From NCBI GenBank assembly GCA_026126025.1, contig JAHCJZ010000002.1, positions 62,001 to 126,000 of the forward strand: a stretch of DNA of 64,000 nt. The letters are read 5' to 3'. The notes below the pieces were generated by a model. It saw only the letters and a program-made list of their open reading frames with translations. It searched no databases and was not told where the DNA came from. Source of the DNA: Bauldia sp. Lineage in GTDB: Bacteria > Pseudomonadota > Alphaproteobacteria > Rhizobiales > Kaistiaceae. The position numbers were made by a program, and so were the translations under genes. Shown piece by piece: positions 1 through 64,000 of this stretch (position 1 is its first letter; each line of letters starts with the position of its first letter).

Positions 1-876
1 CAGCGCCTTGCGCGAAGCCGGCGTCAGCTCATGCGCGATGGCGACGATCTCGTTGGCGCGCCCCGACCGTTCCAGCGCCTCGATGACGCCGCGCGTTCCG
101 GCGCCGAGGCTGTAGACGCCCACGATGTCGGGGTGGCGCTCGAGAAGACCGGCAAGCGCGGCGGCGGTCGGGCCGGCCTCGTCCCGCCCTTCGACCGGCG
201 GCAGGATATCGAGGTCAGGGAAGGACGCCCGCAGGACCTGCTCGAAGCCCATGCGCCGCTCGACATGGTCGCGCAGCAGCAGCGAGCCGGCGACGATCGC
301 GACCCTGCCGGGCTTGCGGATGAAACGGCCGAGCAGCGTCCCCGCGGTGCGGCCGGCGGCGGTGTTGTCGATGCCGGCAAAGTGGAGGCGGCGCGAGGTC
401 GGCACGTCCGACACCAGCGTCACGACATGGATGCCGCGATCGGCAAGGTCGTTGATCGCCGCGCGCACCAGCGGCGCGTCGGTGGCAACCACGACCACGC
501 CCATCGTATCGGCCGGGTCGACCGCGCCGAGCGCCTCGACGAGCTTGGCGCCGTCGAAGGCGGGCACGACCTTCATGTCGACATGCACCCGACTGGAATC
601 GGGGTGCTGCGCGATCGACCGCACCTCGGCCTCGAGGCCGCGCATGAAGGTGCCGGGGCCGTCAGGCACGACGAAGGTGATCGGATAGGTGCGCTTGCGC
701 GCAAGATTGGTGGCGGCGAGGTCGCGCCGATAGTCGAGCCGGTCGATCGCGGATTCGACGCGCTGAACCGTCGCCGGCCGCACCCCGGCCCGCCCGTTCA
801 GGACGCGGTCGACCGTCGCCAGGCTCACGCCCGCTTCCTTCGCCAACTGGTGGATCGTCACCCTGCCCAAGCGCAC
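1..876 (-). CDS. LacI-family transcriptional regulator, 3' end missing
   Basis: The reverse strand reads as an open frame of 292 codons that runs off the left edge. It begins with a LacI-type helix-turn-helix (VTIHQLAKEAGVSLATVDRV, residues 6-25) and continues into a periplasmic-binding-protein-like effector domain (for example VVVVATDAPLVRAAIND and GIDNTAAGRTAGTLLGRF). I chose the GTG at 876; a second in-frame GTG at 861 directly precedes the HTH and sits at a better distance from the GGGGAGG around 877-883. By family it should bind a palindromic operator as a dimer and release it on binding a sugar-like ligand. The effector domain looks closer to the sugar-ABC-binding type than to classical LacI. 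Its targets probably lie left of the window. The family call is firm; ligand and targets are unknown. Confidence 0.9.
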   Translation of the reverse strand, partial: MRLGRVTIHQLAKEAGVSLATVDRVLNGRAGVRPATVQRVESAIDRLDYRRDLAATNLARKRTYPITFVVPDGPGTFMRGLEAEVRSIAQHPDSSRVHVDMKVVPAFDGAKLVEALGAVDPADTMGVVVVATDAPLVRAAINDLADRGIHVVTLVSDVPTSRRLHFAGIDNTAAGRTAGTLLGRFIRKPGRVAIVAGSLLLRDHVERRMGFEQVLRASFPDLDILPPVEGRDEAGPTAAALAGLLERHPDIVGVYSLGAGTRGVIEALERSGRANEIVAIAHELTPASRKAL

Positions 877-1195
877 CCCTCCCCCGCGGACTAAACACCG
901 GCGTGTGAGGTACGTCAATCAGAAGCACTCGCAGAATGGCTGGTAACGAGGACCAATGCTTGCGGGACTTGGCTGATAAATGTGCTGATTCAGCAGATTA
1001 TGTTGTGATGTGCGCACCTCATTCTGATGGCCTCAATGAGGTTAATGCGGCCCGGTCTCCCTCTTCCGTCATTCCGGCGAAGGCCGGAATCCAGCGCCAC
1101 ACGCTCTGATCTTCGTGTGGTCCTAGACCCCGGCCTTCGCCGGGGTGACGAGGGGTGAGTGTGAAGAGGTTGGTAGGCGAGCGCGCGGCTTGCGC
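877..1195. other. Intergenic region with REP-like hairpins
   Basis: This 319-base gap separates the partial LacI gene from an unknown gene on the same strand. It carries two strong hairpins (separate entry). I see no convincing open frame and no clear promoter consensus. The part before the repeat (about 930-1050) is less GC-rich than its surroundings and may hold the LacI gene's promoter. Confidence 0.6.
1071..1145. repeat. Paired REP-like palindromes
   Basis: Two perfect hairpins lie 37 bases apart: ATTCCGGC-GAAG-GCCGGAAT (1071-1090) and CCCCGGC-CTTC-GCCGGGG (1128-1145). Both contain the core CCGGC/GCCGG around GAAG or its complement CTTC, so they look like head-to-head copies of one short repeat. 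Fragments of the same sequence (CGTCACCCCGGCG) recur near 45091 and 48833. Such elements are common between genes in alphaproteobacteria and may stabilise or terminate transcripts. Confidence 0.75.
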
Positions 1196-1957
1196 TCAGG
1201 CCATCAGGCGCGCGGTGAGCGCCGCCGCCGCGGACTCAACGCCGAACTCGCGAAGCAGCTTGGTCAGGCGGACGCCCCAGCGGGCGATGCGGTCCGCGCT
1301 GGCGTAGGAGCCGTCGATCTCGCAGCGCATCGCCTGGACCACGTCCTCGATGACGAGGCGCTGGTCGATCGGCAATTGCCTGACCGCGTCGCATTCGACG
1401 AGCTGCGCGAGAGCGGCGCTCAGGCTGCCCTCGGCGGTGCGGAAGGGATGCTCTTCGGACGGCGTGGTCGTCGCCATGGCGGCAACGATCTTGTCCGTGA
1501 TGTCCGGTCTCAGGGCGACGATGCCGTCGATGCGGAACGCTTCGACCACGATGCCGTGAATCTCGGAGAAGCGCGAGCGCAGCTGTGCCAGCGCCTCTTC
1601 CTCGACCTCGACGGTCGACTGGCGGAGCGCGGCGCCGCCGGTCCGGGTGTGCACCCGGTTCTCGGTGATCTTGCCGGCAAGTTCGGCGGCCTTTTCCTGA
1701 AGCAGGAGAAGGCCTTCGGACCCGTTCTCGACGGCGTGAATCAAGCTGGCGATGCGCTCCAGGCCCTGGCGATACGCCGTCTCGGCGGCGACGTTCAGCA
1801 TCGTCGACAATTGCTCGTCGCCGACGCCGCCGGTCGAGACGACCCGGTCCTTCACTTCAAGGAAGGCTGACCGGAATGCCGTCAGGCAATCGGACTCCAG
1901 GCTTTGAAGTTTACGCTCGAGGATATCGCGCTTGTCCGTATCCACGGGTGACACCAC
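1196..1957 (-). CDS. Hypothetical helical protein
   Basis: About 253 residues of unrecognised family. The protein is acidic and apparently almost all helical, with heptad-like stretches (VEVEEEALAQLRSRFSEIHG) and no signal peptide or membrane segment. The frame has no ATG near its conserved-looking start; tandem GTG codons at 1957 and 1954, or a GTG at 1945 (VDTDKRDILERKL), are the likely starts. The frame stays open upstream to 2338, but that part lies over the downstream end of the FkbM/sulfotransferase gene in another frame and is not believed. The gene follows that gene on the same strand after about 100 bases, so it may be cotranscribed. No function is proposed. Confidence 0.6.
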   Translation of the reverse strand: MVSPVDTDKRDILERKLQSLESDCLTAFRSAFLEVKDRVVSTGGVGDEQLSTMLNVAAETAYRQGLERIASLIHAVENGSEGLLLLQEKAAELAGKITENRVHTRTGGAALRQSTVEVEEEALAQLRSRFSEIHGIVVEAFRIDGIVALRPDITDKIVAAMATTTPSEEHPFRTAEGSLSAALAQLVECDAVRQLPIDQRLVIEDVVQAMRCEIDGSYASADRIARWGVRLTKLLREFGVESAAAALTARLMA

Positions 1958-2055
1958 GCAACGACGCAACGCACGGCCCCCTCCCCAAGGAACACCGCCA
2001 TTGTGACGCAATAGGGGACCTTCCGCCGACGCTCCAGCGCCGGACGCAAGTGCGG

Positions 2056-3603
2056 TTAACGGGAACCGCGCTTGAGGAGGTCCGCTAGGCCGAACCGATC
2101 GATGGCACGCGCGGCATAGCGCTCCTCGCCCGGGGTCGGTTCGCGGCCGACCAGATCCGCCGACCGCGACGTCCAGGTCGGCCGGCCGATCGCCTCGTCC
2201 AGCGCTTCCGGCCCGGTCCGGGACGCACCGCGCAGGCCCGTCACCACGCGCTCGGCATCGGCACGAAGCGATCCATAATCGACATAGGCGACGTCGGTGC
2301 CCGCGAACTGCTGCGTGAAGACGAAGTACTGGCAGCACCAGATCGCGACGTATTTCTCGACCTGCGTCCCGGCCTCTTCAAGCAGCAGCCGAAACGGGCC
2401 GAGGAAGTCCTCGGCCAGCGCGTCCTGCTGCAACAGGACCAGCGGATCTCTCAGCCAGACCCACGCATCCATGGCGAGCTTGGACGACGCGACATCCAGT
2501 GGATGACGGACGAGGCAGACGACTTTCACCTGCGGGAATTGGTCGGAGATCGCGCGCGCCGACATCAGGCAGTGGATGTCCTTGACGAGCACGGCAGCCC
2601 GTCCGGCGTTCTCCGGGCCGGACCGCTGGTCGCGATAGAAGCCGCCGAACACCGCCTGGTAGAGCCCGAGATAAGCCTGGGGGACAGCTCCGCGGCGGAT
2701 GTAGCGCAGCAGAGGCTCGCCGCTGAGGACGGGATTGAACGCCGCGTGGGCGGGCTCGAAATATTCCGCGAACGCCCGGTCGTGATTGACGAGGCCGCTG
2801 AGCCAGGTCGACCCGCTTCGCCCGTCGCTGACGATCCAGATCGATTGCGGGGATTCCGGCTCTGTTTCCGGCTCGCCGTCGACATCCTCCATCGGCGCGG
2901 CCGACGGATCGCGGCGCGAGTAGAAGTCGCTCTCGCCGACGCGGCGCGCGGCGAAGGCGCTTTTGCGCAAGGCGTTGCGCACGGCAGCCTCGGAGCCCGG
3001 GCGGAACCGCTCATGCGTTTCGACGATCACGCACCGCGTCCTGTCGAGCCATGGGCCGGGCGTTTCGAACACCTCCTTCTCGGCGCCCTCGATATCGACC
3101 TTGAGGATGTCGATCGCATCGAGGTCGAAATCCCGCATGATGGTGTCGAGCGAGAAGCCGCGGACCGTCCCCTCCGGCGAGGCGAAGACGCGCGTTCCCC
3201 ACGCGCCGTCGAGGATCTGGAGTCCCAGCTTCGCTTCGGTCGGCCACAGCGCCCCTTCAATCAGCGTGACCTGCGGAAGGTGCGCGCAATTCTCCACCAG
3301 GAGGGCGAAGTTCGCGGGATCGGGCTCGATCGCGATGATCAGCGCATCGGGAAACCGAATGCGGAACCAGGCGACCGAGTACCCGACATTCGCGCCGGCA
3401 TCGACGATCACCCTGACGCCGTCGGGCAGGTGATGGCCGTATTCCCCTTCGATGAAGATCTTCTCGAAAACGATGGGATCGGTGTCGTGCAGCCGAACCT
3501 TGAGCGGCCTGGGGAGGCCGGGAACCGTCACATCGATGGCCGCAACCTTGTACGCGCCGGCGATCCGGGGCGGGATCTGCGTTCGTCCACCCCCGGAAGG
3601 CAT
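2056..3603 (-). CDS. FkbM-family methyltransferase fused to sulfotransferase
   Basis: A 515-residue two-domain protein. Residues about 20-230 form an FkbM-type SAM-dependent methyltransferase, with the SAM loop VIVDAGANVGYS at 65-76 and DILKVDIEGAEKEVF at 165-179. An acidic, proline-rich linker (about 232-253) leads to a sulfotransferase domain with the 5'-phosphosulfate loop SDGRSGSTWL (259-268) and a 3'-phosphate-binding segment VCLVRHPLDVASSK (362-375) for PAPS. It probably O-methylates and sulfates a glycan or lipid-linked sugar. The ATG at 3603 is preferred over the one at 3624 because AGGAG precedes it at 7 bases. It is divergent from the pyruvyltransferase gene, suggesting a shared promoter region and a common glycan pathway. 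The domains are clear; the substrate is not. Confidence 0.9.
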   Translation of the reverse strand: MPSGGGRTQIPPRIAGAYKVAAIDVTVPGLPRPLKVRLHDTDPIVFEKIFIEGEYGHHLPDGVRVIVDAGANVGYSVAWFRIRFPDALIIAIEPDPANFALLVENCAHLPQVTLIEGALWPTEAKLGLQILDGAWGTRVFASPEGTVRGFSLDTIMRDFDLDAIDILKVDIEGAEKEVFETPGPWLDRTRCVIVETHERFRPGSEAAVRNALRKSAFAARRVGESDFYSRRDPSAAPMEDVDGEPETEPESPQSIWIVSDGRSGSTWLSGLVNHDRAFAEYFEPAHAAFNPVLSGEPLLRYIRRGAVPQAYLGLYQAVFGGFYRDQRSGPENAGRAAVLVKDIHCLMSARAISDQFPQVKVVCLVRHPLDVASSKLAMDAWVWLRDPLVLLQQDALAEDFLGPFRLLLEEAGTQVEKYVAIWCCQYFVFTQQFAGTDVAYVDYGSLRADAERVVTGLRGASRTGPEALDEAIGRPTWTSRSADLVGREPTPGEERYAARAIDRFGLADLLKRGSR

Positions 3604-3823
3604 AAGGTTTCTCCTGCTGCGCATCGCCGGCCGAGGCTATGAAGCGCTCGGCGACGGTCGGGGTTGTATCATGGGCGGGCGTTCCGCGGTCGGCGGAACC
3701 GCACCGTTGCACCGTCCGATGGAGGCGGGTTCACATTCTCCAAAGCATGGTGGTCCGGCGCGCTGTCGATGACGCATATTTATGCTAGGTCGCAAGGATG
3801 TTCGGGAGCGGCGGCGGGCCAGC

Positions 3824-4675
3824 ATGAATCCTGGCGAGATGTGCAATACTGAGCTGATCGACCTGCTGCGCTCCCTGCGCGGGCGACGGGTCCGGTTCTT
3901 CGCCAATCGCGGCAACGCGGGCGACGGCGTGATCGCCGCGGCGACCTATCAGCTGTTCCGGAAGCATCGCATCGATTTCGAGCCGATAGAATTCGGCGCG
4001 GCGCTCGACGGCGAGGTCCTGGCGCTGGGCGGCGGCGGCAACCTCGTGCCCCTCTACAACATGATCCGCAAGACGCTTCTCGCTTACGCCAACCGCGCCG
4101 AGATGATGATCCTCATGCCGCACACGATACGCGGCCACGAAGACCTTCTTGCCGGCCTCGGCGACCACGTCCACGTCTTCTGCCGCGATGCGGTGAGCTA
4201 CGTCCACGTGCTCGATCACGCGCCGAAAGCGCATGTCTATCTCGGCCACGATGTGGCCCTCCACCTCGATGCCGCAGCGATCCGCAACAGTCCGCACGTC
4301 GCGGAGTGGGAGGCGGTGTATCTGCAAAGGACGGGATCGCGACACTACGGACCCACGCCGGTTTTCGGCCGGAACGATCCCGAGCGGAAGGTGGCGCTGC
4401 CGCCGGGAACCGACATCTCGTCGCTCTACCTCTTTGGCGAGCAGCCCGGTCAGGCTGAGCTGAGCACCTATTGCCTGATGCGCGCGATCGAGAACGCGGC
4501 GCTCGTCACGACGGACCGCCTGCATGTCGCGATCCTCGCGGGTCTCATGGGCAAGGAGACCCGGCTCCATGACAATTCCTATGGCAAGAACCGCGCGGTC
4601 TATCTTCACAGCATCCGGCGGTTTCTGCCCAGCGTTACCTTTGTCGATACCGCCGCGACACGCTCGGCGGCGTGA
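3824..4675 (+). CDS. Polysaccharide pyruvyltransferase family protein
   Basis: A 283-residue protein of the polysaccharide pyruvyltransferase family, which adds a pyruvate ketal from phosphoenolpyruvate to sugars of surface polysaccharides. Family marks seen here are NRGNAGDGVIAAATYQLF (28-45), a glycine-rich LALGGGGNLVPLY (66-78) and the C-terminal TTDRLHVAILAGLMGK followed by DNSYGKNRAVY. The frame opens at 3782; I chose the ATG at 3824, with an ATG at 3839 also possible, as none has a strong ribosome-binding site. It is the first gene of a plus-strand group with two glycosyltransferases. Its product would add acidic groups to the same glycan that the divergent FkbM/sulfotransferase modifies. 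Confidence 0.85.
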   Translation: MNPGEMCNTELIDLLRSLRGRRVRFFANRGNAGDGVIAAATYQLFRKHRIDFEPIEFGAALDGEVLALGGGGNLVPLYNMIRKTLLAYANRAEMMILMPHTIRGHEDLLAGLGDHVHVFCRDAVSYVHVLDHAPKAHVYLGHDVALHLDAAAIRNSPHVAEWEAVYLQRTGSRHYGPTPVFGRNDPERKVALPPGTDISSLYLFGEQPGQAELSTYCLMRAIENAALVTTDRLHVAILAGLMGKETRLHDNSYGKNRAVYLHSIRRFLPSVTFVDTAATRSAA

Positions 4676-4760
4676 TCGCGAGCGCGGCCGAGAACCCGAC
4701 AGCCTCCACACCGATGTCGCAACGTCCGCGATCGGCCGGACGCAAGAGCTTGGGACGTAA

Positions 4761-7700
4761 GTGCAAGTCTTCTTCACGATCGCCTCGGCCAACTACCTTG
4801 CCTCGGTTCGAACGCTCATGCAGTCGCTGCGCAAGGCGTATCCCGACGCCCCGCGCTATCTGTTCGCCGTCGAACCATACGCTCCGACGATGCGGTCGGA
4901 CGAGGCGGAGGTGGTCGCCGCGTCGGACATCGGCATCCCCGATTTCAGCCGGCGGGCGTTCGGCTATTCGGTGCTGGAGTTCAACACCGCGGTGAAGCCC
5001 TGGTGCTTCACCTGGCTCGCGCAGAAATACCCCAAGGCGCGGATTACCTATTTCGACCCCGACATCATGGTGTTCCGCAAGCTCAGCCATGTCGACCGGG
5101 CGCTCGCCGACGGCGCGGCGATGGTGCTGACGCCGCACATCACCGAACCGCTCGATTCGGGCTTCACGCCCGACGACCTGTCGATCCTCAAATCCGGCAC
5201 CTACAATCTCGGCTTCCTGGCGCTGCGTGCCGATGCGCGAGGGATACCCGCCTTTCTCAAATGGTGGGCCGACAAGCTCCGCTACGACGCCGTCGTCGAC
5301 ATCGCGGCGAACAAGTTCACCGACCAGCGGTGGATGGATCTTGCCCCGTCCTTCGTCGCGGCGGTCAACGTGCTGCGCCATCCCGGCTACAACGTCGCCT
5401 ACTGGAACCTGCCGCACCGGCCGGTGTCCCGGGCGAAACAGACGCGGGAGTGGCTGGCGGCGGGCAAGCCGCTGCATTTCTTTCACTTCTCTGGCTATGA
5501 CCCGGACAAGCCGGAGGTATTGTCGAAGCATCAGGATCGGCTGTCGCTCGCCACCGGCAGCAGCCAGCTCCGGTCGCTCTTCGAGAGCTACCGGAAGGCC
5601 TTGGTCAGGAACGGCTGGGAGCACCACTCCACCACCGAATACGGGTTCTCGCGCTTCGCGCCCGGCCGCCGCATCCACGCCCGGATGCGGCGCATCCTCC
5701 TGACAGCCGACCGCAGCGCGGCCGACGGCACGCCGGCGGACCCGTTCGCCGGCAACGGCGATTGGTTCGACGAGCGCGATCCGGCCATCGCCGACGAGCC
5801 GGGCTTGACGCGGATCGCGCGGGCGACCTGGGAGAGCCGCGCCGATCTCAGGAACGCGTTCCACATCGCCGACCCGACCGGTCGTCGCCGGTTCATCGAA
5901 TGGTTCCGCCAGCGCAGCCCAATCGAGGAGGGAACCGATGCGCTCAGCATCGACGCCGCCGATCGGCTGCTCGGAGCCACGCAGCCTGACGTCCCGGCGC
6001 GACCGGCAACGCGGGAGTGGCTACGGCCGATCCGGGGCTGGCTGAACGAACCCTATCCCGGGCCGGCGCGCGAGGCGCGCGACTATCTTGCCGAAACGCG
6101 GCTGTTCCCCGCCGAGGGCCGGGACATCCCGATCTCGCGCGGCATGCTGCTCTTCCTCGACGCCCGCGACGATCTCGTGGAGGCCTTCGTCGACGAGAAG
6201 GGCATCCGCGCGGAGGCCTATGTCACCTGGGTTCTGTCGACCGGTCTTGGGGAGGGCCTTCATCCGGCCTGGCTGCCGGAGACGCTTTTCGTCTGGCTCA
6301 CGACGGAGGCCAGCGATGACATCTGCCCCCTGTTCCGCCTCCTTGCCAATTGCCTCCTCGACCAGCCGTTTCAGGGCTTTCACAATACGATGCCCGCCAC
6401 GGCCCTCAGATGGCTCGTGGCAACACGCGGGCGGGCGATGGCAGAGCGGCTTGCCCTCCCCCGGGCGCTGATCGAGATGGCATTCGATCGGCCTGCCTCC
6501 TTCTCGGTCGAGAGCGGCGCCGACGATCCGCCGCTGCCTTGGTTCTTCGAGGCCGTTCGCGAACAGCGCCCCGACGTCGCCGCCACCTACGACATCTCGC
6601 AGGTGGACGGGCGGCGGCGCCTCGTCCTCTGGTATCTCCTCTACGGGGCGCGCGAGTTCGGAACGGGGATTGCCGAGCTCGGCCGTCCGCTTCAGGCCTG
6701 GCTCGATTTTGCGCCGACGCCCGAGCAGCTTCCGAACGGCGCGGATCTGCTTGCCGCCGCGGAAGGCTTGACGCGCGGCACCGAGGGCACGCCGGGTCTG
6801 GCCGCGCGGCGCCTCGAAACCTGGTTTGCCGCCATCGGCTACACCAGGGTGAGGGGATCTGCCTTCGAAGACTGGCTGAGCCTCGACAGCGAAGCCGCCG
6901 CGGCAGCCGAGGCCAGGCCCGCCAACGCGTATGGGCCACTGGTGCTGATCGGGCTCGTCGGCTCGCCGTCCGGCCGCGGCGAAGACCTCCGCATGACCTC
7001 CGCGGCCCTCGACGCCGCCGGGGTGGCGCATGACGTGGCCGATCTCGATTCGCTCCAGAAGGACGGTGCGAAGACGCGATGCGTCATCGTTCACCTCAAT
7101 GCCGACACGGCGATGCGCGACTATCATGCGCTCGATGACGGCTTCCCGAACGCCTACCGCATCGGCTACTGGGCCTGGGAGCTCTCGCGGTTTCCGACCA
7201 AATGGCTGGGCGCCTTCGCGGTCTATGACGAGATCTGGTGCTCGACCCGGTTCGCGTTCGATGCCGTCCGCGCCGCGACCGACCGGCCGGTGCGCCTGAT
7301 GCCGATGGCGGTGCAATTGGCCGAGATCGCCCCGCGGCGCGACCGCAAGGCCTTCGGCATTCCCGCCTCGGCTTACACCTTCCTCTATACCTTCGATCTG
7401 AGTTCCTATGTCGAGCGCAAGAACCCGACAGCGGCCATCCGGGCGTTCATCGCGGCCTTCCCGCGGTCGCGGCAGGATATCCGCCTCGTCCTCAAGGCAT
7501 CCAACGCGGAGCACTATCCGGACGCCTGGAACCGACTGGTCGAGGCCACCGCGGGCGACCCCAGGATCGATCTTCGCAACGCGACCTATTCGCGCGAAGC
7601 CCTCACGCGCCTTCTCAACAGCATCGACTGCTACGTATCGCCCCACCGCTCGGAAGGCTTCGGCAGGGGCCCGGCGGAGGCCATGCTGCTCGGCAAGCCG

Positions 7701-8003
7701 GTGATCGTGACGGGCTATTCGGGGAACATGGACTTCTGCTCGGAACGGAACAGCCTCCTCGTCGACTACGAGCTGGTCGAGGTCGGCAAGGGACAGTATG
7801 TCGACTGGGAGGAACAGGTGTGGGCCGAGGTCGACGTGGCGCACCTCGCTCGGCTGATGGCCTGGGCCGCCGACAACCCGGCCAAGGCCGCGGCGATCGG
7901 CGCCGTGGCGCGGAAGGAGGCTATGGCAGCCTTCGACAAGCGGGCGGCGGGGGCAAGGATACTCGACCGCATCGCCGCATTGGGTGCAGTATCGCCCGCC
8001 TAG
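4761..8003 (+). CDS. Large two-headed glycosyltransferase
   Basis: A 1080-residue protein with two catalytic domains. The N-terminal part (about 1-280) looks like a GT-A nucleotide-sugar transferase (VFFTIASANYLASVRTLMQS) with an acidic metal motif in YFDPDIMVF. The C-terminal part (about 735-1075) is a GT-B, GT4-like domain with SPHRSEGFGRGPAEAMLLGK and GYSGNMDFCSE, which contain the usual nucleotide-sugar-binding Glu. Between them lie about 400 residues with two similar Trp- and Arg-rich modules (around GRRRFIEWFRQRS and GRRRLVLWYLLYG), perhaps a scaffold or acceptor-binding region. The start is a GTG 85 bases after the pyruvyltransferase stop. No signal peptide or membrane segment is evident, so it probably works at the inner face of the membrane. 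Such fused enzymes often build a repeat unit by adding two sugars; donor sugars cannot be told. Confidence 0.85.
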   Translation: MQVFFTIASANYLASVRTLMQSLRKAYPDAPRYLFAVEPYAPTMRSDEAEVVAASDIGIPDFSRRAFGYSVLEFNTAVKPWCFTWLAQKYPKARITYFDPDIMVFRKLSHVDRALADGAAMVLTPHITEPLDSGFTPDDLSILKSGTYNLGFLALRADARGIPAFLKWWADKLRYDAVVDIAANKFTDQRWMDLAPSFVAAVNVLRHPGYNVAYWNLPHRPVSRAKQTREWLAAGKPLHFFHFSGYDPDKPEVLSKHQDRLSLATGSSQLRSLFESYRKALVRNGWEHHSTTEYGFSRFAPGRRIHARMRRILLTADRSAADGTPADPFAGNGDWFDERDPAIADEPGLTRIARATWESRADLRNAFHIADPTGRRRFIEWFRQRSPIEEGTDALSIDAADRLLGATQPDVPARPATREWLRPIRGWLNEPYPGPAREARDYLAETRLFPAEGRDIPISRGMLLFLDARDDLVEAFVDEKGIRAEAYVTWVLSTGLGEGLHPAWLPETLFVWLTTEASDDICPLFRLLANCLLDQPFQGFHNTMPATALRWLVATRGRAMAERLALPRALIEMAFDRPASFSVESGADDPPLPWFFEAVREQRPDVAATYDISQVDGRRRLVLWYLLYGAREFGTGIAELGRPLQAWLDFAPTPEQLPNGADLLAAAEGLTRGTEGTPGLAARRLETWFAAIGYTRVRGSAFEDWLSLDSEAAAAAEARPANAYGPLVLIGLVGSPSGRGEDLRMTSAALDAAGVAHDVADLDSLQKDGAKTRCVIVHLNADTAMRDYHALDDGFPNAYRIGYWAWELSRFPTKWLGAFAVYDEIWCSTRFAFDAVRAATDRPVRLMPMAVQLAEIAPRRDRKAFGIPASAYTFLYTFDLSSYVERKNPTAAIRAFIAAFPRSRQDIRLVLKASNAEHYPDAWNRLVEATAGDPRIDLRNATYSREALTRLLNSIDCYVSPHRSEGFGRGPAEAMLLGKPVIVTGYSGNMDFCSERNSLLVDYELVEVGKGQYVDWEEQVWAEVDVAHLARLMAWAADNPAKAAAIGAVARKEAMAAFDKRAAGARILDRIAALGAVSPA

Positions 8004-8110
8004 TCCGGCGCGCCGGCGAGGCGGCCGAAGCGCGGGGTCTCGTCGGACGGGGACTGAGGCAGCCGCGGCCTGTGTATCGGGGTCAGTGCTTGGGGGGATG
8101 ATTGGCTCGC

Positions 8111-9124
8111 ATGCTCTACGTCGTCACCGGCGTTGCTTCGTCGGCCGACGACATCTTCGGTGACCTCGCGTTCCAGCTGGGAAGCGACTCCAGCCAGTTC
8201 CTCTTCTGGATCGACTTCAAGGATCCGTCGCTGGTGGGCCATCTCCGTCACGCGGTCCTCGGGACGCGATCGGTGGTGTGCATCGCGCCGAGCGCGGTCT
8301 GGGGCGGCTCCAGCGTAGCGCGATCCATGATCGCCGCGCTCGGCTATGCGGTCGAGAAGATGAGCGGCTGGGACCATCTGATGTTCCTGTCGATGGCGGA
8401 CATTCCGCTGGTTCCCACGCACGAGCTCGAAGACTGGGTCGATGCAACGCGGTCGGTCGACTTCCTCGGCCATCGCTGGAACAACTGGTCCAACGAAGCA
8501 TACAAGCCGGGCCACCACATCATCGGCGAGCCGTTCGAGACCTACGAATACCGGCTTGTCTCGCCGCGACCGGGCGTCAACGTCATGGTCGCGCATGAAG
8601 TGGCCGGCAAGTTCACGGATCCACTGATCCGCGAATTGCGCCTCTGCAACGAGCTGTTCGAACGATACTCGGTGACGTGCACCGACGAGATCGGCACCGA
8701 CCGCATCTACATCTATCCGCTGTCGCCCCACGTGGCGGCACTTCGCGACGACTTCGTGGCGCGGTTCGGCTGGCTCGCGGGGCGGATGTGGGTGCGGCTG
8801 TCGCGCCGCGCGGTCGAATCGCTGCTGTCGCTGCCGATCAGCGCCTTCCTCAACGAGGTGTTCGCCACGGTGCTGATCGCGGATGAATGCCTGTTCCAGA
8901 CCGCGATGCTGGTTCTCGAGAAGACCGGCAGCGGTCCGCTCGAGATCGCGTGGACCGGCTATCATTTCAACGACGGCACGGTGATCGACGTCCATCCCGG
9001 CAATTTCCGCGGCATTCTGGCCGCGCGACGACCGCATGATTTCTTCGTCCGCAAGCGGCGGCGCGGCGATCGCGAGCTGCCGGCGATGGTGAACGAGCTG
9101 GTCGGCCGGCGCGCGGCGGGATAG
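8111..9124 (+). CDS. GT14-like (core-2/I-branching) glycosyltransferase
   Basis: A 337-residue protein resembling the beta-1,6-N-acetylglucosaminyltransferase-like (core-2/I-branching) family. The best match is the block SSVARSMIAALGYAV followed by WDHLMFLSMADIPLVP, where the family usually has an LSGsDyPl motif. The second half (SFLNEVFATVLIADECLF) resembles the usual acceptor and base region. I chose the ATG at 8111; a TTG at 8102 is in frame and nearer to the GGGGGG at 8093-8098. It follows the large glycosyltransferase by about 100 bases on the same strand and closes the glycan cluster. It would transfer a sugar from a UDP donor to a branch point or cap; linkage is unknown. Confidence 0.75.
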   Translation: MLYVVTGVASSADDIFGDLAFQLGSDSSQFLFWIDFKDPSLVGHLRHAVLGTRSVVCIAPSAVWGGSSVARSMIAALGYAVEKMSGWDHLMFLSMADIPLVPTHELEDWVDATRSVDFLGHRWNNWSNEAYKPGHHIIGEPFETYEYRLVSPRPGVNVMVAHEVAGKFTDPLIRELRLCNELFERYSVTCTDEIGTDRIYIYPLSPHVAALRDDFVARFGWLAGRMWVRLSRRAVESLLSLPISAFLNEVFATVLIADECLFQTAMLVLEKTGSGPLEIAWTGYHFNDGTVIDVHPGNFRGILAARRPHDFFVRKRRRGDRELPAMVNELVGRRAAG

Positions 9125-9136
9125 CCGTCCGCGACC

Positions 9137-10216
9137 TCAACCGGACCCGCGCGAGCGCCGTTCCACCAGGATGAGCGCGGCCGCGATGGCCCCGCCGAAG
9201 ACGAGCCCTTCGACGCCGCCGAGGAAGATCTCCGGCCAATAGCCAAACGCCGCGTTGGCAAAGAACGGCGCGAAGGGCGCAAGGGCGCCGGTGTCCGACA
9301 GGGTCGCGGCAATCCGCTCGAGACTGCCGGCCATCAGCCGGCCGCCGACGGCGACCACCATGAGTCCTGCAACACCGCCGGCGACGGTTGCTCCGAGCAA
9401 ACGATGGCGATCGCGTCGCCCGGCGACGAAGCCGAGGACGAGGAGGCCGCCGACGAAAGCGCCTGCCGCCCCGCCGGTGATGCCGACCGGTGCCTCGCCG
9501 AGCAGGAGGTTGAAGGCGTCGAGCCCGAGGAGCCGGCTGATCTCCCCCACGGCAAGGCCGCCGATCGCGGCGCCGAGAACATGCACGAGCCGCAGGCCGG
9601 TGAATGCGGCGGCGATCGAATAGCCCAGGCCGACCCCCAGCCCGGCAAGGCCGCCTACGAGCACGTTCAGCGCCAGGAGGAGAGCCGCAAACGACGTACC
9701 GCCCATTTCGGCCTCCGCCGGCAGGATGAGGAGTACGCCGTAGAGAACCCCGCCGACCAGACCTGCCACTGCGCCGCTGATGGCGGTCGCTGCGGTGGTA
9801 GCCACGATGCCAGCGTGATGCCGCGCCGGGGTGACCGCCGCCGCCGCCATTCGCGCGTGCGGGGGATTCGATGCGGATGCTCCCATCGGCTCCGACTCCG
9901 CCGCGACCGCGGGGATGAAACGGTAGCCATGCTTGGGAACGGTCTGGATGAAGCGCGGCCTTGCCGCGTCGTCGCCGAGCTGGCGGCGCAGCGTCTTGAT
10001 GCACTGGGTCAGCGCCTCGTCGCCCACGGCCACGTCGCCCCAGATCTCGGCGAAGAACCGGTCCTTGGCGACAAGCCGCCCGGCTTCGCGGACGAGGAGC
10101 ACCAGCGCATCGAAATAGCGCGGCGGGAGGTCGACTGGATCGCCCGCGCGGCTCAACCGCCGATCGGCCACGTCCAGCCTGAAATCGCCGAAACGATAGA
10201 CGGAGTGCCCGCTCAC
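9137..10216 (-). CDS. CadC/ToxR-like winged-helix regulator with polytopic membrane domain
   Basis: About 359 residues. Residues 8-103 form an OmpR-type winged-helix domain (RFGDFRLDVADRRLSRAG; DALTQCIKTLRRQLGDD; FIQTVPKHGYRFIP) without a receiver domain, as in CadC/ToxR proteins. Instead of the usual single membrane helix it carries roughly six or seven glycine- and alanine-rich hydrophobic segments from about residue 132 to the end, so the DNA-binding head is tethered to a polytopic domain that might sense a membrane signal. A TTG at 10219 and GTG at 10216 are the candidate starts. It is divergent from the beta-lactamase-fold lipoprotein gene across about 80 bases, making that gene its likeliest target. 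Confidence 0.8.
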   Translation of the reverse strand: MSGHSVYRFGDFRLDVADRRLSRAGDPVDLPPRYFDALVLLVREAGRLVAKDRFFAEIWGDVAVGDEALTQCIKTLRRQLGDDAARPRFIQTVPKHGYRFIPAVAAESEPMGASASNPPHARMAAAAVTPARHHAGIVATTAATAISGAVAGLVGGVLYGVLLILPAEAEMGGTSFAALLLALNVLVGGLAGLGVGLGYSIAAAFTGLRLVHVLGAAIGGLAVGEISRLLGLDAFNLLLGEAPVGITGGAAGAFVGGLLVLGFVAGRRDRHRLLGATVAGGVAGLMVVAVGGRLMAGSLERIAATLSDTGALAPFAPFFANAAFGYWPEIFLGGVEGLVFGGAIAAALILVERRSRGSG

Positions 10217-10295
10217 CAAAACATCACCCTTCGCTCATGCCGCTTGCCGACCGGCGCGGTAGCGCACTGCCCGCTGGGCGGCATCAGGCCGGAGG

Positions 10296-11513
10296 ATGAC
10301 GGTTTTGGTTCGAGGAATTGGCTACGGCAAGTGCGCCATTGTGATGGCGTCGGCGATGCTGCTGGCGGCGTGCAGCGATCTCGGAGACCTCGCCAGGCTG
10401 CCGGCGCGGACGGCGCCGGAGGACGTGCCGTCCCGGCGGTCGGCCGCGACCGCGCAGGCATATCTGCCGACCGTCGAGGCGGCTGCCGCCGCCGTCAGGC
10501 AAACCCTGGTCGATCAGAACCTCCCCGGCCTGTCGGTGGCGGTTGCCGTGGACGGGCGCGAAGTCTGGGCGGAGGGGTTCGGCTGGGCCGATCTCCGGCG
10601 CGGGGATATGGTGACGCCCGAGACGCGCTTCCGGGTCGGCGACATTGCCGCCCCGATGACCGCGGTTGCGGCCGCGGTTCTCGCCGAGGGCGATGTGCTC
10701 GACCTCGACGTACCGGTCCAGACCTACGTCGCCTTTCCCGCGACCGCTGTTCCGATCACCACCCGGCAGCTGATGAGCTCGCAGTCGGGGCTCCGCGACC
10801 TCGCGGCCGAGGAGCAGGAGATGATGCGCCAGGATGTCTGCGTCGACGATACGAGCCGGCTGGCCTTCTTTGCCGATGACGACCTTGCCTTCACGCCCGG
10901 GACCGACGCCCGCTATTCGACCTATGGCTGGGTGCTGGCCGGCGCGATGATCGGCGCGAGCGCCGGGGAGCCCTATGCCGCTTTCATCGCCCGTGAGGTG
11001 TTCCGGCCGCTCGGCATGACCGGCACTGTTCCCGACCAGGTCAATGGCGGGCTGCCGGACGTGGCGACGCTCTACTACCCGGTGATGATGGCCAACACCC
11101 GGCGCGGCCTCGAGACCGCGTCGCGCGTCAACCTCAGCTGCCTGCTGCCCGCCGAGGGCTTCCTGTCGACGCCGTCGGACATGGTCCGGCTCGTGACCGG
11201 CCTGACGGACGGATCGCTGCTCAAGGCGGAGACCGTCGACATGCTGTTCACGCCCGCCACGCTCGACGACGGCACGTCGACCGACACGGCGCTGGGCTGG
11301 CAGGTCGGGTCGATTCTCGACGCGTCCGGCGGGCAGCCGCTCCGGTTCATCGGCCGCGCCGGCGCGGTGTTCGGCGGGACGGCGACGCTCCTCTTCCTGC
11401 CGGAGCATCACGTTGTCGTCGCGGTGGCTACCAACGTATCCTGGGCCGACACCGAGACGGTCGCCGGCAGCATTGCGCGGCTCTTCGCGAAGGCCCGGCC
11501 GGCTGTGCCCTAG
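10296..11513 (+). CDS. Class C beta-lactamase-fold lipoprotein lacking catalytic motifs
   Basis: A 405-residue predicted lipoprotein (lipobox LLAAC, Cys26) with the overall layout of the serine hydrolase/beta-lactamase class C family: a leading PGLSVAVAVDG segment, LAEGDVLDLDVPVQTY, QLMSSQSGL, FRPLGMTGT and the final ALGWQVGS...FLPEHH region. All three catalytic motifs are changed. The SxxK site reads GDIAAP (115-120), with Asp116 for Ser and Ala119 for Lys; the YxN site is YST (207-209); the final HxG site is RAG (354-356). The reading frame is intact, so this looks like a maintained pseudoenzyme rather than a decaying gene. It might bind peptidoglycan fragments or beta-lactams without hydrolysis. 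GGAGG abuts the ATG directly. Its stop overlaps the stop of the convergent L,D-transpeptidase gene. Confidence 0.85.
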   Translation: MTVLVRGIGYGKCAIVMASAMLLAACSDLGDLARLPARTAPEDVPSRRSAATAQAYLPTVEAAAAAVRQTLVDQNLPGLSVAVAVDGREVWAEGFGWADLRRGDMVTPETRFRVGDIAAPMTAVAAAVLAEGDVLDLDVPVQTYVAFPATAVPITTRQLMSSQSGLRDLAAEEQEMMRQDVCVDDTSRLAFFADDDLAFTPGTDARYSTYGWVLAGAMIGASAGEPYAAFIAREVFRPLGMTGTVPDQVNGGLPDVATLYYPVMMANTRRGLETASRVNLSCLLPAEGFLSTPSDMVRLVTGLTDGSLLKAETVDMLFTPATLDDGTSTDTALGWQVGSILDASGGQPLRFIGRAGAVFGGTATLLFLPEHHVVVAVATNVSWADTETVAGSIARLFAKARPAVP

Positions 11514-12184
11514 GCCGGAAGGATGACCACGCGGGTGCCGAGCGGCACGCGCTCGTAGAGGTGGATGATGTCCTGGTTGAGAAGGCCGATGCAGGCGCTC
11601 GACACGCCGCGGCCCAGCGAGGACGGGTCGCTCGTGCCGTAGATCGTCGCGAGCGTGTAGACCCCGTTCTGGTAGAGATAGAGCGCGCGGGAGCCGAGCG
11701 GGTTGTTGAGGCCGGGCGGCATGCCGCCGCGCCATTCGACCAGCGACGGGTCGCGCGAGATCTGGCCCGGCGTCGGCGTCCAGATCGGCCAGTGCGCCTT
11801 CCGCTCGATGAAGGCCTCGCCGCTCCATTCGAAGGCTTCGCGCGGTCCGTTGACGCCGTAGCGGACCGCGGTGCCGTCCTCCATCACGTGGTAGAGGTGA
11901 TGGGTTTTGAGATCGACGACGATGGTGCCGGGCGGCTCGTCGCCGGTGTAGTTGACGGTCCGCCGCAGGTAGATCGGATCGACCTGGCTGATGTCGGCGG
12001 CGGGGATCGGATAGGGTTCGTCGGGCACCGGCCCGTAGATGCTGGTGTCCACACGGCCAAGGCCGAGCCCCCCGGCGCAGCCGCCAAGCAGCGACGCGGC
12101 AGCGACCGAACAGGCCGCGCCCGCAAGGAACGACCGCCGGCCGATCAGGGCCGGTGCGAGGACGGCTTCAGCGTTGTGGTTCAC
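11510..12184 (-). CDS. L,D-transpeptidase-like (YkuD) protein with altered active site
   Basis: A 224-residue exported protein with a twin-arginine signal (GRRSFLAGAACSVAAASLLG) and lipobox-like Cys36, followed by a YkuD domain. The family makes 3-3 peptidoglycan cross-links or anchors proteins. The catalytic stretch usually reads IHGT...S(H/S)GCIR; here it is IYGT (181-184) and SSACIG (195-200). Cys198 is kept but the His, the Gly before Cys and the Arg are replaced, each explainable by one base change. Activity is therefore doubtful. The GTG at 12184 has GGGGGA five bases upstream; the frame is open to 12229. The last codons overlap tail-to-tail with the beta-lactamase-fold gene. Confidence 0.85.
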   Translation of the reverse strand: MNHNAEAVLAPALIGRRSFLAGAACSVAAASLLGGCAGGLGLGRVDTSIYGPVPDEPYPIPAADISQVDPIYLRRTVNYTGDEPPGTIVVDLKTHHLYHVMEDGTAVRYGVNGPREAFEWSGEAFIERKAHWPIWTPTPGQISRDPSLVEWRGGMPPGLNNPLGSRALYLYQNGVYTLATIYGTSDPSSLGRGVSSACIGLLNQDIIHLYERVPLGTRVVILPA

Positions 12185-12277
12185 GGCATCCCCCAGCACA
12201 GGTTCGGGCGGATTATGCCACGCAATCACGCCCGGCGCATATATCCCATAATCGGCGGACCGCGGGGCCGCATAAAC

Positions 12278-12299
12278 CCACGATCCAACCGGGTCGTGG
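12278..12299 (-). terminator. Candidate terminator after the Gfo/Idh/MocA gene
   Basis: On the minus strand a hairpin with a 9-pair stem (one G-T pair) and 4-base loop is followed by GGGTTTATG, a weak T-run. It lies just past the stop of the last gene of the ribose-type ABC operon and before the L,D-transpeptidase-like gene, where a terminator would be expected. Confidence 0.5.
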
Positions 12300-12303
12300 T
12301 GGG

Positions 12304-13548
12304 TCAGATCCGCGCCACCGGCGGCACGTAGTTGGTCAGATCCTCGTCGGCGACGATGATCGTCCGTCCCTCTTCGGCGGACTTGTAGAGCGCCATCAGG
12401 ATCTCGATGACCGCGACGCCGTCGGCGAAGGTTTCAATCGGCGTGCGGCCGGTGCGGAAGCACTCGACCATGTGGCGGTTCTCGTCGGTGTAGCCGTAGA
12501 CGCCGGCCTCGTCGTCCGGCACCGGCATCAGGCCCATCTCGGCGTTCTGCTTCTCCAGCATGTCCTCGCCCTGCGCGCCGCTGACGGCGCGCGACATGAA
12601 GACCTTGAGGCCGGTGGAGAGCGTCGAGAACTCCATTGCGTATTCCGGGCCAAGCAATTCGAGCTGGATGCGGAGGCCCGGGCCGACATAGGCCCAGGAG
12701 GTCGTCCCTTCGACGACGACCTCGCGGCCTTCCTCGTCCTCGAAGGTGACCATGGCGCGCGCGAAGTCCTCCGACGGGCGCACGGCGTAGTCGACCGCGG
12801 TTCCCATGCGGGCCTTCAGGTCAGCGATGTAGCGCGGCTGCGACCATTTCAGCGACGCGACGGCGCCGGTGGCGCTTTTGAGCTTCAGCGAGCTTCGCGG
12901 GGCGCCCGGGGCGGTCAGGAGAAACCGCGCCACCTCTACCGAGTGGCACATCATGTCGAGGAGCGCGCCGCCGCCCTGCTCCGCCCCCTGCCAGAACCAC
13001 GGCTCGTGCGGGCCGGAATGCTCCTCGGCGGCGCGGGCGAGATAGGGGCGTCCGGTGGCCGGCACGGCGCGCCGCCAGATGATGTCCTTGCCGCGCAGGA
13101 CCGCGGTGGAGAACATCTGGTTCTCGAGATAGCCGTGGTTGAGCCCCGCGCTTTCGGCGAGCGCGAGCATTTCCTTCGCTTCGCTCAGCGTGCGCGCCAG
13201 CGGCTTCTCGCACGCCACGGCGAACACCCTGCTCCGCCCCGATGTCACCGCATCGGCGATGGCGCGCATGGTGGCGAGGCGCGTCGGGTTGGGCGAGAGG
13301 ATCCAGATCGCGTCGACGTCGTCGGCGGCGAGCAGCGCCTCCAGCGTCGCGTAGGGCCTGCACGCGCCGAGCCCGAGCTCGGCCACCGTCGCCGCCAGCT
13401 TTTCGCGGCGCGCCGGCGTCGGGGAATAGACGCCGGTGACGTCGACATTGCGCACGCCGAGGAGGGAGCGGAGGTGGAAATGGGCGATGAAACCCGCCCC
13501 GATCATGCCGATCCGCAACGTCTGGCGAGGCGTGAAATTGCTACCCAT
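12304..13548 (-). CDS. Gfo/Idh/MocA-family oxidoreductase
   Basis: A 414-residue NAD(P)-dependent sugar dehydrogenase-type protein. The N-terminus holds a Rossmann fold (RIGMIGAGFIAHFHLRSLLG), followed by the family motif VACEKPLA and a GGGALLDMMCHSVEVARFLL segment with the His of the active site; the C-terminal domain ends with VIEILMALYKSAEEG. Members oxidise or epimerise sugars and inositols. The ATG at 13548 overlaps the stop of the LacI gene upstream by 8 bases, which suggests translational coupling. As the last gene of the ABC operon it probably starts breakdown of the imported sugar or polyol. The exact substrate is unknown. Confidence 0.9.
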   Translation of the reverse strand: MGSNFTPRQTLRIGMIGAGFIAHFHLRSLLGVRNVDVTGVYSPTPARREKLAATVAELGLGACRPYATLEALLAADDVDAIWILSPNPTRLATMRAIADAVTSGRSRVFAVACEKPLARTLSEAKEMLALAESAGLNHGYLENQMFSTAVLRGKDIIWRRAVPATGRPYLARAAEEHSGPHEPWFWQGAEQGGGALLDMMCHSVEVARFLLTAPGAPRSSLKLKSATGAVASLKWSQPRYIADLKARMGTAVDYAVRPSEDFARAMVTFEDEEGREVVVEGTTSWAYVGPGLRIQLELLGPEYAMEFSTLSTGLKVFMSRAVSGAQGEDMLEKQNAEMGLMPVPDDEAGVYGYTDENRHMVECFRTGRTPIETFADGVAVIEILMALYKSAEEGRTIIVADEDLTNYVPPVARI

Positions 13549-14563
13549 GGGTCCTGCGTCTGGTTGTGGCGGCGCGCGCCGTGCTCGCGCGCACGATGAG
13601 TTCCACTGCGGCCTCGACACGGTCGGCCGGGGATGGAGAGCCCTGGAGAAGGGAGATCATCATCCGCATCGATTCGCTGCCGATGGCGCGGCGCGGCTGG
13701 CGGATGGTGGTGAGCGGCGGGTCGGACGATTCTGCATAGACGAGATCGTCGAAGCCGACGACGGAAACGTCGTCGGGCACGCGCTGTCCGCGGGCGCGAA
13801 GCTCGTTTACCGCGCCGATCGCCATCTCGTCATTGGCGGCAAAGATCGCGGTGAAGCCGACGCCTGCCGCGCCGAACGCCGCGACGGCGTCGCGCCCACT
13901 GCTATAGTGGAAATTGCCGTTGAAGATCAGCTCCGGGCGGCGCTCGATACCTGCTGCGGCCAGCGCTTCGAGGTAACCGGCCTGGCGTTCGTGCGACATC
14001 ACCAGCCGCATCGGTCCGGTCAGGTGCGCGATGCGCTGGTGGCCGAGGCCGATCAGGTGCTCGACCGCGAGGCGCGCGGCCTTGCGGTTGTCGATCGCGA
14101 TGGTCGGGAGGTTCGCCTCCTGGAGCTGCTCCAGCGCCACCACCATCGGCGGCAGCGGACCGTCGGCCAGCCCCTTCGGCAGCCAGCCGGTCATCAAGAT
14201 TAGCCCGTCGGCCTGGCGGTTGCGCACCATCTCGACATAGCGGCGCACGCGCGCGTCGTCGTCGCCGGCGTCGCCCATCAGCACGCGGTAGCCGTTGGCG
14301 AAGGCGTGCTCTTCAACGCCGCCATAGATGTCGAGATAGAACGGGTTGGAGATGTCGCGCACCAGAAGGACGACGTTGCCGGTGGTCTGGCGGCGGAAAT
14401 TGACCGCCTGGCGGTTCGGCACGAAGCCGGTCGAGCGCACCGCCTCCAGCACGCGGGCGCGGGTCGCTTCGGCGACGCGGTCGGGCTGGGTCAAGGCGCG
14501 CGACACCGTCGCGGTCGACACCCCCGCAAGCTCCGCGACCTTCCGGATGTTGGCGCCGCGCAT
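13541..14563 (-). CDS. LacI-family repressor of the ribose-type ABC operon
   Basis: A 340-residue regulator with a LacI HTH (IRKVAELAGVSTATVSRAL, residues 6-24) and a periplasmic-binding-like effector domain (VVLLVRDISNPFYLDIYGG; DDVSVVGFDDL). It lies inside the operon it probably controls, two bases after the second permease stop and overlapping the oxidoreductase start. The perfect palindrome at 19225-19242 in the divergent promoter region has the classic LacI-family operator form, so the likely scheme is autorepression of the operon and of the divergent monooxygenase/alcohol dehydrogenase pair, relieved by the imported sugar. The ATG at 14563 fits the family's usual N-terminus. Confidence 0.92.
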   Translation of the reverse strand: MRGANIRKVAELAGVSTATVSRALTQPDRVAEATRARVLEAVRSTGFVPNRQAVNFRRQTTGNVVLLVRDISNPFYLDIYGGVEEHAFANGYRVLMGDAGDDDARVRRYVEMVRNRQADGLILMTGWLPKGLADGPLPPMVVALEQLQEANLPTIAIDNRKAARLAVEHLIGLGHQRIAHLTGPMRLVMSHERQAGYLEALAAAGIERRPELIFNGNFHYSSGRDAVAAFGAAGVGFTAIFAANDEMAIGAVNELRARGQRVPDDVSVVGFDDLVYAESSDPPLTTIRQPRRAIGSESMRMMISLLQGSPSPADRVEAAVELIVRASTARAATTRRRTHG

Positions 14564-14565
14564 CG

Positions 14566-15522
14566 CTACACCCTGAGCTGCCTGCTGCGGCCATAGAGCA
14601 GCATGAGAAGGAGGAGGACGCTGCCGAAGATCAGCTGCCGGCCCCAGAATTCGAGCTCGAGCGTGGTGAGGACGCTGGTCAGCAGCGTCAGCGCGATCGC
14701 CCCCAGCATGGCGCCGAAATAATTGCCGGTGCCGCCGGCCAGCGAGACGCCGCCGATGACGACGGCAATCACCGACGGCAGCACATACTGGTCGCCGACC
14801 GAGACGAAGCTGTTGCCGGTATAGCCGATCACCAGGACGCCGGTGATGCCGGCGAAGAAGCCCGACAGACCGTAGAGCAGGATGCGCACCAGCCGCACCG
14901 GCAGGCCGGCGAGGATCGCCGCGCGCTCGTTGGAGCCGATGGCGTAGATCGCGAAGCCGAGCTCGGTGCGCCGCAGCAGGAACCACATCACCAGCGCCAC
15001 CAGCGCCCAGACATAGAGGATGCCGGGAAGGCCGAGCAGAAACGGCTGGTTCACGAAGGAGCTCAGCGCCGGCGCGGCATTGCCGGAGGGAATGCCGCGG
15101 GTGATGACGGTCAGCCCGCCCTGCACGACGCCCATCATGCCGAGCGTCATCACCAGCGGCGGAATGCGCAGCAGGGTGACGCCGAGCCCGTTGACGATGC
15201 CGATCAGGAACGTCGCGCCCGAGGCGACGAGGAACGCCGGCACGATTGCGCCGTTCGCGCCGGACATGACGTTGCCGGCGAGGACCGCGCCGAGCGAGAT
15301 CATCGCGCCGACGGAGAGGTCGATGCCCTCCCGCCCGCCGATCACCACGAGACACTGCCCGGCTGCGACGATGCCGAGAAGCGCCGACACGGTCAGAAGA
15401 CGCGTGACCTGGTTGCCCTGCGCGAAGCCGGGCGAGAGGATCTCGCCGATGCCGAGAAGCGCGAGCACGGAAAGCGCAGCCAGCACCAGCGGATTGGAAA
15501 GGACGGCGCGGGTGCGGCTCAT
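14566..15522 (-). CDS. Sugar ABC transporter permease, RbsC-type (second)
   Basis: A 318-residue inner-membrane permease of the ribose/AI-2/xylose type. It is highly hydrophobic, with the family pattern GGREGIDLSVGAMISLGAVL early and GGTGNYFGAMLGAIALTLL late. The ATG at 15522 overlaps the previous permease stop (15519) in an ATGA junction. Together with its neighbour it would form a heterodimeric channel energised by the ATPase at 16490-18019. Confidence 0.93.
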   Translation of the reverse strand: MSRTRAVLSNPLVLAALSVLALLGIGEILSPGFAQGNQVTRLLTVSALLGIVAAGQCLVVIGGREGIDLSVGAMISLGAVLAGNVMSGANGAIVPAFLVASGATFLIGIVNGLGVTLLRIPPLVMTLGMMGVVQGGLTVITRGIPSGNAAPALSSFVNQPFLLGLPGILYVWALVALVMWFLLRRTELGFAIYAIGSNERAAILAGLPVRLVRILLYGLSGFFAGITGVLVIGYTGNSFVSVGDQYVLPSVIAVVIGGVSLAGGTGNYFGAMLGAIALTLLTSVLTTLELEFWGRQLIFGSVLLLLMLLYGRSRQLRV

Positions 15523-16493
15523 GCGAGCCCCCTGCCGCGGCTGTCCTGCCGGCGGGCGATGAAGACGCCGCCGGCCAGCGCGGCGAGCGTGATCAGGCCC
15601 TGGATCAGGGTCTGGTACTCGAAGGGCGGCTTGGCGAAGAAGACGACGTTGCCGATCATGCCGATGACCAGCGCGCCCAGGACCGAGCCGAAGGCGCTGC
15701 CCTTGCCGCCGGCAAGCGCGGTACCGCCGACGACGACGGCGAGGATCGAGGAAAGCGCCAGCGTGCGGCCGAGCAGCGGATCGCCGCTCGCGGTCTCGCC
15801 GGTGAGGCAGAGCGCGGCGAAGGCGGAGAACAGGCCGCAGAGGACATAGGCGCCGATGCGGACGCGCGCGGTGCGAAGGCCGGTCTGGAACGCGGCCGCG
15901 CGGTGGCCGCCGACCGCCGCGACATGCTTGATGAAGGGCCGCGCCGCGATGAGTGCGACGACGAGCAAAGCGGCGGCGTAGATCCAGTAAATGACCGGAA
16001 TGCCGAGGAGCGCGCCGCTGTAGGAGCGCCAGTAGATCGCCGGCACAGAGCCGCCCGCCGTTGGCATGACGAGAAGCGCCAGCGCACCGAACAGGATGCC
16101 GGTCGCAAAGGTCGTCACGATCGCCTGGAAGCGCAGCAGCGCAACCAGCACGCCGTTGAAGAGGCCGCAGGCGATGCCGACGCCGACACCCGCCGCCATG
16201 CCGACCAGCACCGCGTCGAGATCGGCCCCTAGCGCGGTGATCACCGTGACGGTGACGACGTTGACTAGTGCGGCGGTCGTGCCGACGGAGAGGTCGATGT
16301 CGCCGGCGAGTATCACATAGGTCTGGCCGATCGCCGCCAGCGCCACGGGGAGGAACACGGTGAGATTCGACTTGATGACGTTCGGCGTCATCAGGTTCGG
16401 CTGGAGGATCCAGTTGACGATCACCAGCACGATGAGGGCGGCGAGCGTCACCAGCCAGACCCGGCGCGACAGGAAGCGGAGCGCCGGATTCAT
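15519..16493 (-). CDS. Sugar ABC transporter permease, RbsC-type (first)
   Basis: A 324-residue polytopic permease of the same family as its neighbour: LAGDIDLSVGTTAALVNVV near residue 63 and VVGGTALAGGKGSAFGSVLG near 270 are the typical signatures. It starts at an ATG overlapping the ATPase stop by 4 bases and ends overlapping the next permease start by 4 bases, so the three proteins are translationally coupled. Having two different permease genes, rather than one as in E. coli rbs, is seen in several ribose-type systems. Confidence 0.93.
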   Translation of the reverse strand: MNPALRFLSRRVWLVTLAALIVLVIVNWILQPNLMTPNVIKSNLTVFLPVALAAIGQTYVILAGDIDLSVGTTAALVNVVTVTVITALGADLDAVLVGMAAGVGVGIACGLFNGVLVALLRFQAIVTTFATGILFGALALLVMPTAGGSVPAIYWRSYSGALLGIPVIYWIYAAALLVVALIAARPFIKHVAAVGGHRAAAFQTGLRTARVRIGAYVLCGLFSAFAALCLTGETASGDPLLGRTLALSSILAVVVGGTALAGGKGSAFGSVLGALVIGMIGNVVFFAKPPFEYQTLIQGLITLAALAGGVFIARRQDSRGRGLA

Positions 16494-18019
16494 GCTGCCT
16501 CTCCATAGGCGGCATGGGTGAGGTGGAAGCTCGTGAGCGTCGGCCCGGACAGCTCGGCGCTGATGCGGCCGGAGTTGAAGACGAGGATGCGGTCGCAGAG
16601 GCTGAGAAGCTCGGCGTCTTCGGAGGCGTAGAAGATGATGCCGACGCCTTCGGCCGCGAGGCCGCGGATCAGGGCGAAGAAGTCGGCCTTGGCGGCGAGG
16701 TCGATCCCCTTCGCCGGGTCGTCGAGGAGGAGGACGCGCGAGCCGGTGGCAAGCCAGCGGGCGATGAACACCTTCTGCTGGTTGCCGCCGGAGAGCGAGC
16801 CGATCGGTGCCTCGAGCGAAGCATAGCGCGTGTTGAGCGCCTTCACCGCCGCCTCGAAGCGCGGGCGGAGCTGCCGCGGCCAGAAGACGAAGCGCCGCTC
16901 GCGGACGATCGCGGCGGGCGCGAGGTTCTCGAAGATCGAGCGCCCGTGGAGCGCGGCATCGCGCCCGCGGTCGCCGGAGACGTAGGCGAAGCCGTGGCGA
17001 ATGGCGGTTGCGGGCGAGCGGATCGCATGCGGCGCGCCGTCGATTTCGATCGTGCCCCTGGCGAATGGCAACGCACCGAACAGGCCCTGCAGCAGCGTCG
17101 ACTGCCCCTGCCCCTGCAGGCCGCCGAGGCCGAGGATCTCGCCCTCTCCCAGCGTGAGCGTCACGTCATGGAGGCGGCGGCTCGTCGCGTTCTTCAGCGT
17201 GACCAGCGGCTTGCCGGCCGAAGCCGGCTTCGCATGCTCGACCCGCTCGCGTATCGCGGTCTCGCCGACCATCGCATGGACGACCTCGGTGCGGTTCGTC
17301 TCCGACGTGACGAAGGTCGCCGCCGTCGCGCCATTGCGCAGCACGGTGATGCGGTCGGCGATGGCGAAGATCTCGTCCATGCGGTGCGAGATGAAGATGA
17401 TCGAGACGCCGTCGGCGCGCAGCTTGCGGAGGATCTCGAAGAACACCTCGACCTGGCGGCGGTCGAGCGCCGCGGTCGCCTCGTCGAAGATGATCAGCCG
17501 GTGGCGGCGCGACAGCACCTTCAGGATCTCGACGAGCTGGCGCTGGTCGGCGCTCAGCCGTCCGACGAGGGCGTCCGGCGTCAGACCGGGTCCGGCGACG
17601 GCGGCGACGCGCGCCAGCAGCGTCGCGGCGTCCTCGCGCTTCCTGCGGCCGCTGAGAAAACCGCCGCGGCCGGTGCGCTCATCGCCGAGGAAGATGTTGT
17701 CGGCGACGGTCAGCTGGGGAACGAGCGAGAGCTCCTGGTAGAACAGCCCGATTCCGAGGCGCTCGGCGCTGCGCGGATCGCTGAGCGCGACCTCGGCGCC
17801 GTCGAGATGAACGCGGCCGGAATCGCGGGCGACGGTGCCGGCGATGATCTTGCACAGGGTCGACTTGCCGCTGCCATTGGCGCCGAGAAGCGCGTGGATC
17901 TCCCCGGCCTCGACCCGAAGCGCGCCGTCGGACAGGGCCGTCACGGCGCCGAACCGCTTTGCTACCGCGCTGATATCGAGAAGTGGCGCCATCGCGACCG
18001 GGTGTTGATCCGCGCCCAT
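16490..18019 (-). CDS. Sugar ABC transporter ATP-binding protein, RbsA-type
   Basis: A 509-residue protein with two fused nucleotide-binding domains, as in RbsA/MglA. The first has Walker A GANGSGKST (46-54) and a Walker B region IIFDEATAAL, where the usual Pro is Ala. The second has a degenerate Walker A (GLQGQGQST), LSGGNQQKVFIARWL and LLLDDPAKGID, typical for the second half of this family. Starts at 18019 or 17992 are possible; neither has a strong ribosome-binding site. It lies after the binding-protein gene, separated from it by a hairpin, and overlaps the first permease. Confidence 0.93.
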   Translation of the reverse strand: MGADQHPVAMAPLLDISAVAKRFGAVTALSDGALRVEAGEIHALLGANGSGKSTLCKIIAGTVARDSGRVHLDGAEVALSDPRSAERLGIGLFYQELSLVPQLTVADNIFLGDERTGRGGFLSGRRKREDAATLLARVAAVAGPGLTPDALVGRLSADQRQLVEILKVLSRRHRLIIFDEATAALDRRQVEVFFEILRKLRADGVSIIFISHRMDEIFAIADRITVLRNGATAATFVTSETNRTEVVHAMVGETAIRERVEHAKPASAGKPLVTLKNATSRRLHDVTLTLGEGEILGLGGLQGQGQSTLLQGLFGALPFARGTIEIDGAPHAIRSPATAIRHGFAYVSGDRGRDAALHGRSIFENLAPAAIVRERRFVFWPRQLRPRFEAAVKALNTRYASLEAPIGSLSGGNQQKVFIARWLATGSRVLLLDDPAKGIDLAAKADFFALIRGLAAEGVGIIFYASEDAELLSLCDRILVFNSGRISAELSGPTLTSFHLTHAAYGEAA

Positions 18020-18100
18020 CTTGCTGACCCGTCACCCAAGAGCAACGGCACCGCCCCCGCGGCAAGGCCGCGCCAGCGAAGCCATGTGGAAGACGTCCAG

Positions 18101-18130
18101 AAAAAGCGGACCGGGCCGCGGGGGCGGCCC
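18101..18130 (-). terminator. Attenuator hairpin between binding protein and ABC ATPase
   Basis: On the minus strand GGGCCGC-CCCC-GCGGCCC (18113-18130) is followed, after GGTCCGC, by TTTTT (18101-18105). The hairpin lies 14 bases past the binding-protein stop. Such structures often cause partial termination, so that far more binding protein than membrane complex is made. The gap between stem and T-run is longer than in a classic terminator, so processing or mRNA protection is an alternative. Confidence 0.6.
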
Positions 18131-18143
18131 GATCCCGGGAGGA

Positions 18144-19160
18144 CTACTCGAAGAACATCGCCTCGGCGTCGTCGATCGACAGCACGTCCGTGACCGACCA
18201 GTGGCCCGGCTGGCCCTCGGCCGCCGCGACCGCGTCGGCAAGGTTGGTGTTGTCGATGAAGGGGATGTCGAGGAAGATGGCGTTGCCATAGACACCGCCG
18301 AAGATGTCTTCCTCGAACTCCCCGCCGAGGAGGCGCAGCACCGCGACGTTGAGCGCGGAGGCCATGACGCCCGGCGGGTTCACCGACGCGCCGGAGTTGT
18401 AGCCGCCCGCGGACCACAGATCGAGGAAGTCCTTGCGGACCTCGCCGGTCGCCACGATGTCGGCGGTGAGGCCGGCGGCGACGATCGCACGCCACGCGCC
18501 GGCCGCCATGCCGTCCTGCACATAGACGCCGTCGATGTTGTCATAGGTGGCGAGGAGGTTCTGCATGGTCTGCTGACCCTGCGCCTGGTCCCAGTTGGCG
18601 TTGGTCTCGGTGAGGACCGTGATGCCCGGGGCGGCGGCGAAGGATTCGCGGCAGCCGGCGACGCGCATCTCATTGGCCGGATGACCGGCAAGGCCCTGTA
18701 TGGTGACGACATTGCCCTCGCCGCCGAGCGCCTCGACGAGCCAGGCGCAGCCCTTGCGGCCGTAATCGGTCTGGTCGATGCCGACATAGATCGCGTCGGG
18801 CGAGGAGACTTCGGCGTCGGTCGCGATCACCAGGATCTCGGCGGCCGCGGCCTGCGCGAAGATTGGGTCGAACGCGGTTGGGCTGTTCGGGTTGATGATG
18901 ATGGCGTCGACGCCCTGATTGATCATGTTGCGCACGGCGCCGATCTGGCCCTGGACGTCGACGTCCGAGCTCTGGATGACGAGATTGACCGTGACGCCGC
19001 GCTCGGCCCAGGCGGCCGCGGCGGCCTGCGCCTCTTCGATCATCTGGGTGCGCCATTCGGAGCCCGTCCAGCCATTGGACAGGCCGATGGTGAAGCTTTG
19101 CGCGGACGCCGTGCCGATAGTGGCCACGAGCGCGGCCGCTGCAAGACCGATAATCCTCAT
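18144..19160 (-). CDS. Sugar ABC transporter substrate-binding protein
   Basis: A 338-residue periplasmic protein with a signal peptide (MRIIGLAAAALVATIGTASA) and a ribose-type binding fold: FTIGLSNGWTGSEWRTQMIE, then NQGVDAIIINPNSPTAFDP and GVYVQDGMAAGAWRAIVAAG. The ATG at 19160 follows GGAGGGAG, an excellent ribosome-binding site. It is the first gene of the operon and receives the sugar in the periplasm for the two permeases. The ligand cannot be read from the sequence; the accompanying dehydrogenases suggest a polyol or a sugar. Confidence 0.93.
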   Translation of the reverse strand: MRIIGLAAAALVATIGTASAQSFTIGLSNGWTGSEWRTQMIEEAQAAAAAWAERGVTVNLVIQSSDVDVQGQIGAVRNMINQGVDAIIINPNSPTAFDPIFAQAAAAEILVIATDAEVSSPDAIYVGIDQTDYGRKGCAWLVEALGGEGNVVTIQGLAGHPANEMRVAGCRESFAAAPGITVLTETNANWDQAQGQQTMQNLLATYDNIDGVYVQDGMAAGAWRAIVAAGLTADIVATGEVRKDFLDLWSAGGYNSGASVNPPGVMASALNVAVLRLLGGEFEEDIFGGVYGNAIFLDIPFIDNTNLADAVAAAEGQPGHWSVTDVLSIDDAEAMFFE

Positions 19161-19224
19161 GAACTCCCTCCTGTGGCCATGAATGGCGGTCCGCAGATCC
19201 CTCCCCCGCAGACCGGATGCCAAG

Positions 19225-19251
19225 GATGTAACCGGTTACATCGGGAGTCAA
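19225..19251. promoter_or_regulatory. LacI-type operator in divergent promoter region
   Basis: GATGTAACCGGTTACATC (19225-19242) is a perfect 18-base palindrome of the TGTAACCGGTTACA type bound by many LacI/GntR-regulator-like LacI members. On the minus strand a -35-like TTGACT (19246-19251) directly precedes it, so the operator falls in the spacer and -10 area of the binding-protein promoter. It lies 65 bases from that gene's ATG and about 95 bases from the divergent monooxygenase-fold gene. It most likely serves the LacI protein at 13541-14563. Confidence 0.8.
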
Positions 19252-19337
19252 GACGGCGAAGCGAGCACTGGGGATGCGCCTTGCACCCTCCGCCCGGGCT
19301 TGTGATCTTCGCCCGCGCGAAGCGGAAGGGAACGCCG

Positions 19338-19634
19338 ATGTATGTCACCCTCGTCCATGTTCATGTGAACGCCGCCGATGTCGACGCCTTCATCGCGGCG
19401 ACGCGGCGGAACCATGAAGCTTCGGTCATGGAGCCCGGCAATCGCCGCTTCGACATCCTCCGCTCGAAGGACGACCCGACCCGCTTCGTGCTCTACGAGG
19501 CCTACGCGACACAGGCCGACGCGACCGCCCATAAGGACACCGCGCATTATCGCGCCTGGCGCGACGCGGTCGCCGGGTTCATGGCCGAGCCGCGCGCCGG
19601 CGTGGTCTATGACGGCCTCTTCCCGAGCGGCTGA
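19338..19634 (+). CDS. Antibiotic biosynthesis monooxygenase (ABM)-fold protein
   Basis: A 98-residue single-domain ferredoxin-like protein of the ABM/YgiN/LsrG type: MYVTLVHVHVNAADVDAFI, NHEASVMEPGNRRFDILRS, and FVLYEAYATQADATAHKDT. Members range from quinol monooxygenases to isomerases such as LsrG. It starts 96 bases from the shared operator and is followed three bases later by an Fe-type alcohol dehydrogenase, so the pair forms a short operon divergent from the sugar ABC genes. A role in processing the same substrate is likely, but the reaction is not known. Confidence 0.85.
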   Translation: MYVTLVHVHVNAADVDAFIAATRRNHEASVMEPGNRRFDILRSKDDPTRFVLYEAYATQADATAHKDTAHYRAWRDAVAGFMAEPRAGVVYDGLFPSG

Positions 19635-19637
19635 TCG

Positions 19638-20840
19638 ATGAATCCCTTCGCCGGCATTGCGCCGTTCTCACTGTCGCGGCTGCCGCGCATCATCTTGGGC
19701 GCCGGCACGGTCCGGCAGCTTCCCGAGACCGCGCGTGCGTTCGGCACGAAGGCGCTGCTCGTCACCGGCACGCGCTCGCTGCGCATGTCGGCCCACTGGG
19801 CGCCGCTGACGGCGGGCCTTCGCGAGGCCAGTATCGCGTGGGAGGAGCTGGCGGTTTCGGGCGAGCCGTCGCCGCAGCTGGTCGACGGCGCGGTGTGGGC
19901 GCTCCACGACCGGGCGATCGAGGTGGTGATCGGGATCGGCGGCGGCAGCGTGCTCGACGCCGCCAAGGCGATCGCCGGCCTGTTGCGCCCCGGCAATTCG
20001 GTGATGGACCATCTCGAGGGCGTCGGCCCGGAGCTGCCCTATCGCGGACCCGCCGTCCCCTTCATCGCCGTCCCGACGACGGCCGGCACCGGCAGCGAGG
20101 CGACGAAGAACGCCGTGCTCAGCGTTCACGGCGCGGACGGCTTCAAGAAATCGTTCCGCGACGACCGGCTCGTCGCCGAATACGCCATCGTCGATCCGGA
20201 CCTCCTCGCCGGCTGTCCGCCGGAGCTGATCGCGGCCGACGGCATGGACGCGCTGACGCAGCTTCTGGAGTCGCTCGTCTCGACGCGCGCCAGCCCGTTC
20301 ACCGATGCGCTGGCGCTGTCGGGCCTTGCGGCGGTGCGGGACAGCCTCGCGCCCTGGTTCGAAGGGCGCGGCGACGTGGCGGCCGCACAGTCGGGCATGG
20401 CCTATGCCGCCCTCCTCTCCGGCATCACGCTGGCGCAGGCCGGCCTCGGCGCGGTGCATGGCCTCGCCGCGCCGATGGGCGCCTTCTTCGACATCCCGCA
20501 CGGCGTGGTGTGCGGAACGCTGGTGGCGGACACGACGCGCGCCAACATCGCCGCGCTAACGGCACGCGTTCCGCAGAGCATGGCGCTCGCCAAATACGCG
20601 ACGGCCGGCCGCGTGCTCGCGGACGATGATCGCCTCGGCGACGCGGCCGCGCGCGATGCGCTAGTCGCGACACTCGATACGTTGACCGCGCGGCTCGCGC
20701 TGCCGCGGCTCGCCGCCTACGGTATCGGGGAGGACGATATCGACCGCATCGTCGCCGCGTCCGGCGGTTCGAGCATGAAGACGAACCCGATCGTGCTCAC
20801 GGCGCCCGAGCTCGCGACGATCCTCCGCGCGCGCATCTGA
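19638..20840 (+). CDS. Iron-containing alcohol dehydrogenase
   Basis: A 400-residue group III (Fe-type) alcohol dehydrogenase. The NAD-binding motif GIGGGSVLDAAKAIAGLL (residues about 98-115) and PTTAGTGSEATKNAVLS are present, as are GAVHGLAAPMGAFFDIPHG with two candidate metal-binding His. The usual DALTH ligand stretch reads DALTQLLES, so one His is Gln; this occurs in one branch of the family. It should interconvert an alcohol and an aldehyde or ketone with NAD(P)H. The operon position with the ABM-fold protein and the shared LacI operator suggest it acts on an intermediate of the imported sugar or polyol. Confidence 0.92.
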   Translation: MNPFAGIAPFSLSRLPRIILGAGTVRQLPETARAFGTKALLVTGTRSLRMSAHWAPLTAGLREASIAWEELAVSGEPSPQLVDGAVWALHDRAIEVVIGIGGGSVLDAAKAIAGLLRPGNSVMDHLEGVGPELPYRGPAVPFIAVPTTAGTGSEATKNAVLSVHGADGFKKSFRDDRLVAEYAIVDPDLLAGCPPELIAADGMDALTQLLESLVSTRASPFTDALALSGLAAVRDSLAPWFEGRGDVAAAQSGMAYAALLSGITLAQAGLGAVHGLAAPMGAFFDIPHGVVCGTLVADTTRANIAALTARVPQSMALAKYATAGRVLADDDRLGDAAARDALVATLDTLTARLALPRLAAYGIGEDDIDRIVAASGGSSMKTNPIVLTAPELATILRARI

Positions 20841-20848
20841 AGATCGCG

Positions 20849-21247
20849 TCAGTCGAGATCGCGGTTACGCATCCAGTCCGCCAGGCGGCTGAAGGCGGCC
20901 GCGAGCTGGCCGCGCAGATCGGGATCGGCGACGACCTCGTCCAGCGCGCCGGTCATGCAGAGCATCCAGGCATCGCGCTCGGCGGCGCCGATCGCGAAGG
21001 GCAGATGGCGTGCGCGAAGGCGGGGATGGCCGCGTGCTTCCGAATAGCGCGGCGGGCCGCCCATCCACTGGCCGAGGAAGCTCTTGAGCACGTCCTTGAC
21101 CGGCCCGAGGTCGTCGGCGTGCATGGCGCGGATGACCGCCGCCTCCGGCAGCGTGCTCATGCGCGCGTAGAACGCGTCGACGAGACGGTCGACCGCCGGC
21201 TGGCCGCCGATGCGGGCAAAGAGCGTGTCGCCGCCGGGTGTGTCCAT
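20849..21247 (-). CDS. Group II truncated hemoglobin
   Basis: A 132-residue truncated globin. Family marks are TLFARIGGQPAVDRLVDAFY with the B10 Tyr, GGPPRYSEARGHPRLRARH with the proximal His just before LPFAIG, and DAWMLCM with the G8 Trp typical of group II. These heme proteins bind O2 or NO and are linked to oxygen delivery or NO and redox defence. The gene is tail-to-tail with the alcohol dehydrogenase, with only 8 bases between stops, and follows the LuxR gene on the same strand by about 56 bases, so it may be cotranscribed with it. Confidence 0.92.
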   Translation of the reverse strand: MDTPGGDTLFARIGGQPAVDRLVDAFYARMSTLPEAAVIRAMHADDLGPVKDVLKSFLGQWMGGPPRYSEARGHPRLRARHLPFAIGAAERDAWMLCMTGALDEVVADPDLRGQLAAAFSRLADWMRNRDLD

Positions 21248-21303
21248 GCGCGCCTCCGGGATCGGGCGGAGGCTTTACCGCACCCGGCCCGCGCGGCGAA
21301 GGG

Positions 21304-22443
21304 CTACGACAGGCGGAGGCGGGTATCCGGCGGACAGATGCTGCGGATCTGGTTGACCAGGACCGAGAGCTGACCCTGCCGCGAGATGTCGAGCTTGGAA
21401 TAGGCCTCGCGGAGATAGGAGCGGACCGTGGTTTCCGCGAGCGCCAGGGCCTCGGCGACCTGCACGGGCGCGGCACCGGCGCCGACGAGGGCAGCGACCT
21501 GCGCCTCCGCGGGCGAAAGACCGAGCCTCGTCAGGACCTCCACGGTTCCGGCACGATGAGCCTCCGGCTCCGGATCGGCGATGACGAGGATGGTGTCCAC
21601 CGGAACGTGGGAGAACATCCATGCCGGCGACGGTTCGACGGCGTCGATCGGAATGGCGCGCCCGATGAGCGGCCGATAACCTTCGCCCCGCGGCACGGTC
21701 AGAAGGGCATGGCTGCGTTGCCGGGCGGCGGTCACTGTCTCGATCGCGGCCTGGCCTTCGGGGACCCGGCTTTCGAGGCGTCTGCCGACGACGCGGAACG
21801 CATCGCAGAATAGCCGCTCAGCGGGCTCGGTCGTCGCCAGCACGCTGCCGTCGCGGGCGAGGAACACCGCCGCCACGCCGGCTTCTTCCAGGGCGATGCG
21901 CCACGCGGTCGCTTCGTGAGCCGCGCCCATGACGCGATCGGCGATCGCCATGCTGAGGCCGAGATGCTCGCTGATGGAGGCGATGGCGCGCAGCTCCTCG
22001 GGGGAGAACGCCGCGGCGCCGGCGAAACGGTCGATCACCAGCATCGCATTGTGCCCGCGGTCGATCGAGATCTTGGACGTCGCGCAATCGCCAAGGCCGT
22101 GCCGCGCCTGGAAGTCGAGCGCGAACTCGCGGAACGCCAGCGGGTCGAAGGAACGGGCGAGGTCGTCGGTCACGACGCCGGACGAGAAGCGCGGGTCGCC
22201 CAGCGTGGCGACGACCTGCTCGCGCGGGCAACGCTTCTCCCATTCCTCCGCGAAATAGGCCTCGATCAACTCGTCCTGGCCGGGCATGCACAAACGGTCG
22301 CCCGTCCGCGGATAGGCCCAGAGTGACGCGAAGCGCGCGCCCAAGGCGCACGCGATGGCTTCAAGCGTCGCCGACCAGCTGTTCCGGCCAAGCGCAGCCC
22401 CATAGACCAGGTGCAACACCTGGTCGGTCTTGACGGCTTCCAT
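21304..22443 (-). CDS. LuxR-family transcriptional regulator
   Basis: A 379-residue regulator with a C-terminal LuxR-type helix-turn-helix (GLSPAEAQVAALVGAG...VAEALALAETTVRSYLREAY, about residues 318-360). The N-terminal 300 residues lack a receiver domain and resemble the uncharacterised sensor part found in many alphaproteobacterial LuxR proteins. GGGAGG touches the ATG, which is closer than ideal. It lies upstream of the hemoglobin gene and next to the pentapeptide/PQQ block. A palindrome about 200 bases upstream of its start recurs before the pentapeptide and cytochrome c genes, so it may govern all of them (inference). Confidence 0.88.
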   Translation of the reverse strand: MEAVKTDQVLHLVYGAALGRNSWSATLEAIACALGARFASLWAYPRTGDRLCMPGQDELIEAYFAEEWEKRCPREQVVATLGDPRFSSGVVTDDLARSFDPLAFREFALDFQARHGLGDCATSKISIDRGHNAMLVIDRFAGAAAFSPEELRAIASISEHLGLSMAIADRVMGAAHEATAWRIALEEAGVAAVFLARDGSVLATTEPAERLFCDAFRVVGRRLESRVPEGQAAIETVTAARQRSHALLTVPRGEGYRPLIGRAIPIDAVEPSPAWMFSHVPVDTILVIADPEPEAHRAGTVEVLTRLGLSPAEAQVAALVGAGAAPVQVAEALALAETTVRSYLREAYSKLDISRQGQLSVLVNQIRSICPPDTRLRLS

Positions 22444-22825
22444 CCTCCCGGCCTCGTCGGTGTGCCGGCTCCGGCGTCTTGTGTGCGCCGTGAGCTATTC
22501 CTCCAATGTCTCCGGGCTCTCTTGCGGAGCCCTGGAGTTCCCGCTTCACACGAAAGTGAAACACGGCGTGCTGTTACGTGCAACCAACTTCGCCGCGTTC
22601 GGCCGCACTTTTTCTCGCCCGAACAGTTTTCGCTGCGTCCCCCAATTTTGGGGTGTTGCCCCGGACGACCAAACGCTAGGTCTAAGTGGCAAAGGGCGTG
22701 TCTGAAACGCCCGCGCGGCGCTTCAGAAGATGTGCCCGTATCCTCCAAGAACTGGTCCGTGAACCAAGCGTTCAGGGGCCTTTTCTTGCTGCTTGCTTGT
22801 CTGCCGCCGGCGAAGACCGGTCGCG
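22444..22825. other. Upstream region of the LuxR gene
   Basis: This 382-base gap has lower GC than the genes around it and holds the palindrome at 22638-22654. Open frames cross it, but none has a credible start or codon pattern. It most likely contains the promoter of the LuxR gene (minus strand) and the 3' region of the pentapeptide gene. Confidence 0.6.
22638..22654. promoter_or_regulatory. Palindromic candidate operator, site 1
   Basis: The minus strand reads ACCCCAAAATTGGGGG, almost identical to ACCCCAAAATTTGGGGG at 32322-32338. It lies about 195 bases upstream of the LuxR start. A/T-centred palindromes with C and G arms like this are typical of dimeric regulators. The match of two such sites near one regulator and one enzyme block is the reason for calling it. 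Confidence 0.5.
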
Positions 22826-24268
22826 TCAATTGCCCTGATAGATGCGTCCGTTGGGCATGAGCGATCCCTCGAAGAGGGCCCCTTCGGTGATGGCGCCGGC
22901 GGTGTTGGAGGCGGTGAGGCGCGAGCCGCGGATGTCTGCGTCGGTCAGGTTGGCGTCGCGCAGCGTCGCGCCGTAGAGGTCGACCCCGCGCATCGAGGCG
23001 CCGACGAGGATCGCGCCCTGCAGCTCGCCATTGGCGATGACGCTGCCGTCGAGCACCGCCCCGGTCAGGTCGGCGCGCGAGAAGATCGCGTCGAGCAGGA
23101 TCGAGACCGAGAGATTGGCCCCGGCGAGGTTGGCGTCGGCGAAGCGCGCCGCCCGCACATTGGAGCCGGCGATGACGGCGCCCGATGCATTGGCGCGCAC
23201 CCAGCGCGATTCGCCCATCCGTGTGGCCGAGAGATCGGCATCGGCAACGTTGGCGGCCGAGAGGTCGGCGCGGAACAGCATGGCGCCGGTCAGCGTCGCG
23301 CCGCTGAGATCGGCATTGAGGAGCCGTGCCTTGTTGAGGTTGGCGCCGCTGAGATCGGCGCCGGCGAGATTGGCGCCGGTGAGGTTGGCGTCGTGGAGAT
23401 TGGCCCCGGCGAGGTTCGCGCCGGCAAGGTTGGCGCCCGACAGATCGAGCCGCTTCAGATTGGCGCCGCTGAGATCGCAGCCCGGACAGTCCAGCACGGC
23501 GGACCGGTCGGCGGTTTCGGCTTCCGCCCATTCGAGGGCGACCGCGGTGGCGATCGGCTCCGCCGGCATCATCTCGAACCGCGTGGTGCTTTCCAGATAG
23601 CCCGGCTGCAGCACGTTCTCGACCGGATCGAGGAGCTGCTGACCGGGCTTGCGGTAGTGATGCTGGACCATGGTCAGCACCGCGTCGTCCCGGGTCAGCG
23701 TGCAGGTGCGGTCGACATAAAGGCCGTTGGCGGGGTTGTAGCCCTCGCGCGGCGGATGATCGACGCACTCCCAGCCGGCCGAGCCGAAGCGCGACTTGAT
23801 GAACTCGCCGAGGTCGCTGGCATGGTCGCGCTCGGCGAGCGACTGCGCGCGGGGATCGGTGACGACGCGGATGCCCTGGATAATCCCCGCCTCGTCGACG
23901 AGCAGCGAGACGATCGATTCGAAACCGAACACCCGCGTTCCGGTGAGCCGGGCGATGAGGTCGCCATTCTCGTGCGCCCGGGCGATATATTCCTGCTCGT
24001 CGTCATAGGCGAAATGCACCTCGCGAAGGCCGCTCGCCTCCGGCGCGCAGGTCATGAAGGCCGTGAAATCGGCCAGCGGCCGAGACGGCGGCCCGCCATT
24101 GGTGCCGCACGCGATCAGCCGCACCGCCGACGCCGGGATCGTCGCCACCTCCGTCCCGAGATTGATGTCCCAGACCTCGAGCTGGTCCGTGATCTGGGCA
24201 TGCGCAGTCGGCGCCGAGACGACTGATGCGAGGCAGATTGCGAAGACGAGGCAGCGGCGAAGGCTCAT
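22826..24268 (-). CDS. Exported pentapeptide-repeat protein
   Basis: A 480-residue protein with a signal peptide (MSLRRCLVFAICLASVVSAPTAHA). Residues about 25-255 form an unrecognised domain with several Cys (for example IACGTNGGPP and FMTCAPEASG). From about 258 to 470 the sequence is dominated by A(D/N)LxG pentapeptide repeats (DLSGANLAGANLAGANL), which fold into a right-handed quadrilateral beta-helix. Export to the periplasm is predicted. The gene follows the four PQQ-dehydrogenase genes on the same strand with only hairpins between, so a scaffold or partner role for those enzymes is conceivable but unproven. Confidence 0.85.
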   Translation of the reverse strand: MSLRRCLVFAICLASVVSAPTAHAQITDQLEVWDINLGTEVATIPASAVRLIACGTNGGPPSRPLADFTAFMTCAPEASGLREVHFAYDDEQEYIARAHENGDLIARLTGTRVFGFESIVSLLVDEAGIIQGIRVVTDPRAQSLAERDHASDLGEFIKSRFGSAGWECVDHPPREGYNPANGLYVDRTCTLTRDDAVLTMVQHHYRKPGQQLLDPVENVLQPGYLESTTRFEMMPAEPIATAVALEWAEAETADRSAVLDCPGCDLSGANLKRLDLSGANLAGANLAGANLHDANLTGANLAGADLSGANLNKARLLNADLSGATLTGAMLFRADLSAANVADADLSATRMGESRWVRANASGAVIAGSNVRAARFADANLAGANLSVSILLDAIFSRADLTGAVLDGSVIANGELQGAILVGASMRGVDLYGATLRDANLTDADIRGSRLTASNTAGAITEGALFEGSLMPNGRIYQGN

Positions 24269-24340
24269 GTCACAGGTCCGATGCGGCTGCGGCGGGATGG
24301 CGCCGCCAGCCAGAGAGTCCGAAACGCGGGCCGGCTTTGC

Positions 24341-24357
24341 ACCCCCCGTTTGGGGGG
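24341..24357. promoter_or_regulatory. Palindromic candidate operator or hairpin, site 2
   Basis: ACCCCCCGTTTGGGGGG forms a six-pair C/G palindrome 73 bases upstream of the pentapeptide gene start. It matches 12 of 17 positions of the site at 32322-32338 and could be a weaker copy of the same operator. It could equally be a transcript hairpin downstream of the PQQ-dehydrogenase gene, so the call is tentative. Confidence 0.35.
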
Positions 24358-24374
24358 ACGGCCGCCAATCGTGG

Positions 24375-24404
24375 CCCCCGGGATGGGTTCAGCCACCCCG
24401 GGGG
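24375..24404 (-). terminator. Hairpin after PQQ-dehydrogenase paralog 1
   Basis: CCCCCGGG (24375-24382) pairs with CCCGGGGG (24397-24404), with an inner TGG/CCA pair around a 6-base loop, 8 bases past the stop of the first paralog. There is no T-run, so protection of the 3' end or Rho-independent pausing is as likely as termination. Confidence 0.5.
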
Positions 24405-24412
24405 AAATCGCG

Positions 24413-26125
24413 CTACAGCGTGAACACGATCAGGCCCGACGAGTTCGGGCCCACCGGTGCACCGAAGAAGCCGAAGGGGTTCGGCGCGCCGCCGGTCTGG
24501 ATCGCGATGTACTGCTTGCCGTTTACTGCATAGCTGAACGGCGGCGACAGCATCTGGGCGCCGACATTGGTCGACCAGAGGAGGTCGAGCGTGTCGGCGT
24601 CGTAGGCCATCAGGGCGCCGACGCTGTTGCCGAGGAAGACCAGGCCGCCGGCGGTGGTCAGCGTGCCGGACCGCGACTCGATGTCGTCCGGCAGATCGGC
24701 GGAAGCCGCGATCTCGCCAGTGGTCGCATCGATCGCCGCAAGCCGCCAGCCGCCCGCCTCCGCGCCGAGGATCGGCCCGCCGAGGCCCTGCGCACCGAAG
24801 CGCTGCTCCACGCTCTGGTTGAAGTCCCAGTCGACGAGCGTGGTGAGGCAGCTGGTGTCGGGCGAGGTGTTGAAGACGCGCTGCCGCTCGGGATCATAGG
24901 CTGGCGGCCAGGTCCCGGTGATGAACCCGCCGCCGCACATCGACACCGGCGTCTCGCTCCGCTCCGGGTTGAGGGCATAGCGCTGCAGCGGCGCGTCCGG
25001 ATCGTATTCCACCGGCTTGCCGGTCTTCGGATCGATGCCGGCCGTCCAGTCGATGTTGGTCTGGTGCGGCACCGCGCCGAGGAACTCGCCGGTGTTGCGG
25101 TCGAATGTGTAATAGTAGCCGGTCCGCGACAGGTGCCCGAGCGCCGAGCGCATCTCGCCGTTGACCGGGACGTCGAACAGGAGGTGCGGCGACACCTCGT
25201 CATGCTCGTGGGCGTCGTTCGGCGTGTACTGGAAGTACCAGACGATCTCGCCGGTATCGCCGTTCAGCACCACCGTGCTGGCGGTATAGAGATTGTCGCC
25301 GGGACGGAACTCGGCGTCCCAGGCAGGCGACGGATTGCCGGTGCCGACGAAGATGAGGTTGGTGTCGGGGTCGTAGGTCGGCGAGATCCAGACGCCGCCG
25401 CCGCCGGTCATCCAGGAATCATTGTCCTGCGGCCAGGTCTCGTGGCCGGGCTCGCCCGGGCCCGGCACCATGTAGGTCCGCCACTGTTCGGCGCCTTCGA
25501 CCGGATCGACCGCGATGACGTAGCCGCGGGTGCCGGCGTCGCCGATCGCCTGGCCGATGATGAGGCTGTCGTCGAGCGCGACGGGGCTGGCGTCGAAGAA
25601 CTCGCCGGGCTCGACATAGCTCTGTTCCCACAGCACCTCGCCGCTGTCGCGGGCGATGCCGAGCACCGTGCCGAAGCGAGTGACGGAATAGACATTGTCG
25701 CCCCACAGCGCCGGCCCCTGGAGGCGTCCCTGCTGCTCGGGCGGCGTCGTCTCGACCCGCCACAGCTGGGTGCCGGAAGTGCCGCTGCCGGCGTCGATCT
25801 TCACGACCGCGTTGGTCATGTCGACGGTGTAGATGAAGCCGTCGTCGGCCAGCGGCGCCGACTGGAGATTGCCGCCGAGGCCGCCCTGCATCGACAGCGG
25901 CACGGCAAAGGCAAACCGCAGCCCGGCGACGGTGTCCCGGTTGATCTCATCGAGTGCTGAATAGCGCCAGCCCTCATAGTTGCCGAAGACGTGGAGCCAG
26001 TTCTCGGCTTCGGGGTTGGCGAGGCGGTCGAAGGTCACGGTGTCTTCGGCCAGGGCCGGCTGCGCCACGGACGACAGGAGAAGCGCAACGGCACCGTATT
26101 TCCACAGCTTGTGCTTATGCTTCAC
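24413..26125 (-). CDS. PQQ-dependent dehydrogenase paralog 1
   Basis: A 570-residue periplasmic quinoprotein with a signal peptide (GAVALLLSSVAQPALA). It has the eight-bladed propeller repeats of PQQ alcohol dehydrogenases (GTSGTQLWRVETTP, DSGEVLWEQSYV, GDTGEIVWYFQYTPND). The conserved Asn is in VGTGNPSPAW (Asn264). At the two acidic positions of methanol-type enzymes it has Asp196 (IGDAGTRGY) where Glu is usual and Glu307 (DAHEHDE) where Asp is usual, plus Asp309, a position kept in lanthanide enzymes. The PQQ-stacking vicinal Cys pair is absent (PEQQGRLQG). The GTG at 26125 has GGAGGG at 6 bases and aligns with the other paralogs' starts. Electrons should pass to the cytochrome c at 31736-32200. 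The alcohol or aldehyde substrate is unknown. Confidence 0.88.
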   Translation of the reverse strand: MKHKHKLWKYGAVALLLSSVAQPALAEDTVTFDRLANPEAENWLHVFGNYEGWRYSALDEINRDTVAGLRFAFAVPLSMQGGLGGNLQSAPLADDGFIYTVDMTNAVVKIDAGSGTSGTQLWRVETTPPEQQGRLQGPALWGDNVYSVTRFGTVLGIARDSGEVLWEQSYVEPGEFFDASPVALDDSLIIGQAIGDAGTRGYVIAVDPVEGAEQWRTYMVPGPGEPGHETWPQDNDSWMTGGGGVWISPTYDPDTNLIFVGTGNPSPAWDAEFRPGDNLYTASTVVLNGDTGEIVWYFQYTPNDAHEHDEVSPHLLFDVPVNGEMRSALGHLSRTGYYYTFDRNTGEFLGAVPHQTNIDWTAGIDPKTGKPVEYDPDAPLQRYALNPERSETPVSMCGGGFITGTWPPAYDPERQRVFNTSPDTSCLTTLVDWDFNQSVEQRFGAQGLGGPILGAEAGGWRLAAIDATTGEIAASADLPDDIESRSGTLTTAGGLVFLGNSVGALMAYDADTLDLLWSTNVGAQMLSPPFSYAVNGKQYIAIQTGGAPNPFGFFGAPVGPNSSGLIVFTL

Positions 26126-26203
26126 GGTTCCCTCCCTCAACGACTGCGTTTCTTGTTTCGACCGGCAACGCCGGGGCCGCGCCGTCCCCTTGCCGGACCA
26201 GAG

Positions 26204-26232
26204 GGAGCCGGCGGGCAGCGCCCGCCGGCTCC
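26204..26232 (-). terminator. Hairpin after PQQ-dehydrogenase paralog 2
   Basis: A perfect 13-pair stem (GGAGCCGGCGGGC with its complement) encloses a 3-base AGC loop, 7 bases past the stop of paralog 2. No T-run follows. It fits a strong 3'-end or intercistronic stabilising structure. Confidence 0.6.
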
Positions 26233-26239
26233 GGCCTCG

Positions 26240-27943
26240 TCAGAGCGCGAACACCCAGAGGTTCGACGAGTTCGGACCCACCGGCCGGCCGAGGATGCCG
26301 CCGGGCGTCGGTCCGCCGCCGGTCTGGATTGCGACATACTGCTTGCCGCCGACGGCGTAGGTGATCGGCGGCGACAGCATCTGGGCGCCGAGATTGATCG
26401 ACCACAGCCGCTCCAGCGTATCGGAATCATGGGCCGCCAATGTGCCCACGCTGTCGCCGAAGAAGATCACGCCGCCCGCGGTCGCGAGGACGCCGGCATG
26501 GGGCTCGATCGGCAGATCGGCCGAAGCGACGATCTCGCCGGTCGCGCCATTCGTGGCGTTGACCCGGAAGGCCCTGTCGGTGAGGCCGAGCGGACCGCCG
26601 AAGCCCTGGACGCCGAACCGCTCCTCGACCGGGGCGATCTCCCAGTTGACGCGGATGCCGGTGTAGCAGCTGTCGTCGGCCGAGGTGTTGTAGACGAGCT
26701 GGCGCTCGGGGTCGTAGGCCGGCGGCCAGGTGCCGGTGAGGAAGAGGCCGCCGCAGAAGGTGACGGTGTCCTCGCCCGGCTCCGGATTGATCGCATAGCG
26801 CTGGTGCGCGACCTCCGGATTGTACTCGACGGGCTTGCCGGTCTTGGGGTCGATGCCGGCCGACCAGTCGATGACCGACTGCGCCGGCTCGGCGCCCAGG
26901 AACTCGCCCGACAGCCGGTCGAACCGGAAGAAGTAGCCGGTGCGCGAGATGTGGCCGAAGATCTGCCGGGTCTCGCCGTCGATCTCGACGTCGTAGAGCA
27001 TGTGCGGCGAGACGGCGTCCTTCTCATGGGCGTCGTTCGGGACGTACTGGAAGTACCACGCGATCTCGCCGGTATCGCCGTCGAGGACGACGGTGCTCGA
27101 CGCGAAAAGATTGTCGCCGGCGCGGAACTCGGAATCCCAGGCCGGCGCGGCGTTGCCGGTGCCGACGAAGATGAGATTGTTGACGGGATCGTAGGTCGGC
27201 GCGATCCAGATGCCCGCACCGCCCGTCATCCAGGCATCATTGTCCTGCGGCCAGGTGTCGTGGCCGAACTCGCCGGGACCGGGGACGGTGTAGAAGCGCC
27301 ATTGCTCCGTGCCGTCGAGCGGGTCGACGGCCATGACATAGCCGCGGGTGCCCCAGTCGCCGCGCGCCTGGCCGACGATGATGCTGTCGTCGAGCGCGAT
27401 CGGGCTGGCGTCGAACGCCTCGCCGTCAACGCCGTAGCTCACTTCCCAGGCGACCTCGCCGCTCTCGCGCTCGACTGCGATGACCGTGCCGAGACGCGTC
27501 GCGGAATAGACGTAGTCGCCCCACAGCGCCGGCCCCTGGATGCGGCCCTGCTGCTCGGGCGGCGTCGTCTCGACCCGCCAGAGCTGGGTCGCCGCGACGC
27601 CGCTGCCGGTGTCGATCTTCACCAGCGCGCCGGTGAGGTCGATCGTGTAGATGAATCCGTCGTCCGCGAGTGGCGCGGACTGGAGGTTGCCGCCGAGGCC
27701 GCCGCGCATGGAGAGCGGGGCGGCGAAGGCGAGCCGGAGATCCCCGACATTGTCGGCGTTGATCTCGTCGAGTTCCGAATAGCGCCAGCCTTGGTAGTTG
27801 CCATAGACCGACAGCCAGTTCTCGGGCTCCGGATTGGCGAGGCGTTCGAAGGTGACGCTGTCCTCGGCCTGCGCCGACACCGCCACGGAGGAGAGGAGGA
27901 GGCCGGCAAGACCCGACTTCAACAGCTTAGGGGCATGCTTCAT
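26240..27943 (-). CDS. PQQ-dependent dehydrogenase paralog 2
   Basis: A 567-residue paralog of its neighbours with signal peptide GLAGLLLSSVAVSAQA. Propeller motifs (GVAATQLWRVETTP; GDTGEIAWYFQYVPND) and VGTGNAAPAW with Asn264 are present; this is the only copy with NAAPAW rather than NPSPAW. The acidic site shows Asp196 (RGDWGTRGY), Glu307 and Asp309 in DAHEKDAVS, where Ala replaces the Glu found after Asp309 in the other copies. No vicinal Cys pair is seen (PEQQGRIQG). Its differences at substrate-facing positions suggest a separate specificity. It is preceded by 144 bases and a hairpin. Confidence 0.88.
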   Translation of the reverse strand: MKHAPKLLKSGLAGLLLSSVAVSAQAEDSVTFERLANPEPENWLSVYGNYQGWRYSELDEINADNVGDLRLAFAAPLSMRGGLGGNLQSAPLADDGFIYTIDLTGALVKIDTGSGVAATQLWRVETTPPEQQGRIQGPALWGDYVYSATRLGTVIAVERESGEVAWEVSYGVDGEAFDASPIALDDSIIVGQARGDWGTRGYVMAVDPLDGTEQWRFYTVPGPGEFGHDTWPQDNDAWMTGGAGIWIAPTYDPVNNLIFVGTGNAAPAWDSEFRAGDNLFASSTVVLDGDTGEIAWYFQYVPNDAHEKDAVSPHMLYDVEIDGETRQIFGHISRTGYFFRFDRLSGEFLGAEPAQSVIDWSAGIDPKTGKPVEYNPEVAHQRYAINPEPGEDTVTFCGGLFLTGTWPPAYDPERQLVYNTSADDSCYTGIRVNWEIAPVEERFGVQGFGGPLGLTDRAFRVNATNGATGEIVASADLPIEPHAGVLATAGGVIFFGDSVGTLAAHDSDTLERLWSINLGAQMLSPPITYAVGGKQYVAIQTGGGPTPGGILGRPVGPNSSNLWVFAL

Positions 27944-28047
27944 TGCGATTTCGATTCCTGATTGAGCTCGCCTCGAGCGGGCGAGCGTTGATTTCCTTTC
28001 CGGTTACTCCGGTCCCCCGAACCGGCTGCACCTCCTTCCGCAGCGGA

Positions 28048-28076
28048 GCGGCCGGGTCGCGCTGCGACCCGGCCGC
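28048..28076 (-). terminator. Hairpin after PQQ-dehydrogenase paralog 3
   Basis: A perfect 13-pair stem (GCGGCCGGGTCGC and complement) with a 3-base GCT loop begins 11 bases past the stop of paralog 3. Its sequence is unrelated to the hairpins after the other paralogs although its shape and place are the same. Confidence 0.6.
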
Positions 28077-28087
28077 GATGGTTGGCC

Positions 28088-29797
28088 TCAGAGCGCGAAC
28101 ACCCAGAGGTTGGACGAGTTCGGGCCCGACGGCGGATCGAAGAAGCCGCCGGCATTGGGTCGGCCGCCTGACTGGACCGCGATGTACTGCTTGCCGTCCA
28201 CCGCATAGCTGAAGGGCGGCGAGACGATCATCGCGCCGAGATTGATCGACCACAGGAGGTCGAGCGTATCGGCGTCATAGGCCTGCAGATTGCCGACGCC
28301 GTCGCCCATGAAGACGAGGCCGCCGGCGGTGTTGAGCGTGCCCGCCCGCGCCTCGATGCCGTTGTCGTAGGACGCGACGATCTCGCCGGTGCGCGCGTCG
28401 GTGGCGTTGATCCGGTAGCCGGAATTCGCCACCCCGATCGGACCGCCGAGACCCTGGCGGCCGAAGCGCTCCTCGACGGTCTGGGTATCGTCCCAGTCGA
28501 TCCGGACGCCGGGATTGCAGCTGTCGTCGGGCGACGAGTTGTAGACCCGCTGACGCTCGGGATCGTATGACGGCGGCCAGGTGCCGGTGAGGAAGAGGCC
28601 GCCGCAGAGCTCGACGGTTTCCTCACCGCGCTCCGGGTTGACGGCGTAGCGCTGGAAGTCGACGTCGGGATCGTACTCCACCGGCAGGCCGGTCTTCGGG
28701 TCGATGCCGGCGGTCCAGGTGATCACGCTCTGGCCCGGTACGGCGCTGAGATACTCACCGGTGTTGCGGTCGAAGGTGTAGTAGTAGCCGGTGCGCGAGA
28801 AATGGCCGAACACCTGGCGCATCTCGCCACCCACCTCGACGTCGAAGAGGATGTGCGGCGAGATCTCGTCGTGCTCATGCGCGTCGTTGGGCGTGTACTG
28901 GAAGTACCAGACGAGCTCGCCGGTATCGCCGTCCAGCACCGCGGTGCTGGCGGTGTAGAGATTGTCGCCGGCGCGGAATTCGGCGTCCCAGGCGGGCGAT
29001 GGATTGCCGGTGCCGACGAAGATGAAGTTGGTGTCGGGGTCGTAGGTCGGCGCCACCCAGACGCCGCCGCCGCCGGTCATCCAGGAATCATTGTCCTGCG
29101 GCCAGGTCTCGTGGCCCGGCTCGCCCGGACCCGGAACCGCCCACCAGCGCCACAGCTCGGTGCCGTCGTCGGGATCGACCGCGAAGACGTAGCCGCGGGT
29201 GCCGGAATCGCCGCGCGCCTGGCCGACGATGATCTTGCCGCCGTCGATGGCGATCGGGCTCGCATCGAAGAACTCGCCCGGCACCACATAGCCCTCTTCC
29301 CAGAGCACCTCGCCGCTGTCGCGCGCCGCGGCAAGGACGGTGCCGAGCCGGGTCGCGGAGTAGACCGCGTCGCCCCAGAGGGCGGCGCCCTGAATGCGAC
29401 CCTGCTGCTCTGCAGGCGTCGTCTCGAGGCGCCACAGCTGGGTGCCGGCCGTGCCGCTGCCGACGTCGATCTTCACGATCGCGTCCTGCATATCCATCGT
29501 GTAGATGAAGCCGTCGTCGACCAGCGGAACCGACTGAAGGTTGCCGCCGAGGCCGCCTTGCATCGAAAGCGGAACGGCAAACGCCAGCCGGAGGTCGGCG
29601 ACGTTGTCCTTGTTGATCTCGTCGAGCGCCGAATAGCGCCAGCCCTGGTAGTTGCCGTAGACCGTGAGCCAATTCCCGGGCTCGGGGTTGGAGAGACGCT
29701 CGAACGTCACCGTGCTTTCGGCGAATGCCGGCATCGCGACGGTCGAGGTCAGCAACGCGACCGCACCGAACGTCAACAATCTGCGCTGGTATTTCAT
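28088..29797 (-). CDS. PQQ-dependent dehydrogenase paralog 3
   Basis: A 569-residue copy with signal peptide GAVALLTSTVAMPAFA and the same propeller (GTAGTQLWRLETTP; GDTGELVWYFQYTPND). The active-site positions read Asp197 (RGDSGTRGY), Asn265 (VGTGNPSPAW), Glu308 and Asp310 (DAHEHDEIS). The vicinal Cys pair is replaced by EQQG. Two distant Cys (LCGGLFLTGTWPP and PDDSCNPG) are shared by all four copies and might form another disulfide. The frame is open upstream to 30187, inside paralog 4, but the ATG at 29797 has GGAAGGA at 8 bases and aligns with the family start. Confidence 0.88.
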   Translation of the reverse strand: MKYQRRLLTFGAVALLTSTVAMPAFAESTVTFERLSNPEPGNWLTVYGNYQGWRYSALDEINKDNVADLRLAFAVPLSMQGGLGGNLQSVPLVDDGFIYTMDMQDAIVKIDVGSGTAGTQLWRLETTPAEQQGRIQGAALWGDAVYSATRLGTVLAAARDSGEVLWEEGYVVPGEFFDASPIAIDGGKIIVGQARGDSGTRGYVFAVDPDDGTELWRWWAVPGPGEPGHETWPQDNDSWMTGGGGVWVAPTYDPDTNFIFVGTGNPSPAWDAEFRAGDNLYTASTAVLDGDTGELVWYFQYTPNDAHEHDEISPHILFDVEVGGEMRQVFGHFSRTGYYYTFDRNTGEYLSAVPGQSVITWTAGIDPKTGLPVEYDPDVDFQRYAVNPERGEETVELCGGLFLTGTWPPSYDPERQRVYNSSPDDSCNPGVRIDWDDTQTVEERFGRQGLGGPIGVANSGYRINATDARTGEIVASYDNGIEARAGTLNTAGGLVFMGDGVGNLQAYDADTLDLLWSINLGAMIVSPPFSYAVDGKQYIAVQSGGRPNAGGFFDPPSGPNSSNLWVFAL

Positions 29798-29875
29798 TGC
29801 GGATTTCCTTCCCAAAGGCAGCTCTGTTCTTGTTGATTCCCATCGCCGCCGGCTGCCGTCGCGGATCCGCGGGGT

Positions 29876-29904
29876 GCGAAGGGGCGGCGCGGCCGCCCCC
29901 TCGC
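29876..29904 (-). terminator. Hairpin after PQQ-dehydrogenase paralog 4
   Basis: GCGA-a-GGGGCGGC pairs with GCCGCCCC-c-TCGC around a 3-base loop (12 pairs, one mismatch), 8 bases past the stop of paralog 4. Again there is no T-run. Confidence 0.55.
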
Positions 29905-29912
29905 CTGTCACG

Positions 29913-31622
29913 TCAGAGTGCGAACACCCAGAGGTTGGAGGAGTTCGCGCCGGACGGGGCTCCGAAGAAGCCGCCGGCATTCGGCGCGCCGCCGCTCTGG
30001 ATCGCGATGTACTGCTTGCCGTCCACCGCATAGCTGAACGGCGGCGACACCAGCTGCGCACCGAGATTGACCGACCACACGAGCTGAAGCGTGTCGGCGT
30101 CATAGGCCTGGAACATGCCGACGCTGTCGCCGATGAACACCAGCCCGCCCGCGGTGGTGAGGAGGCCGGACCGCGACTCGACGGCAAGGTCGGTCGAGGC
30201 GACGATCTCGCCCGTGGTCGCGGAGGTCGCGTTTATGCGATAGCCGGAATCGGCGAGGCCGAGCGGACCGCCGAGACCCTGGGCGCCGAAGCGTTCCTCG
30301 ACCGGCCAGTCCATGTCGAACTCGACGCGGATGCCGGTGAAGCAGCTGCTGTCGGGCGAGGTGTTGAACACCAGCTGGCGTTCCGGATCATAGGCCGGAG
30401 GCCAGGTGCCGGTGAGGAACAGGCCGCCGCAGAAATCGACGGTTGCCTCCCCGCGCTCCGGATTGATCAGGTAGCGCTGCATCTCGGCCTCGGGGTCGTA
30501 CTCGACCGGCTGGCCGGTCTTCGGATCGATACCCGCCGTCCAGTCGATGTTCGACTGGGCCGGAACCGCGCTGATGAACTCGCCGGTGTTGCGGTCGAAG
30601 GTGAAGAAGTAGCCGGTGCGCGAGAAATGCCCGAACGCCTGGCGCATCTCGCCGTTGAGCTCGATGTCGTAGAGGATGTGCGACGAGATCTCGTCCTTCT
30701 CGTGCGCGTCGTTCGGCGTGTACTGGTGGTACCAGACGAGCTCGCCGGTATCGCCGTCGAGCACGATCGTGCTGGCGGTGTAGAGATTGTCGCCCGCCCT
30801 GAATTCGGCGTCCCAGGCCGGCGACGGGTTGCCGCTGCCGACGAAGATCTGGTTGGTGTCGGGGTCGAAGGTCGGCGCCACCCAGACGCCGCCGCCGCCC
30901 GTCATCCAGGAATCATTGTCCTGCGGCCAGGTCTCGTGGCCGGGCTCGCCCGGGCCGGGCACGACGTAGAAGCGCCAGAGCTCGGTGCCGTCATCGGCGT
31001 CGACCGCCATGACGTAGCCGCGCGTGCCGGCGTCGCCGATCGCCTGGCCGACGATGATCTTGTCCTCGATCGCGATCGGGCTGGCGTCGAAGATCTCGCC
31101 TTCGACGATGTAGCTGTTCTCCCACAGCACCTCGCCGGAGTCGCGGGCCGCGGCGAGCACGGTGCCGAGGCGCGTGGCGGTATAGACGTTGTCGCCATAG
31201 AGGGCGGCGCCCTGGATGCGGCCCTGCTGCTCGGCCGGCGTCGTCTCCACCCGCCACAGCTGCGTGCCGGAGGTGCCGCTGCCGACGTCGATCTTCACGA
31301 GCGCGTTGGCAAGGTCCATCGTATAGATGAAGCCGTCATCGACGAGCGGGACCGACATCAGATTGCCGCCGAGACCGCCACGCATCGACAGCGGCACGGC
31401 GAAGGCCAGCCTGAGGCCGGCGATATTGTCCCTGTTGACTTCGTCGAGGGCCGAGTAGCGCCAGCCCTGGTAATTGCCGTAAACGTTGAGCCAGTTCCCA
31501 GGCTCGGGGTTGGAGAGCCGCGCGAAGGTTGCGCTGTCCTCGGCCAGAGCGGGGGCGGCGGCGGCGGTCGACAAAAGAAGAGCCGCTGCGCCAAACTTCA
31601 GCAGTCTGCGCTGGGTAGTCAT
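29913..31622 (-). CDS. PQQ-dependent dehydrogenase paralog 4
   Basis: A 569-residue copy and the first of the four to be transcribed. The signal peptide is GAAALLLSTAAAAPALA. Key positions are Asp197 (IGDAGTRGY), Asn265 (VGSGNPSPAW, Ser where the others have Thr), Glu308 and Asp310 (DAHEKDEIS). EQQG at 131-134 takes the place of the vicinal Cys pair. The ATG at 31622 has AGGGAGGAAG, the best ribosome-binding site of the four. It follows the cytochrome c gene by 113 bases. The order cytochrome c then dehydrogenases suggests one transcript with graded stability, or separate ones. Confidence 0.88.
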   Translation of the reverse strand: MTTQRRLLKFGAAALLLSTAAAAPALAEDSATFARLSNPEPGNWLNVYGNYQGWRYSALDEVNRDNIAGLRLAFAVPLSMRGGLGGNLMSVPLVDDGFIYTMDLANALVKIDVGSGTSGTQLWRVETTPAEQQGRIQGAALYGDNVYTATRLGTVLAAARDSGEVLWENSYIVEGEIFDASPIAIEDKIIVGQAIGDAGTRGYVMAVDADDGTELWRFYVVPGPGEPGHETWPQDNDSWMTGGGGVWVAPTFDPDTNQIFVGSGNPSPAWDAEFRAGDNLYTASTIVLDGDTGELVWYHQYTPNDAHEKDEISSHILYDIELNGEMRQAFGHFSRTGYFFTFDRNTGEFISAVPAQSNIDWTAGIDPKTGQPVEYDPEAEMQRYLINPERGEATVDFCGGLFLTGTWPPAYDPERQLVFNTSPDSSCFTGIRVEFDMDWPVEERFGAQGLGGPLGLADSGYRINATSATTGEIVASTDLAVESRSGLLTTAGGLVFIGDSVGMFQAYDADTLQLVWSVNLGAQLVSPPFSYAVDGKQYIAIQSGGAPNAGGFFGAPSGANSSNLWVFAL

Positions 31623-31735
31623 CGGTACTTCCTCCCTGAACGGTCGTATTTGTGAAGGCTGGATTCTTTATTGTTCTCAGCCGTTTGGTTTGGTTGCCGA
31701 CCTCCTTTCAGTTCTGCTGATGAAAGCGCGAGGAT

Positions 31736-32200
31736 TTAGCCGCGCGCGGCGGCGACGTCCTCGAGGGTGATCTCGGGCAGCGGCAGGCGGCCGCCCCACT
31801 CGTCGCGAATCCAGGTGGCGAGGGCGAGGACCTCCTCGTCGGACAGCATCTCGCCGAAGGCCGGCATGCCGCCGCTGCCGTTGATGATCTGGTTGAGGAG
31901 GTGGCCGGCATCGCGAATGCCCAGGGAACCGTTGAGCGCGGGACCGCGGCCGCCGCCACCCGCCTCGCCATGGCACCCGGCGCAGCCGATGGTCGTGTAG
32001 ATCTCGGCGCCCGAGATCTCGGCCTCGCCTTCCGCGGAGGCGTCCGCGGCGGCGTCGTCAGGCGCATCGGCCGCCGCATTGCTGGCCGGTTGCGCGATCT
32101 GGATCGAGTAGCCCGGCGAGGCCACCGTCAAGGTGAGGCCGGCCGCCAAAACCCCCACCAGGCCGAACGCCGTCCTGGTCCTTCCACGAATGATCTTCAC
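31736..32200 (-). CDS. Exported monoheme c-type cytochrome
   Basis: A 154-residue protein with an N-terminal signal or anchor (FGLVGVLAAGLTLTVASPG), an acidic Ala-rich linker (41-60) and one cytochrome c domain: heme site CAGCH (73-77) and a likely axial Met112 in GGMPAF. The GTG at 32200 is preceded by AGGAG at 6 bases; an ATG at 32215 is in frame but lacks a site. Its place just upstream of four quinoprotein genes makes it the likely electron acceptor of the PQQ dehydrogenases, like the cytochromes that accompany methanol and ethanol dehydrogenases. Confidence 0.85.
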   Translation of the reverse strand: MKIIRGRTRTAFGLVGVLAAGLTLTVASPGYSIQIAQPASNAAADAPDDAAADASAEGEAEISGAEIYTTIGCAGCHGEAGGGGRGPALNGSLGIRDAGHLLNQIINGSGGMPAFGEMLSDEEVLALATWIRDEWGGRLPLPEITLEDVAAARG

Positions 32201-32501
32201 GTGTTGCTCCTGCATTGCCTTGGCTGCGGGCGGGCGCGACGCGCGAGTCGCGAACGCGCCCCCGCCCGCCAGTCTACAGCCCCCGAGATATGCAGATTGA
32301 AGTTCTTCGGCGTCAGCCGGTACCCCAAAATTTGGGGGTCGCTCCGATCGCCGCGCGGTCAGCGCAAAGCGGGAGCACAGACCGGCCAGGCTGGAAGCTC
32401 TCGCGCCGGCGCGGACGCAACAATGTTCGCACCGGCGTGGCGCCGGGTCTCTGAGAACGCAATCCGGCGCAACCCGACGGCTGCCTGGCGAAGCGGTGCG
32501 G
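32201..32501. other. Upstream region of the cytochrome c / PQQ block
   Basis: This 301-base gap carries the palindrome at 32322-32338 and, downstream of it on the minus strand, an A/T-richer stretch with a -10-like CATATC near 32290. I see no open frame of interest. It is probably the main promoter of the cytochrome and PQQ-dehydrogenase block. Confidence 0.5.
32322..32338. promoter_or_regulatory. Palindromic candidate operator, site 3
   Basis: ACCCCAAAATTTGGGGG is a near-perfect palindrome (CCCCAAA-A-TTTGGGG) 122 bases upstream of the cytochrome c start. It differs by one missing T from the site upstream of the LuxR gene. Its position, well upstream of the start codon, fits an activator site better than a repressor site. 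Confidence 0.55.
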
Positions 32502-32726
32502 TCAGGCCTTCCGGCCGCCGCGGCCGGCCTTATCAGCCGGAGTGAAGGCAAGCCCGCGCCTTGCGAGCTCCGTCAGTTCGCGCAGCCGCGGCGTCAGGCC
32601 GGGATCGCCGGGCGGCAGCGCCGCGGCCTGCTCCGCCACCGCCGCGATGCGCCGGAGCGCCTGGCGCGGCCGCAAGGCTTCGTCACCGCCGAGGGCACCG
32701 GCTTGCTTGGATTCGTCGAAAGACAA
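32502..32726 (-). CDS. Small hypothetical protein
   Basis: A 74-residue hydrophilic, Ala- and Arg-rich protein of unknown family. It starts with a TTG at 32726, but that codon has a strong ribosome-binding site (GAGGAGG, about 6 bases upstream), which is the main reason to believe it. There is no signal peptide or membrane segment. It lies between the amino-acid ABC operon and the cytochrome gene on the same strand. No function can be assigned. Confidence 0.5.
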   Translation of the reverse strand: MSFDESKQAGALGGDEALRPRQALRRIAAVAEQAAALPPGDPGLTPRLRELTELARRGLAFTPADKAGRGGRKA

Positions 32727-32881
32727 TTCTGGCCTCCTCGCGTTGTGGCGATGCCGCGACGGTGGTTGGCGTCGCTCGAACAGCGCCCTTCGTCAGACAT
32801 GGCGGTTCGGGCAGCACTGCGCAACTCGCCGCGCCTGCGCTTATGGCGTCGCGCGAAGGATTCGCGGCCCGAGGACGCGTC

Positions 32882-33628
32882 CTAAAGCCGGCCGGCGTCG
32901 GTGATGCGCTGGAGGAAGCGCTGGGTGCGCGGGTGCTGGGGCCGGGCGAAGAGCTCGTGGGCCGTGTTCTCCTCGAGGATGCGGCCGCCCTCGAGGAAGC
33001 AGACGCGGTCGGCGACGTCGCGGGCGAAGCCCATTTCGTGGGTGACGATGACCATCGTCATCCCCTTCTCCTTGAGGTCCTTGATGATCCTGAGGACCTC
33101 GCCGATCAGCTCCGGGTCGAGCGCCCCGGTGACCTCGTCGAGAAGGAGGACGTCGGGATTGGTCGCCAGCGAGCGGATGATCGCGACGCGCTGCTGCTGG
33201 CCGCCGGAGAGCTGCTCGGGATAGTCGTCGGCGCATTCGCCCATGCCGAACATGTCGAGGAGGCGGCGGGCATTGTCCTCGCAGGCCTGGCGCGACAGGC
33301 CGTGCACCCGCCGCGGCGCGAGGGTGATGTTCTGGACCACGTTGAGATGCGGGAAGAGGTTGAAGGCCTGGAAGACGATGCCGATGCGGCGATAGAGACC
33401 GGTCTTGCCGAATTGCGGATCGTCGGTCGAAACGCCGTCGATCAGGATCTCGCCATCGTCGAAATCGACGAGGCGGTTGATGCAGCGCAGCAGGGTCGAC
33501 TTGCCAGAGCCCGACGCCCCGATCAGCGCCACCACCTCATGCGGCGCGACGGCGAGGCTGACGCCGTCGAGGACGAGATGGTCGCCGTAATATTTGGTGA
33601 GCGCGCGGATGGCGATGCGGTCGGTCAC
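32882..33628 (-). CDS. Polar amino-acid ABC transporter ATP-binding protein
   Basis: A 248-residue ATPase of the GlnQ/HisP type. Walker A GASGSGKST (37-45), Q-loop VFQAFNLFPHLNVVQNI, signature LSGGQQQRVAIIRSLA, Walker B VLLLDEVTGALDPE (with Val where Pro is common) and the switch His in VIVTHEMGFAR are all present. It is the last gene of the operon and overlaps the permease stop by 4 bases. It energises uptake of an amino acid through the permease at 33625-34518. Confidence 0.95.
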   Translation of the reverse strand: MTDRIAIRALTKYYGDHLVLDGVSLAVAPHEVVALIGASGSGKSTLLRCINRLVDFDDGEILIDGVSTDDPQFGKTGLYRRIGIVFQAFNLFPHLNVVQNITLAPRRVHGLSRQACEDNARRLLDMFGMGECADDYPEQLSGGQQQRVAIIRSLATNPDVLLLDEVTGALDPELIGEVLRIIKDLKEKGMTMVIVTHEMGFARDVADRVCFLEGGRILEENTAHELFARPQHPRTQRFLQRITDAGRL

Positions 33629-34518
33629 GGCGTGCCCTGCAACCGGCGCTGGCGGTCCCGCTTGGTGAGGTAGTCGGTGAAGCGGGCGAGCGGAACCGTC
33701 GCCAGCATGAACAGCGCCGCGGCGACAATCAGCGAGGAATAGTTGAAGGTGCGGGCGGTGTAGATCTGCGCCTCGCGCACCGCGTCGCGGATGCCGAGAA
33801 CGGAGAGCAGCGCCACGTCCTTCTGCAGCGCGACGGCGAGGTTGAGGAGCGCGGGCAGCACGTTGCGGAGCGCCTGCGGCAGAATCGCGTAGCGCAGCGC
33901 CTGAAGCTGGGTCAGGCCGAGGGCCTTGGCCGCCGCGCGCTGGCCGTCATGCACCGCCTCGATCCCGGCGCGGTAGACCTCGGCGGCATAGGCCGCATAG
34001 GAGAGCGTCACCGCGACGACGCCCCAGAACAGCGCGCTGCTGGGCACGCCGGGAAGGTTCAGCGCGGGCACGCCGAAGCCGAGCAGAAGGACGAGAAGGA
34101 GCGCCGGCATGCCGCGGAAGAGGTCGATATAGACCACAGCGAAGACGCGGAGCGGGGCGAACCACGGGCCGGTGAAGGTGCGGAAGATCGCCAGCACCAG
34201 GGCCCAGAGGCCAATCGCGACCAGGGCGATCACCCAGACCTGGATGTTGATCCAGAAGCCGCGCAGCACATCGGGAAAGGACGCCACCATGGCGTCCCAG
34301 TTGAAGAACTGCCGCTTGATGCGCGGCCATTGCTCGGCCCGGGTGATGGCGTAGCCGACGGCGCCAAACACCACCACCACGCTGGCAACGCTGATGACGA
34401 TCGGCGTCGTGCGCGACGAACGCCTGCCCCGGGCAGGCGCAGGCCGGGAGGGCCGTTCCCGACCCTCCCGGTGCGACGCTGTGGTGTCCTGTTCGGGCGG
34501 CGACGCGCCAGAACTCAT
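33625..34518 (-). CDS. Polar amino-acid ABC transporter permease
   Basis: A 297-residue permease of the His/Glu/Gln type. After a Ser- and Arg-rich N-terminus and one membrane helix, the family core contains YIDLFRGMPALLLVLLLGFG and the cytoplasmic EAxxxG-type loop AAKALGLTQLQALRYAILPQALRNVLPAL that docks on the ATPase. Only one permease gene is present, so it probably works as a homodimer. It overlaps its neighbours by 4 bases on both sides. Confidence 0.95.
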   Translation of the reverse strand: MSSGASPPEQDTTASHREGRERPSRPAPARGRRSSRTTPIVISVASVVVVFGAVGYAITRAEQWPRIKRQFFNWDAMVASFPDVLRGFWINIQVWVIALVAIGLWALVLAIFRTFTGPWFAPLRVFAVVYIDLFRGMPALLLVLLLGFGVPALNLPGVPSSALFWGVVAVTLSYAAYAAEVYRAGIEAVHDGQRAAAKALGLTQLQALRYAILPQALRNVLPALLNLAVALQKDVALLSVLGIRDAVREAQIYTARTFNYSSLIVAAALFMLATVPLARFTDYLTKRDRQRRLQGTP

Positions 34519-35336
34519 TCGGCGATCACCGGCGCGTCGAGGTCAGAGATCAGCCATTCGGCGATCAGCGCGTCGATCGTGCCGGCTTCCTTGAGCGCGG
34601 TCAGGCCGGCGTCGATCCATTCGACGATCGGATTGCCGTACTCGAAGAGGAGGCCGAAGCCCTGATCGTGCTCGTCGGGCGGCAGGATCGCCACGATGCT
34701 CGTGCCCTCGACCTGAACTGCGGTGACGTAGAGCGCGGTCGGCAGCGCGGTGACGGTCGCATCGATCTGGCCGGCCTGCATCGCGAGGAACACCGCGACC
34801 TGGTCGTTGTAGACCGCCGCATTGCCGATCCCGAGCACGTTCTCGACATAGTCGAGGTCGGTCGTGCCGATGGCGACGCCCCAGCGCGCCTCGCGCAGAT
34901 CGGCGAAGCTGGTCGCTTCCCCGACCGGGCTGTCGGTCAGGGCGATCACCGCCTTCTCCGGCTGGTAGTAGACTTGGCTGAAGGTCGCGACCTCAGAGCG
35001 CTCCGCGGTCACCGAGATCTGCTGGATCGAGAAGTCGTAATTCTTGCGGCCGGGTGCGATCGCCGCCTCGAAGGTCTCGTCGACCCACACCACATCCTCC
35101 GGCGCGAAGCCGAGCTCGGCGGCGAGCGCGTAGACCAGCGCCGCCTCGAAGCCCTGCCCGCTCGCCGGGTCGTTGTCGAGCACCCATGGCGGATAGGCAG
35201 GATCGCTGGTCGAGACCGTCAGCTTGCCGGGCTCGAAGAGCCGCGGATCGTCCGGCGTGTTCTCCTGCGCGAGCGCGAGTCCTGCGCTCAGTACGACGAT
35301 GGCGGCGCCGGCCGCCAGACTCCGTAGCGATGTCAT
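34515..35336 (-). CDS. Amino-acid ABC transporter substrate-binding protein
   Basis: A 273-residue periplasmic protein of the polar amino-acid family, with signal peptide SLAAGAAIVVLSAGLALA. It starts with LTVSTSDPAYPPWVLDNDP, then GQGFEAALVYALAAELGF, and has the usual DFSIQQISVTAERSEVATFS hinge segment. The ATG at 35336 is in the normal position before the signal peptide; the frame stays open upstream but without sense. It is the first gene of the operon. The ligand could be an acidic or polar amino acid; I cannot tell which. Confidence 0.93.
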   Translation of the reverse strand: MTSLRSLAAGAAIVVLSAGLALAQENTPDDPRLFEPGKLTVSTSDPAYPPWVLDNDPASGQGFEAALVYALAAELGFAPEDVVWVDETFEAAIAPGRKNYDFSIQQISVTAERSEVATFSQVYYQPEKAVIALTDSPVGEATSFADLREARWGVAIGTTDLDYVENVLGIGNAAVYNDQVAVFLAMQAGQIDATVTALPTALYVTAVQVEGTSIVAILPPDEHDQGFGLLFEYGNPIVEWIDAGLTALKEAGTIDALIAEWLISDLDAPVIAE

Positions 35337-35838
35337 GATCACCCCCTGCCCCGTTGTCGAAGACGCGGCGCGCTGCCCGTCGGCCCGGCCGCGTCCCCAT
35401 CGATCATCCGACCGATGAGCGTGCGCTATGAGAGCCATCGAACCGGCCATGCCGCAAGCATGGACGTTGCTCTTTATGCGGGCGGTCGAGTGCTGGAGGC
35501 CTGCTCCGTCCGGCATGGCCGAACAAGCATTGCCAACGGGTTGACCAGCGGGTCGCATGACGCCTGCCGGCGGCGGCGCCGCAGAACCTTCCCCATGTCG
35601 ATCGGAATTATCAATTTATATTAATCGAGCAGCTTTCAGGGAACGTTCGGGATTCTCTTTCTACTTCAGATGGATAGTTGAGGCTGCTGAACCTGCGCCT
35701 GATCCCGCGGCCCGCCGCCCTCCCGGTGACTCCCGCTGTCACATTATGGCAGTGTCCGGCCACGCGGCGCTTGACCAAAGCGCCGGAAACCCAGCGCCCG
35801 AAACGGTTTGCGGAGCGCTCCTGATCAGGGAGATGTGC
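35337..35838. other. Divergent promoter region with AT-rich patch
   Basis: This 502-base gap lies between two divergent binding-protein genes. It includes an unusually A/T-rich stretch around 35604-35626 (TTATCAATTTATATTAATC), likely promoter or regulator-binding DNA. Short open frames in it (for example 35415-35624) lack ribosome-binding sites and family resemblance, and I do not call them. Confidence 0.55.
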
Positions 35839-37053
35839 ATGTCAGTCCTCAAGAACCGGCTGCTGATGGCGAGTGCGCTCGTCGCTGTAGCCGTGGTCGG
35901 CCCGGCCTTCGCGCAGGGCCAGAACGTGACGATCGGCTTCCTCGGCGGCTTTACCGGCCCGATCGAAGCGATGACGCCCTCGGTGCTCGCGGGCGCCGAG
36001 CTCGCCGTCAGCCAGGTCAATGCCCAGGGCGGCATTCTCGGCGGCGGCACGCTCAACATCGTGTCGGCGGACGGCGGCTGCGACGCCACCACCGCGGCCA
36101 GCGCGGGCGACCGCCTCGTCAATTCCGAGCAGGTCGTCGCCATCGTCGGCGGCATGTGCACCGGCGAGACGATCGCCGCCGCCAACGGCTCCGCGATCGC
36201 CGGCAATGTCGTGATGGTGTCGCCCGCCTCGACCGCGCCGACGCTGACCACGCTCGACGACAACGATCTCGTCTTCCGCGTCCTGCCGTCCGACGCCTAT
36301 CAGGGCGACGTGCTGGCGCGGCTCGTCCTGTCGAAGGGCATCGAGGAGGTCGCCCTCACCTGGGTGAACAACGACTACGGCAACGGCTTCGCCGACGCCT
36401 TCAGGCACGCCTTCGAGGAGGCCGGCGGCATCGTCTCGGCCGCAGCCTCGCACGAGGAAGGCCGCGCCGACTACCGGCCGGAGATCGGCACGCTTGCCGC
36501 ATCGGGCGCGCAGGCGCTGGTCATCCTCGCCTATGGCAATGGCTCGGGCCAGACCGTGCTTCGCCAGGCGGTCGAGAGCGGCAACTTCGCCACCTATATC
36601 GCCGGCGACGGCATGGTGCTCGACAGCCTGTTCTCGGGCATCAACGCCGCGGCGGTCGAAGGCATGATCGCGACCAAGCCGGCCGATCCCGACGTTCCCG
36701 GCGCGCCGATCTTCGCCGAGGCGGCAAGCGCGGCGGGCATCGACCCGACCGCGATCTTCGCGTCGCAGGCCTATGACGCGGCCTTCCTGCTGGCGCTCGC
36801 CATCGAGAAGAACGGTTCGGCCGATCGCGCCGGCCTCTCCGCGGCGCTCCGCGAGGTCGCAACCGCGCCGGGCGAGATCATCCTCCCGGGCGAATGGGAA
36901 AAGGCGGTCGAGCTGATCGCCGCCGGCGTCGACATCAACTACGAGGGCGCTTCGGGCCTGCAGGAGTTCGACGAGGTTGGCGACGTCCCCGGCGCGTTCC
37001 TGGAGATGACCGTCGTGAGCGGCACGTTCACCGAGGTCGGCCTGGCCGAGTAG
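35839..37053 (+). CDS. Branched-chain amino-acid ABC transporter substrate-binding protein
   Basis: A 404-residue LivJ/LivK-type periplasmic protein with signal peptide LLMASALVAVAVVGPAFA, then VTIGFLGGFTGPIEAMTPSV and LAVSQVNAQGGILGG, characteristic of the family. Later it has GMCTGETIAAANGSAIAGN and VALTWVNNDYGNGFADAF. The ATG at 35839 has AGGGAG at 6 bases. Its operon partners (LivGFHM type) lie beyond its terminator on the opposite strand, so binding protein and membrane genes are tail-to-tail. It should deliver leucine-like or other small amides or amino acids. Confidence 0.93.
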   Translation: MSVLKNRLLMASALVAVAVVGPAFAQGQNVTIGFLGGFTGPIEAMTPSVLAGAELAVSQVNAQGGILGGGTLNIVSADGGCDATTAASAGDRLVNSEQVVAIVGGMCTGETIAAANGSAIAGNVVMVSPASTAPTLTTLDDNDLVFRVLPSDAYQGDVLARLVLSKGIEEVALTWVNNDYGNGFADAFRHAFEEAGGIVSAAASHEEGRADYRPEIGTLAASGAQALVILAYGNGSGQTVLRQAVESGNFATYIAGDGMVLDSLFSGINAAAVEGMIATKPADPDVPGAPIFAEAASAAGIDPTAIFASQAYDAAFLLALAIEKNGSADRAGLSAALREVATAPGEIILPGEWEKAVELIAAGVDINYEGASGLQEFDEVGDVPGAFLEMTVVSGTFTEVGLAE

Positions 37054-37077
37054 CCGGCACCGCCTCGTGCCATCCTG

Positions 37078-37113
37078 AAGGCCCGGGCTTCGGCCCGGGC
37101 CTTCTTGTTTTTG
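37078..37113 (+). terminator. Rho-independent terminator of the Liv-type binding protein
   Basis: AAGGCCCGGGC-TTCG-GCCCGGGCCTT, an 11-pair perfect stem with a stable TTCG loop, is followed by CTTGTTTTT. It starts 24 bases after the stop codon. This is the clearest intrinsic terminator in the window. Confidence 0.92.
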
Positions 37114-37130
37114 GCGCGCCCGCGGGACAA

Positions 37131-37254
37131 CCCTCCCCTTGCGGGAGGGTCGAAACGCGAAGCGTTTCGGGGAGGGGTGAACGGCAGCTCAGCACCCCCA
37201 CCCGAAATCGGCGGCGCTGCGCTTGCCGATTTCGACCGCCCCGCAAGGGGGCGG
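37131..37254. repeat. Composite palindromic repeat between convergent Liv genes
   Basis: Three hairpins follow each other: CCCTCCC/GGGAGGG (37131-37149), CGAAACGC-GAA-GCGTTTCG (37151-37169) and CGAAATCGGC/GCCGATTTCG (37203-37234), then an inverted CCGCCCC/GGGGGCGG arm. Such clusters are common REP-type elements in this group of bacteria. Located between convergent genes, it may also end transcription of the permease operon coming from the other strand. Confidence 0.7.
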
Positions 37255-37268
37255 TTGAAGAGATCGGG

Positions 37269-38597
37269 TTAGGCCGGGTCCGGGCTTTCCGTCTTGGTGG
37301 TCGGCTTCTCGTCGAGCCGGGTGCGGCCGGTGACTTCGGGGATGAGGCCGCGCGGGGCGTAGCGGAGCGCCAGCACGATCACGAGGCCGAGGACGAAGAC
37401 GCGCATCTGCAGCGCGCGGCTGGCGATCTCCGGGATCGGGGCCCAGCCCAGCGACACGAACCAGTCCGACAGGCGCGTGAAGAGCCACTGGCTGACCGGC
37501 TCGGACATCACCCAGACGAGATAGATCAGCATGCCGCCGAAGACGGCGCCGAAATTGTTGCCGGCGCCGCCGACGATCACCATCACCCAGATCAGGAAGG
37601 TATGGTCGATCGTCTGGTAGCCGCTCGGATCGTAGATCTGGGTGAAGGAGGTCAGCATCGCGCCGCCGATGCCGATCAGCGCCGAGCCGAGCACGAAGAG
37701 CTGGAGCTGGCGGGCGCGGACGTCCTTCCCCATCGCGCCGGCGGCGATGTAGTTGTCGCGGATGGCGCGCATCATGCGGCCCCACGGGCCGGCATAGGCG
37801 CGCTGGACCAGCAGCAGCGCGGCGACCAGCACCGCGACGACGAGGATGAGGTAGCCGGCGCGGGCGTAGACGAAGCTGTCGGTCACCGAAATGCCGTCGG
37901 CCTGGTAGGCCTGCGGCAGCGGGACCGGCCACGGCACGGGCGACACGGTCAGCGTGCCGCGAGTCAGCCACTCCATGTTCTTGATGAGCGCCCGGATGAT
38001 CTCGGCGATGCCGATGGTGGCGATGGCGAGATAGTCGGATCTGAGGCCGAGCGTCACCTTGCCGATCAGCCAGGCGACGCCGGCGGCCAGCACGCCGCCG
38101 AAGATCCAGCCGACCCAGCTCGGCAGGCCGAGGCCGCCGATCCAGCGGACGCTGGATTCGATCGATTCCACCGCCGGGTCGATCTGGGTGCGGAAGCCGA
38201 TATAGGCGACGATCCAGGCCAGCACCTGGAACGTGCGCTTCCAGCCGCGCGAGAAGCCAATGCGGTCGAGGCGGCCGGCGCCGATGATGAGGAGCGCGCC
38301 GATGCCGGCGGCGATGATGGCGCGGCCGATCAGCCACGGCCCGTCGGAGCCCCAGAACGCCGTCGAGACCGGCATCGCCATGGCGGTGACGGCGAAGCCG
38401 CCGAGCATCACCAGGCCGAGAATGCCGAAATTGAAGAGGCCGCCATAGCCCCACTGGATGTTGAGGCCGAGGGCGATCAGCGCATAGGCCGCGGTCTCGA
38501 CGAGGAGCCGCGCGGTGAAAGGCGCGCCCATCGTCCAGCCGACGATGAGCACCAGCCCGAAGAAGAGCGCATAGAGGATGAGCGCGCGGCGGATCAC
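37269..38597 (-). CDS. Branched-chain amino-acid ABC permease, LivM-type
   Basis: A 442-residue polytopic permease, long for LivM. The family blocks are present: AYALIALGLNIQWGYGGLFN near the start and RSDYLAIATIGIAEIIRALI, RMMRAIRDNYIAAGAMGK and VIVGGAGNNFGAVFGGMLIY later. The extra length comes from an insertion (about residues 75-165) with additional hydrophobic segments. It overlaps the LivH-type gene by 4 bases and ends the four-gene operon. Confidence 0.93.
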   Translation of the reverse strand: MIRRALILYALFFGLVLIVGWTMGAPFTARLLVETAAYALIALGLNIQWGYGGLFNFGILGLVMLGGFAVTAMAMPVSTAFWGSDGPWLIGRAIIAAGIGALLIIGAGRLDRIGFSRGWKRTFQVLAWIVAYIGFRTQIDPAVESIESSVRWIGGLGLPSWVGWIFGGVLAAGVAWLIGKVTLGLRSDYLAIATIGIAEIIRALIKNMEWLTRGTLTVSPVPWPVPLPQAYQADGISVTDSFVYARAGYLILVVAVLVAALLLVQRAYAGPWGRMMRAIRDNYIAAGAMGKDVRARQLQLFVLGSALIGIGGAMLTSFTQIYDPSGYQTIDHTFLIWVMVIVGGAGNNFGAVFGGMLIYLVWVMSEPVSQWLFTRLSDWFVSLGWAPIPEIASRALQMRVFVLGLVIVLALRYAPRGLIPEVTGRTRLDEKPTTKTESPDPA

Positions 38598-39592
38598 AGC
38601 GACGCCCCGCGGAAGATGCCGGTGGGCCGCACCAGGAGCGTGATGACGAGGATCACGAAGGCGACCGTCAGCTTGTACTCGGTCGGTACGATCGCAAGGT
38701 TCGTCGGCAGCCAGTCGGGCAGCTGGTCGCGGAACGGCCGCAGCAGCACCGCCCAGTTGAAGACGGAGAGCGACTCCGCGAAGCCGATGAGGTAGCCGCC
38801 GGCGATCGCGCCATAGACCTGGCCGACGCCGCCGACGATCGCGGCGGCGAAGATCGGCAGGATGATGTTGAAGGCAAGGTCCGGCTTCAGCGTCACGTCG
38901 AGCGCCAGCATCGTGCCGGCAAGGCAGGCGAGCCCGCCGGCGATGATCCAGGTGATGCGGACGACCATCCTGAGATTGATGCCGGAGACCTGGGCGAGGT
39001 CGGCATTGTCGGAGACGGCGCGCATCGCCTTGCCGAAGCGCGACCGCGTCAGGAAGAAGTGGAGCGCGATCACCACGGCGACGGTGACCAGCACCATCAC
39101 GACCTGCGGCTGGGTGAAGGAGATCGGCCGGGTGACGCCTTCGATCGGCAGCCGGATCTGGTGGATGACCTTCGGCGTCGCCTCGAAGAAATTGTAGGTG
39201 CCGGTGCCGAAGAAGAGCCGGATCAGCCCCTGGATCATCATCGTGACGCCGATCGACGCGACGAGGAGCGTGACCGGCTTCACCCCGCGGGCGCGGAGCG
39301 GGGCGTAGAACATCCGGTCGATCGCGAGCGCGGCCACCGCGGTGATTGCGATCGCAACCGGCAGGATGAGATAGGCGACCGGGAAGGTGGTCGAGACGCC
39401 GATGCCGGCGAGCCCGATGGCGAGGAGGTAGGAGACGAAGCCGCCCATGGTCATGAGGTCGCCATGGGCGAAATGGGCGAAGCGGAGGATGCCGTAGATC
39501 AGGGTGATGCCGACGGCGCCCAGCGCGTAGATCGAGCCGATGACGAGGCCGGGCACGACGGCGTTGTTGAGGAAGAAGATCGCCTCGTTCAT
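38594..39592 (-). CDS. Branched-chain amino-acid ABC permease, LivH-type
   Basis: A 332-residue permease with typical LivH features: VVPGLVIGSIYALGAVGITL, YGILRFAHFAHGDLMTMGGF, and MRAVSDNADLAQVSGIN, the ATPase-contact loop. It pairs with the LivM-type permease to form the channel. Start and stop both overlap neighbouring genes by 4 bases. Confidence 0.94.
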   Translation of the reverse strand: MNEAIFFLNNAVVPGLVIGSIYALGAVGITLIYGILRFAHFAHGDLMTMGGFVSYLLAIGLAGIGVSTTFPVAYLILPVAIAITAVAALAIDRMFYAPLRARGVKPVTLLVASIGVTMMIQGLIRLFFGTGTYNFFEATPKVIHQIRLPIEGVTRPISFTQPQVVMVLVTVAVVIALHFFLTRSRFGKAMRAVSDNADLAQVSGINLRMVVRITWIIAGGLACLAGTMLALDVTLKPDLAFNIILPIFAAAIVGGVGQVYGAIAGGYLIGFAESLSVFNWAVLLRPFRDQLPDWLPTNLAIVPTEYKLTVAFVILVITLLVRPTGIFRGASL

Positions 39593-40305
39593 GCCGGCAC
39601 CGCGCCGCCGAGAAAGCTCTTCGCCACCTCCGGGTCGTCGAGGAGCTCGCGCCCGGTGCCGGTGAAGCGGTTCTGGCCCGCGGCCAGCACGAAGCCGCGG
39701 CTCGCGATCTGGAGCGCCTGGCGGGCGTTCTGCTCGACCATCAATATGCCGACGCCGCTTTTATTGATGGCGACGATGCGCTCGAAGATCTCCAGCACGT
39801 AGCGCGGGCTGAGGCCCGCCGAGGGCTCATCCAGCATCAGGAGCCGCGGCCGGCTCATCAGCGCCCGGCCGATCGCCACCATCTGGCGCTGGCCGCCGGA
39901 GAGCTCGCCGGCCTTCTGGCGGCGCTTCTCCTTCAGCGGCGGAAACATCTCGTAGACCGACGCGAGGCTGCCGGAGAAGTCGTCGCGCCGGATGAAGGCG
40001 CCCATTTCGAGGTTCTCCTCCACGCTCATGGTGGGGAAGATGTTCTTCTCCTGCGGCACGTAGCTGAGGCCCATCGGGACCAGCCGGTCGGAGCGGGCGT
40101 TGGTGATGTCGGCGCCGTCGAAGACGATGCTCCCGGCGGTGACGGTCAGGAGGCCGAACACCGCCTTCAGCGTGGTCGACTTGCCGGCGCCGTTCGGGCC
40201 GACCACCACGCCAATGTCCGACTGGTCGATCGCGATGTCGACGCCGTGAAGAATGGGAGCCCCGCCGTAACCGGCCACGATGGACCGGAGTTCGATGAGG
40301 CTCAC
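39589..40305 (-). CDS. Branched-chain amino-acid ABC ATPase, LivF-type
   Basis: A 238-residue ATPase with Walker A GPNGAGKST, LSGGQRQMVAIGRALM and LLMLDEPSAGLSP, and the LivF-like ending QNARQALQIASRGFVL. It begins with GTG at 40305, overlapping the LivG-type stop by 4 bases; the frame upstream of it is a shadow of LivG. It works with the LivG-type partner as a heterodimer. Confidence 0.94.
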   Translation of the reverse strand: MSLIELRSIVAGYGGAPILHGVDIAIDQSDIGVVVGPNGAGKSTTLKAVFGLLTVTAGSIVFDGADITNARSDRLVPMGLSYVPQEKNIFPTMSVEENLEMGAFIRRDDFSGSLASVYEMFPPLKEKRRQKAGELSGGQRQMVAIGRALMSRPRLLMLDEPSAGLSPRYVLEIFERIVAINKSGVGILMVEQNARQALQIASRGFVLAAGQNRFTGTGRELLDDPEVAKSFLGGAVPA

Positions 40306-41084
40306 TCGGCAGCCTCCACGGCGGCGCCGAAATAGGCCTCGATGATCCGCGGGTCCTGGCGGAGCTCCGCGATCGGGCCCTCGGCGATCACGGTGCCCTG
40401 CGCCATCACGATGACCGGGTCGCACAGCCGGGCGATCAGGTCCATGTCGTGCTCGATGACGAAGAAGGTGTAGCCGAGCTCCTTGTTGGCCCGCTCGATG
40501 TTGTGGGCGAGGTCCTGGAGGAGCGTGCGGTTGACGCCGGCCGCGACCTCGTCGAGCAGCACCATCTTCGCCTCGACCATCATGGTGCGGCCGAGCTCGA
40601 GGAGCTTCTTCTGGCCGCCGGAGAGATTGCCGGCCGGCACGTCGCGGACATGGCCGAGGCCGAGGAATTCGATCACCTCCAGCGCGCGCTTCCGCACCTT
40701 CGCCTCGCCGAGCTTCACCTCGCGCGGGCTGGTCCACATCTTCCACAGACTCTCGCCGGGCTGCGGCGGCACCACCATGAGGTTCTCCACCGCCGTGAGA
40801 TGGCTGAACTCGTGGGCGATCTGAAACGTCCGCAGCAGCCCGCGCGAGAACAGCTGATGCGGCTTCCAGCCGGTGATGTCCTCGCCGTTGAAGACGATGG
40901 TTCCGCTGTCCGGCGCGAGGGTGCCGGCGACGATGTTGAAGAGCGTCGATTTCCCGGCGCCGTTCGGGCCGATCAGGCCGGTGATCGAGCCGCGGCGGAC
41001 CGAGAGCGAGCAGTCGTCGACGGCAACGAGGCCGCCGAAATGCTTGCTGACGTTCCGGACCTCGATGATGGCGTCGTCGGCCAA
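40302..41084 (-). CDS. Branched-chain amino-acid ABC ATPase, LivG-type
   Basis: About 260 residues with Walker A GPNGAGKST, GLLRTFQIAHEFSHLTAVEN, NLSGGQKKLLELGRTMM and MVLLDEVAAGVN. The start is not certain: a TTG at 41084 is preceded by AAGGAG at about 11 bases, while another TTG at 41126 would add 14 residues without a site. It is the first gene of LivGFHM and lies 100 bases after the LysE-type gene on the same strand. Confidence 0.92.
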   Translation of the reverse strand: MADDAIIEVRNVSKHFGGLVAVDDCSLSVRRGSITGLIGPNGAGKSTLFNIVAGTLAPDSGTIVFNGEDITGWKPHQLFSRGLLRTFQIAHEFSHLTAVENLMVVPPQPGESLWKMWTSPREVKLGEAKVRKRALEVIEFLGLGHVRDVPAGNLSGGQKKLLELGRTMMVEAKMVLLDEVAAGVNRTLLQDLAHNIERANKELGYTFFVIEHDMDLIARLCDPVIVMAQGTVIAEGPIAELRQDPRIIEAYFGAAVEAAE

Positions 41085-41184
41085 ATCGCGCGTTGCTCCT
41101 TCGGCCGAACGACCGGCCGCCGGCAAATCTCTAATGCCGAAGCGGTTTGGGTCAACTCGACCGTCCTTCGACGCCTCCTTTCGA

Positions 41185-41784
41185 TCACGTCCACAGCATC
41201 GGGATCAGCGACAGGACGAGCAGACCCGCCATGGTCCAGTTGAACCAGCGCACCTTGACCGGATCGGAGAGGAACCGGCGCAGCAGGACCGAGCCGAACG
41301 CGGTCCATGTCGTCACCGAGACGGTGTTGGTGACGAGGAAGGCGAGCCCGCAGACGAAGACGCTGAAGGTGTAGGCGCTCTCGGCGGTGTAGAGCGTGAC
41401 GACCGTCACCGCCATCACGATCCCCTTCGGGTTGATCCACTGGAACAGCGCGGCCTGGAAGAAGGACAACGGCCGGGCGCGCGCCTCGCCCTCCTCGACC
41501 GTCCCGGAGGTCGCGATCCGCCAGGCGAGGTAGAGCATGTAGGCCGCGCCCAGCACCTTGAGGACGGTGTAGAACGCCGGAATGCGCTCGAAGAGCTGGC
41601 CGAGCCCGAGGCCGATCACCAGCACCATCGCCGCATGACCGAGGCAGACCCCGGCCATATGCGGGATGGTGCGGCGGAAGCCGAAGGTCAGCCCCGACGA
41701 CAGCAGCATGACATTGTTCGGCCCCGGCGTGATCGAGGACACGAACGCGAACAGAAACAGGGCTAGGACGAGGTCGAGGGTCAA
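41185..41784 (-). CDS. LysE-family amino-acid exporter
   Basis: A 199-residue membrane protein of the LysE/RhtB family. The N-terminal signature FAFVSSITPGPNNVMLLSSG with GFRRTIPHMAGVCLGH, then FFQAALFQWINPKGIVMAVT, are characteristic, with about five or six membrane segments. Members export amino acids and similar metabolites. The start appears to be a TTG (41784) without a good ribosome-binding site, so the exact N-terminus is uncertain. Export next to a branched-chain uptake system may balance the intracellular pool. Confidence 0.9.
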   Translation of the reverse strand: MTLDLVLALFLFAFVSSITPGPNNVMLLSSGLTFGFRRTIPHMAGVCLGHAAMVLVIGLGLGQLFERIPAFYTVLKVLGAAYMLYLAWRIATSGTVEEGEARARPLSFFQAALFQWINPKGIVMAVTVVTLYTAESAYTFSVFVCGLAFLVTNTVSVTTWTAFGSVLLRRFLSDPVKVRWFNWTMAGLLVLSLIPMLWT

Positions 41785-41958
41785 GGCGGGAACTCAGGAG
41801 AGGCAGACACATAGCCGGGAGCACGGCGCCACGCACCCGCGTTCACCAGCATCGCCGCGTCCGGGGCAGCCCACAGACTGGCCTTAGCGGCTTGATTGCG
41901 GGAGTCCGGCTCTTCGTCTAAGCCATTCTGAACTCACGGTTTCAGACCGGCGGCCGTC

Positions 41959-43104
41959 ATGACCCGGACGATCCTTGCCCTCGATGGCGGCGGCGTGCGC
42001 GGCGTGGTGTCGATCGCGTTTCTGGAGCGCGTCGAGGCGCTGCTGTCGGAGGGCGTCGGCCGCCCGGTCCGGCTCCACGAGGCGTTCGACCTGATCGGCG
42101 GCACGTCGACCGGGGCGATCATCGCCACCGCGCTCGCGCTCGGCATGCCGGCCGCGGAGGTCCGCGACCTCTATTTCCGGCTGGCGCCGAAGGTGTTCCG
42201 CAAGGCACGCTTCCGGCTGCCCGGCTTCGCGCCGATCTTCGACGCGGCAAGGCTCAAGGAGGAGCTGGTGGCGTTCTGCGGCGACGAGACGCTCGCCTCG
42301 CCGCGGCTCCTGACCGGGCTCGCGGTCGTCGCCAAGCGGGTCGACACCGCGAGCGCCTGGCTCCTCACCAACAACCCCCGCGCCCGATACTGGGACGACC
42401 CGCCCGACGGCTCCTATATCGGCAACAGGCATTTCCGCATCGCCGACACCGTCCGCGCCTCGGCCGCGGCGCCGCATTATTTCGCGCCCGAGCCGATCAG
42501 CGTCGCCGACGGCGCCCCGCCTGGGCTCTTCATCGACGGCGGAGTGACGGCCCACAACAACCCGTCGCTCGCCCTCCTCCAGATCGCGACGATCCCGGCC
42601 TATGGCTATGCATGGCCGACCGGCGCGGACGAGCTCCTCATCATATCGGTCGGCACAGGCTTCTCGGTCCGCCGGATCGAGGCGACGGCCGCGGCGCGGA
42701 TGCGGCCGATCTTCGCCGCGGGCGCCGCGCTCATCGGCATGATCGACGAGATCGGCCGCCAGGTGCTGACGCAGATGCAGCTCCTCGGCCGCACCGACAC
42801 GCCATGGCGCCTCAACAGCGAGGTGGACGATCTCGGCGGCTTCGTGCTTCCCGCCGAGCCGCTCTTCACGTTCCAGCGCTACGATCTGCGCTACGACGCG
42901 GGCTGGCTCGCGAGCGAGCTCGGGCTTTCGCTCGCGGCCCGGGACCTCGAGAGGCTGCCGGCGCTCGCCGATCCGGGAACCATGCCCCTCGCCCATGAGA
43001 TCGCGACCGCCGCCGCGGCGCGCTTCGTCCGCCCCGAGCACCTCCGGCTGGCGGTCACGCGGCTGAAGCAGCGCGACGCCACCGGCCCGCGGCCGCCGCC
43101 CTGA
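41959..43104 (+). CDS. Patatin-like phospholipase
   Basis: A 381-residue patatin-domain lipid acyl hydrolase. It begins at once with the oxyanion-hole motif ILALDGGGVRGVVS (GGGVRG at 10-15), has the nucleophile elbow GGTSTGAI with Ser50, and the catalytic Asp in FIDGGVTAHNNPS. There is no signal peptide, so it acts from the cytoplasm on phospholipids. Bacterial proteins of this kind include immune effectors that degrade the membrane on activation (CapV in CBASS). The neighbour 65 bases downstream is a SLOG-like/membrane protein, a partner type known from such conflict systems; no nucleotide cyclase gene is in view. Housekeeping lipid turnover remains possible. Confidence 0.88.
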   Translation: MTRTILALDGGGVRGVVSIAFLERVEALLSEGVGRPVRLHEAFDLIGGTSTGAIIATALALGMPAAEVRDLYFRLAPKVFRKARFRLPGFAPIFDAARLKEELVAFCGDETLASPRLLTGLAVVAKRVDTASAWLLTNNPRARYWDDPPDGSYIGNRHFRIADTVRASAAAPHYFAPEPISVADGAPPGLFIDGGVTAHNNPSLALLQIATIPAYGYAWPTGADELLIISVGTGFSVRRIEATAAARMRPIFAAGAALIGMIDEIGRQVLTQMQLLGRTDTPWRLNSEVDDLGGFVLPAEPLFTFQRYDLRYDAGWLASELGLSLAARDLERLPALADPGTMPLAHEIATAAAARFVRPEHLRLAVTRLKQRDATGPRPPP

Positions 43105-43169
43105 GGCTTCCTTCTGACGCCGGACCTGTTATTTCCACCCGCGCCCGCCCCGCTCCAGCCGCCATCTCC

Positions 43170-45062
43170 ATGGAACCCGTCAAGCGACCAGACCTCGCCC
43201 TCCGCGTCGCCGTGGCCGGCAAGCGCGTGCTCGGCGCCCATACGCTGGCCCTTCCCGCCCTGCTGGCGGGGCTGTTCGAGACCATCGAACGCCGGCTCAC
43301 GGCCGTTCGCGACGAAGGAAGCGGTGCGGGCGGCTGGTACAGTCCGGCGCCGCCAAAGATCACGCTGGTCTCCGGCCTTGCCGACGGCACCGACCAGATC
43401 GCCGCGTCGGCCTTTCTCTCCGGAGCGCGGCCGGACGGGGCGCAGCGGGCGATCGGCGCGATCCTCCCCTTCCGCCCCGAAACCTTCCGGGTGGCGAGCC
43501 CGATGGCGAACGAGGAGCGCTTCGAGCAACTCCTCGCCGCAGCCGCCTATGTCGTGGAGCTCGATCCCGACGTCGACCATGCGGTGGTCGCCGGCTATGC
43601 GGCGCATCCGCGGCGGATCGCCGGCTACCGCGCCCAGGCCGAGGTGATGCTTCATCACGCCGACCTACTCATCGCCGTCGACGACGCCACCCCCGGCGGC
43701 GAGGGCGGCACGCTGGAGACGACGCGCCGCGCGCTCGACGCCGGCATGCCGGTCATCCGCCTCGTCCTCGGGGAGAACGCGTTCGGCGTGCTGCGCTCGG
43801 CCGACGCGCTCGACGATCGCCAGGCGCCGGAGCCCGGCTGGCAGGCCGCGGTCGAAGAACTGGTCGATTCGATCGTGGCGGTCCCGGGAGCGCCGCCGCC
43901 GGCCGCCGACGGCCACCATCGCACCCGGCCCGACGTCGTCGCGGAGTTCTTCGGCGCCGAGCCGCTCAGGCCACGCTGGCGCCAGGCGCTGTGGCGGCTC
44001 CATGAGCGGCGCTTCAGGCGTGACGCGGCCCACGCCGGAGACGCCGCGGCGCCGCCGCTGGAGCCCTACCGGCTGCGGGCGAACGAGCTCAACCGGCACT
44101 ATGCGAGCCTCTACAGCGGGACGTTCCTCATCGGCTATGTGCTGGCGGTGGTCGCGGTCGTCCTTGCCGGCCTCGCGCTGGTCGTCCTCCTGATGAACCC
44201 GACGGCGCATTCGCCCGACCATCCGGCATGGTGGGGCCTCCTCGTCCTCGGGCTCGCCAAGCTCGGCGCCGTGATCTGGATCCAGCGCGCGTCGCGATCG
44301 GCGAACACCAGGGGCTGGAGCGAACGGGCGGTGGACTACCGCTATCTCGCCGAGGCGCTCCGCGCGATGAGCTACCTGCCGCGCGCGGGGTGCTTCCGGC
44401 CGCCGCAGCCGCTGTCGGTGCCCTTCGCGACGCGGGTGATCGTGCAGGGCCATGTCGACCGGCTGTTCCAGGCGCTGGTGCGCCAGGTGCACCCGGCCGA
44501 GATCACGCCGCCGGCTGCCGGCACGGCCATCCGGCCCGATGCCCGGCGGGCGGTCGAGGCGATCCGCACGGACTGGCTTGCCGGGCAGGCCGCCTATCAC
44601 CGGCGGAACGCGACCGCGCTGTCGCGGATGAGCCGGTCGCTGGAGCGGACGGCGAACGCGCTCGGCATCACCGTCATCCTCATCGTCTGCTTCGACCTGA
44701 TCCTCCTCGTCGCCGGCGGCCTCCACTGGCTCCCGGCGGATGTCGAGGCGGTCGTCTACGATTCCGCGCCGTGGCTCCTCTTCCTCGCCGCCATCCTCCC
44801 GGCCGCGGTGGCGAGCCTCAACGGCATCCGCTTCCAGTCGGAATGCGCGCGCCTCGCCGACCGGTCGGTGCAGATGGTCGGCATCCTCGCCGGCTTCGAC
44901 CGGCGTGCGGCGGCGCTGGAACAGAGGCTGGCCACGGGCGTCGGCATCCGGCGGCTGCCGATCATCGACGCCCTCCGCCTCGCCGACGAGATCGGGCGCC
45001 TGACGCTCGACGAGGTCGCCGACTGGTCGGCGCTCTACGCCAAGGACATCGTGGAGCCCTAG
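43170..45062 (+). CDS. SLOG-like and SLATT-like multi-TM protein
   Basis: A 630-residue protein. Residues about 8-200 look like a Rossmann-type SLOG (LOG/DprA-like) domain: LRVAVAGKRVLG, ITLVSGLADGTDQIAASAF, then HADLLIAVDDATPGGEGGT, with the GGxGGT loop used to bind nucleotides. Residues about 315-372 and 490-550 each contain two hydrophobic helices separated by a soluble part, the arrangement seen in SLATT domains. Such proteins are proposed to sense a nucleotide signal and open or damage the membrane in bacterial immunity. It lies 65 bases after the patatin gene on the same strand, so the two probably form an operon. The domain calls are by eye and need a profile search. Confidence 0.65.
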   Translation: MEPVKRPDLALRVAVAGKRVLGAHTLALPALLAGLFETIERRLTAVRDEGSGAGGWYSPAPPKITLVSGLADGTDQIAASAFLSGARPDGAQRAIGAILPFRPETFRVASPMANEERFEQLLAAAAYVVELDPDVDHAVVAGYAAHPRRIAGYRAQAEVMLHHADLLIAVDDATPGGEGGTLETTRRALDAGMPVIRLVLGENAFGVLRSADALDDRQAPEPGWQAAVEELVDSIVAVPGAPPPAADGHHRTRPDVVAEFFGAEPLRPRWRQALWRLHERRFRRDAAHAGDAAAPPLEPYRLRANELNRHYASLYSGTFLIGYVLAVVAVVLAGLALVVLLMNPTAHSPDHPAWWGLLVLGLAKLGAVIWIQRASRSANTRGWSERAVDYRYLAEALRAMSYLPRAGCFRPPQPLSVPFATRVIVQGHVDRLFQALVRQVHPAEITPPAAGTAIRPDARRAVEAIRTDWLAGQAAYHRRNATALSRMSRSLERTANALGITVILIVCFDLILLVAGGLHWLPADVEAVVYDSAPWLLFLAAILPAAVASLNGIRFQSECARLADRSVQMVGILAGFDRRAAALEQRLATGVGIRRLPIIDALRLADEIGRLTLDEVADWSALYAKDIVEP

Positions 45063-45112
45063 GCACCCGCGGAGCCACACTTATTCCCTTCGTCACCCCG
45101 GCGGAGGCTGCG

Positions 45113-48100
45113 CTATGGCTCTTCCGCGGGGGCGAGCAGATCCTGGACGAGGGCGGTCTGGTCGCGGAGCTGGCCGAGGAGGCCGGTCCAGGCCCGGGTC
45201 TCGTCGGTCAGGAGGCCGGCTTCGTCGAGGCCTTCCAGCGTCGCAATGCCTTCGTCGAGGAAACGCTCGCGGTCGGGGTCGTCGGTCGTCAGCCAGACCT
45301 GGTAGAGGCTGATGACGACGTCGAGCTGCCAGGTGAGATTGGCCGGATCGAGGGCGGCCAGCCGCCGGGCAATGCCGAGACCTTCATCGTAGAGCGCGAA
45401 GGCGGCCGTCCGTTCGCCGATCGCGTTGAGGAGGTCGCCGAGACTGTTCAGAAGGACCGAAAGGTCGCGCTGGCGCTCGGGATTGGCGGGATCGGCCTCC
45501 GCGACCGCGCGGGCGATCACGAGACCCTCCTCCAGGAGCGGCCGCGCGTTCTGGTAGTTGCCCTGCGCATTGTACGCGCCGCCGAGCCGGTCGAGGGCAA
45601 CGCTGATGCTGCGCTGGCGATCGAGATTGCCGGGGTCGCGGCGGCCGAGCTCCCGCGCGATCTCCAGGCTCTCGCCGGCGACTTCGACGGCGCCGTCGAG
45701 GTTGCCGAGTACCGCGCGCACGATGCCGAGATTGTCGAGCTGCGTGGCGACATCGGTCTGCCAGAGGTCGTTGGCGGGATTGCGCGCAGCGAGATCGCGC
45801 GCGACCGCGAGGCCTTCGAGATACACAACCTCGGCGCCGGCGGCGTCTCCCATGCGCCACAGCACGTCGCCGGACTTGTTGAGGGCGACCGAGAGGCTGC
45901 GCAGGAAATCGGTGTTCTCGGGTTCCCGCTCCACCAGATCGCGGCCGATCGCCAGCGATTCGTCGAACGAGGCGCCCGCGCCGGCAAAGTCCCCGACCAG
46001 CAGCTGATAGGTGCCGTAAATGTCGAGCGCGCCCAGCAGGTCCGCGCCATAGGTCGCAATCTCGGGCTCGGCGGCGACGAGGGAACGCATGATCGCGATC
46101 GATTCGACGATCCCGTCCGCGGTCGCCGGGGCGTTGCCGGAGTTGAGCTGGACGCCGGCCAGCCGCTGCAGCGAAACGGCGACGTTGCGCCGGTATTGCG
46201 GATCGTCAGGCGCGGCGGCGGCGAGCTCGCGCGCCGCCGCGACCCCGGCCTCGGCCGCGGCGATCGCCGAAATGATGTCGCCCTGCGCGAAATAGGTGAG
46301 CGCGAATTCGGCGAGGACGGTCGCCTTGAGGAGCATCAGGTCGAGGTCGCCGGGCGCGGCGGCGCTCAGCGATTCGATGGAATCGCCGAGGCCGTCGAGA
46401 ATGCTGCGGAGCGTCCCGACCTGCATGCCGGCGATGCCGCGCATGCCGACCGCGACGTCGAAGGTCACGCTGTTGAGCGCGATCTTCGCCGCGGTCAGCG
46501 ACTGTTCCGCCCGGGCGCGCTCGGCTTCGGCGCGCGCCGTCTCCTGCTCGGCGCGCTCGCGCTCAGCGACGGCCTCGGCGCGCCGCTCGTAGGCCTGGAT
46601 GGTCTGCCACCCGGCGATCGCGGCGATGACCGCGAAGACGATGGTCGCGGCGACGAGGAGACGCTGGCGCTGGCGCGCCGCACGGCCGGACGCGGCGATG
46701 AAGGCGACCGTGTCACGCGGCAGCTCGGCGCCGTGGGCCTTCGCGATGCTCTCGGCCTCGGCGAGCGGAATGCCGGGCGGGATCAGGAGATCGCGCTTGC
46801 GGCCGGTTTCCTCCCAGCGGCGGCGCTGGTCCTCGACATTGCCGCGGATGCGGTAGAACGCGACGTTGCCGGCGACGATGTCGCGGGCGCGCGCCCAGTT
46901 CTGCAGCACCCGCTCATGCGCCAGCCGCACTGTCGTCGCGCCTGCCGATCCCGACGCGGTGAGGATGCGGGCGTCGACCAGCGCCTCGACGAGGTGCGCC
47001 GAGGCCGCGTCATGGGCAGCCTCCGCCAGCGGCACGGCGCGGATGGTGAGGCCGGCGCCGCCGCGGGTCGGCTCGGCGAGCTGGCGGAGAAGCCGCGGCA
47101 GGCGCTCCTGCTCCGCCGGCGACAGCGCGGCAACGGCGTCCTCGGCCTGGCGGTCGACCGCGCCGGCAATGCCGCCGAGCGCGGCATAGGCAGCGAAGGT
47201 GAGCGTGACCTTGCCGTTCCGCGGTTCGCGGCGGGTGAAGAGCTGGTCCAGCGTGAACTGGAGGAGCGGCAGCATGTCGGGGCGGTCGGCGTCGGCGAGA
47301 AGCCGCTCGTCGAGCCGCTCGCCGGTGGCGGGGTCGACGTCGAAGACGAGATCGGCGGCGACCGCGGGGCTGCGGACGATCTCGCCGAGCTCGGCATGTC
47401 CGGGCGGCGCGAGATCATACGCCGCGCCGCGCGTCTTGAGCGCGAGGAGGCTGCCCTCGCCGAGGAAGCGCTCGTAGAGGTCGGCGCGGATCGTCGCGAC
47501 GATCCACACCCGCCCCGACGCCGCGAGCACCTCGAGGAGCCGGGCGAAGGCCGCGCGCTCTTCGGCCGTCACCGCGGCGCCGAACAGCTCGTCGAGCTGG
47601 TCGACCAGCAGCACGATGTCCGCGCGGACCGCACGATTGTGGCCGCCCCCCTCGCGCTCGGCGCGGCCGACCTTGTCGAGCGCGGCGACGATGGGCTTCG
47701 CCGCGGTCTCGTCGGCGTGGCCGAGGAGCGCCGCCAGCGCCTCGGGCGTGCCGTAGTCACCGGCCGCGAGTTCCGGGAGCGCCACCGCATCGTCGCGCGC
47801 GGCGAAGAGCGCCTCCGCCAGCGCGCGCACCGGGCCTTCCGCGGCGTCGGTCGGGGTCATCGTCGCGACGCGCCAGAGGTCGATCTCGGCGACCACGCCG
47901 GGCGTGATCAGCCGCGGCACGAGGCCGGCGCGAGCGAGCGAGGATTTGCCGACCCCGCTCGCGCCGACGAGAAGGAGGAAGGGCGTGCCGCGGCTGGCCG
48001 CATCCTTCAGCGCATCGAGGGCGCGGGTTATGTCGCGCGTGCGGCCGAAGAACACCGGCGCGTGCTTCGGCCCGAAGGCGGCAAGGCCGCGGAAGGGCGA

Positions 48101-48754
48101 ACCCCTGGTCTCGATCGGCCAGACGATCGCCCGCCCGCCGAGCACCTTGTCCTCGACCCATTTGCGCAGCAGCGCCTCGATCTGGGCCTCGAAATCGTCG
48201 GTGTTGGCGAACTCGTGGTAGCTCGCCTTGAACTGTCCGCCCGGCGTGTGGAACCAGCGGGCGAAGAACACCTTCAGCCGGTTCCACTGGTCGGTGACGA
48301 GCGCGTTGGTTTCGGCATCGTCGAGCCGCACCGTCGGCGGCTCGGGGTAGCGGAAGACGTAAAGGTCCGGCAGGCCGCGCTTCCCCGCCGCGTCCATCGC
48401 GGTCAGGATCTCGTAGGCGGTGCCGCTCGGATAAGGCTCGCCGTCGGACATCTTCGGGAAATCGTCGGGGAGCGGCGTGCCGAGGCGATGGCGCAGGATG
48501 GCGATGACGATCTCGCAGTCGGCCGCCTCCGGGATCTGCGCCTGGAAGGTCTTGTCGGCGGTGTAGAATTCACGCTCCCAGCGCAGCGCCTTCAGCGTCA
48601 CCAGCCCGGCGAACTCGCCGTTCAGCCGCTCGACGACGCGCTCGACGCGGATGCGCTCGAACCGCGCATCGATCGGCGACGAGACGAAGACCTGCACCGC
48701 CCGGCCGGAGCCGGGCCTGTCATCTGCGGAAGGGGAGCTTGAAACCACAGCCAT
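45113..48754 (-). CDS. DUF4062-like / STAND NTPase / TPR protein
   Basis: A protein of about 1213 residues. Near the N-terminus VQVFVSSPIDARFERIRVER resembles DUF4062, an effector-like domain. A STAND-type AAA module follows, with PFRGLAAFGPKHAPVFFGR, Walker A LLVGASGVGKSSLARAGLVP and Walker B IVLLVDQLDELFG. One membrane helix (LLVAATIVFAVIAAIAGW) and an EAER-rich coiled coil lead into about 450 residues of TPR-like repeats (for example AVALNKSGDVLWRMGDAAG). This is the layout of sensor-switch-effector proteins in signalling or immunity. ATGs at 48754 and 48817 are both possible. It is convergent with the SLOG/SLATT gene, with 50 bases between stops. Confidence 0.85.
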   Translation of the reverse strand: MAVVSSSPSADDRPGSGRAVQVFVSSPIDARFERIRVERVVERLNGEFAGLVTLKALRWEREFYTADKTFQAQIPEAADCEIVIAILRHRLGTPLPDDFPKMSDGEPYPSGTAYEILTAMDAAGKRGLPDLYVFRYPEPPTVRLDDAETNALVTDQWNRLKVFFARWFHTPGGQFKASYHEFANTDDFEAQIEALLRKWVEDKVLGGRAIVWPIETRGSPFRGLAAFGPKHAPVFFGRTRDITRALDALKDAASRGTPFLLLVGASGVGKSSLARAGLVPRLITPGVVAEIDLWRVATMTPTDAAEGPVRALAEALFAARDDAVALPELAAGDYGTPEALAALLGHADETAAKPIVAALDKVGRAEREGGGHNRAVRADIVLLVDQLDELFGAAVTAEERAAFARLLEVLAASGRVWIVATIRADLYERFLGEGSLLALKTRGAAYDLAPPGHAELGEIVRSPAVAADLVFDVDPATGERLDERLLADADRPDMLPLLQFTLDQLFTRREPRNGKVTLTFAAYAALGGIAGAVDRQAEDAVAALSPAEQERLPRLLRQLAEPTRGGAGLTIRAVPLAEAAHDAASAHLVEALVDARILTASGSAGATTVRLAHERVLQNWARARDIVAGNVAFYRIRGNVEDQRRRWEETGRKRDLLIPPGIPLAEAESIAKAHGAELPRDTVAFIAASGRAARQRQRLLVAATIVFAVIAAIAGWQTIQAYERRAEAVAERERAEQETARAEAERARAEQSLTAAKIALNSVTFDVAVGMRGIAGMQVGTLRSILDGLGDSIESLSAAAPGDLDLMLLKATVLAEFALTYFAQGDIISAIAAAEAGVAAARELAAAAPDDPQYRRNVAVSLQRLAGVQLNSGNAPATADGIVESIAIMRSLVAAEPEIATYGADLLGALDIYGTYQLLVGDFAGAGASFDESLAIGRDLVEREPENTDFLRSLSVALNKSGDVLWRMGDAAGAEVVYLEGLAVARDLAARNPANDLWQTDVATQLDNLGIVRAVLGNLDGAVEVAGESLEIARELGRRDPGNLDRQRSISVALDRLGGAYNAQGNYQNARPLLEEGLVIARAVAEADPANPERQRDLSVLLNSLGDLLNAIGERTAAFALYDEGLGIARRLAALDPANLTWQLDVVISLYQVWLTTDDPDRERFLDEGIATLEGLDEAGLLTDETRAWTGLLGQLRDQTALVQDLLAPAEEP

Positions 48755-48863
48755 CCGGCGGGTTTTAGCCGGACGCCGCGCGGTTCGCGACGGGTTTCGC
48801 CATTGGTTGCTCTCCATCCGCCACCAACGTCCGTCACCCCGGCGAAACGAAAGGGCTCGACCC

Positions 48864-50177
48864 CTATCGATCCGTCAGCATCGCCTGGAAGGCGCGGTAG
48901 CTGGCGCGGGGGGTGCGTTTCTGGCTGGCGAAGTCGACCTCGACCAGGCCGAACCGTTTGGCGTAGCCCTCGGCCCACTCGAAATTGTCGAGGAGCGACC
49001 AGGCGAAATAGCCGCGAATGTCGACGCCCGCCTGCCGGGCCTGCCGCACCGCTTCGAGGTGGTCGGCGTAGAACCGGGTGCGGCGCGGATCGTCGACGCC
49101 GGGCACGTCCGCCATGCCGTTCTCGGTGATGTAGAGCGGCACGCGGGGATATTCGTCCCACACCCGCTGAAGGAGGGACAGGAGCCCCTCGGGGTAGATC
49201 TCCCAGCCGCTCTCGGTGGTTTCGAGCGGGCCGTCGACGCGGGCGAAGGGCAGCGCGCCGGCCTCCGGCGCATGCTTCATCAGCGCGCGCGTGTAGTAGT
49301 TGATGCCGCACCAGTCGAGCGGGCGGCCGATGAGCTCGAGGTCGTCCTCCCAGCGGTCGGGGAGGTTGGTGCCGAAGCGCTCGACGATGTCGGCGGGGTA
49401 GCGGGCCTTGAGGACGCCGCCGAGGAACCAGCGGTTGAACACGCCGTCCCACAACCCGGCGGCTAGCGCGTCCTCCGCCGCGGCGGAAGCCGGCTCGGCC
49501 TTCTCGAGATTGAGGACGATGCCGAGATTCTTCACTCCGGCTTCGCGGAGCGCCGCGAGGCCGGTGCCATGGGCGAGGAGCACGTGATGCATCGCGCGCG
49601 CCGTCGCGCGGATGTCGCGAAGGCCGGGCGCATGCTTGCCGAGATAGTGGCTGAGGAAGGCGACGCACCACGGCTCGTTGATGGTGGCGAGGCCCCACAG
49701 CCGGTCGCCGAAATGGCGCGCGACGAGCGCCGCATAGTCGGCGAACCACGCCGCGACGTCGCGGTTCGCCCAGCCGCCGCGATCCTGCAGCGGGCTCGGC
49801 AGGTCCCAGTGATAGAGGGTGGCGAAGGGCTTGATGCCGCGCTCCAGCATGCCGTCGATCAGCCGGTCGTAGAAGGCGAGGCCCTTGCCGTTCGGCGTGC
49901 CGGTGCCGTCGGGCAGCAGCCGCGGCCAGGCGAAGGAGAAGCGATAGGCGTCGAAGCCGCCGTCGCGCACGAGGTCGAGATCCTCCGGCCAGCGATGATA
50001 GTGGTCGCAGGCGACCGCGCCGGTATCGCCGCCCAAAACGTTTCCGGGGGTGGACGCGAAGCTGTCCCAGATCGACGGGCCGCGCCCGTCAGTCTGGCCG
50101 CCTTCGATCTGGTAGGCGGCGGTCGCCGCACCGAAGATGAAGCCCGGCCCGAAATCCGAGCGGCGAAGTCCGAGCAT
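48864..50177 (-). CDS. GH1 beta-glucosidase
   Basis: A 437-residue glycoside hydrolase family 1 enzyme. It opens with FIFGAATAAYQIEGG, has the acid/base Glu in TINEPWC and the nucleophile Glu in YITENGMAD, and ends with GYFAWSLLDNFEWAEGY, all family hallmarks. There is no signal peptide, so it splits imported beta-glucosides in the cytoplasm. It follows the sugar ABC ATPase on the same strand after about 130 bases that carry a repeat element. It gives the best clue to the substrate of the adjoining Agl-like importer: a beta-linked disaccharide or glucoside rather than the alpha-glucosides of the classical Agl system. Confidence 0.95.
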   Translation of the reverse strand: MLGLRRSDFGPGFIFGAATAAYQIEGGQTDGRGPSIWDSFASTPGNVLGGDTGAVACDHYHRWPEDLDLVRDGGFDAYRFSFAWPRLLPDGTGTPNGKGLAFYDRLIDGMLERGIKPFATLYHWDLPSPLQDRGGWANRDVAAWFADYAALVARHFGDRLWGLATINEPWCVAFLSHYLGKHAPGLRDIRATARAMHHVLLAHGTGLAALREAGVKNLGIVLNLEKAEPASAAAEDALAAGLWDGVFNRWFLGGVLKARYPADIVERFGTNLPDRWEDDLELIGRPLDWCGINYYTRALMKHAPEAGALPFARVDGPLETTESGWEIYPEGLLSLLQRVWDEYPRVPLYITENGMADVPGVDDPRRTRFYADHLEAVRQARQAGVDIRGYFAWSLLDNFEWAEGYAKRFGLVEVDFASQKRTPRASYRAFQAMLTDR

Positions 50178-50215
50178 GGCGCGCTACGCCCCCAACCCGC
50201 GCGCTGGACGGCCGC

Positions 50216-50299
50216 GTGCCCCCCTCCCTACCCCACAAGGGAGGAGGAAACCGCCCGGCGTGATCGGCGACTGCCGATTGCCGACTTCCGACTGCCTGC
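50216..50299 (-). repeat. Composite 3'-end repeat, copy A
   Basis: Read on the minus strand, directly after the sugar ATPase stop, the element runs AGTCGGCAATCGGCAGTCG, then GGGCGGTTTCCTCCTCCC and TTGTGGGGTAGGGAGGGGGG. The same parts in the same order occur at 52521-52620 on the plus strand directly after the LacI stop. The C-rich and G-rich parts can pair, so it may form a large 3' hairpin. Confidence 0.7.
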
Positions 50300-50305
50300 G
50301 TCGCA

Positions 50306-51313
<1,008 letters not shown>

Positions 51314-51404
51314 GGTGCCCTCACAACTGAACAATCGGCCACGCGGCCGGTTTGATTTCGACGGCAGGTCTGGTTGAATTGGCGCGTCCTGCGGCGGAGC
51401 GGGC

Positions 51405-52520
51405 ATGACGAACCGGGATCGATCGATGGCGGGAATGCGCAGCGGGCGCGGACGGAGCGGCGCGCCGCGCGGCGTGACGATCCGCGACCTCGCGGCCGAG
51501 CTCGGCCTCTCGATCACCACGATCTCGCGCGCGCTCGGCGGCTATTCCGACGTCGGCGACCAGACGCGGCGGCGGGTGACCGAGGCCGCGGAGCGGATGG
51601 GCTACCGGCCGAACCGGAACGCGCAGCGGCTGGTGACGCAGCGCACCTTCAACATCGCCTGGGTGCAGCCCGATGACGAGCTGAAGTTCCTCGACCCGCA
51701 TTTCGTCGAGGTGATGAGCGGCGTGCTGCGCGGCGCGCGGGCCTCGAACTACGACATCGTCCTGACCAGCCACACGCCGGAGCGCGAGCTCGAGGTCTAT
51801 GACCGCTACGTCAAGGACCGCAGCGTCGACGGCTTCATCCTCGACCTGCCGCGGAAGGACGATCCGCGCATCGAGTACCTGGTCGAGGCCGGCATGCCGT
51901 TCGTGGTCCATGGCCGGGCGAGCCAGCCCGACCGCTATGGCTGGGTCGACATCGACAATTACGGGGCGTTCTACCGGCTGGCGCGGATGCTGGTCGCGAA
52001 CGGCCATCGCGGCATTGCCTTCATCAATGGCAGCGAGCAGTTCCACTATGCCCGCCACCGCCGGCAGGGCGTCGCCGACGCCATCGCCGATGCCGGCCTG
52101 CCGGGCGAGACGCTCAGCGTCTACAACACGCAGCACCCGCTCAGGCCCGCGGGCTTCGACTTCACCGTCCAGGCCATGACGAACCCCGCCATCACCGCGA
52201 TCATCTATTCCTCGATTCTGATGGCGATCGAGGGCCTGCGCGCCGCCGACGCCCATCCGCGCAGCGGCCTCGCGCTGGCGACGATGGACGACGAGCTCCA
52301 CTATCTCGACGTCGACCGCGTCAGCGACCGGCTCACCTTCGTGCGCAGCTCGCTGAGCGAAGGGGGCCTCGCGCTGATCGCGGAGCTGTCGCGCCAGTGC
52401 GACGACCGGGAGGAGCCGCGCGGCACGCTGGTGCCGGTGACCTTCCACGTCCACCCGAGCCTCGACCGGGCCAGTCTCGACGCGCCGCTGCCCGCGCACC
52501 GCACGGGCTTCATCGGTTAG
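51405..52520 (+). CDS. LacI-family regulator of the Agl-like sugar operon
   Basis: A 371-residue LacI protein with HTH VTIRDLAAELGLSITTISRAL (about residues 24-44) preceded by an Arg- and Gly-rich tail of some 20 residues. The effector domain is of the sugar type (IDNYGAFYRLARMLVANGHR; GFILDLPRKDDP). The gene lies between the ATPase (divergent) and the permease genes (convergent), as AglR does in Agl systems. Its probable operator is CCAAAACGTTTTGG at 56533-56546 before the binding-protein gene. It likely represses uptake until the sugar is present. Confidence 0.92.
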   Translation: MTNRDRSMAGMRSGRGRSGAPRGVTIRDLAAELGLSITTISRALGGYSDVGDQTRRRVTEAAERMGYRPNRNAQRLVTQRTFNIAWVQPDDELKFLDPHFVEVMSGVLRGARASNYDIVLTSHTPERELEVYDRYVKDRSVDGFILDLPRKDDPRIEYLVEAGMPFVVHGRASQPDRYGWVDIDNYGAFYRLARMLVANGHRGIAFINGSEQFHYARHRRQGVADAIADAGLPGETLSVYNTQHPLRPAGFDFTVQAMTNPAITAIIYSSILMAIEGLRAADAHPRSGLALATMDDELHYLDVDRVSDRLTFVRSSLSEGGLALIAELSRQCDDREEPRGTLVPVTFHVHPSLDRASLDAPLPAHRTGFIG

Positions 52521-52620
52521 CTGGGATCGGCGGTCGGCAATCGGCAGTCGGCAATCGGAGGTAGCCACAAGCGCTGGGCGGTTCCCTCCCCCCTTGTGGG
52601 GGAGGGGTAGGGAGGGGGGA
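52521..52620 (+). repeat. Composite 3'-end repeat, copy B
   Basis: Starts right after the LacI stop codon. It holds a short tandem (CGGCAATCGGCAGTCGGCAA; GTCGGCAATCGG twice) and then GGGCGGTTCCCTCCCCCC with TTGTGGGGGAGGGGTAGG, which can fold on itself. It is the plus-strand counterpart of copy A. Confidence 0.7.
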
Positions 52621-52707
52621 ACCGCGGCATTGCGGGCGGCGCAGTCGGTGTGAGTTTCTCTTGTGGCCGCTCTGCCTGGAGGGAGGGAAATGGATCGGCC
52701 CGTCGTG

Positions 52708-52755
52708 GGGCCCCCCCTCCCTGCCCTCCCCCACAAGGGGGGAGGGAACCGTCCC
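52708..52755 (-). repeat. Composite 3'-end repeat, copy C (C/G half only)
   Basis: On the minus strand, just after the stop of the second sugar permease, GACGGTTCCCTCCCCCC is followed by TTGTGGGGGAGGG and AGGGAGGGG. It repeats, inverted, the 52581-52620 half of copy B almost perfectly over about 40 bases, so the two face each other across some 90 bases. Confidence 0.7.
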
Positions 52756-52783
52756 TCAATCGCCCAGCTCAGCATCCGCCCCA

Positions 52784-53974
52784 TCATTTCACCGAGCCCG
52801 CCAGGAGGCCGCGGACGAAGTAGCGCTGCAACGAGAAGAACACGATCAGCGGGACGATGATCGACACGAACGCGCCCGCCGTCAGCACGTGCCATTCATT
52901 GCCGTAGGTGCCGAGGAGGTCGATCAGGCGTCCGGTCAGAACGACGTGGGTGTCCTGCGAGCCGAGGAAGACGAGGGCGACGAGGAGGTCGTTCCAGATC
53001 CACAGGAACTGGAAGATCGCGATCGACGCCAGCGCCGGGAAGCTCAGCGGGAGCACCATGGAGGTGAAGACCTGGAAGTGCGACGCGCCGTCCATGCGCG
53101 CCGATTCCATGATCTCCTTCGGCAGGCCGGCCATGTAGTTGCGCAGGAGATAGATCGCGAGCGGCAGGCCGAAGGCGGTGTGTGCCAGCCAGACGCCGAA
53201 ATAGCCCTTGCCCTCCAGGCCGAACATGCCGGCGATGTCGTTGTAGAGGCTGAGCACCGGCACCAGCGACATCTGCAGCGGCACCACCAGGAGGCCGACC
53301 ACCGCGGCGAGAATGAAGTCGCGCCCTCTGAATCGCATCCAGGCGAGGGCGTAGGCGGCGAAGGCCGCCACCATGATCGGGATGATGGTCGCGGGGATGG
53401 CGACGGTCAGCGAATTGAGGAAGGACCGGCCGACATTGTTGGCGGTCAGGACGGTCTGGTAGTTCTCCAGCGTGGCGCGCGGCGCCATCGTGGCGGCGTA
53501 GTAGACGCGCGGGCGGGCGTCGTGGGTGAACTCGACCGGCGACCGCCACTCGAAGTTGCCGTTGACGTCGATGCGGACCACGCCCCCCTGCTGCATGGCG
53601 AGCGGCTCGCCGACCGGGGTGCCGCGCACCGTGGCGTTGGTCGCGCCATAGGCAAGGATCTCGCGATTGGTGTCGGCGCCGAGGATGTTGCCGCGGATGA
53701 TGTAGACCCCGGCCTCCTCGACCTGGTCGGAGGCGGCGGGCAGACGGGCGTTGGCCTGGATCTCGGCGGGCGCCAGCGCCGTCCACCATCCGGTGAGCGC
53801 GATCTGGTCAGGGTCGCGGAGCGAGGTGACCAGGAGGCCGGCTGTCGGGACCGTCCACAGAAGGACGATCAGCAGCAGCGAGAGGTGGGTGACCCAGCGC
53901 CCGATGCGGATGCGCGGGAAGGACCGCGGCGCCGCCTGTTGCTGTTCGACCATGACATCGGTTGCAGCGGTCAT
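52784..53974 (-). CDS. Sugar ABC transporter permease, AglG-like
   Basis: A 396-residue MalG-class permease. The C-terminal two thirds hold the usual fold with PKEIMESARMDGASHFQVFTSM as the ATPase-contact (EAA) loop. After the first helix there is a periplasmic insertion of about 120 residues (RDPDQIALTGWWTAL to RATLENYQTVL), as in AglG, which sets it apart from ordinary MalG proteins. The ATG overlaps the AglF-like stop by one base (TGATG). It ends the transcript at repeat copy C. Confidence 0.92.
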   Translation of the reverse strand: MTAATDVMVEQQQAAPRSFPRIRIGRWVTHLSLLLIVLLWTVPTAGLLVTSLRDPDQIALTGWWTALAPAEIQANARLPAASDQVEEAGVYIIRGNILGADTNREILAYGATNATVRGTPVGEPLAMQQGGVVRIDVNGNFEWRSPVEFTHDARPRVYYAATMAPRATLENYQTVLTANNVGRSFLNSLTVAIPATIIPIMVAAFAAYALAWMRFRGRDFILAAVVGLLVVPLQMSLVPVLSLYNDIAGMFGLEGKGYFGVWLAHTAFGLPLAIYLLRNYMAGLPKEIMESARMDGASHFQVFTSMVLPLSFPALASIAIFQFLWIWNDLLVALVFLGSQDTHVVLTGRLIDLLGTYGNEWHVLTAGAFVSIIVPLIVFFSLQRYFVRGLLAGSVK

Positions 53975-54987
53975 CAGTGGGTCGCCTCCGCCATGCGGGC
54001 GCGGCGGATGTTCCAGATCATCACCGGAAGCACCGCGATCATGAGGATGATGGCGATCGCCGAGCCGCGCCCGGTGTCACCGCTGATGAAGGTCCATCGG
54101 TACATGAGGTTGGCGAGCACCTGGGTGTCGAACTCGCCATTCGTCATGGCGTAGACGATGTCGAACACCTTGAGGACGATGATGGTGATCGTCGTCCACA
54201 CCACCAGGATCGTGCCCGCGATCTGCGGGATCATGATGGTGAAGAATATCTGGACCTCGTTCGCGCCGTCGATGCGGGCGGCCTCGATGGTCTCCTGCGG
54301 GATGCCGCGCAGCGCCGCCGACAGGATGACCATGGCGAAGCCGGTCTGGATCCAGATCAGGATCACCATCAGCAGGAACGAGTTGAGGAACGGGATCTGC
54401 AGCCAGGCCTGCGGCTCGCCGCCAAACGCCGTGACGATGGCGTTGAGGATGCCAATCTGGTCCTGGTCCTCGGCGCGGTAGGCGTAGACGAAGCGCCAGA
54501 TGACCGACGCGCCGACGAAGGAGATCGCCATTGGCATGAAGATGAGCGTCTTGGCGACGCCGCCCCACCAGACCCGGTCCGCCAGCACGGCGACGAGGAG
54601 GCCGAAGGCGACGCAGAGCGCCGGCACGATCAGCAGCCACCCGAGATTGTTGAGCGCCGACTGCCAGAAGACGGGATCGCCGAACGCCCATTCGTAATTG
54701 CGGAACCAGACGAAGTTCTGCCCCAGCCGGTCGAACAGGCTGAGGCGCAGCGTCTCGAAGACCGGGTAGACGAGATAGACGGTGAGGAAGATCAGCGCCG
54801 GGGCGATGAAGAGCCACGGCCTGATGCGGGTACGCAGCCGGTCGCGGCGGGTCGACGCCGCCTGACCCATCGCCGGCGCGGTGACGAGCATGCGGTCGAG
54901 GAGCCAGTTGGCGCCCCAGAAATAGCCGATGAAGATCGCGATCGCGATCGCGACCATGAGCCCGGCATACAGGATCTGCTGAAGCAT
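53974..54987 (-). CDS. Sugar ABC transporter permease, AglF-like
   Basis: A 337-residue MalF-class permease. A leading helix (LMVAIAIAIFIGYFWGANWLL) precedes the core, which has FIAPALIFLTVYLVYPVFET and the EAA loop PQETIEAARIDGANEVQIF. It forms the channel with the AglG-like protein. A strong attenuator hairpin separates it from the binding-protein gene. Confidence 0.93.
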   Translation of the reverse strand: MLQQILYAGLMVAIAIAIFIGYFWGANWLLDRMLVTAPAMGQAASTRRDRLRTRIRPWLFIAPALIFLTVYLVYPVFETLRLSLFDRLGQNFVWFRNYEWAFGDPVFWQSALNNLGWLLIVPALCVAFGLLVAVLADRVWWGGVAKTLIFMPMAISFVGASVIWRFVYAYRAEDQDQIGILNAIVTAFGGEPQAWLQIPFLNSFLLMVILIWIQTGFAMVILSAALRGIPQETIEAARIDGANEVQIFFTIMIPQIAGTILVVWTTITIIVLKVFDIVYAMTNGEFDTQVLANLMYRWTFISGDTGRGSAIAIILMIAVLPVMIWNIRRARMAEATH

Positions 54988-55054
54988 TCCCCGCCGACGG
55001 CGTGCCGCCCCTCCCCGGGCGCCGCGCCGTCCCCCCTTCCTCTATCCTCCCGGG

Positions 55055-55087
55055 AAAAACGGGGTCCGGCGGCTGGCGCCGGACCCC
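55055..55087 (-). terminator. Attenuator hairpin after the sugar-binding protein
   Basis: On the minus strand GGGGTCCGGC-GCCAGCC-GCCGGACCCC (10-pair stem) is followed by GTTTTT. It starts 12 bases past the binding-protein stop. It has the form of an intrinsic terminator that allows some read-through to the permease genes, giving excess binding protein. Confidence 0.85.
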
Positions 55088-55099
55088 AGTATAGCGGTC

Positions 55100-56473
55100 T
55101 TACTGCAGAGCGTCCCAGGCGGCCTGGATGCGGCCTGTGACTTGTTCGGCGGAGGCGCCGTTCACGAAGTCGACCATGCCGGTCCAGAACGCGCCGGCAC
55201 CGATCGGGCCGGGCATGAGGTCCGAGCCGTCGAACCGGAACGTCGTGGCGTTGAGCAGAATCTCGCCCTGCTGGCGCAGCGCGTCGCTCGAATAGACGTC
55301 CGGGTTGGCGCCGCTATGCGCCGAGAGGAAGGCCGAGTTGGGAGCGGCCATCCAGATCTCATGGGCCAGAGGCGTCATGAGGAAGTCGACGAAGGCGCGG
55401 GCGGCCGGGCTGTCGGACGCGATGGTCACGACGTTGCCGGAGCCGAGCACCGGATTGCCCAGATCCTTCGACTCATAGGGCGGCAGGTAGAAGAAGTCGT
55501 AGTCCTCGCCGGCCACCGTGTCGGCCGGGAAGAAGGACGCGATGAACGACGCCTGGCGGTGCAGATAGCACTGCGGCGGCACGGTGAAGAGGCCGAGCGG
55601 GCTGTCGCCGAAGGCGGTGGTGGAGATCGCCTGCGTGCCGCCGGCGACCATGGCGCCGTTCTTCACGATCGAGCCGAAGACGTTGAGGACGTCGATGACC
55701 TCGGGCGAGTTGAACGGAATCTCGTTCGTCACCCACTGGTCGTAGATCTCCGGCGAGTAGTTGCGGAGCATCAGGTCCTCGATCCAGTCGGTCGCCGGCC
55801 AGCCGGTGGCGCCGCCGGATTCGATGCCGATGCACCACGGCGTGCCGCCGTCGGCGATGATCTGCTCGGAAAGAGCCATCAGCTCTTCCATCGTCTCCGG
55901 CACCTCGTAGCCCATCTCGGCGAAATTGTCGGGCGAGTACCAGACGAGCGACTTGATCTCCTGCTTGTAGGGCAGGCCGTACTGCGCGACCGTGCCATCG
56001 GGGCCGGCGAACTGGCCGAGCGCGGCCCAGGACGGACCGGCGGCGTAGTTCTCCTCGATCCACGCCTGGGCATCGGCGCCGAGCGGCGACAGCGCGCCCT
56101 GCGCGGCGAAGTCGGCGAGGAGGCCGGGCTGCGGCAGGATCAGGATGTTGGACGGGCTGCCGGCGGCGATGTCGATGCGCGCCTGCTCCTCGTAGTTCGG
56201 CGAGGAGCCGGCCTGGACGTCGACGCCGGTCGCCTCCTCGAAATAGCGCCACACGCTCTCCCACTGCGCCCGGTCGCCTTCATTGTTCCACGGGCTCCAG
56301 ATCGTCAGCCGCTGGCCTTCAAGACCGGTGTGGCTCGCCGCGAACTCCTCGTAGGAATCCCAGCTGAAATCGCCCTCGCCGACCGGAAACGCGAGTTCCT
56401 GGGCGGAGGCCACGGCCGCGCAGCCACAGATGACCGCGATGGCGGACGTGCCCGCCAGAAGGAAATTCCGCAT
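55100..56473 (-). CDS. Sugar ABC transporter substrate-binding protein, AglE-like
   Basis: A 457-residue periplasmic sugar-binding protein with signal peptide FLLAGTSAIAVICGCAAVASA. Family segments include LTIWSPWNNEGDRAQWESVW, ILILPQPGLLADFAAQGAL and WCIGIESGGATGWPATDWIE. The arrangement binding protein, F-, G-type permease, with a nearby K-type ATPase and LacI, is that of alphaproteobacterial aglEFGAK regions, but here the accompanying hydrolase is a GH1 beta-glucosidase. The ATG at 56473 has GGGAGAG upstream. Confidence 0.92.
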   Translation of the reverse strand: MRNFLLAGTSAIAVICGCAAVASAQELAFPVGEGDFSWDSYEEFAASHTGLEGQRLTIWSPWNNEGDRAQWESVWRYFEEATGVDVQAGSSPNYEEQARIDIAAGSPSNILILPQPGLLADFAAQGALSPLGADAQAWIEENYAAGPSWAALGQFAGPDGTVAQYGLPYKQEIKSLVWYSPDNFAEMGYEVPETMEELMALSEQIIADGGTPWCIGIESGGATGWPATDWIEDLMLRNYSPEIYDQWVTNEIPFNSPEVIDVLNVFGSIVKNGAMVAGGTQAISTTAFGDSPLGLFTVPPQCYLHRQASFIASFFPADTVAGEDYDFFYLPPYESKDLGNPVLGSGNVVTIASDSPAARAFVDFLMTPLAHEIWMAAPNSAFLSAHSGANPDVYSSDALRQQGEILLNATTFRFDGSDLMPGPIGAGAFWTGMVDFVNGASAEQVTGRIQAAWDALQ

Positions 56474-56532
56474 GAAGTGCTCTCCCTGTCGTTCGACTTG
56501 TGAAGTTCCTCCCCGCCCGCCCCACGCGGCTT

Positions 56533-56546
56533 CCAAAACGTTTTGG
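56533..56546. promoter_or_regulatory. LacI-type operator upstream of the AglE-like gene
   Basis: CCAAAACGTTTTGG is a perfect 14-base palindrome, 60 bases upstream of the binding-protein ATG. It lies downstream of the predicted transcription start (about 56573), where a bound LacI protein would block elongation. The regulator at 51405-52520 is the obvious candidate. Confidence 0.75.
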
Positions 56547-56579
56547 GCCACGCATTCTCTGAGCCAGCGGCTGACGACA

Positions 56580-56609
56580 AGTATACTTGCGCACAATTCG
56601 ACGCGTCAA
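56580..56609 (-). promoter_or_regulatory. Predicted sigma70-type promoter of the AglE-like operon
   Basis: On the minus strand TTGACG (56604-56609) and TATACT (56580-56585) are separated by 18 bases, close to the -35/-10 consensus. The -10 region lies inside the palindrome CAAGTATACTTG (56578-56589), which could be a second regulator site. The predicted start falls near 56573. Confidence 0.65.
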
Positions 56610-56739
56610 CGTGCCGCACGGAAGCGTGACAGGCCGCGGGATTCAGCGACGCTGCGGGTCAGTCGAGCGAGGATCGCGGCCGCGGGCACAGCCGAAAGTG
56701 CCGCCGCGGCGGGAGCGCGGCGCCCCTCCCGGCAGCCCG

Positions 56740-57648
56740 TCATTCCGCCGAGGGCAGATGGCCGAAATGGCCGCGGTAGTAGGCCGAGAAGCGGCCGAGA
56801 TGCCAGAAGCCCCATTTCATCGCGGCCTCGGAGACGGTCATGCGCGACGGACGCGCGGCGCGAAGGTCGCGGTGGGCGCCGTTGAGCCGCCGCACCCGCA
56901 GCCATGCCGAGGGCGTGAGCCCGACCGTGTCCGCGAAGGCGCGGTGGAGCGCCTCGCGCGAGGCGCCGACCGCGTCGGCAAGCTCGCGCATGCCGATCGG
57001 CTCGCCGGGATTGTCGGCGACATATTCGCAGGCGTCGCGATAGACGCGCGGCGGCGCCGGCGGCGGGCGCCAGGCGCGCACGCGGAAGACATGCGCGACG
57101 ATCGCGAGGAGGCGCCGACGGATGAGGTCGGGCAGGATCTCGGGCGCCTCCCCGGGCGCGCCGTCGGCGGCCAGCGCGAGGATGCTGCGCAGCCACGCCG
57201 CCGTCTCCATCACGCCGGCGGCGTCGCGGCGCAGGATCGCGATCCACGGCTCGCCAATGTCGATGCCGAGCTCGCGCGACGGCACCGAGAGCACGAGGCT
57301 GCCGCAGGCGTGATTGCCGTTGACCGACAGATGCTCCTGCGGTCCCGCCCACACCGCGAAGGTCGGCGGATCGAGCGCGGCGCCGTCGACCCGCCAGTCG
57401 TCGTCGAGCCAGGCGAAGCTCAGATGATCGGGCGGCGCGGCGGTGCGCTGCTCGACGCTGAGATTGAAGTGCTCGCGGCGGATCAGGATGTTGCCGAGAC
57501 GGAGGCTGTCGACCGCGCCGCGGAAGCTTCCGCTGCCCAGCTGATTGTACTCGCGGGCCCAGCCGCCGACCGCCTTCTGCTGTTCGAGAGTGTCTGGAAA
57601 TATCTCGTGGCTGTAGCCGAACTCTCTGTCCGACCAATTGCTCGCCAT
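56740..57648 (-). CDS. AraC-family transcriptional regulator
   Basis: A 302-residue regulator with a C-terminal AraC domain of two helix-turn-helices (YVADNPGEPIGMRELADAVG and the MKWGFWHLGRFSAYYRGHFG end). The N-terminal half is a probable sensor domain like those of ethanolamine- or amine-type AraC regulators (SFRGAVDSLRLGNILIRREH). The ATG at 57648 fits; the frame is open to 57690. It is divergent from the aromatic amine dehydrogenase genes over 125 bases and is the natural candidate for their amine-responsive activator. Confidence 0.9.
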   Translation of the reverse strand: MASNWSDREFGYSHEIFPDTLEQQKAVGGWAREYNQLGSGSFRGAVDSLRLGNILIRREHFNLSVEQRTAAPPDHLSFAWLDDDWRVDGAALDPPTFAVWAGPQEHLSVNGNHACGSLVLSVPSRELGIDIGEPWIAILRRDAAGVMETAAWLRSILALAADGAPGEAPEILPDLIRRRLLAIVAHVFRVRAWRPPPAPPRVYRDACEYVADNPGEPIGMRELADAVGASREALHRAFADTVGLTPSAWLRVRRLNGAHRDLRAARPSRMTVSEAAMKWGFWHLGRFSAYYRGHFGHLPSAE

Positions 57649-57773
57649 CGGTCGCCCAACTTTCCGGCGGCAGCCGCCGCTGCCGTCCATTTGAGCAAAG
57701 GCCGGCGCCGTACTGGATAGCGGGGCCCGTGCCGCGGTGATTGCCTTGAGCCATCCCAGACGGAGAGACCCGT

Positions 57774-58943
57774 ATGAAGAAGCTCCTGGCAGTCCTCCTA
57801 AGCACGACCTGTGCCTTCGCCGCCGTGCCCGCCTTCGCGCAGGACGCGGACATCCCGCCGGTCGCCGAGGAGACCGTCGGCGTGAAGCCGGCCATCGATC
57901 CGGGTCCCAACATCTTCGCGATGGACCAGAGCTGGGACGGCCTCAGCACGTTCCAGGTCTTCAGCGCCGAGGACTTCACCTACAAGGGCGGCATGGGCAC
58001 CGGCATGGTGGCGCAGGGTCAGGTCTCGGCCGACGGCACCACCGCCTACACCACCTCAACCTATCTGGAGCGCATCACCTGGGGCGAGCCCGACATGGTG
58101 CTCCAGATATTCGACGTGGCGACCCTGTCGGTCACGGCGGAGATCATGCTGCCGCCCAAGATCACCATGGTCGCCGCCTACGAGCACCTCCTCCAGCTTT
58201 CCGCCGACGAACGCTTCATCTTCATCATGAACGCGACCCCGGCGGCGTCGGTCACAGTGGTCGACCTTGAGGCCGGCGCGGTGACCATGGAGGTGCCGAC
58301 GCCCGGCTGCTGGGAGATCTACCCGGCGACCAGCGGCCTCAAATTCACGATGCTGTGCGGCGACGGCGCGGCCAAGACGTTCATCCTCAACGAGACGGGG
58401 ACGGAGATCGTGTCCGAGCTCGCGACGGATCTCTTCAACGTCGACGACGATCCGCTGTTCGTCCATGCCGAGCGGCGCGGCGACGCCGACGAGCTCCTCT
58501 TCGTCTCGTACACCGGCAATGTCTACCGGGTGTCCGATGCCGGCGACGCGCCGGAGCTGATCGAGATCGTCTCGCTGACGGCCGATGTCGAGGCGCCCTT
58601 CGCGCCGGGCGGCTACGCGCTCACGGCGTACAATGCGGCCAACGACTACCTCTTCGTCGTCATGCATGCCGACCCCTATGACGGCAGCCACAAGGATGCC
58701 GGCGACGAGGTCTGGGTGATGGACATGGCGGTCGGCACCCTCCTCTACCGGCTCCAGCCCGAGCACGGCCTCGTCAGCCTCTATGTCGACGACGCCGAAC
58801 TGCCGACGCTCTACGGCTTCAACGAGGAGGACTACACGATCCGCAGCTACGCGATCGATCCGGCGGCGACGCACGGGATCATCATGGAGGAGACCGGCAC
58901 GGTCAGCGTCGGCGGCGGCCTCGTGATCACGGTGCGCGAATGA
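57774..58943 (+). CDS. aauB: Aromatic amine dehydrogenase heavy chain
   Basis: A 389-residue exported protein (signal LLAVLLSTTCAFAAVPAFA) that folds as the seven-bladed propeller subunit of a TTQ amine dehydrogenase. Segments such as TSTYLERITWGEPDMVLQIF, LPPKITMVAAYEHLLQLSAD, NATPAASVTVVDLEAG and GCWEIYPATSG correspond closely to the aromatic amine dehydrogenase large subunit as I remember it. It binds the small TTQ subunit at 60122-60667 in an alpha2beta2 enzyme that oxidises primary amines (such as tyramine or phenylethylamine) to aldehydes in the periplasm. It begins the operon; GGAGAG precedes the ATG. Methylamine-type specificity is a less likely alternative. Confidence 0.88.
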   Translation: MKKLLAVLLSTTCAFAAVPAFAQDADIPPVAEETVGVKPAIDPGPNIFAMDQSWDGLSTFQVFSAEDFTYKGGMGTGMVAQGQVSADGTTAYTTSTYLERITWGEPDMVLQIFDVATLSVTAEIMLPPKITMVAAYEHLLQLSADERFIFIMNATPAASVTVVDLEAGAVTMEVPTPGCWEIYPATSGLKFTMLCGDGAAKTFILNETGTEIVSELATDLFNVDDDPLFVHAERRGDADELLFVSYTGNVYRVSDAGDAPELIEIVSLTADVEAPFAPGGYALTAYNAANDYLFVVMHADPYDGSHKDAGDEVWVMDMAVGTLLYRLQPEHGLVSLYVDDAELPTLYGFNEEDYTIRSYAIDPAATHGIIMEETGTVSVGGGLVITVRE

Positions 58944-59473
58944 GCGGCGAGGTCACCACGCTGCTGGCGGCGACCGCCGCCGCCTTCACGGCGCTGCTGT
59001 TTGCGCGGGCAGCGTGGCACAAGCTGTCGGACTTCGCCGCCTTCACCGGCTTCGTCGCCGACTACCGGCTGGTGCCGGAGGCGCAGGTGAAACCGGTCGC
59101 CGCCGCCCTCGTGGCGGCGGAGGTCGCGATCCCGCTCGCGCTCGTGATCCCAGGGACGGCGACAATCGGGGCCGCGCTCGCGATCGGGCTTCTCGGGCTC
59201 TATGCCGCGGCGATGGGCATCAACATCGCCCGCGGCCGGACGAGCATCGAATGCGGCTGCGGCGGCGCGCCGAACCTCCTGTCGCCGGCGCTGATCGTGC
59301 GCAACGCCGTGCTCGCGGCCGTCGCCGGGCTCGTCCTCCTCGATCCGGGGATCGGACTCAGCTTCGGCAACGCCGTCATCGCGGTCGCGCTCGGCCTCCT
59401 CCTCCTCGCCTGCTTCGTCCTCGCCGAGCAGGTGCTCGCCAACGGCATGCGCGCCCGCATGGCGCGCCGCTAA
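58940..59473 (+). CDS. aauE: MauE/AauE-type membrane protein for amine dehydrogenase maturation
   Basis: A 177-residue protein with about four membrane helices and the Cys-rich motif ECGCGGAPN. MauE/AauE proteins are needed for the export-folded small subunit, probably to form its many disulfide bonds together with MauD/AauD. The ATG overlaps the heavy-chain stop by 4 bases, so expression is coupled. Confidence 0.88.
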   Translation: MSGEVTTLLAATAAAFTALLFARAAWHKLSDFAAFTGFVADYRLVPEAQVKPVAAALVAAEVAIPLALVIPGTATIGAALAIGLLGLYAAAMGINIARGRTSIECGCGGAPNLLSPALIVRNAVLAAVAGLVLLDPGIGLSFGNAVIAVALGLLLLACFVLAEQVLANGMRARMARR

Positions 59474-59497
59474 CCCGAACCCGGGAAAGAAAACCTC

Positions 59498-60097
59498 ATG
59501 ACCGGATTGATCTTCGCCGTCGCCGTCCTCTTCGTGATCGTGCTCGGCCTTGCCGTCGCCCTCTTTGCGCTGGCCCGCCAGACCGGCGTCCTCTTCGAGC
59601 GCATCTCCCCGATGGGCGCGCTCATCAACGATTCCGGCCCGAGGATCGGCGACGCCTCGCCGCGCTTCACGCTGGAGAGCCTCACCGGCGGAGTGGTGTC
59701 GCTCGGCGGCGCGGCGGAGCGCAGCAAGCTCGTCTTCTTCGTCTCGCCGACCTGCCCGGTCTGCAAGAAGCTGCTGCCGATCGTGAAGTCGATCCGCAAC
59801 AGCGAGAAGGGCTGGCTCGACGTGATCCTCGCCAGCGACGGCGAGGCCGCGCGGCACAAGGAGTTCATCGAGCGCGCCGACCTCGCCGCGCTCCCCTATG
59901 TGCTGTCGAGCGAGCTCGGCATCACCTACCGGGTATCGCGGCTCCCCTTCGCCATCCTTCTCGACGAGAGCGGCACGATCCGCTCGAAGGGCCTCGTCAA
60001 CAATCGCGAGCAGCTGGAGAGCCTGTTCAACGCCAAGGAGCTCGGCGTCGACTCGATCCAGACCTTCATCGAGCAGCTCACACCCACCAATAGCTGA
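59498..60097 (+). CDS. aauD: MauD/AauD thioredoxin-like maturation protein
   Basis: A 199-residue protein with one N-terminal membrane anchor (LIFAVAVLFVIVLGLAVAL) and a periplasmic thioredoxin-fold domain with the redox motif SPTCPVCKKLLPIVKSI. MauD-type proteins form or isomerise disulfides in the small subunit, which has six. It lies 24 bases after aauE and 24 before aauA. Confidence 0.9.
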   Translation: MTGLIFAVAVLFVIVLGLAVALFALARQTGVLFERISPMGALINDSGPRIGDASPRFTLESLTGGVVSLGGAAERSKLVFFVSPTCPVCKKLLPIVKSIRNSEKGWLDVILASDGEAARHKEFIERADLAALPYVLSSELGITYRVSRLPFAILLDESGTIRSKGLVNNREQLESLFNAKELGVDSIQTFIEQLTPTNS

Positions 60098-60121
60098 TCC
60101 CATTCATCACGGAGTGCTTCC

Positions 60122-60667
60122 ATGACGAGCTATATCGACAGGTTCCTTGAATGGATGGACGGCACCACGGAACGCGCTGCCCGTCGCACCGCCCAGGCGA
60201 TCGGCCGACGCCACGTGCTGGCCTCGCTGGGAACGGCGATGATGGGGACGGCGCTGGCGCCGATGCTTCCCTTCGACCGCACCTTCGGCAAAGCCTTCGC
60301 GCAGGCGAAGCCGGTGGGCGGCTATGACGGCGACATCGCGGCCTGCGACTACTGGCGGTACTGCGCCCTCGACGGCTATCTCTGCTCGGAGTGCGGCGGC
60401 GAGCTGACGATGTGTCCGCCCGGCTCCGAGGCTTCGGTCGTCGCCTGGGTCGGCACCTGCCACAACCCGAATGACGGCCGCGACTATCTCGTCTCCTACA
60501 ATGACTGCTGCGGCGGTGGCGGCTGCGCCAACCCGACCTTCTGCTTCGGCTCCGAAGGCGAGCGTCCCGGCTACCGCATGGGCCTCTACAACGACATCAA
60601 CTGGTGCATGGCGAACGAGACCAAGGGCTATCACTGCACGGTCGCGGTCGTGGTCGGCATCGCGTAG
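60122..60667 (+). CDS. aauA: Aromatic amine dehydrogenase light chain (TTQ subunit)
   Basis: A 181-residue precursor. A long leader with twin Arg (GRRHVLASLGTAMMGTALAP) precedes the mature part. The two Trp that form tryptophan tryptophylquinone are Trp109 (VVAWVGTCHNP) and Trp161 (NDINWCMANE); Asp128 (YNDCCGGG) matches the catalytic base of aromatic amine dehydrogenase, followed later by HCT. Twelve Cys give the usual six disulfides. Segments such as GTCHNPNDGRDYLVSYNDCC are nearer to aromatic amine dehydrogenase than to methylamine dehydrogenase as I recall both. Deaminates amines and passes electrons to a copper protein or cytochrome. Confidence 0.9.
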   Translation: MTSYIDRFLEWMDGTTERAARRTAQAIGRRHVLASLGTAMMGTALAPMLPFDRTFGKAFAQAKPVGGYDGDIAACDYWRYCALDGYLCSECGGELTMCPPGSEASVVAWVGTCHNPNDGRDYLVSYNDCCGGGGCANPTFCFGSEGERPGYRMGLYNDINWCMANETKGYHCTVAVVVGIA

Positions 60668-60681
60668 GAGACGGGACCCGC

Positions 60682-61158
60682 ATGAGACTGCGACGCGCGC
60701 TGGCGGCCCTTGCGGCGGCGAGCGGCGTCGCGGCGGCCGCGGCGATCGCGGGCCATGCCGTCGCCGCCGACGGCGAGCGGACGGCGCAGGCGAACTACAT
60801 CCTGCGCTGCGCCGGCTGCCATGGCATGGCGGGCGCCGGCGTGCCCCATGCCGGCATCCCGGATTTTCATGGGCTGGTCGGCGTCTTCGCTGGCGACGAG
60901 GAGGGCCGGACCTACCTCTTCAACGTCCCCGGCGTCGTCGGCTCGAGCCTCTCCGACGCCGAGAAGGCGGCAGTGATGAACCTCATCATGAAGCGCTGGG
61001 CCGGGGAGTCGCTCCCCGCCGACTTCGCGGCGTTCACCGCGGAGGAGGTGACCGCGCGGCGCGCGGTACCGGTCGAGAGCATCGTCGACTTCCGCCGCGC
61101 GATCGTCGACCGCCTCTCGGCGGAGGGCATCGTGACGGCCGAGTACCCCTGGCCCTAG
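60682..61158 (+). CDS. Monoheme c-type cytochrome of the amine dehydrogenase operon
   Basis: A 158-residue exported cytochrome with signal peptide ALAALAAASGVAAAAAIAG and one heme site CAGCH (43-47). I do not see a clear axial Met of the GMPAF type. The ATG at 60682 has GGAG at about 11 bases. The gene order aauBEDA followed by a small monoheme cytochrome is that of the known aromatic amine dehydrogenase cluster; it may take electrons from the TTQ enzyme directly, as no azurin or amicyanin gene is in view. Confidence 0.85.
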   Translation: MRLRRALAALAAASGVAAAAAIAGHAVAADGERTAQANYILRCAGCHGMAGAGVPHAGIPDFHGLVGVFAGDEEGRTYLFNVPGVVGSSLSDAEKAAVMNLIMKRWAGESLPADFAAFTAEEVTARRAVPVESIVDFRRAIVDRLSAEGIVTAEYPWP

Positions 61159-61162
61159 TGAT

Positions 61163-61184
61163 CCTCCCCTGCTCGCGGGGGAGG
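61163..61184. terminator. Hairpin between convergent cytochrome and helicase genes
   Basis: CCTCCCC and GGGGAGG form a 7-pair stem with an 8-base loop, lying wholly in the 30 bases between the two stop codons. There is no clear T-run on either strand; it could still end both transcripts. Confidence 0.55.
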
Positions 61185-61188
61185 AATG

Positions 61189-62658
61189 CTAGGCGCTGAC
61201 GCGGGCTTCGTTGCGGCGGCCCGCGGGACGCTGGCGGCGGCGGTTGCGGGAGCCGTTGGGCTTGCCGGCGGGCTTCGGCGCGGCGCCGGCGCGGTTGCCG
61301 TCTTCGGCGTGGCGCGGGCGGCCCGTCCCGTTCTGCATGAACGCAACGCCGGCGATGGCAGCCGGCTCGCCGCGGTCGTTGCCGGCCGGGCGCGCCTTGT
61401 GGCGGGGCTGGCCGCGCTTGGCGGGCGGCGTGGCGGCATGGCTGCGGTGATCGTGCGGCGTCCAGCCGCCGCGGCGGCGCGGGCCGCCGTCGCGCTCCGG
61501 CTCCCGCGCGACGCGCGTGGCGGCGAGATCGACGTCGGTCACGGTCATCACCGGGATCGCCTGCCGGGTCAGGCGCTCGATGGCGCGAAGGTTGCCGCGC
61601 TCGTCGCCCGCGACGAGCGCGATCGCGATGCCCGTTGCGCCGGCACGCGCGGTGCGGCCGATGCGGTGGACGTAGCTCTCCGCGACGTCGGGCAGGTCGA
61701 AATTGAACACATGGGTGATGCCGTCGACATCGATGCCGCGGGCGGCGATGTCGGTGGCGACGAGGATGTTCGGCTCGCCGCGGCGGAACGCATCGAGCGC
61801 GCGCTCGCGCTGCGGCTGGGACTTGTTGCCGTGGATCGCCAGCGCCTCGAAGCCTCCGGCGGCGAGGCCCTTCACGACGCGGTCGGCGCCGCGCTTGGTG
61901 CGGGCGAAGACCAGCGCACGGCCGACCTCCGGCCCGGCGAGCAGCTTCGCGAGCACCGCGGTCTTGGCGCCGCTCTCGACATGAACGACGTGCTGCTCGA
62001 TCCGCTCGGCGGTGGTGGCGACAGGCGTCACCGCAACCCGGGCGGGGTTCGACAGGAAGGCGTCGGCGAGCGCGGCGATCTCCTTCGGCATGGTGGCCGA
62101 GAAGAGCAGCGTCTGGCGGGTCTTCGGCACCCGTGCGGCGATCGAGCGGATGGTGTGGATGAAGCCCATGTCGAGCATGCGGTCGGCTTCGTCGAGGACG
62201 AAGACCTCGACCTTGTCGAGTGTCACCGCCCGCTCCTGCATCAGGTCGACGAGGCGGCCCGGGGTGGCGACGAGGATGTCGACGCCCTGCGCGAGGGCGC
62301 GGATCTGCTTGCCGATCGGAACGCCGCCAATGGCGATCGCGGTGCGGAGGCGAAGATGCCGCCCGTAGGCGTTGAAGCGCTCCTCGATCTGGTTGGAGAG
62401 CTCCCGCGTCGGGCTGAGGACGAGGACGCGCGCGGTGCGCGGCGCAGGCGTCTTCCGGTCATTCGCGAGGCGATGGAGGATCGGCAGCGCGAAGGCGGCG
62501 GTCTTGCCGGTGCCGGTCTGCGCGATCGCGACGATGTCGCGGCCGGCGGTCACGAACGGGATGGCCTGCGCCTGGATCGGGGTGGGTACGGAATGGCCTT
62601 CTTCGACGAGCGCCGAGGCAATCGGCGCCGCGAGGCCGAGTTCAGAGAACGAATTCAA
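61189..62658 (-). CDS. DEAD-box ATP-dependent RNA helicase
   Basis: About 489 residues, of the RhlE/DeaD class. Motifs in order: the Q motif with PTPIQAQAIPF, AQTGTGKT, PTRELSNQ, TPGRLVDLM, VLDEADRMLDMGF, SATMP, ARGIDVDGITHVFNFDLP and HRIGRTARAG. The last 110 residues are basic and Arg/Gly/Pro-rich (RRGGWTPHDHRSHAA), typical of RNA-binding tails. It unwinds RNA in ribosome assembly, mRNA turnover or cold adaptation. The TTG at 62658 (LNSFSELGL) matches the usual start of the family; the frame is open to 62793. Confidence 0.93.
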   Translation of the reverse strand: MNSFSELGLAAPIASALVEEGHSVPTPIQAQAIPFVTAGRDIVAIAQTGTGKTAAFALPILHRLANDRKTPAPRTARVLVLSPTRELSNQIEERFNAYGRHLRLRTAIAIGGVPIGKQIRALAQGVDILVATPGRLVDLMQERAVTLDKVEVFVLDEADRMLDMGFIHTIRSIAARVPKTRQTLLFSATMPKEIAALADAFLSNPARVAVTPVATTAERIEQHVVHVESGAKTAVLAKLLAGPEVGRALVFARTKRGADRVVKGLAAGGFEALAIHGNKSQPQRERALDAFRRGEPNILVATDIAARGIDVDGITHVFNFDLPDVAESYVHRIGRTARAGATGIAIALVAGDERGNLRAIERLTRQAIPVMTVTDVDLAATRVAREPERDGGPRRRGGWTPHDHRSHAATPPAKRGQPRHKARPAGNDRGEPAAIAGVAFMQNGTGRPRHAEDGNRAGAAPKPAGKPNGSRNRRRQRPAGRRNEARVSA

Positions 62659-62865
62659 GGGGATGCTTTCACGAATGGAGCCGGCGCGCCGCTCATGGCG
62701 AGCGCGCGACAGGCTTCGGGGGATGAGGACCCCGCGTGCCTGGGTGCTCTGCGATTTGTGGATGGCTGGCCGACGACTCAGTCGATCGTTCACGCGGCCT
62801 GCCGCTGATATGGGCGCGAAGTCTTAAGAAAGCAACCGCGACAAGGTCGCAGGCTGCGCCCGGCC

Positions 62866-63717
62866 TCAGGTCGCGACGAACGAACCACCATTGGGGTGGA
62901 TGGTCTGCCCGGTGAAATAGGAGCTGTCCTCGCAGGCAAGGAAGAGGAAGGCCGGCGCCACCTCGTTCGGCTGGCCGGCGCGGCCCATCGGCGTGTTCTC
63001 ACCGAACCTTGCGACCTTCTCTGCCGGGAAGCTCGCGGGGATCAGCGGGGTCCAGATCGGTCCGGGCGCCACGGCGTTGACGCGGATGCCCTTGTTGGCG
63101 AGGCGCTGCGAGAGAGCGCGGGTCAGGGTGACGATGGCGCCCTTGGTCGTCGAATAGTCGAGAAGCTCCTCGTGACCCTGATAGGCGGTGATCGAGGCGG
63201 TGTTGATGATCGCCGCGCCTTCCTTGAGATGCCGGAGCGCGGCCTGGATCATGAAGAAATAGCCGAAGAAATTGGTGCGGAAGGTCTCCTCCAGCTCGAT
63301 CTCCTCGATCGCGGCGATGTCGGGCCGGACGTGCTGCTCGGCGGCGTTGTTGACGAGGATGTCGAGCTGGCCGAACTGCCCGATCAGCTCCTTCACCGCC
63401 GATTTGCAGAAGGCCTTGTCGCCCACGTCGCCGCGCAGGAGCAGCGCCTCGCTGCCCTCCTCTTCGACCAGCGCCCTGGTGTCCTCTGCGTCGCGGTCCT
63501 CTTCGAGATAGAGGATGCCGACCTTCGCCCCTTCGCGGGCGAAGAGCACCGACACCGCCCGGCCGATGCCGGAATCGCCGCCGGTGACGAGCGCGACCTT
63601 GCCGCGGAGACGGCCGCTGCCGGGGTAGCGCGGCTCGTAGTCCGGCGCGGGGCGCATCCGGTGCTCCCGGCCGGGCTGGACGTTCTGGTGCTGGGCAGGC
63701 TGGGCCGTCGCGGCCAT
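62866..63717 (-). CDS. Short-chain dehydrogenase/reductase
   Basis: A 283-residue SDR of the stress-associated YhdF/YghA-like branch, which has a Gln/His-rich, Pro-containing N-terminal extension (about 40 residues) before KVALVTGGDSGIGRAVSVLF, the NAD(P) motif. NNAAEQHVRPD, the catalytic Ser in NTASITAYQGHEELLDYSTTK with Tyr and Lys, and GQTIHPNGGSFV at the end complete the pattern. It is a cytosolic NAD(P)-dependent alcohol/carbonyl oxidoreductase of unknown substrate. Confidence 0.92.
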   Translation of the reverse strand: MAATAQPAQHQNVQPGREHRMRPAPDYEPRYPGSGRLRGKVALVTGGDSGIGRAVSVLFAREGAKVGILYLEEDRDAEDTRALVEEEGSEALLLRGDVGDKAFCKSAVKELIGQFGQLDILVNNAAEQHVRPDIAAIEEIELEETFRTNFFGYFFMIQAALRHLKEGAAIINTASITAYQGHEELLDYSTTKGAIVTLTRALSQRLANKGIRVNAVAPGPIWTPLIPASFPAEKVARFGENTPMGRAGQPNEVAPAFLFLACEDSSYFTGQTIHPNGGSFVAT

Positions 63718-63861
63718 GGAACCCCTCCGGTGTGACGCGGTCGTGTTGATCGCTCAGAACGCCCCCGCCGTCCGGCGGGTTCCCGCAACCGGCGCGGAAC
63801 AGAAATGCGGGTTGGAGCGTCAACCCCGCGGCGCCGCAGGGGCGGCTCGATCGGGGTTGGC

Positions 63862-64000
63862 ATGGCGAACAGCGACGGGGAACGCAGTCATTCGTGCTGG
63901 ATGGACGTTGCCGCGCCGGTGGTGCGCGCGCTCGACCGCAACATCGACGTGGACGTGGCGGTGATCGGCTCCGGCATTGCCGGGCTGTCGGTGGCGTTCG
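63862..64000 (+). CDS. FAD-dependent oxidoreductase, cut by right edge
   Basis: The first 46 codons of a gene. After a short polar start and VAAPVVRALDRNIDVD comes VDVAVIGSGIAGLSVAF, the beta-alpha-beta FAD-binding GxGxxG motif of DAO-type (amine or amino-acid) oxidoreductases. A Trp-containing leader like this is common in putrescine-oxidase-like proteins, but too little is present to name a substrate. Divergent from the SDR gene by 144 bases. Confidence 0.75.
   Translation, partial: MANSDGERSHSCWMDVAAPVVRALDRNIDVDVAVIGSGIAGLSVAF

Follow-up and report, generated by a model that had tools for sequence, protein, structure and literature searches.

Four tandem genes in a 64,000-nucleotide stretch of a Bauldia sp. 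genome (contig JAHCJZ010000002.1, positions 62,001 to 126,000; hereafter the window) encode relatives of the PQQ-dependent alcohol dehydrogenases in which two acids of the metal and catalytic site are exchanged. Does this exchange mark a re-specified enzyme, a propeller that has given up PQQ, or an ordinary dehydrogenase with a near-neutral substitution? With moderate confidence, we regard the four genes (copies 2-4 are 72-80% identical to copy 1) as recent tandem duplicates whose product is a periplasmic, metal-dependent member of the methanol/ethanol (PQQ) superfamily of quinoprotein dehydrogenases, with a re-specified active site. Features of the locus are listed in Table 1. Promoter and terminator scans gave no signal exceeding chance, and a search for viral relatives found none.

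Table 1. Genes and active-site residues of the dehydrogenase locus (positions within the window).
Feature	Position	Strand	Description
Cytochrome c	31736..32200	-	154 aa, exported, c-type, a single CxxCH heme motif (CAGCH); opens the gene run; Pfam Cytochrome_CBB3 1.5e-14
Dehydrogenase copy 1	29913..31622	-	569 aa, Sec-type signal peptide, eight-bladed quinoprotein propeller
Copy 1 Asp197	31032..31034	-	Metal-ligand Glu (MxaF Glu177) position, by alignment
Copy 1 Glu308	30699..30701	-	Catalytic Asp (MxaF Asp303) position, by alignment
Copy 1 Asp310	30693..30695	-	+2 'lanthanide' Asp (XoxF2 Asp301), by alignment
Dehydrogenase copy 2	28088..29797	-	569 aa
Copy 2 Asp197	29207-29209	-	
Copy 2 Glu308	28874-28876	-	
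Copy 2 Asp310	28868-28870	-	
Dehydrogenase copy 3	26240..27943	-	567 aa
Copy 3 Asp196	27356-27358	-	
Copy 3 Glu307	27023-27025	-	
Copy 3 Asp309	27017-27019	-	
Dehydrogenase copy 4	24413..26125	-	570 aa, GTG start
Copy 4 Asp196	25538-25540	-	
Copy 4 Glu307	25205-25207	-	
Copy 4 Asp309	25199-25201	-	
Partner protein	22826..24268	-	480 aa, exported; ~230-residue N-terminal domain and pentapeptide-repeat solenoid; Pfam Pentapeptide 1.7e-39

The structure model of copy 1 (pLDDT 92.4) is an eight-bladed quinoprotein propeller, and the best 27 VIA-align matches in a fold search with this model are all PQQ dehydrogenases (Z 41-48). By profile score, the four copies are related to the PQQ-dependent methanol/ethanol dehydrogenases of TIGR03075 (346-356 bits, E 1e-103 to 1e-106) yet fall outside this curated subfamily, whose cut-off is 480 bits. 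The propeller typical of TIGR03075 is present in the model, while the metal Glu, the catalytic Asp and the vicinal Cys-Cys are absent.

The metal-position Asp lies within GQA[I/R]GD and the catalytic-position Glu within NDAHE[H/K]D in all four copies (AHEKDA being the sequence of copy 3). A first-pass annotation of this DNA, aligned by eye, had placed Asp at the metal-Glu position and Glu at the catalytic-Asp position of every copy, and gap-free alignment to solved quinoproteins and canonical relatives bears this out (canonical residue numbering was checked on the XoxF2 structure, 4mae). Misalignment is ruled out as the source of the swap, since neither site contains a gap and each is flanked by anchor residues. 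The Asp two residues further on, which marks lanthanide-type enzymes, is retained as had been proposed, both in the four copies and in all 43 aligned paralogs.

The genome (3.2 Mb) encodes ~50 paralogs of these dehydrogenases, and this larger family changes how the exchange is to be read. Among the 43 aligned paralogs, 15 have Asp/Glu/Asp and 26 have Asp/Asp/Asp at the metal, catalytic and +2 positions. The metal-position Asp is the norm throughout the clade (~50 sequences), while the catalytic-position Glu marks two sister subclades within it on the tree, which makes the 'reciprocal swap' a stepwise event; mapping gives two Glu-to-Asp changes at the metal position and two Asp-to-Glu changes at the catalytic position. 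The earlier picture of a single reciprocal swap in four tandem paralogs is not supported in that form. Acidobacteria acquired the metal-position Glu-to-Asp change independently. In two independent lineages it occurs together with loss of Cys-Cys, and a third lineage lost Cys-Cys and kept Glu, although such pairs are few. On the tree, the Glu-to-Asp change precedes Asp-to-Glu; it would have coincided with the loss of the vicinal disulfide or followed it.

Outside this genome, the Asp/Glu pair was absent from the inspected relatives (drawn from searches of 28 genomes of the same family, 199 of the same order and a class sample of 385, and from a GTDB r220 scan), where inspection covered the best few matches per genome and may miss rare cases. 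Judged by identity only, a phylum-level sample of 398 gave no match above 38% outside the genome itself. Among the sequences examined the pair is therefore confined to its own genome and is not the norm of a well-known subfamily; together with the fixation of both acids in all seven members of the subgroup that includes the four copies, this agrees with the first-pass view of the exchange as conserved and unusual.

In the alignment, the acid exchange belongs to a wider set of changes that remodel the cofactor pocket. The vicinal Cys-Cys is absent across the clade, and the four copies have the shortened loop EQQGRxQG in its place. The seven-member subgroup also shows Glu55 replaced by Gln or Met, Arg109 by Gln, Thr159 by Asp, Ser174 by Ala and Asn394 by Thr. 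With the Cys-Cys and these five positions changed, PQQ binding itself is in doubt: the Asp that replaces Thr159 would be expected to repel a carboxylate of PQQ, though an invariant Arg135, two residues upstream, could substitute for Arg109 if the shortened loop shifts, offsetting the loss in part.

Most PQQ contacts outside the metal are thus lost or changed, and it is possible, although less probable than retained PQQ chemistry, that the subgroup no longer binds PQQ and is an empty or re-purposed quinoprotein, its propeller holding only a metal or another small molecule, or serving a binding or scaffold role with the pentapeptide partner. TIGR04528 ('acido-empty-quinoprotein group A') is the second-best NCBIfam match of all four copies, but the scores (319-343 bits) are below its cut-off of 650. 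Acidobacterial TIGR04528 relatives (L087-L090) resemble the four copies in their metal-position Asp and lack of Cys-Cys, and come from genomes without pqqE; unlike the copies, they have the canonical residue at the catalytic Asp and Arg109 positions and, in most cases, at Thr159. The argument from their genomes is weak, as genomes of that phylum with canonical Cys-Cys enzymes (L091, L092) also lack pqqE. Also against loss of PQQ, Trp243, Asn261, Trp265, Arg331, the +2 Asp and both exchanged acids are invariant in all seven subgroup members.

The supply of PQQ bears on the same question. We read the name of TIGR04528 as implying a host without PQQ synthesis, whereas this genome makes its own PQQ: it encodes PqqE (604 bits, cut-off 381) and two PqqC (359 bits each, over the cut-off), and PqqA and PqqB are readable. 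Across 385 alphaproteobacterial genomes, the clade co-occurs with pqqE (8 of 12 genomes with the clade vs. 59 of 373 without it; Fisher p = 1.6e-4). A related genome (G306, 98% complete) has ~27 family candidates and neither pqqE nor pqqC. PQQ can be imported (PMC12124388), which further weakens the argument from the acidobacterial genomes. In the Bauldia genome the PQQ genes could serve other paralogs instead. A more specific proposal, that the seven-member subgroup abandoned PQQ or adopted a different cofactor, holds a lanthanide or other metal on Asp/Asn/Glu/Asp and works with the pentapeptide-fused partner, seems to us rather unlikely.

Less probable still is that the copies are plain PQQ alcohol dehydrogenases that depend on lanthanides, with a near-neutral Glu/Asp exchange, conserved geometry and no new function. 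The D-x-D motif is present in every aligned paralog, and the nearest fold is that of PedH, the lanthanide-dependent PQQ alcohol dehydrogenase of Pseudomonas putida (6zcw), the top solved structure for the copy 1 model (Z 47.7, rmsd 1.9 Å, 512 residues aligned at 29% identity). PedH and the copies share the +2 Asp, the Asn, the Trp floor and the Arg; however, the vicinal Cys-Cys of PedH is missing from the copies, and its metal Glu and catalytic Asp are replaced in them by Asp and Glu. The comparison with XoxF2 of Methylacidiphilum (4mae) and XoxF1 (7o6z) is similar: the fold and the equivalents of Asn256, Asp301, Arg326 and Trp238 are shared, while Glu172 is Asp and Asp299 is Glu in the copies, and the equivalents of Cys-Cys, Glu55, Arg110 and Thr154 are also changed. 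The exchange is thus accompanied by other changes in the pocket, and in the literature we found, D-x-D is validated only alongside Glu, Cys-Cys and the catalytic Asp. Lanthanide dependence of the four copies is a prediction from this one motif.

Every pair of the dehydrogenase genes has a dN/dS well below 1 (0.14-0.39), which indicates purifying selection. Although several canonical residues are lost, tandem copies drifting without function as decaying pseudo-enzymes are very improbable, mainly on the strength of dN/dS, and also given four intact reading frames with signal peptides and the invariance of 11 of 14 pocket positions vs. 260 of 542 positions overall across the seven paralogs. Since both acids are fixed in the subgroup and selection is purifying, the exchange is not due to chance.

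For the favored reading, a PQQ enzyme with a re-specified site, we infer PQQ and metal binding, the choice of metal, catalysis by Glu308 and electron transfer to the neighboring cytochrome as follows. A lanthanide or calcium would be held by Asp197, Asn265, Glu308 and Asp310 together with PQQ, which would stack on Trp247. Glu308, one carbon longer, would replace the catalytic Asp as the base or as an assistant in hydride transfer, the shorter Asp197 making room for it, and an alcohol-type substrate would be oxidized. A methanol dehydrogenase mutant with Glu in the catalytic position (D303E) is reportedly active, with changed kinetics. Its crystal structure exists (1h4j), so a Glu at this position is structurally tolerated; D303E was, however, engineered as a lone substitution into a calcium enzyme that has Glu177 and Cys-Cys but lacks the +2 Asp, whereas the Glu of the copies is natural and combined with other changes. 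Electrons would exit via the small cytochrome c, the product of the gene immediately upstream, which is likely the electron acceptor of the dehydrogenases. A close homolog (L026_4969_5445_+, 175 bits) lies directly upstream of another subgroup member, at C34, placing the same kind of cytochrome c gene upstream of two separate subgroup loci.

The partner protein (structure model pLDDT 94.2) matches Pentapeptide only from residue 264, and its N-terminal ~230 residues match no Pfam family. The list from a fold search with the whole protein was filled by matches to the pentapeptide solenoid. The genome encodes this secreted N-terminal domain 20 times, and in 18 cases the gene directly follows one for a dehydrogenase of this kind; the domain also occurs alone. 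By description, the arrangement resembles that of PedD (PP_2673), an uncharacterized exported pentapeptide-repeat protein adjoining the PQQ alcohol dehydrogenase PedE (PMC12997753, PMC7188995); the partner here adds the N-terminal domain. The conserved partner gene offers a first handle on the role of the many dehydrogenases.

Large surveys now use the D-x-D motif by itself to decide which metal a PQQ dehydrogenase depends on. In these proteins the motif sits in a pocket altered at the metal Glu, at the catalytic Asp and at the PQQ contacts, and the genome has some 50 such genes, so the rule deserves testing. The paralogs provide a natural series, from Cys-Cys/Glu/Asp (the canonical paralog at C41) through Asp/Asp without Cys-Cys to Asp/Glu without Cys-Cys, that could separate what the disulfide, the metal Glu and the catalytic acid each contribute.

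Copies 1-4 of the quinoprotein-type dehydrogenase are 567-570 codons long, separated by intergenic gaps of ~115-145 bases, and each encodes a Sec-type signal peptide at the N-terminus; copies 2-4 share 72-80% identity with copy 1. Together with the flanking cytochrome c and pentapeptide genes they look like one transcription unit, but a consensus scan for a promoter of the run gave none above chance. Near the cluster (window 12304-20840) are sugar-type ABC transporter genes, a GFO/IDH/MocA oxidoreductase and an iron-type alcohol dehydrogenase, a possible hint to the dehydrogenase substrate.

Genes of the dehydrogenase run and pqq genes of the source genome (G000)
Feature	Position	Strand and placement	Remarks
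small exported cytochrome c	31736-32200	minus, upstream of copy 1	Pfam Cytochrome_CBB3
dehydrogenase copy 1	29913-31622	minus	complete gene
dehydrogenase copy 2	28088-29797	minus	complete gene
dehydrogenase copy 3	26240-27943	minus	complete gene
dehydrogenase copy 4	24413-26125	minus	complete gene, GTG start
exported pentapeptide-repeat protein	22826-24268	minus, downstream of copy 4	
pqq operon (L046)	G000:C12:154163-157400		
second pqqC (L110)	G000:C45:115922-116683		~3 kb from Asp/Asp/Asp clade member on C45

All four copies have Asp at the canonical metal Glu position (GQA[I/R]GD), Glu at the canonical catalytic Asp position (NDAHE[H/K]D) and the Asp two residues further on. The first-pass annotation had aligned these residues correctly by eye, and the numbering is confirmed against XoxF2 (4mae); in a relative aligned to that structure, Glu55, Cys104-Cys105, Arg110, Thr154, Ser169, Glu172, Trp238, Asn256, Asp299, Asp301 and Arg326 fall at the expected places. 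The metal ligands of XoxF are Glu, Asn, Asp and Asp, and the second-shell residues of MxaF are Thr159, Ser174 and Arg331 (PMC8028316).

An AlphaFold2 model of copy 1 (78 sequences, mean pLDDT 92.4) has PQQ dehydrogenases as its best solved matches, with PedH at the top at Z 47.7 (29% identity; rmsd 1.9 A over 512 residues). The matches include 1h4j, a methanol dehydrogenase crystal structure with Asp303 changed to Glu; Glu at this position is therefore compatible with the fold. That mutant is reportedly active.

Related genes number ~50 in the source genome (3.2 Mb, 99.6% complete). Of these, 43 belong to one kind; the other seven are more distant and form a cluster on contig C2 (43000-72500; L043, L044), quinoprotein-like with the motif RDQWDLDHP and a different metal-site region. 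In an alignment of 78 sequences that includes the 43 paralogs, the metal, catalytic and +2 positions read Asp/Asp/Asp in 26 of the 43 and Asp/Glu/Asp in 15; of the remaining two, C41:231103 is canonical, with Cys-Cys, Glu, Asp and Asp, and the other has no metal residue. The clade without Cys-Cys adjoins this canonical gene and canonical genes from other genomes in the tree, and these counts and placement make Asp at the metal position the clade norm. Glu at the catalytic position occurs in two sister groups, eight ‘GFEWDE’ and seven ‘AHE’ paralogs (four in the window, two on C4, one on C34); C41:121126, nearest sister to the AHE group, retains Asp. On a tree built without the site columns, two Glu-to-Asp changes, two Asp-to-Glu changes and three Cys-Cys losses are required. 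Glu-to-Asp occurred once in the own-genome clade and once in Acidobacteria (L087-L090), both lineages without Cys-Cys, but a third lineage lost Cys-Cys and retained Glu, so a coupling of the two is a lead rather than a result. Beside L087-L090, the acidobacterial relatives L091-L092 keep both the metal Glu and the vicinal Cys-Cys.

The seven AHE paralogs depart from the canonical pocket at further positions (MxaF numbering), with Gln/Met in place of Glu55, Gln in place of Arg109, Asp for Thr159, Ala for Ser174, Gly for Thr241, Thr (Ile in one paralog) for Asn394 and Arg/His/Gln for Trp476. They lack Cys-Cys; Trp243, Asn261, Trp265, Arg331 and the +2 Asp are invariant. Position 476 varies in canonical sequences too. 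Since other clade members and the acidobacterial relatives keep Arg/Lys at 109 (one clade Gln, in the sister of the AHE group) and, almost throughout, Thr/Ser at 159, the AHE group is the most altered of the set. An invariant Arg135, two residues ahead of Gln137, might substitute for Arg109 in a shortened loop. Among the seven, 11 of 14 pocket positions are invariant versus 260 of 542 overall, and dN/dS is 0.14-0.39, indicating that the changed site is conserved rather than decaying. The earlier description of an unusual, conserved active site stands, but its reading as a swap in four genes was too simple: Asp at the metal position is the norm of the clade, Glu at the catalytic position marks two groups within it, and other pocket positions are altered too.

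PqqE and two PqqC proteins exceed their cut-offs in the source genome, and PqqA and PqqB are readable in the pqqE operon, ~28 kb past the window end. Among 385 alphaproteobacterial genomes, pqqE is present in 8 of the 12 that match the clade strongly and in 59 of the 373 others (p = 1.6e-4, uncorrected for shared ancestry). G306 (2.5 Mb, 98% complete) has ~27 family candidates and neither pqqE nor pqqC; in one of these candidates, L142, Asn occupies the catalytic position (AWNLDE). Acidobacterial genomes with the relatives and those with canonical enzymes alike lack pqqE and, according to PMC12124388, PQQ import exists; absence of pqqE therefore does not prove absence of PQQ. A fused SoxYZ protein is reported alongside Cys-Cys type enzymes (PMC12997753); our search of the source genome gave none reaching the cut-off. 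The Gram-positive genomes behind L093 and L103 (Planomicrobium, Bacillota) lack pqqE but carry a Cys-Cys type quinoprotein dehydrogenase with additional sequence fused or joined to it.

The ~230-residue N-terminal part of the pentapeptide protein matches no Pfam family. This secreted domain, in some copies found alone, keeps four Cys nearly throughout; its homologs number 20 in the source genome and 17 in G010, with few in other genomes. Almost all dehydrogenase clusters of the clade are immediately followed by a gene for it. By coordinate comparison, 18 of the 20 lie ≤1 kb downstream of a clade dehydrogenase on the same strand; in the class sample, eight genomes carry the domain and seven of them also match the clade strongly (p = 2.7e-11, with no correction for kinship). 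It also occurs beside a canonical enzyme in the genomes G215/G193. The arrangement has a precedent in Pseudomonas, whose pentapeptide protein PedD is encoded next to PedE (PMC12997753, PMC7188995).

Large repertoires of such dehydrogenase genes are already known as such; we found no description in the literature of the Asp/Glu pair or of the combined loss of PQQ contacts. An empty or re-purposed quinoprotein ranks second as an explanation and appears rather unlikely. The leading reading, which we hold with moderate confidence, is that copies 1-4 encode a re-specified metal/PQQ dehydrogenase with a putative metal, a putative cofactor and putative catalysis by Glu308, the copy 1 residue at the catalytic Asp position.
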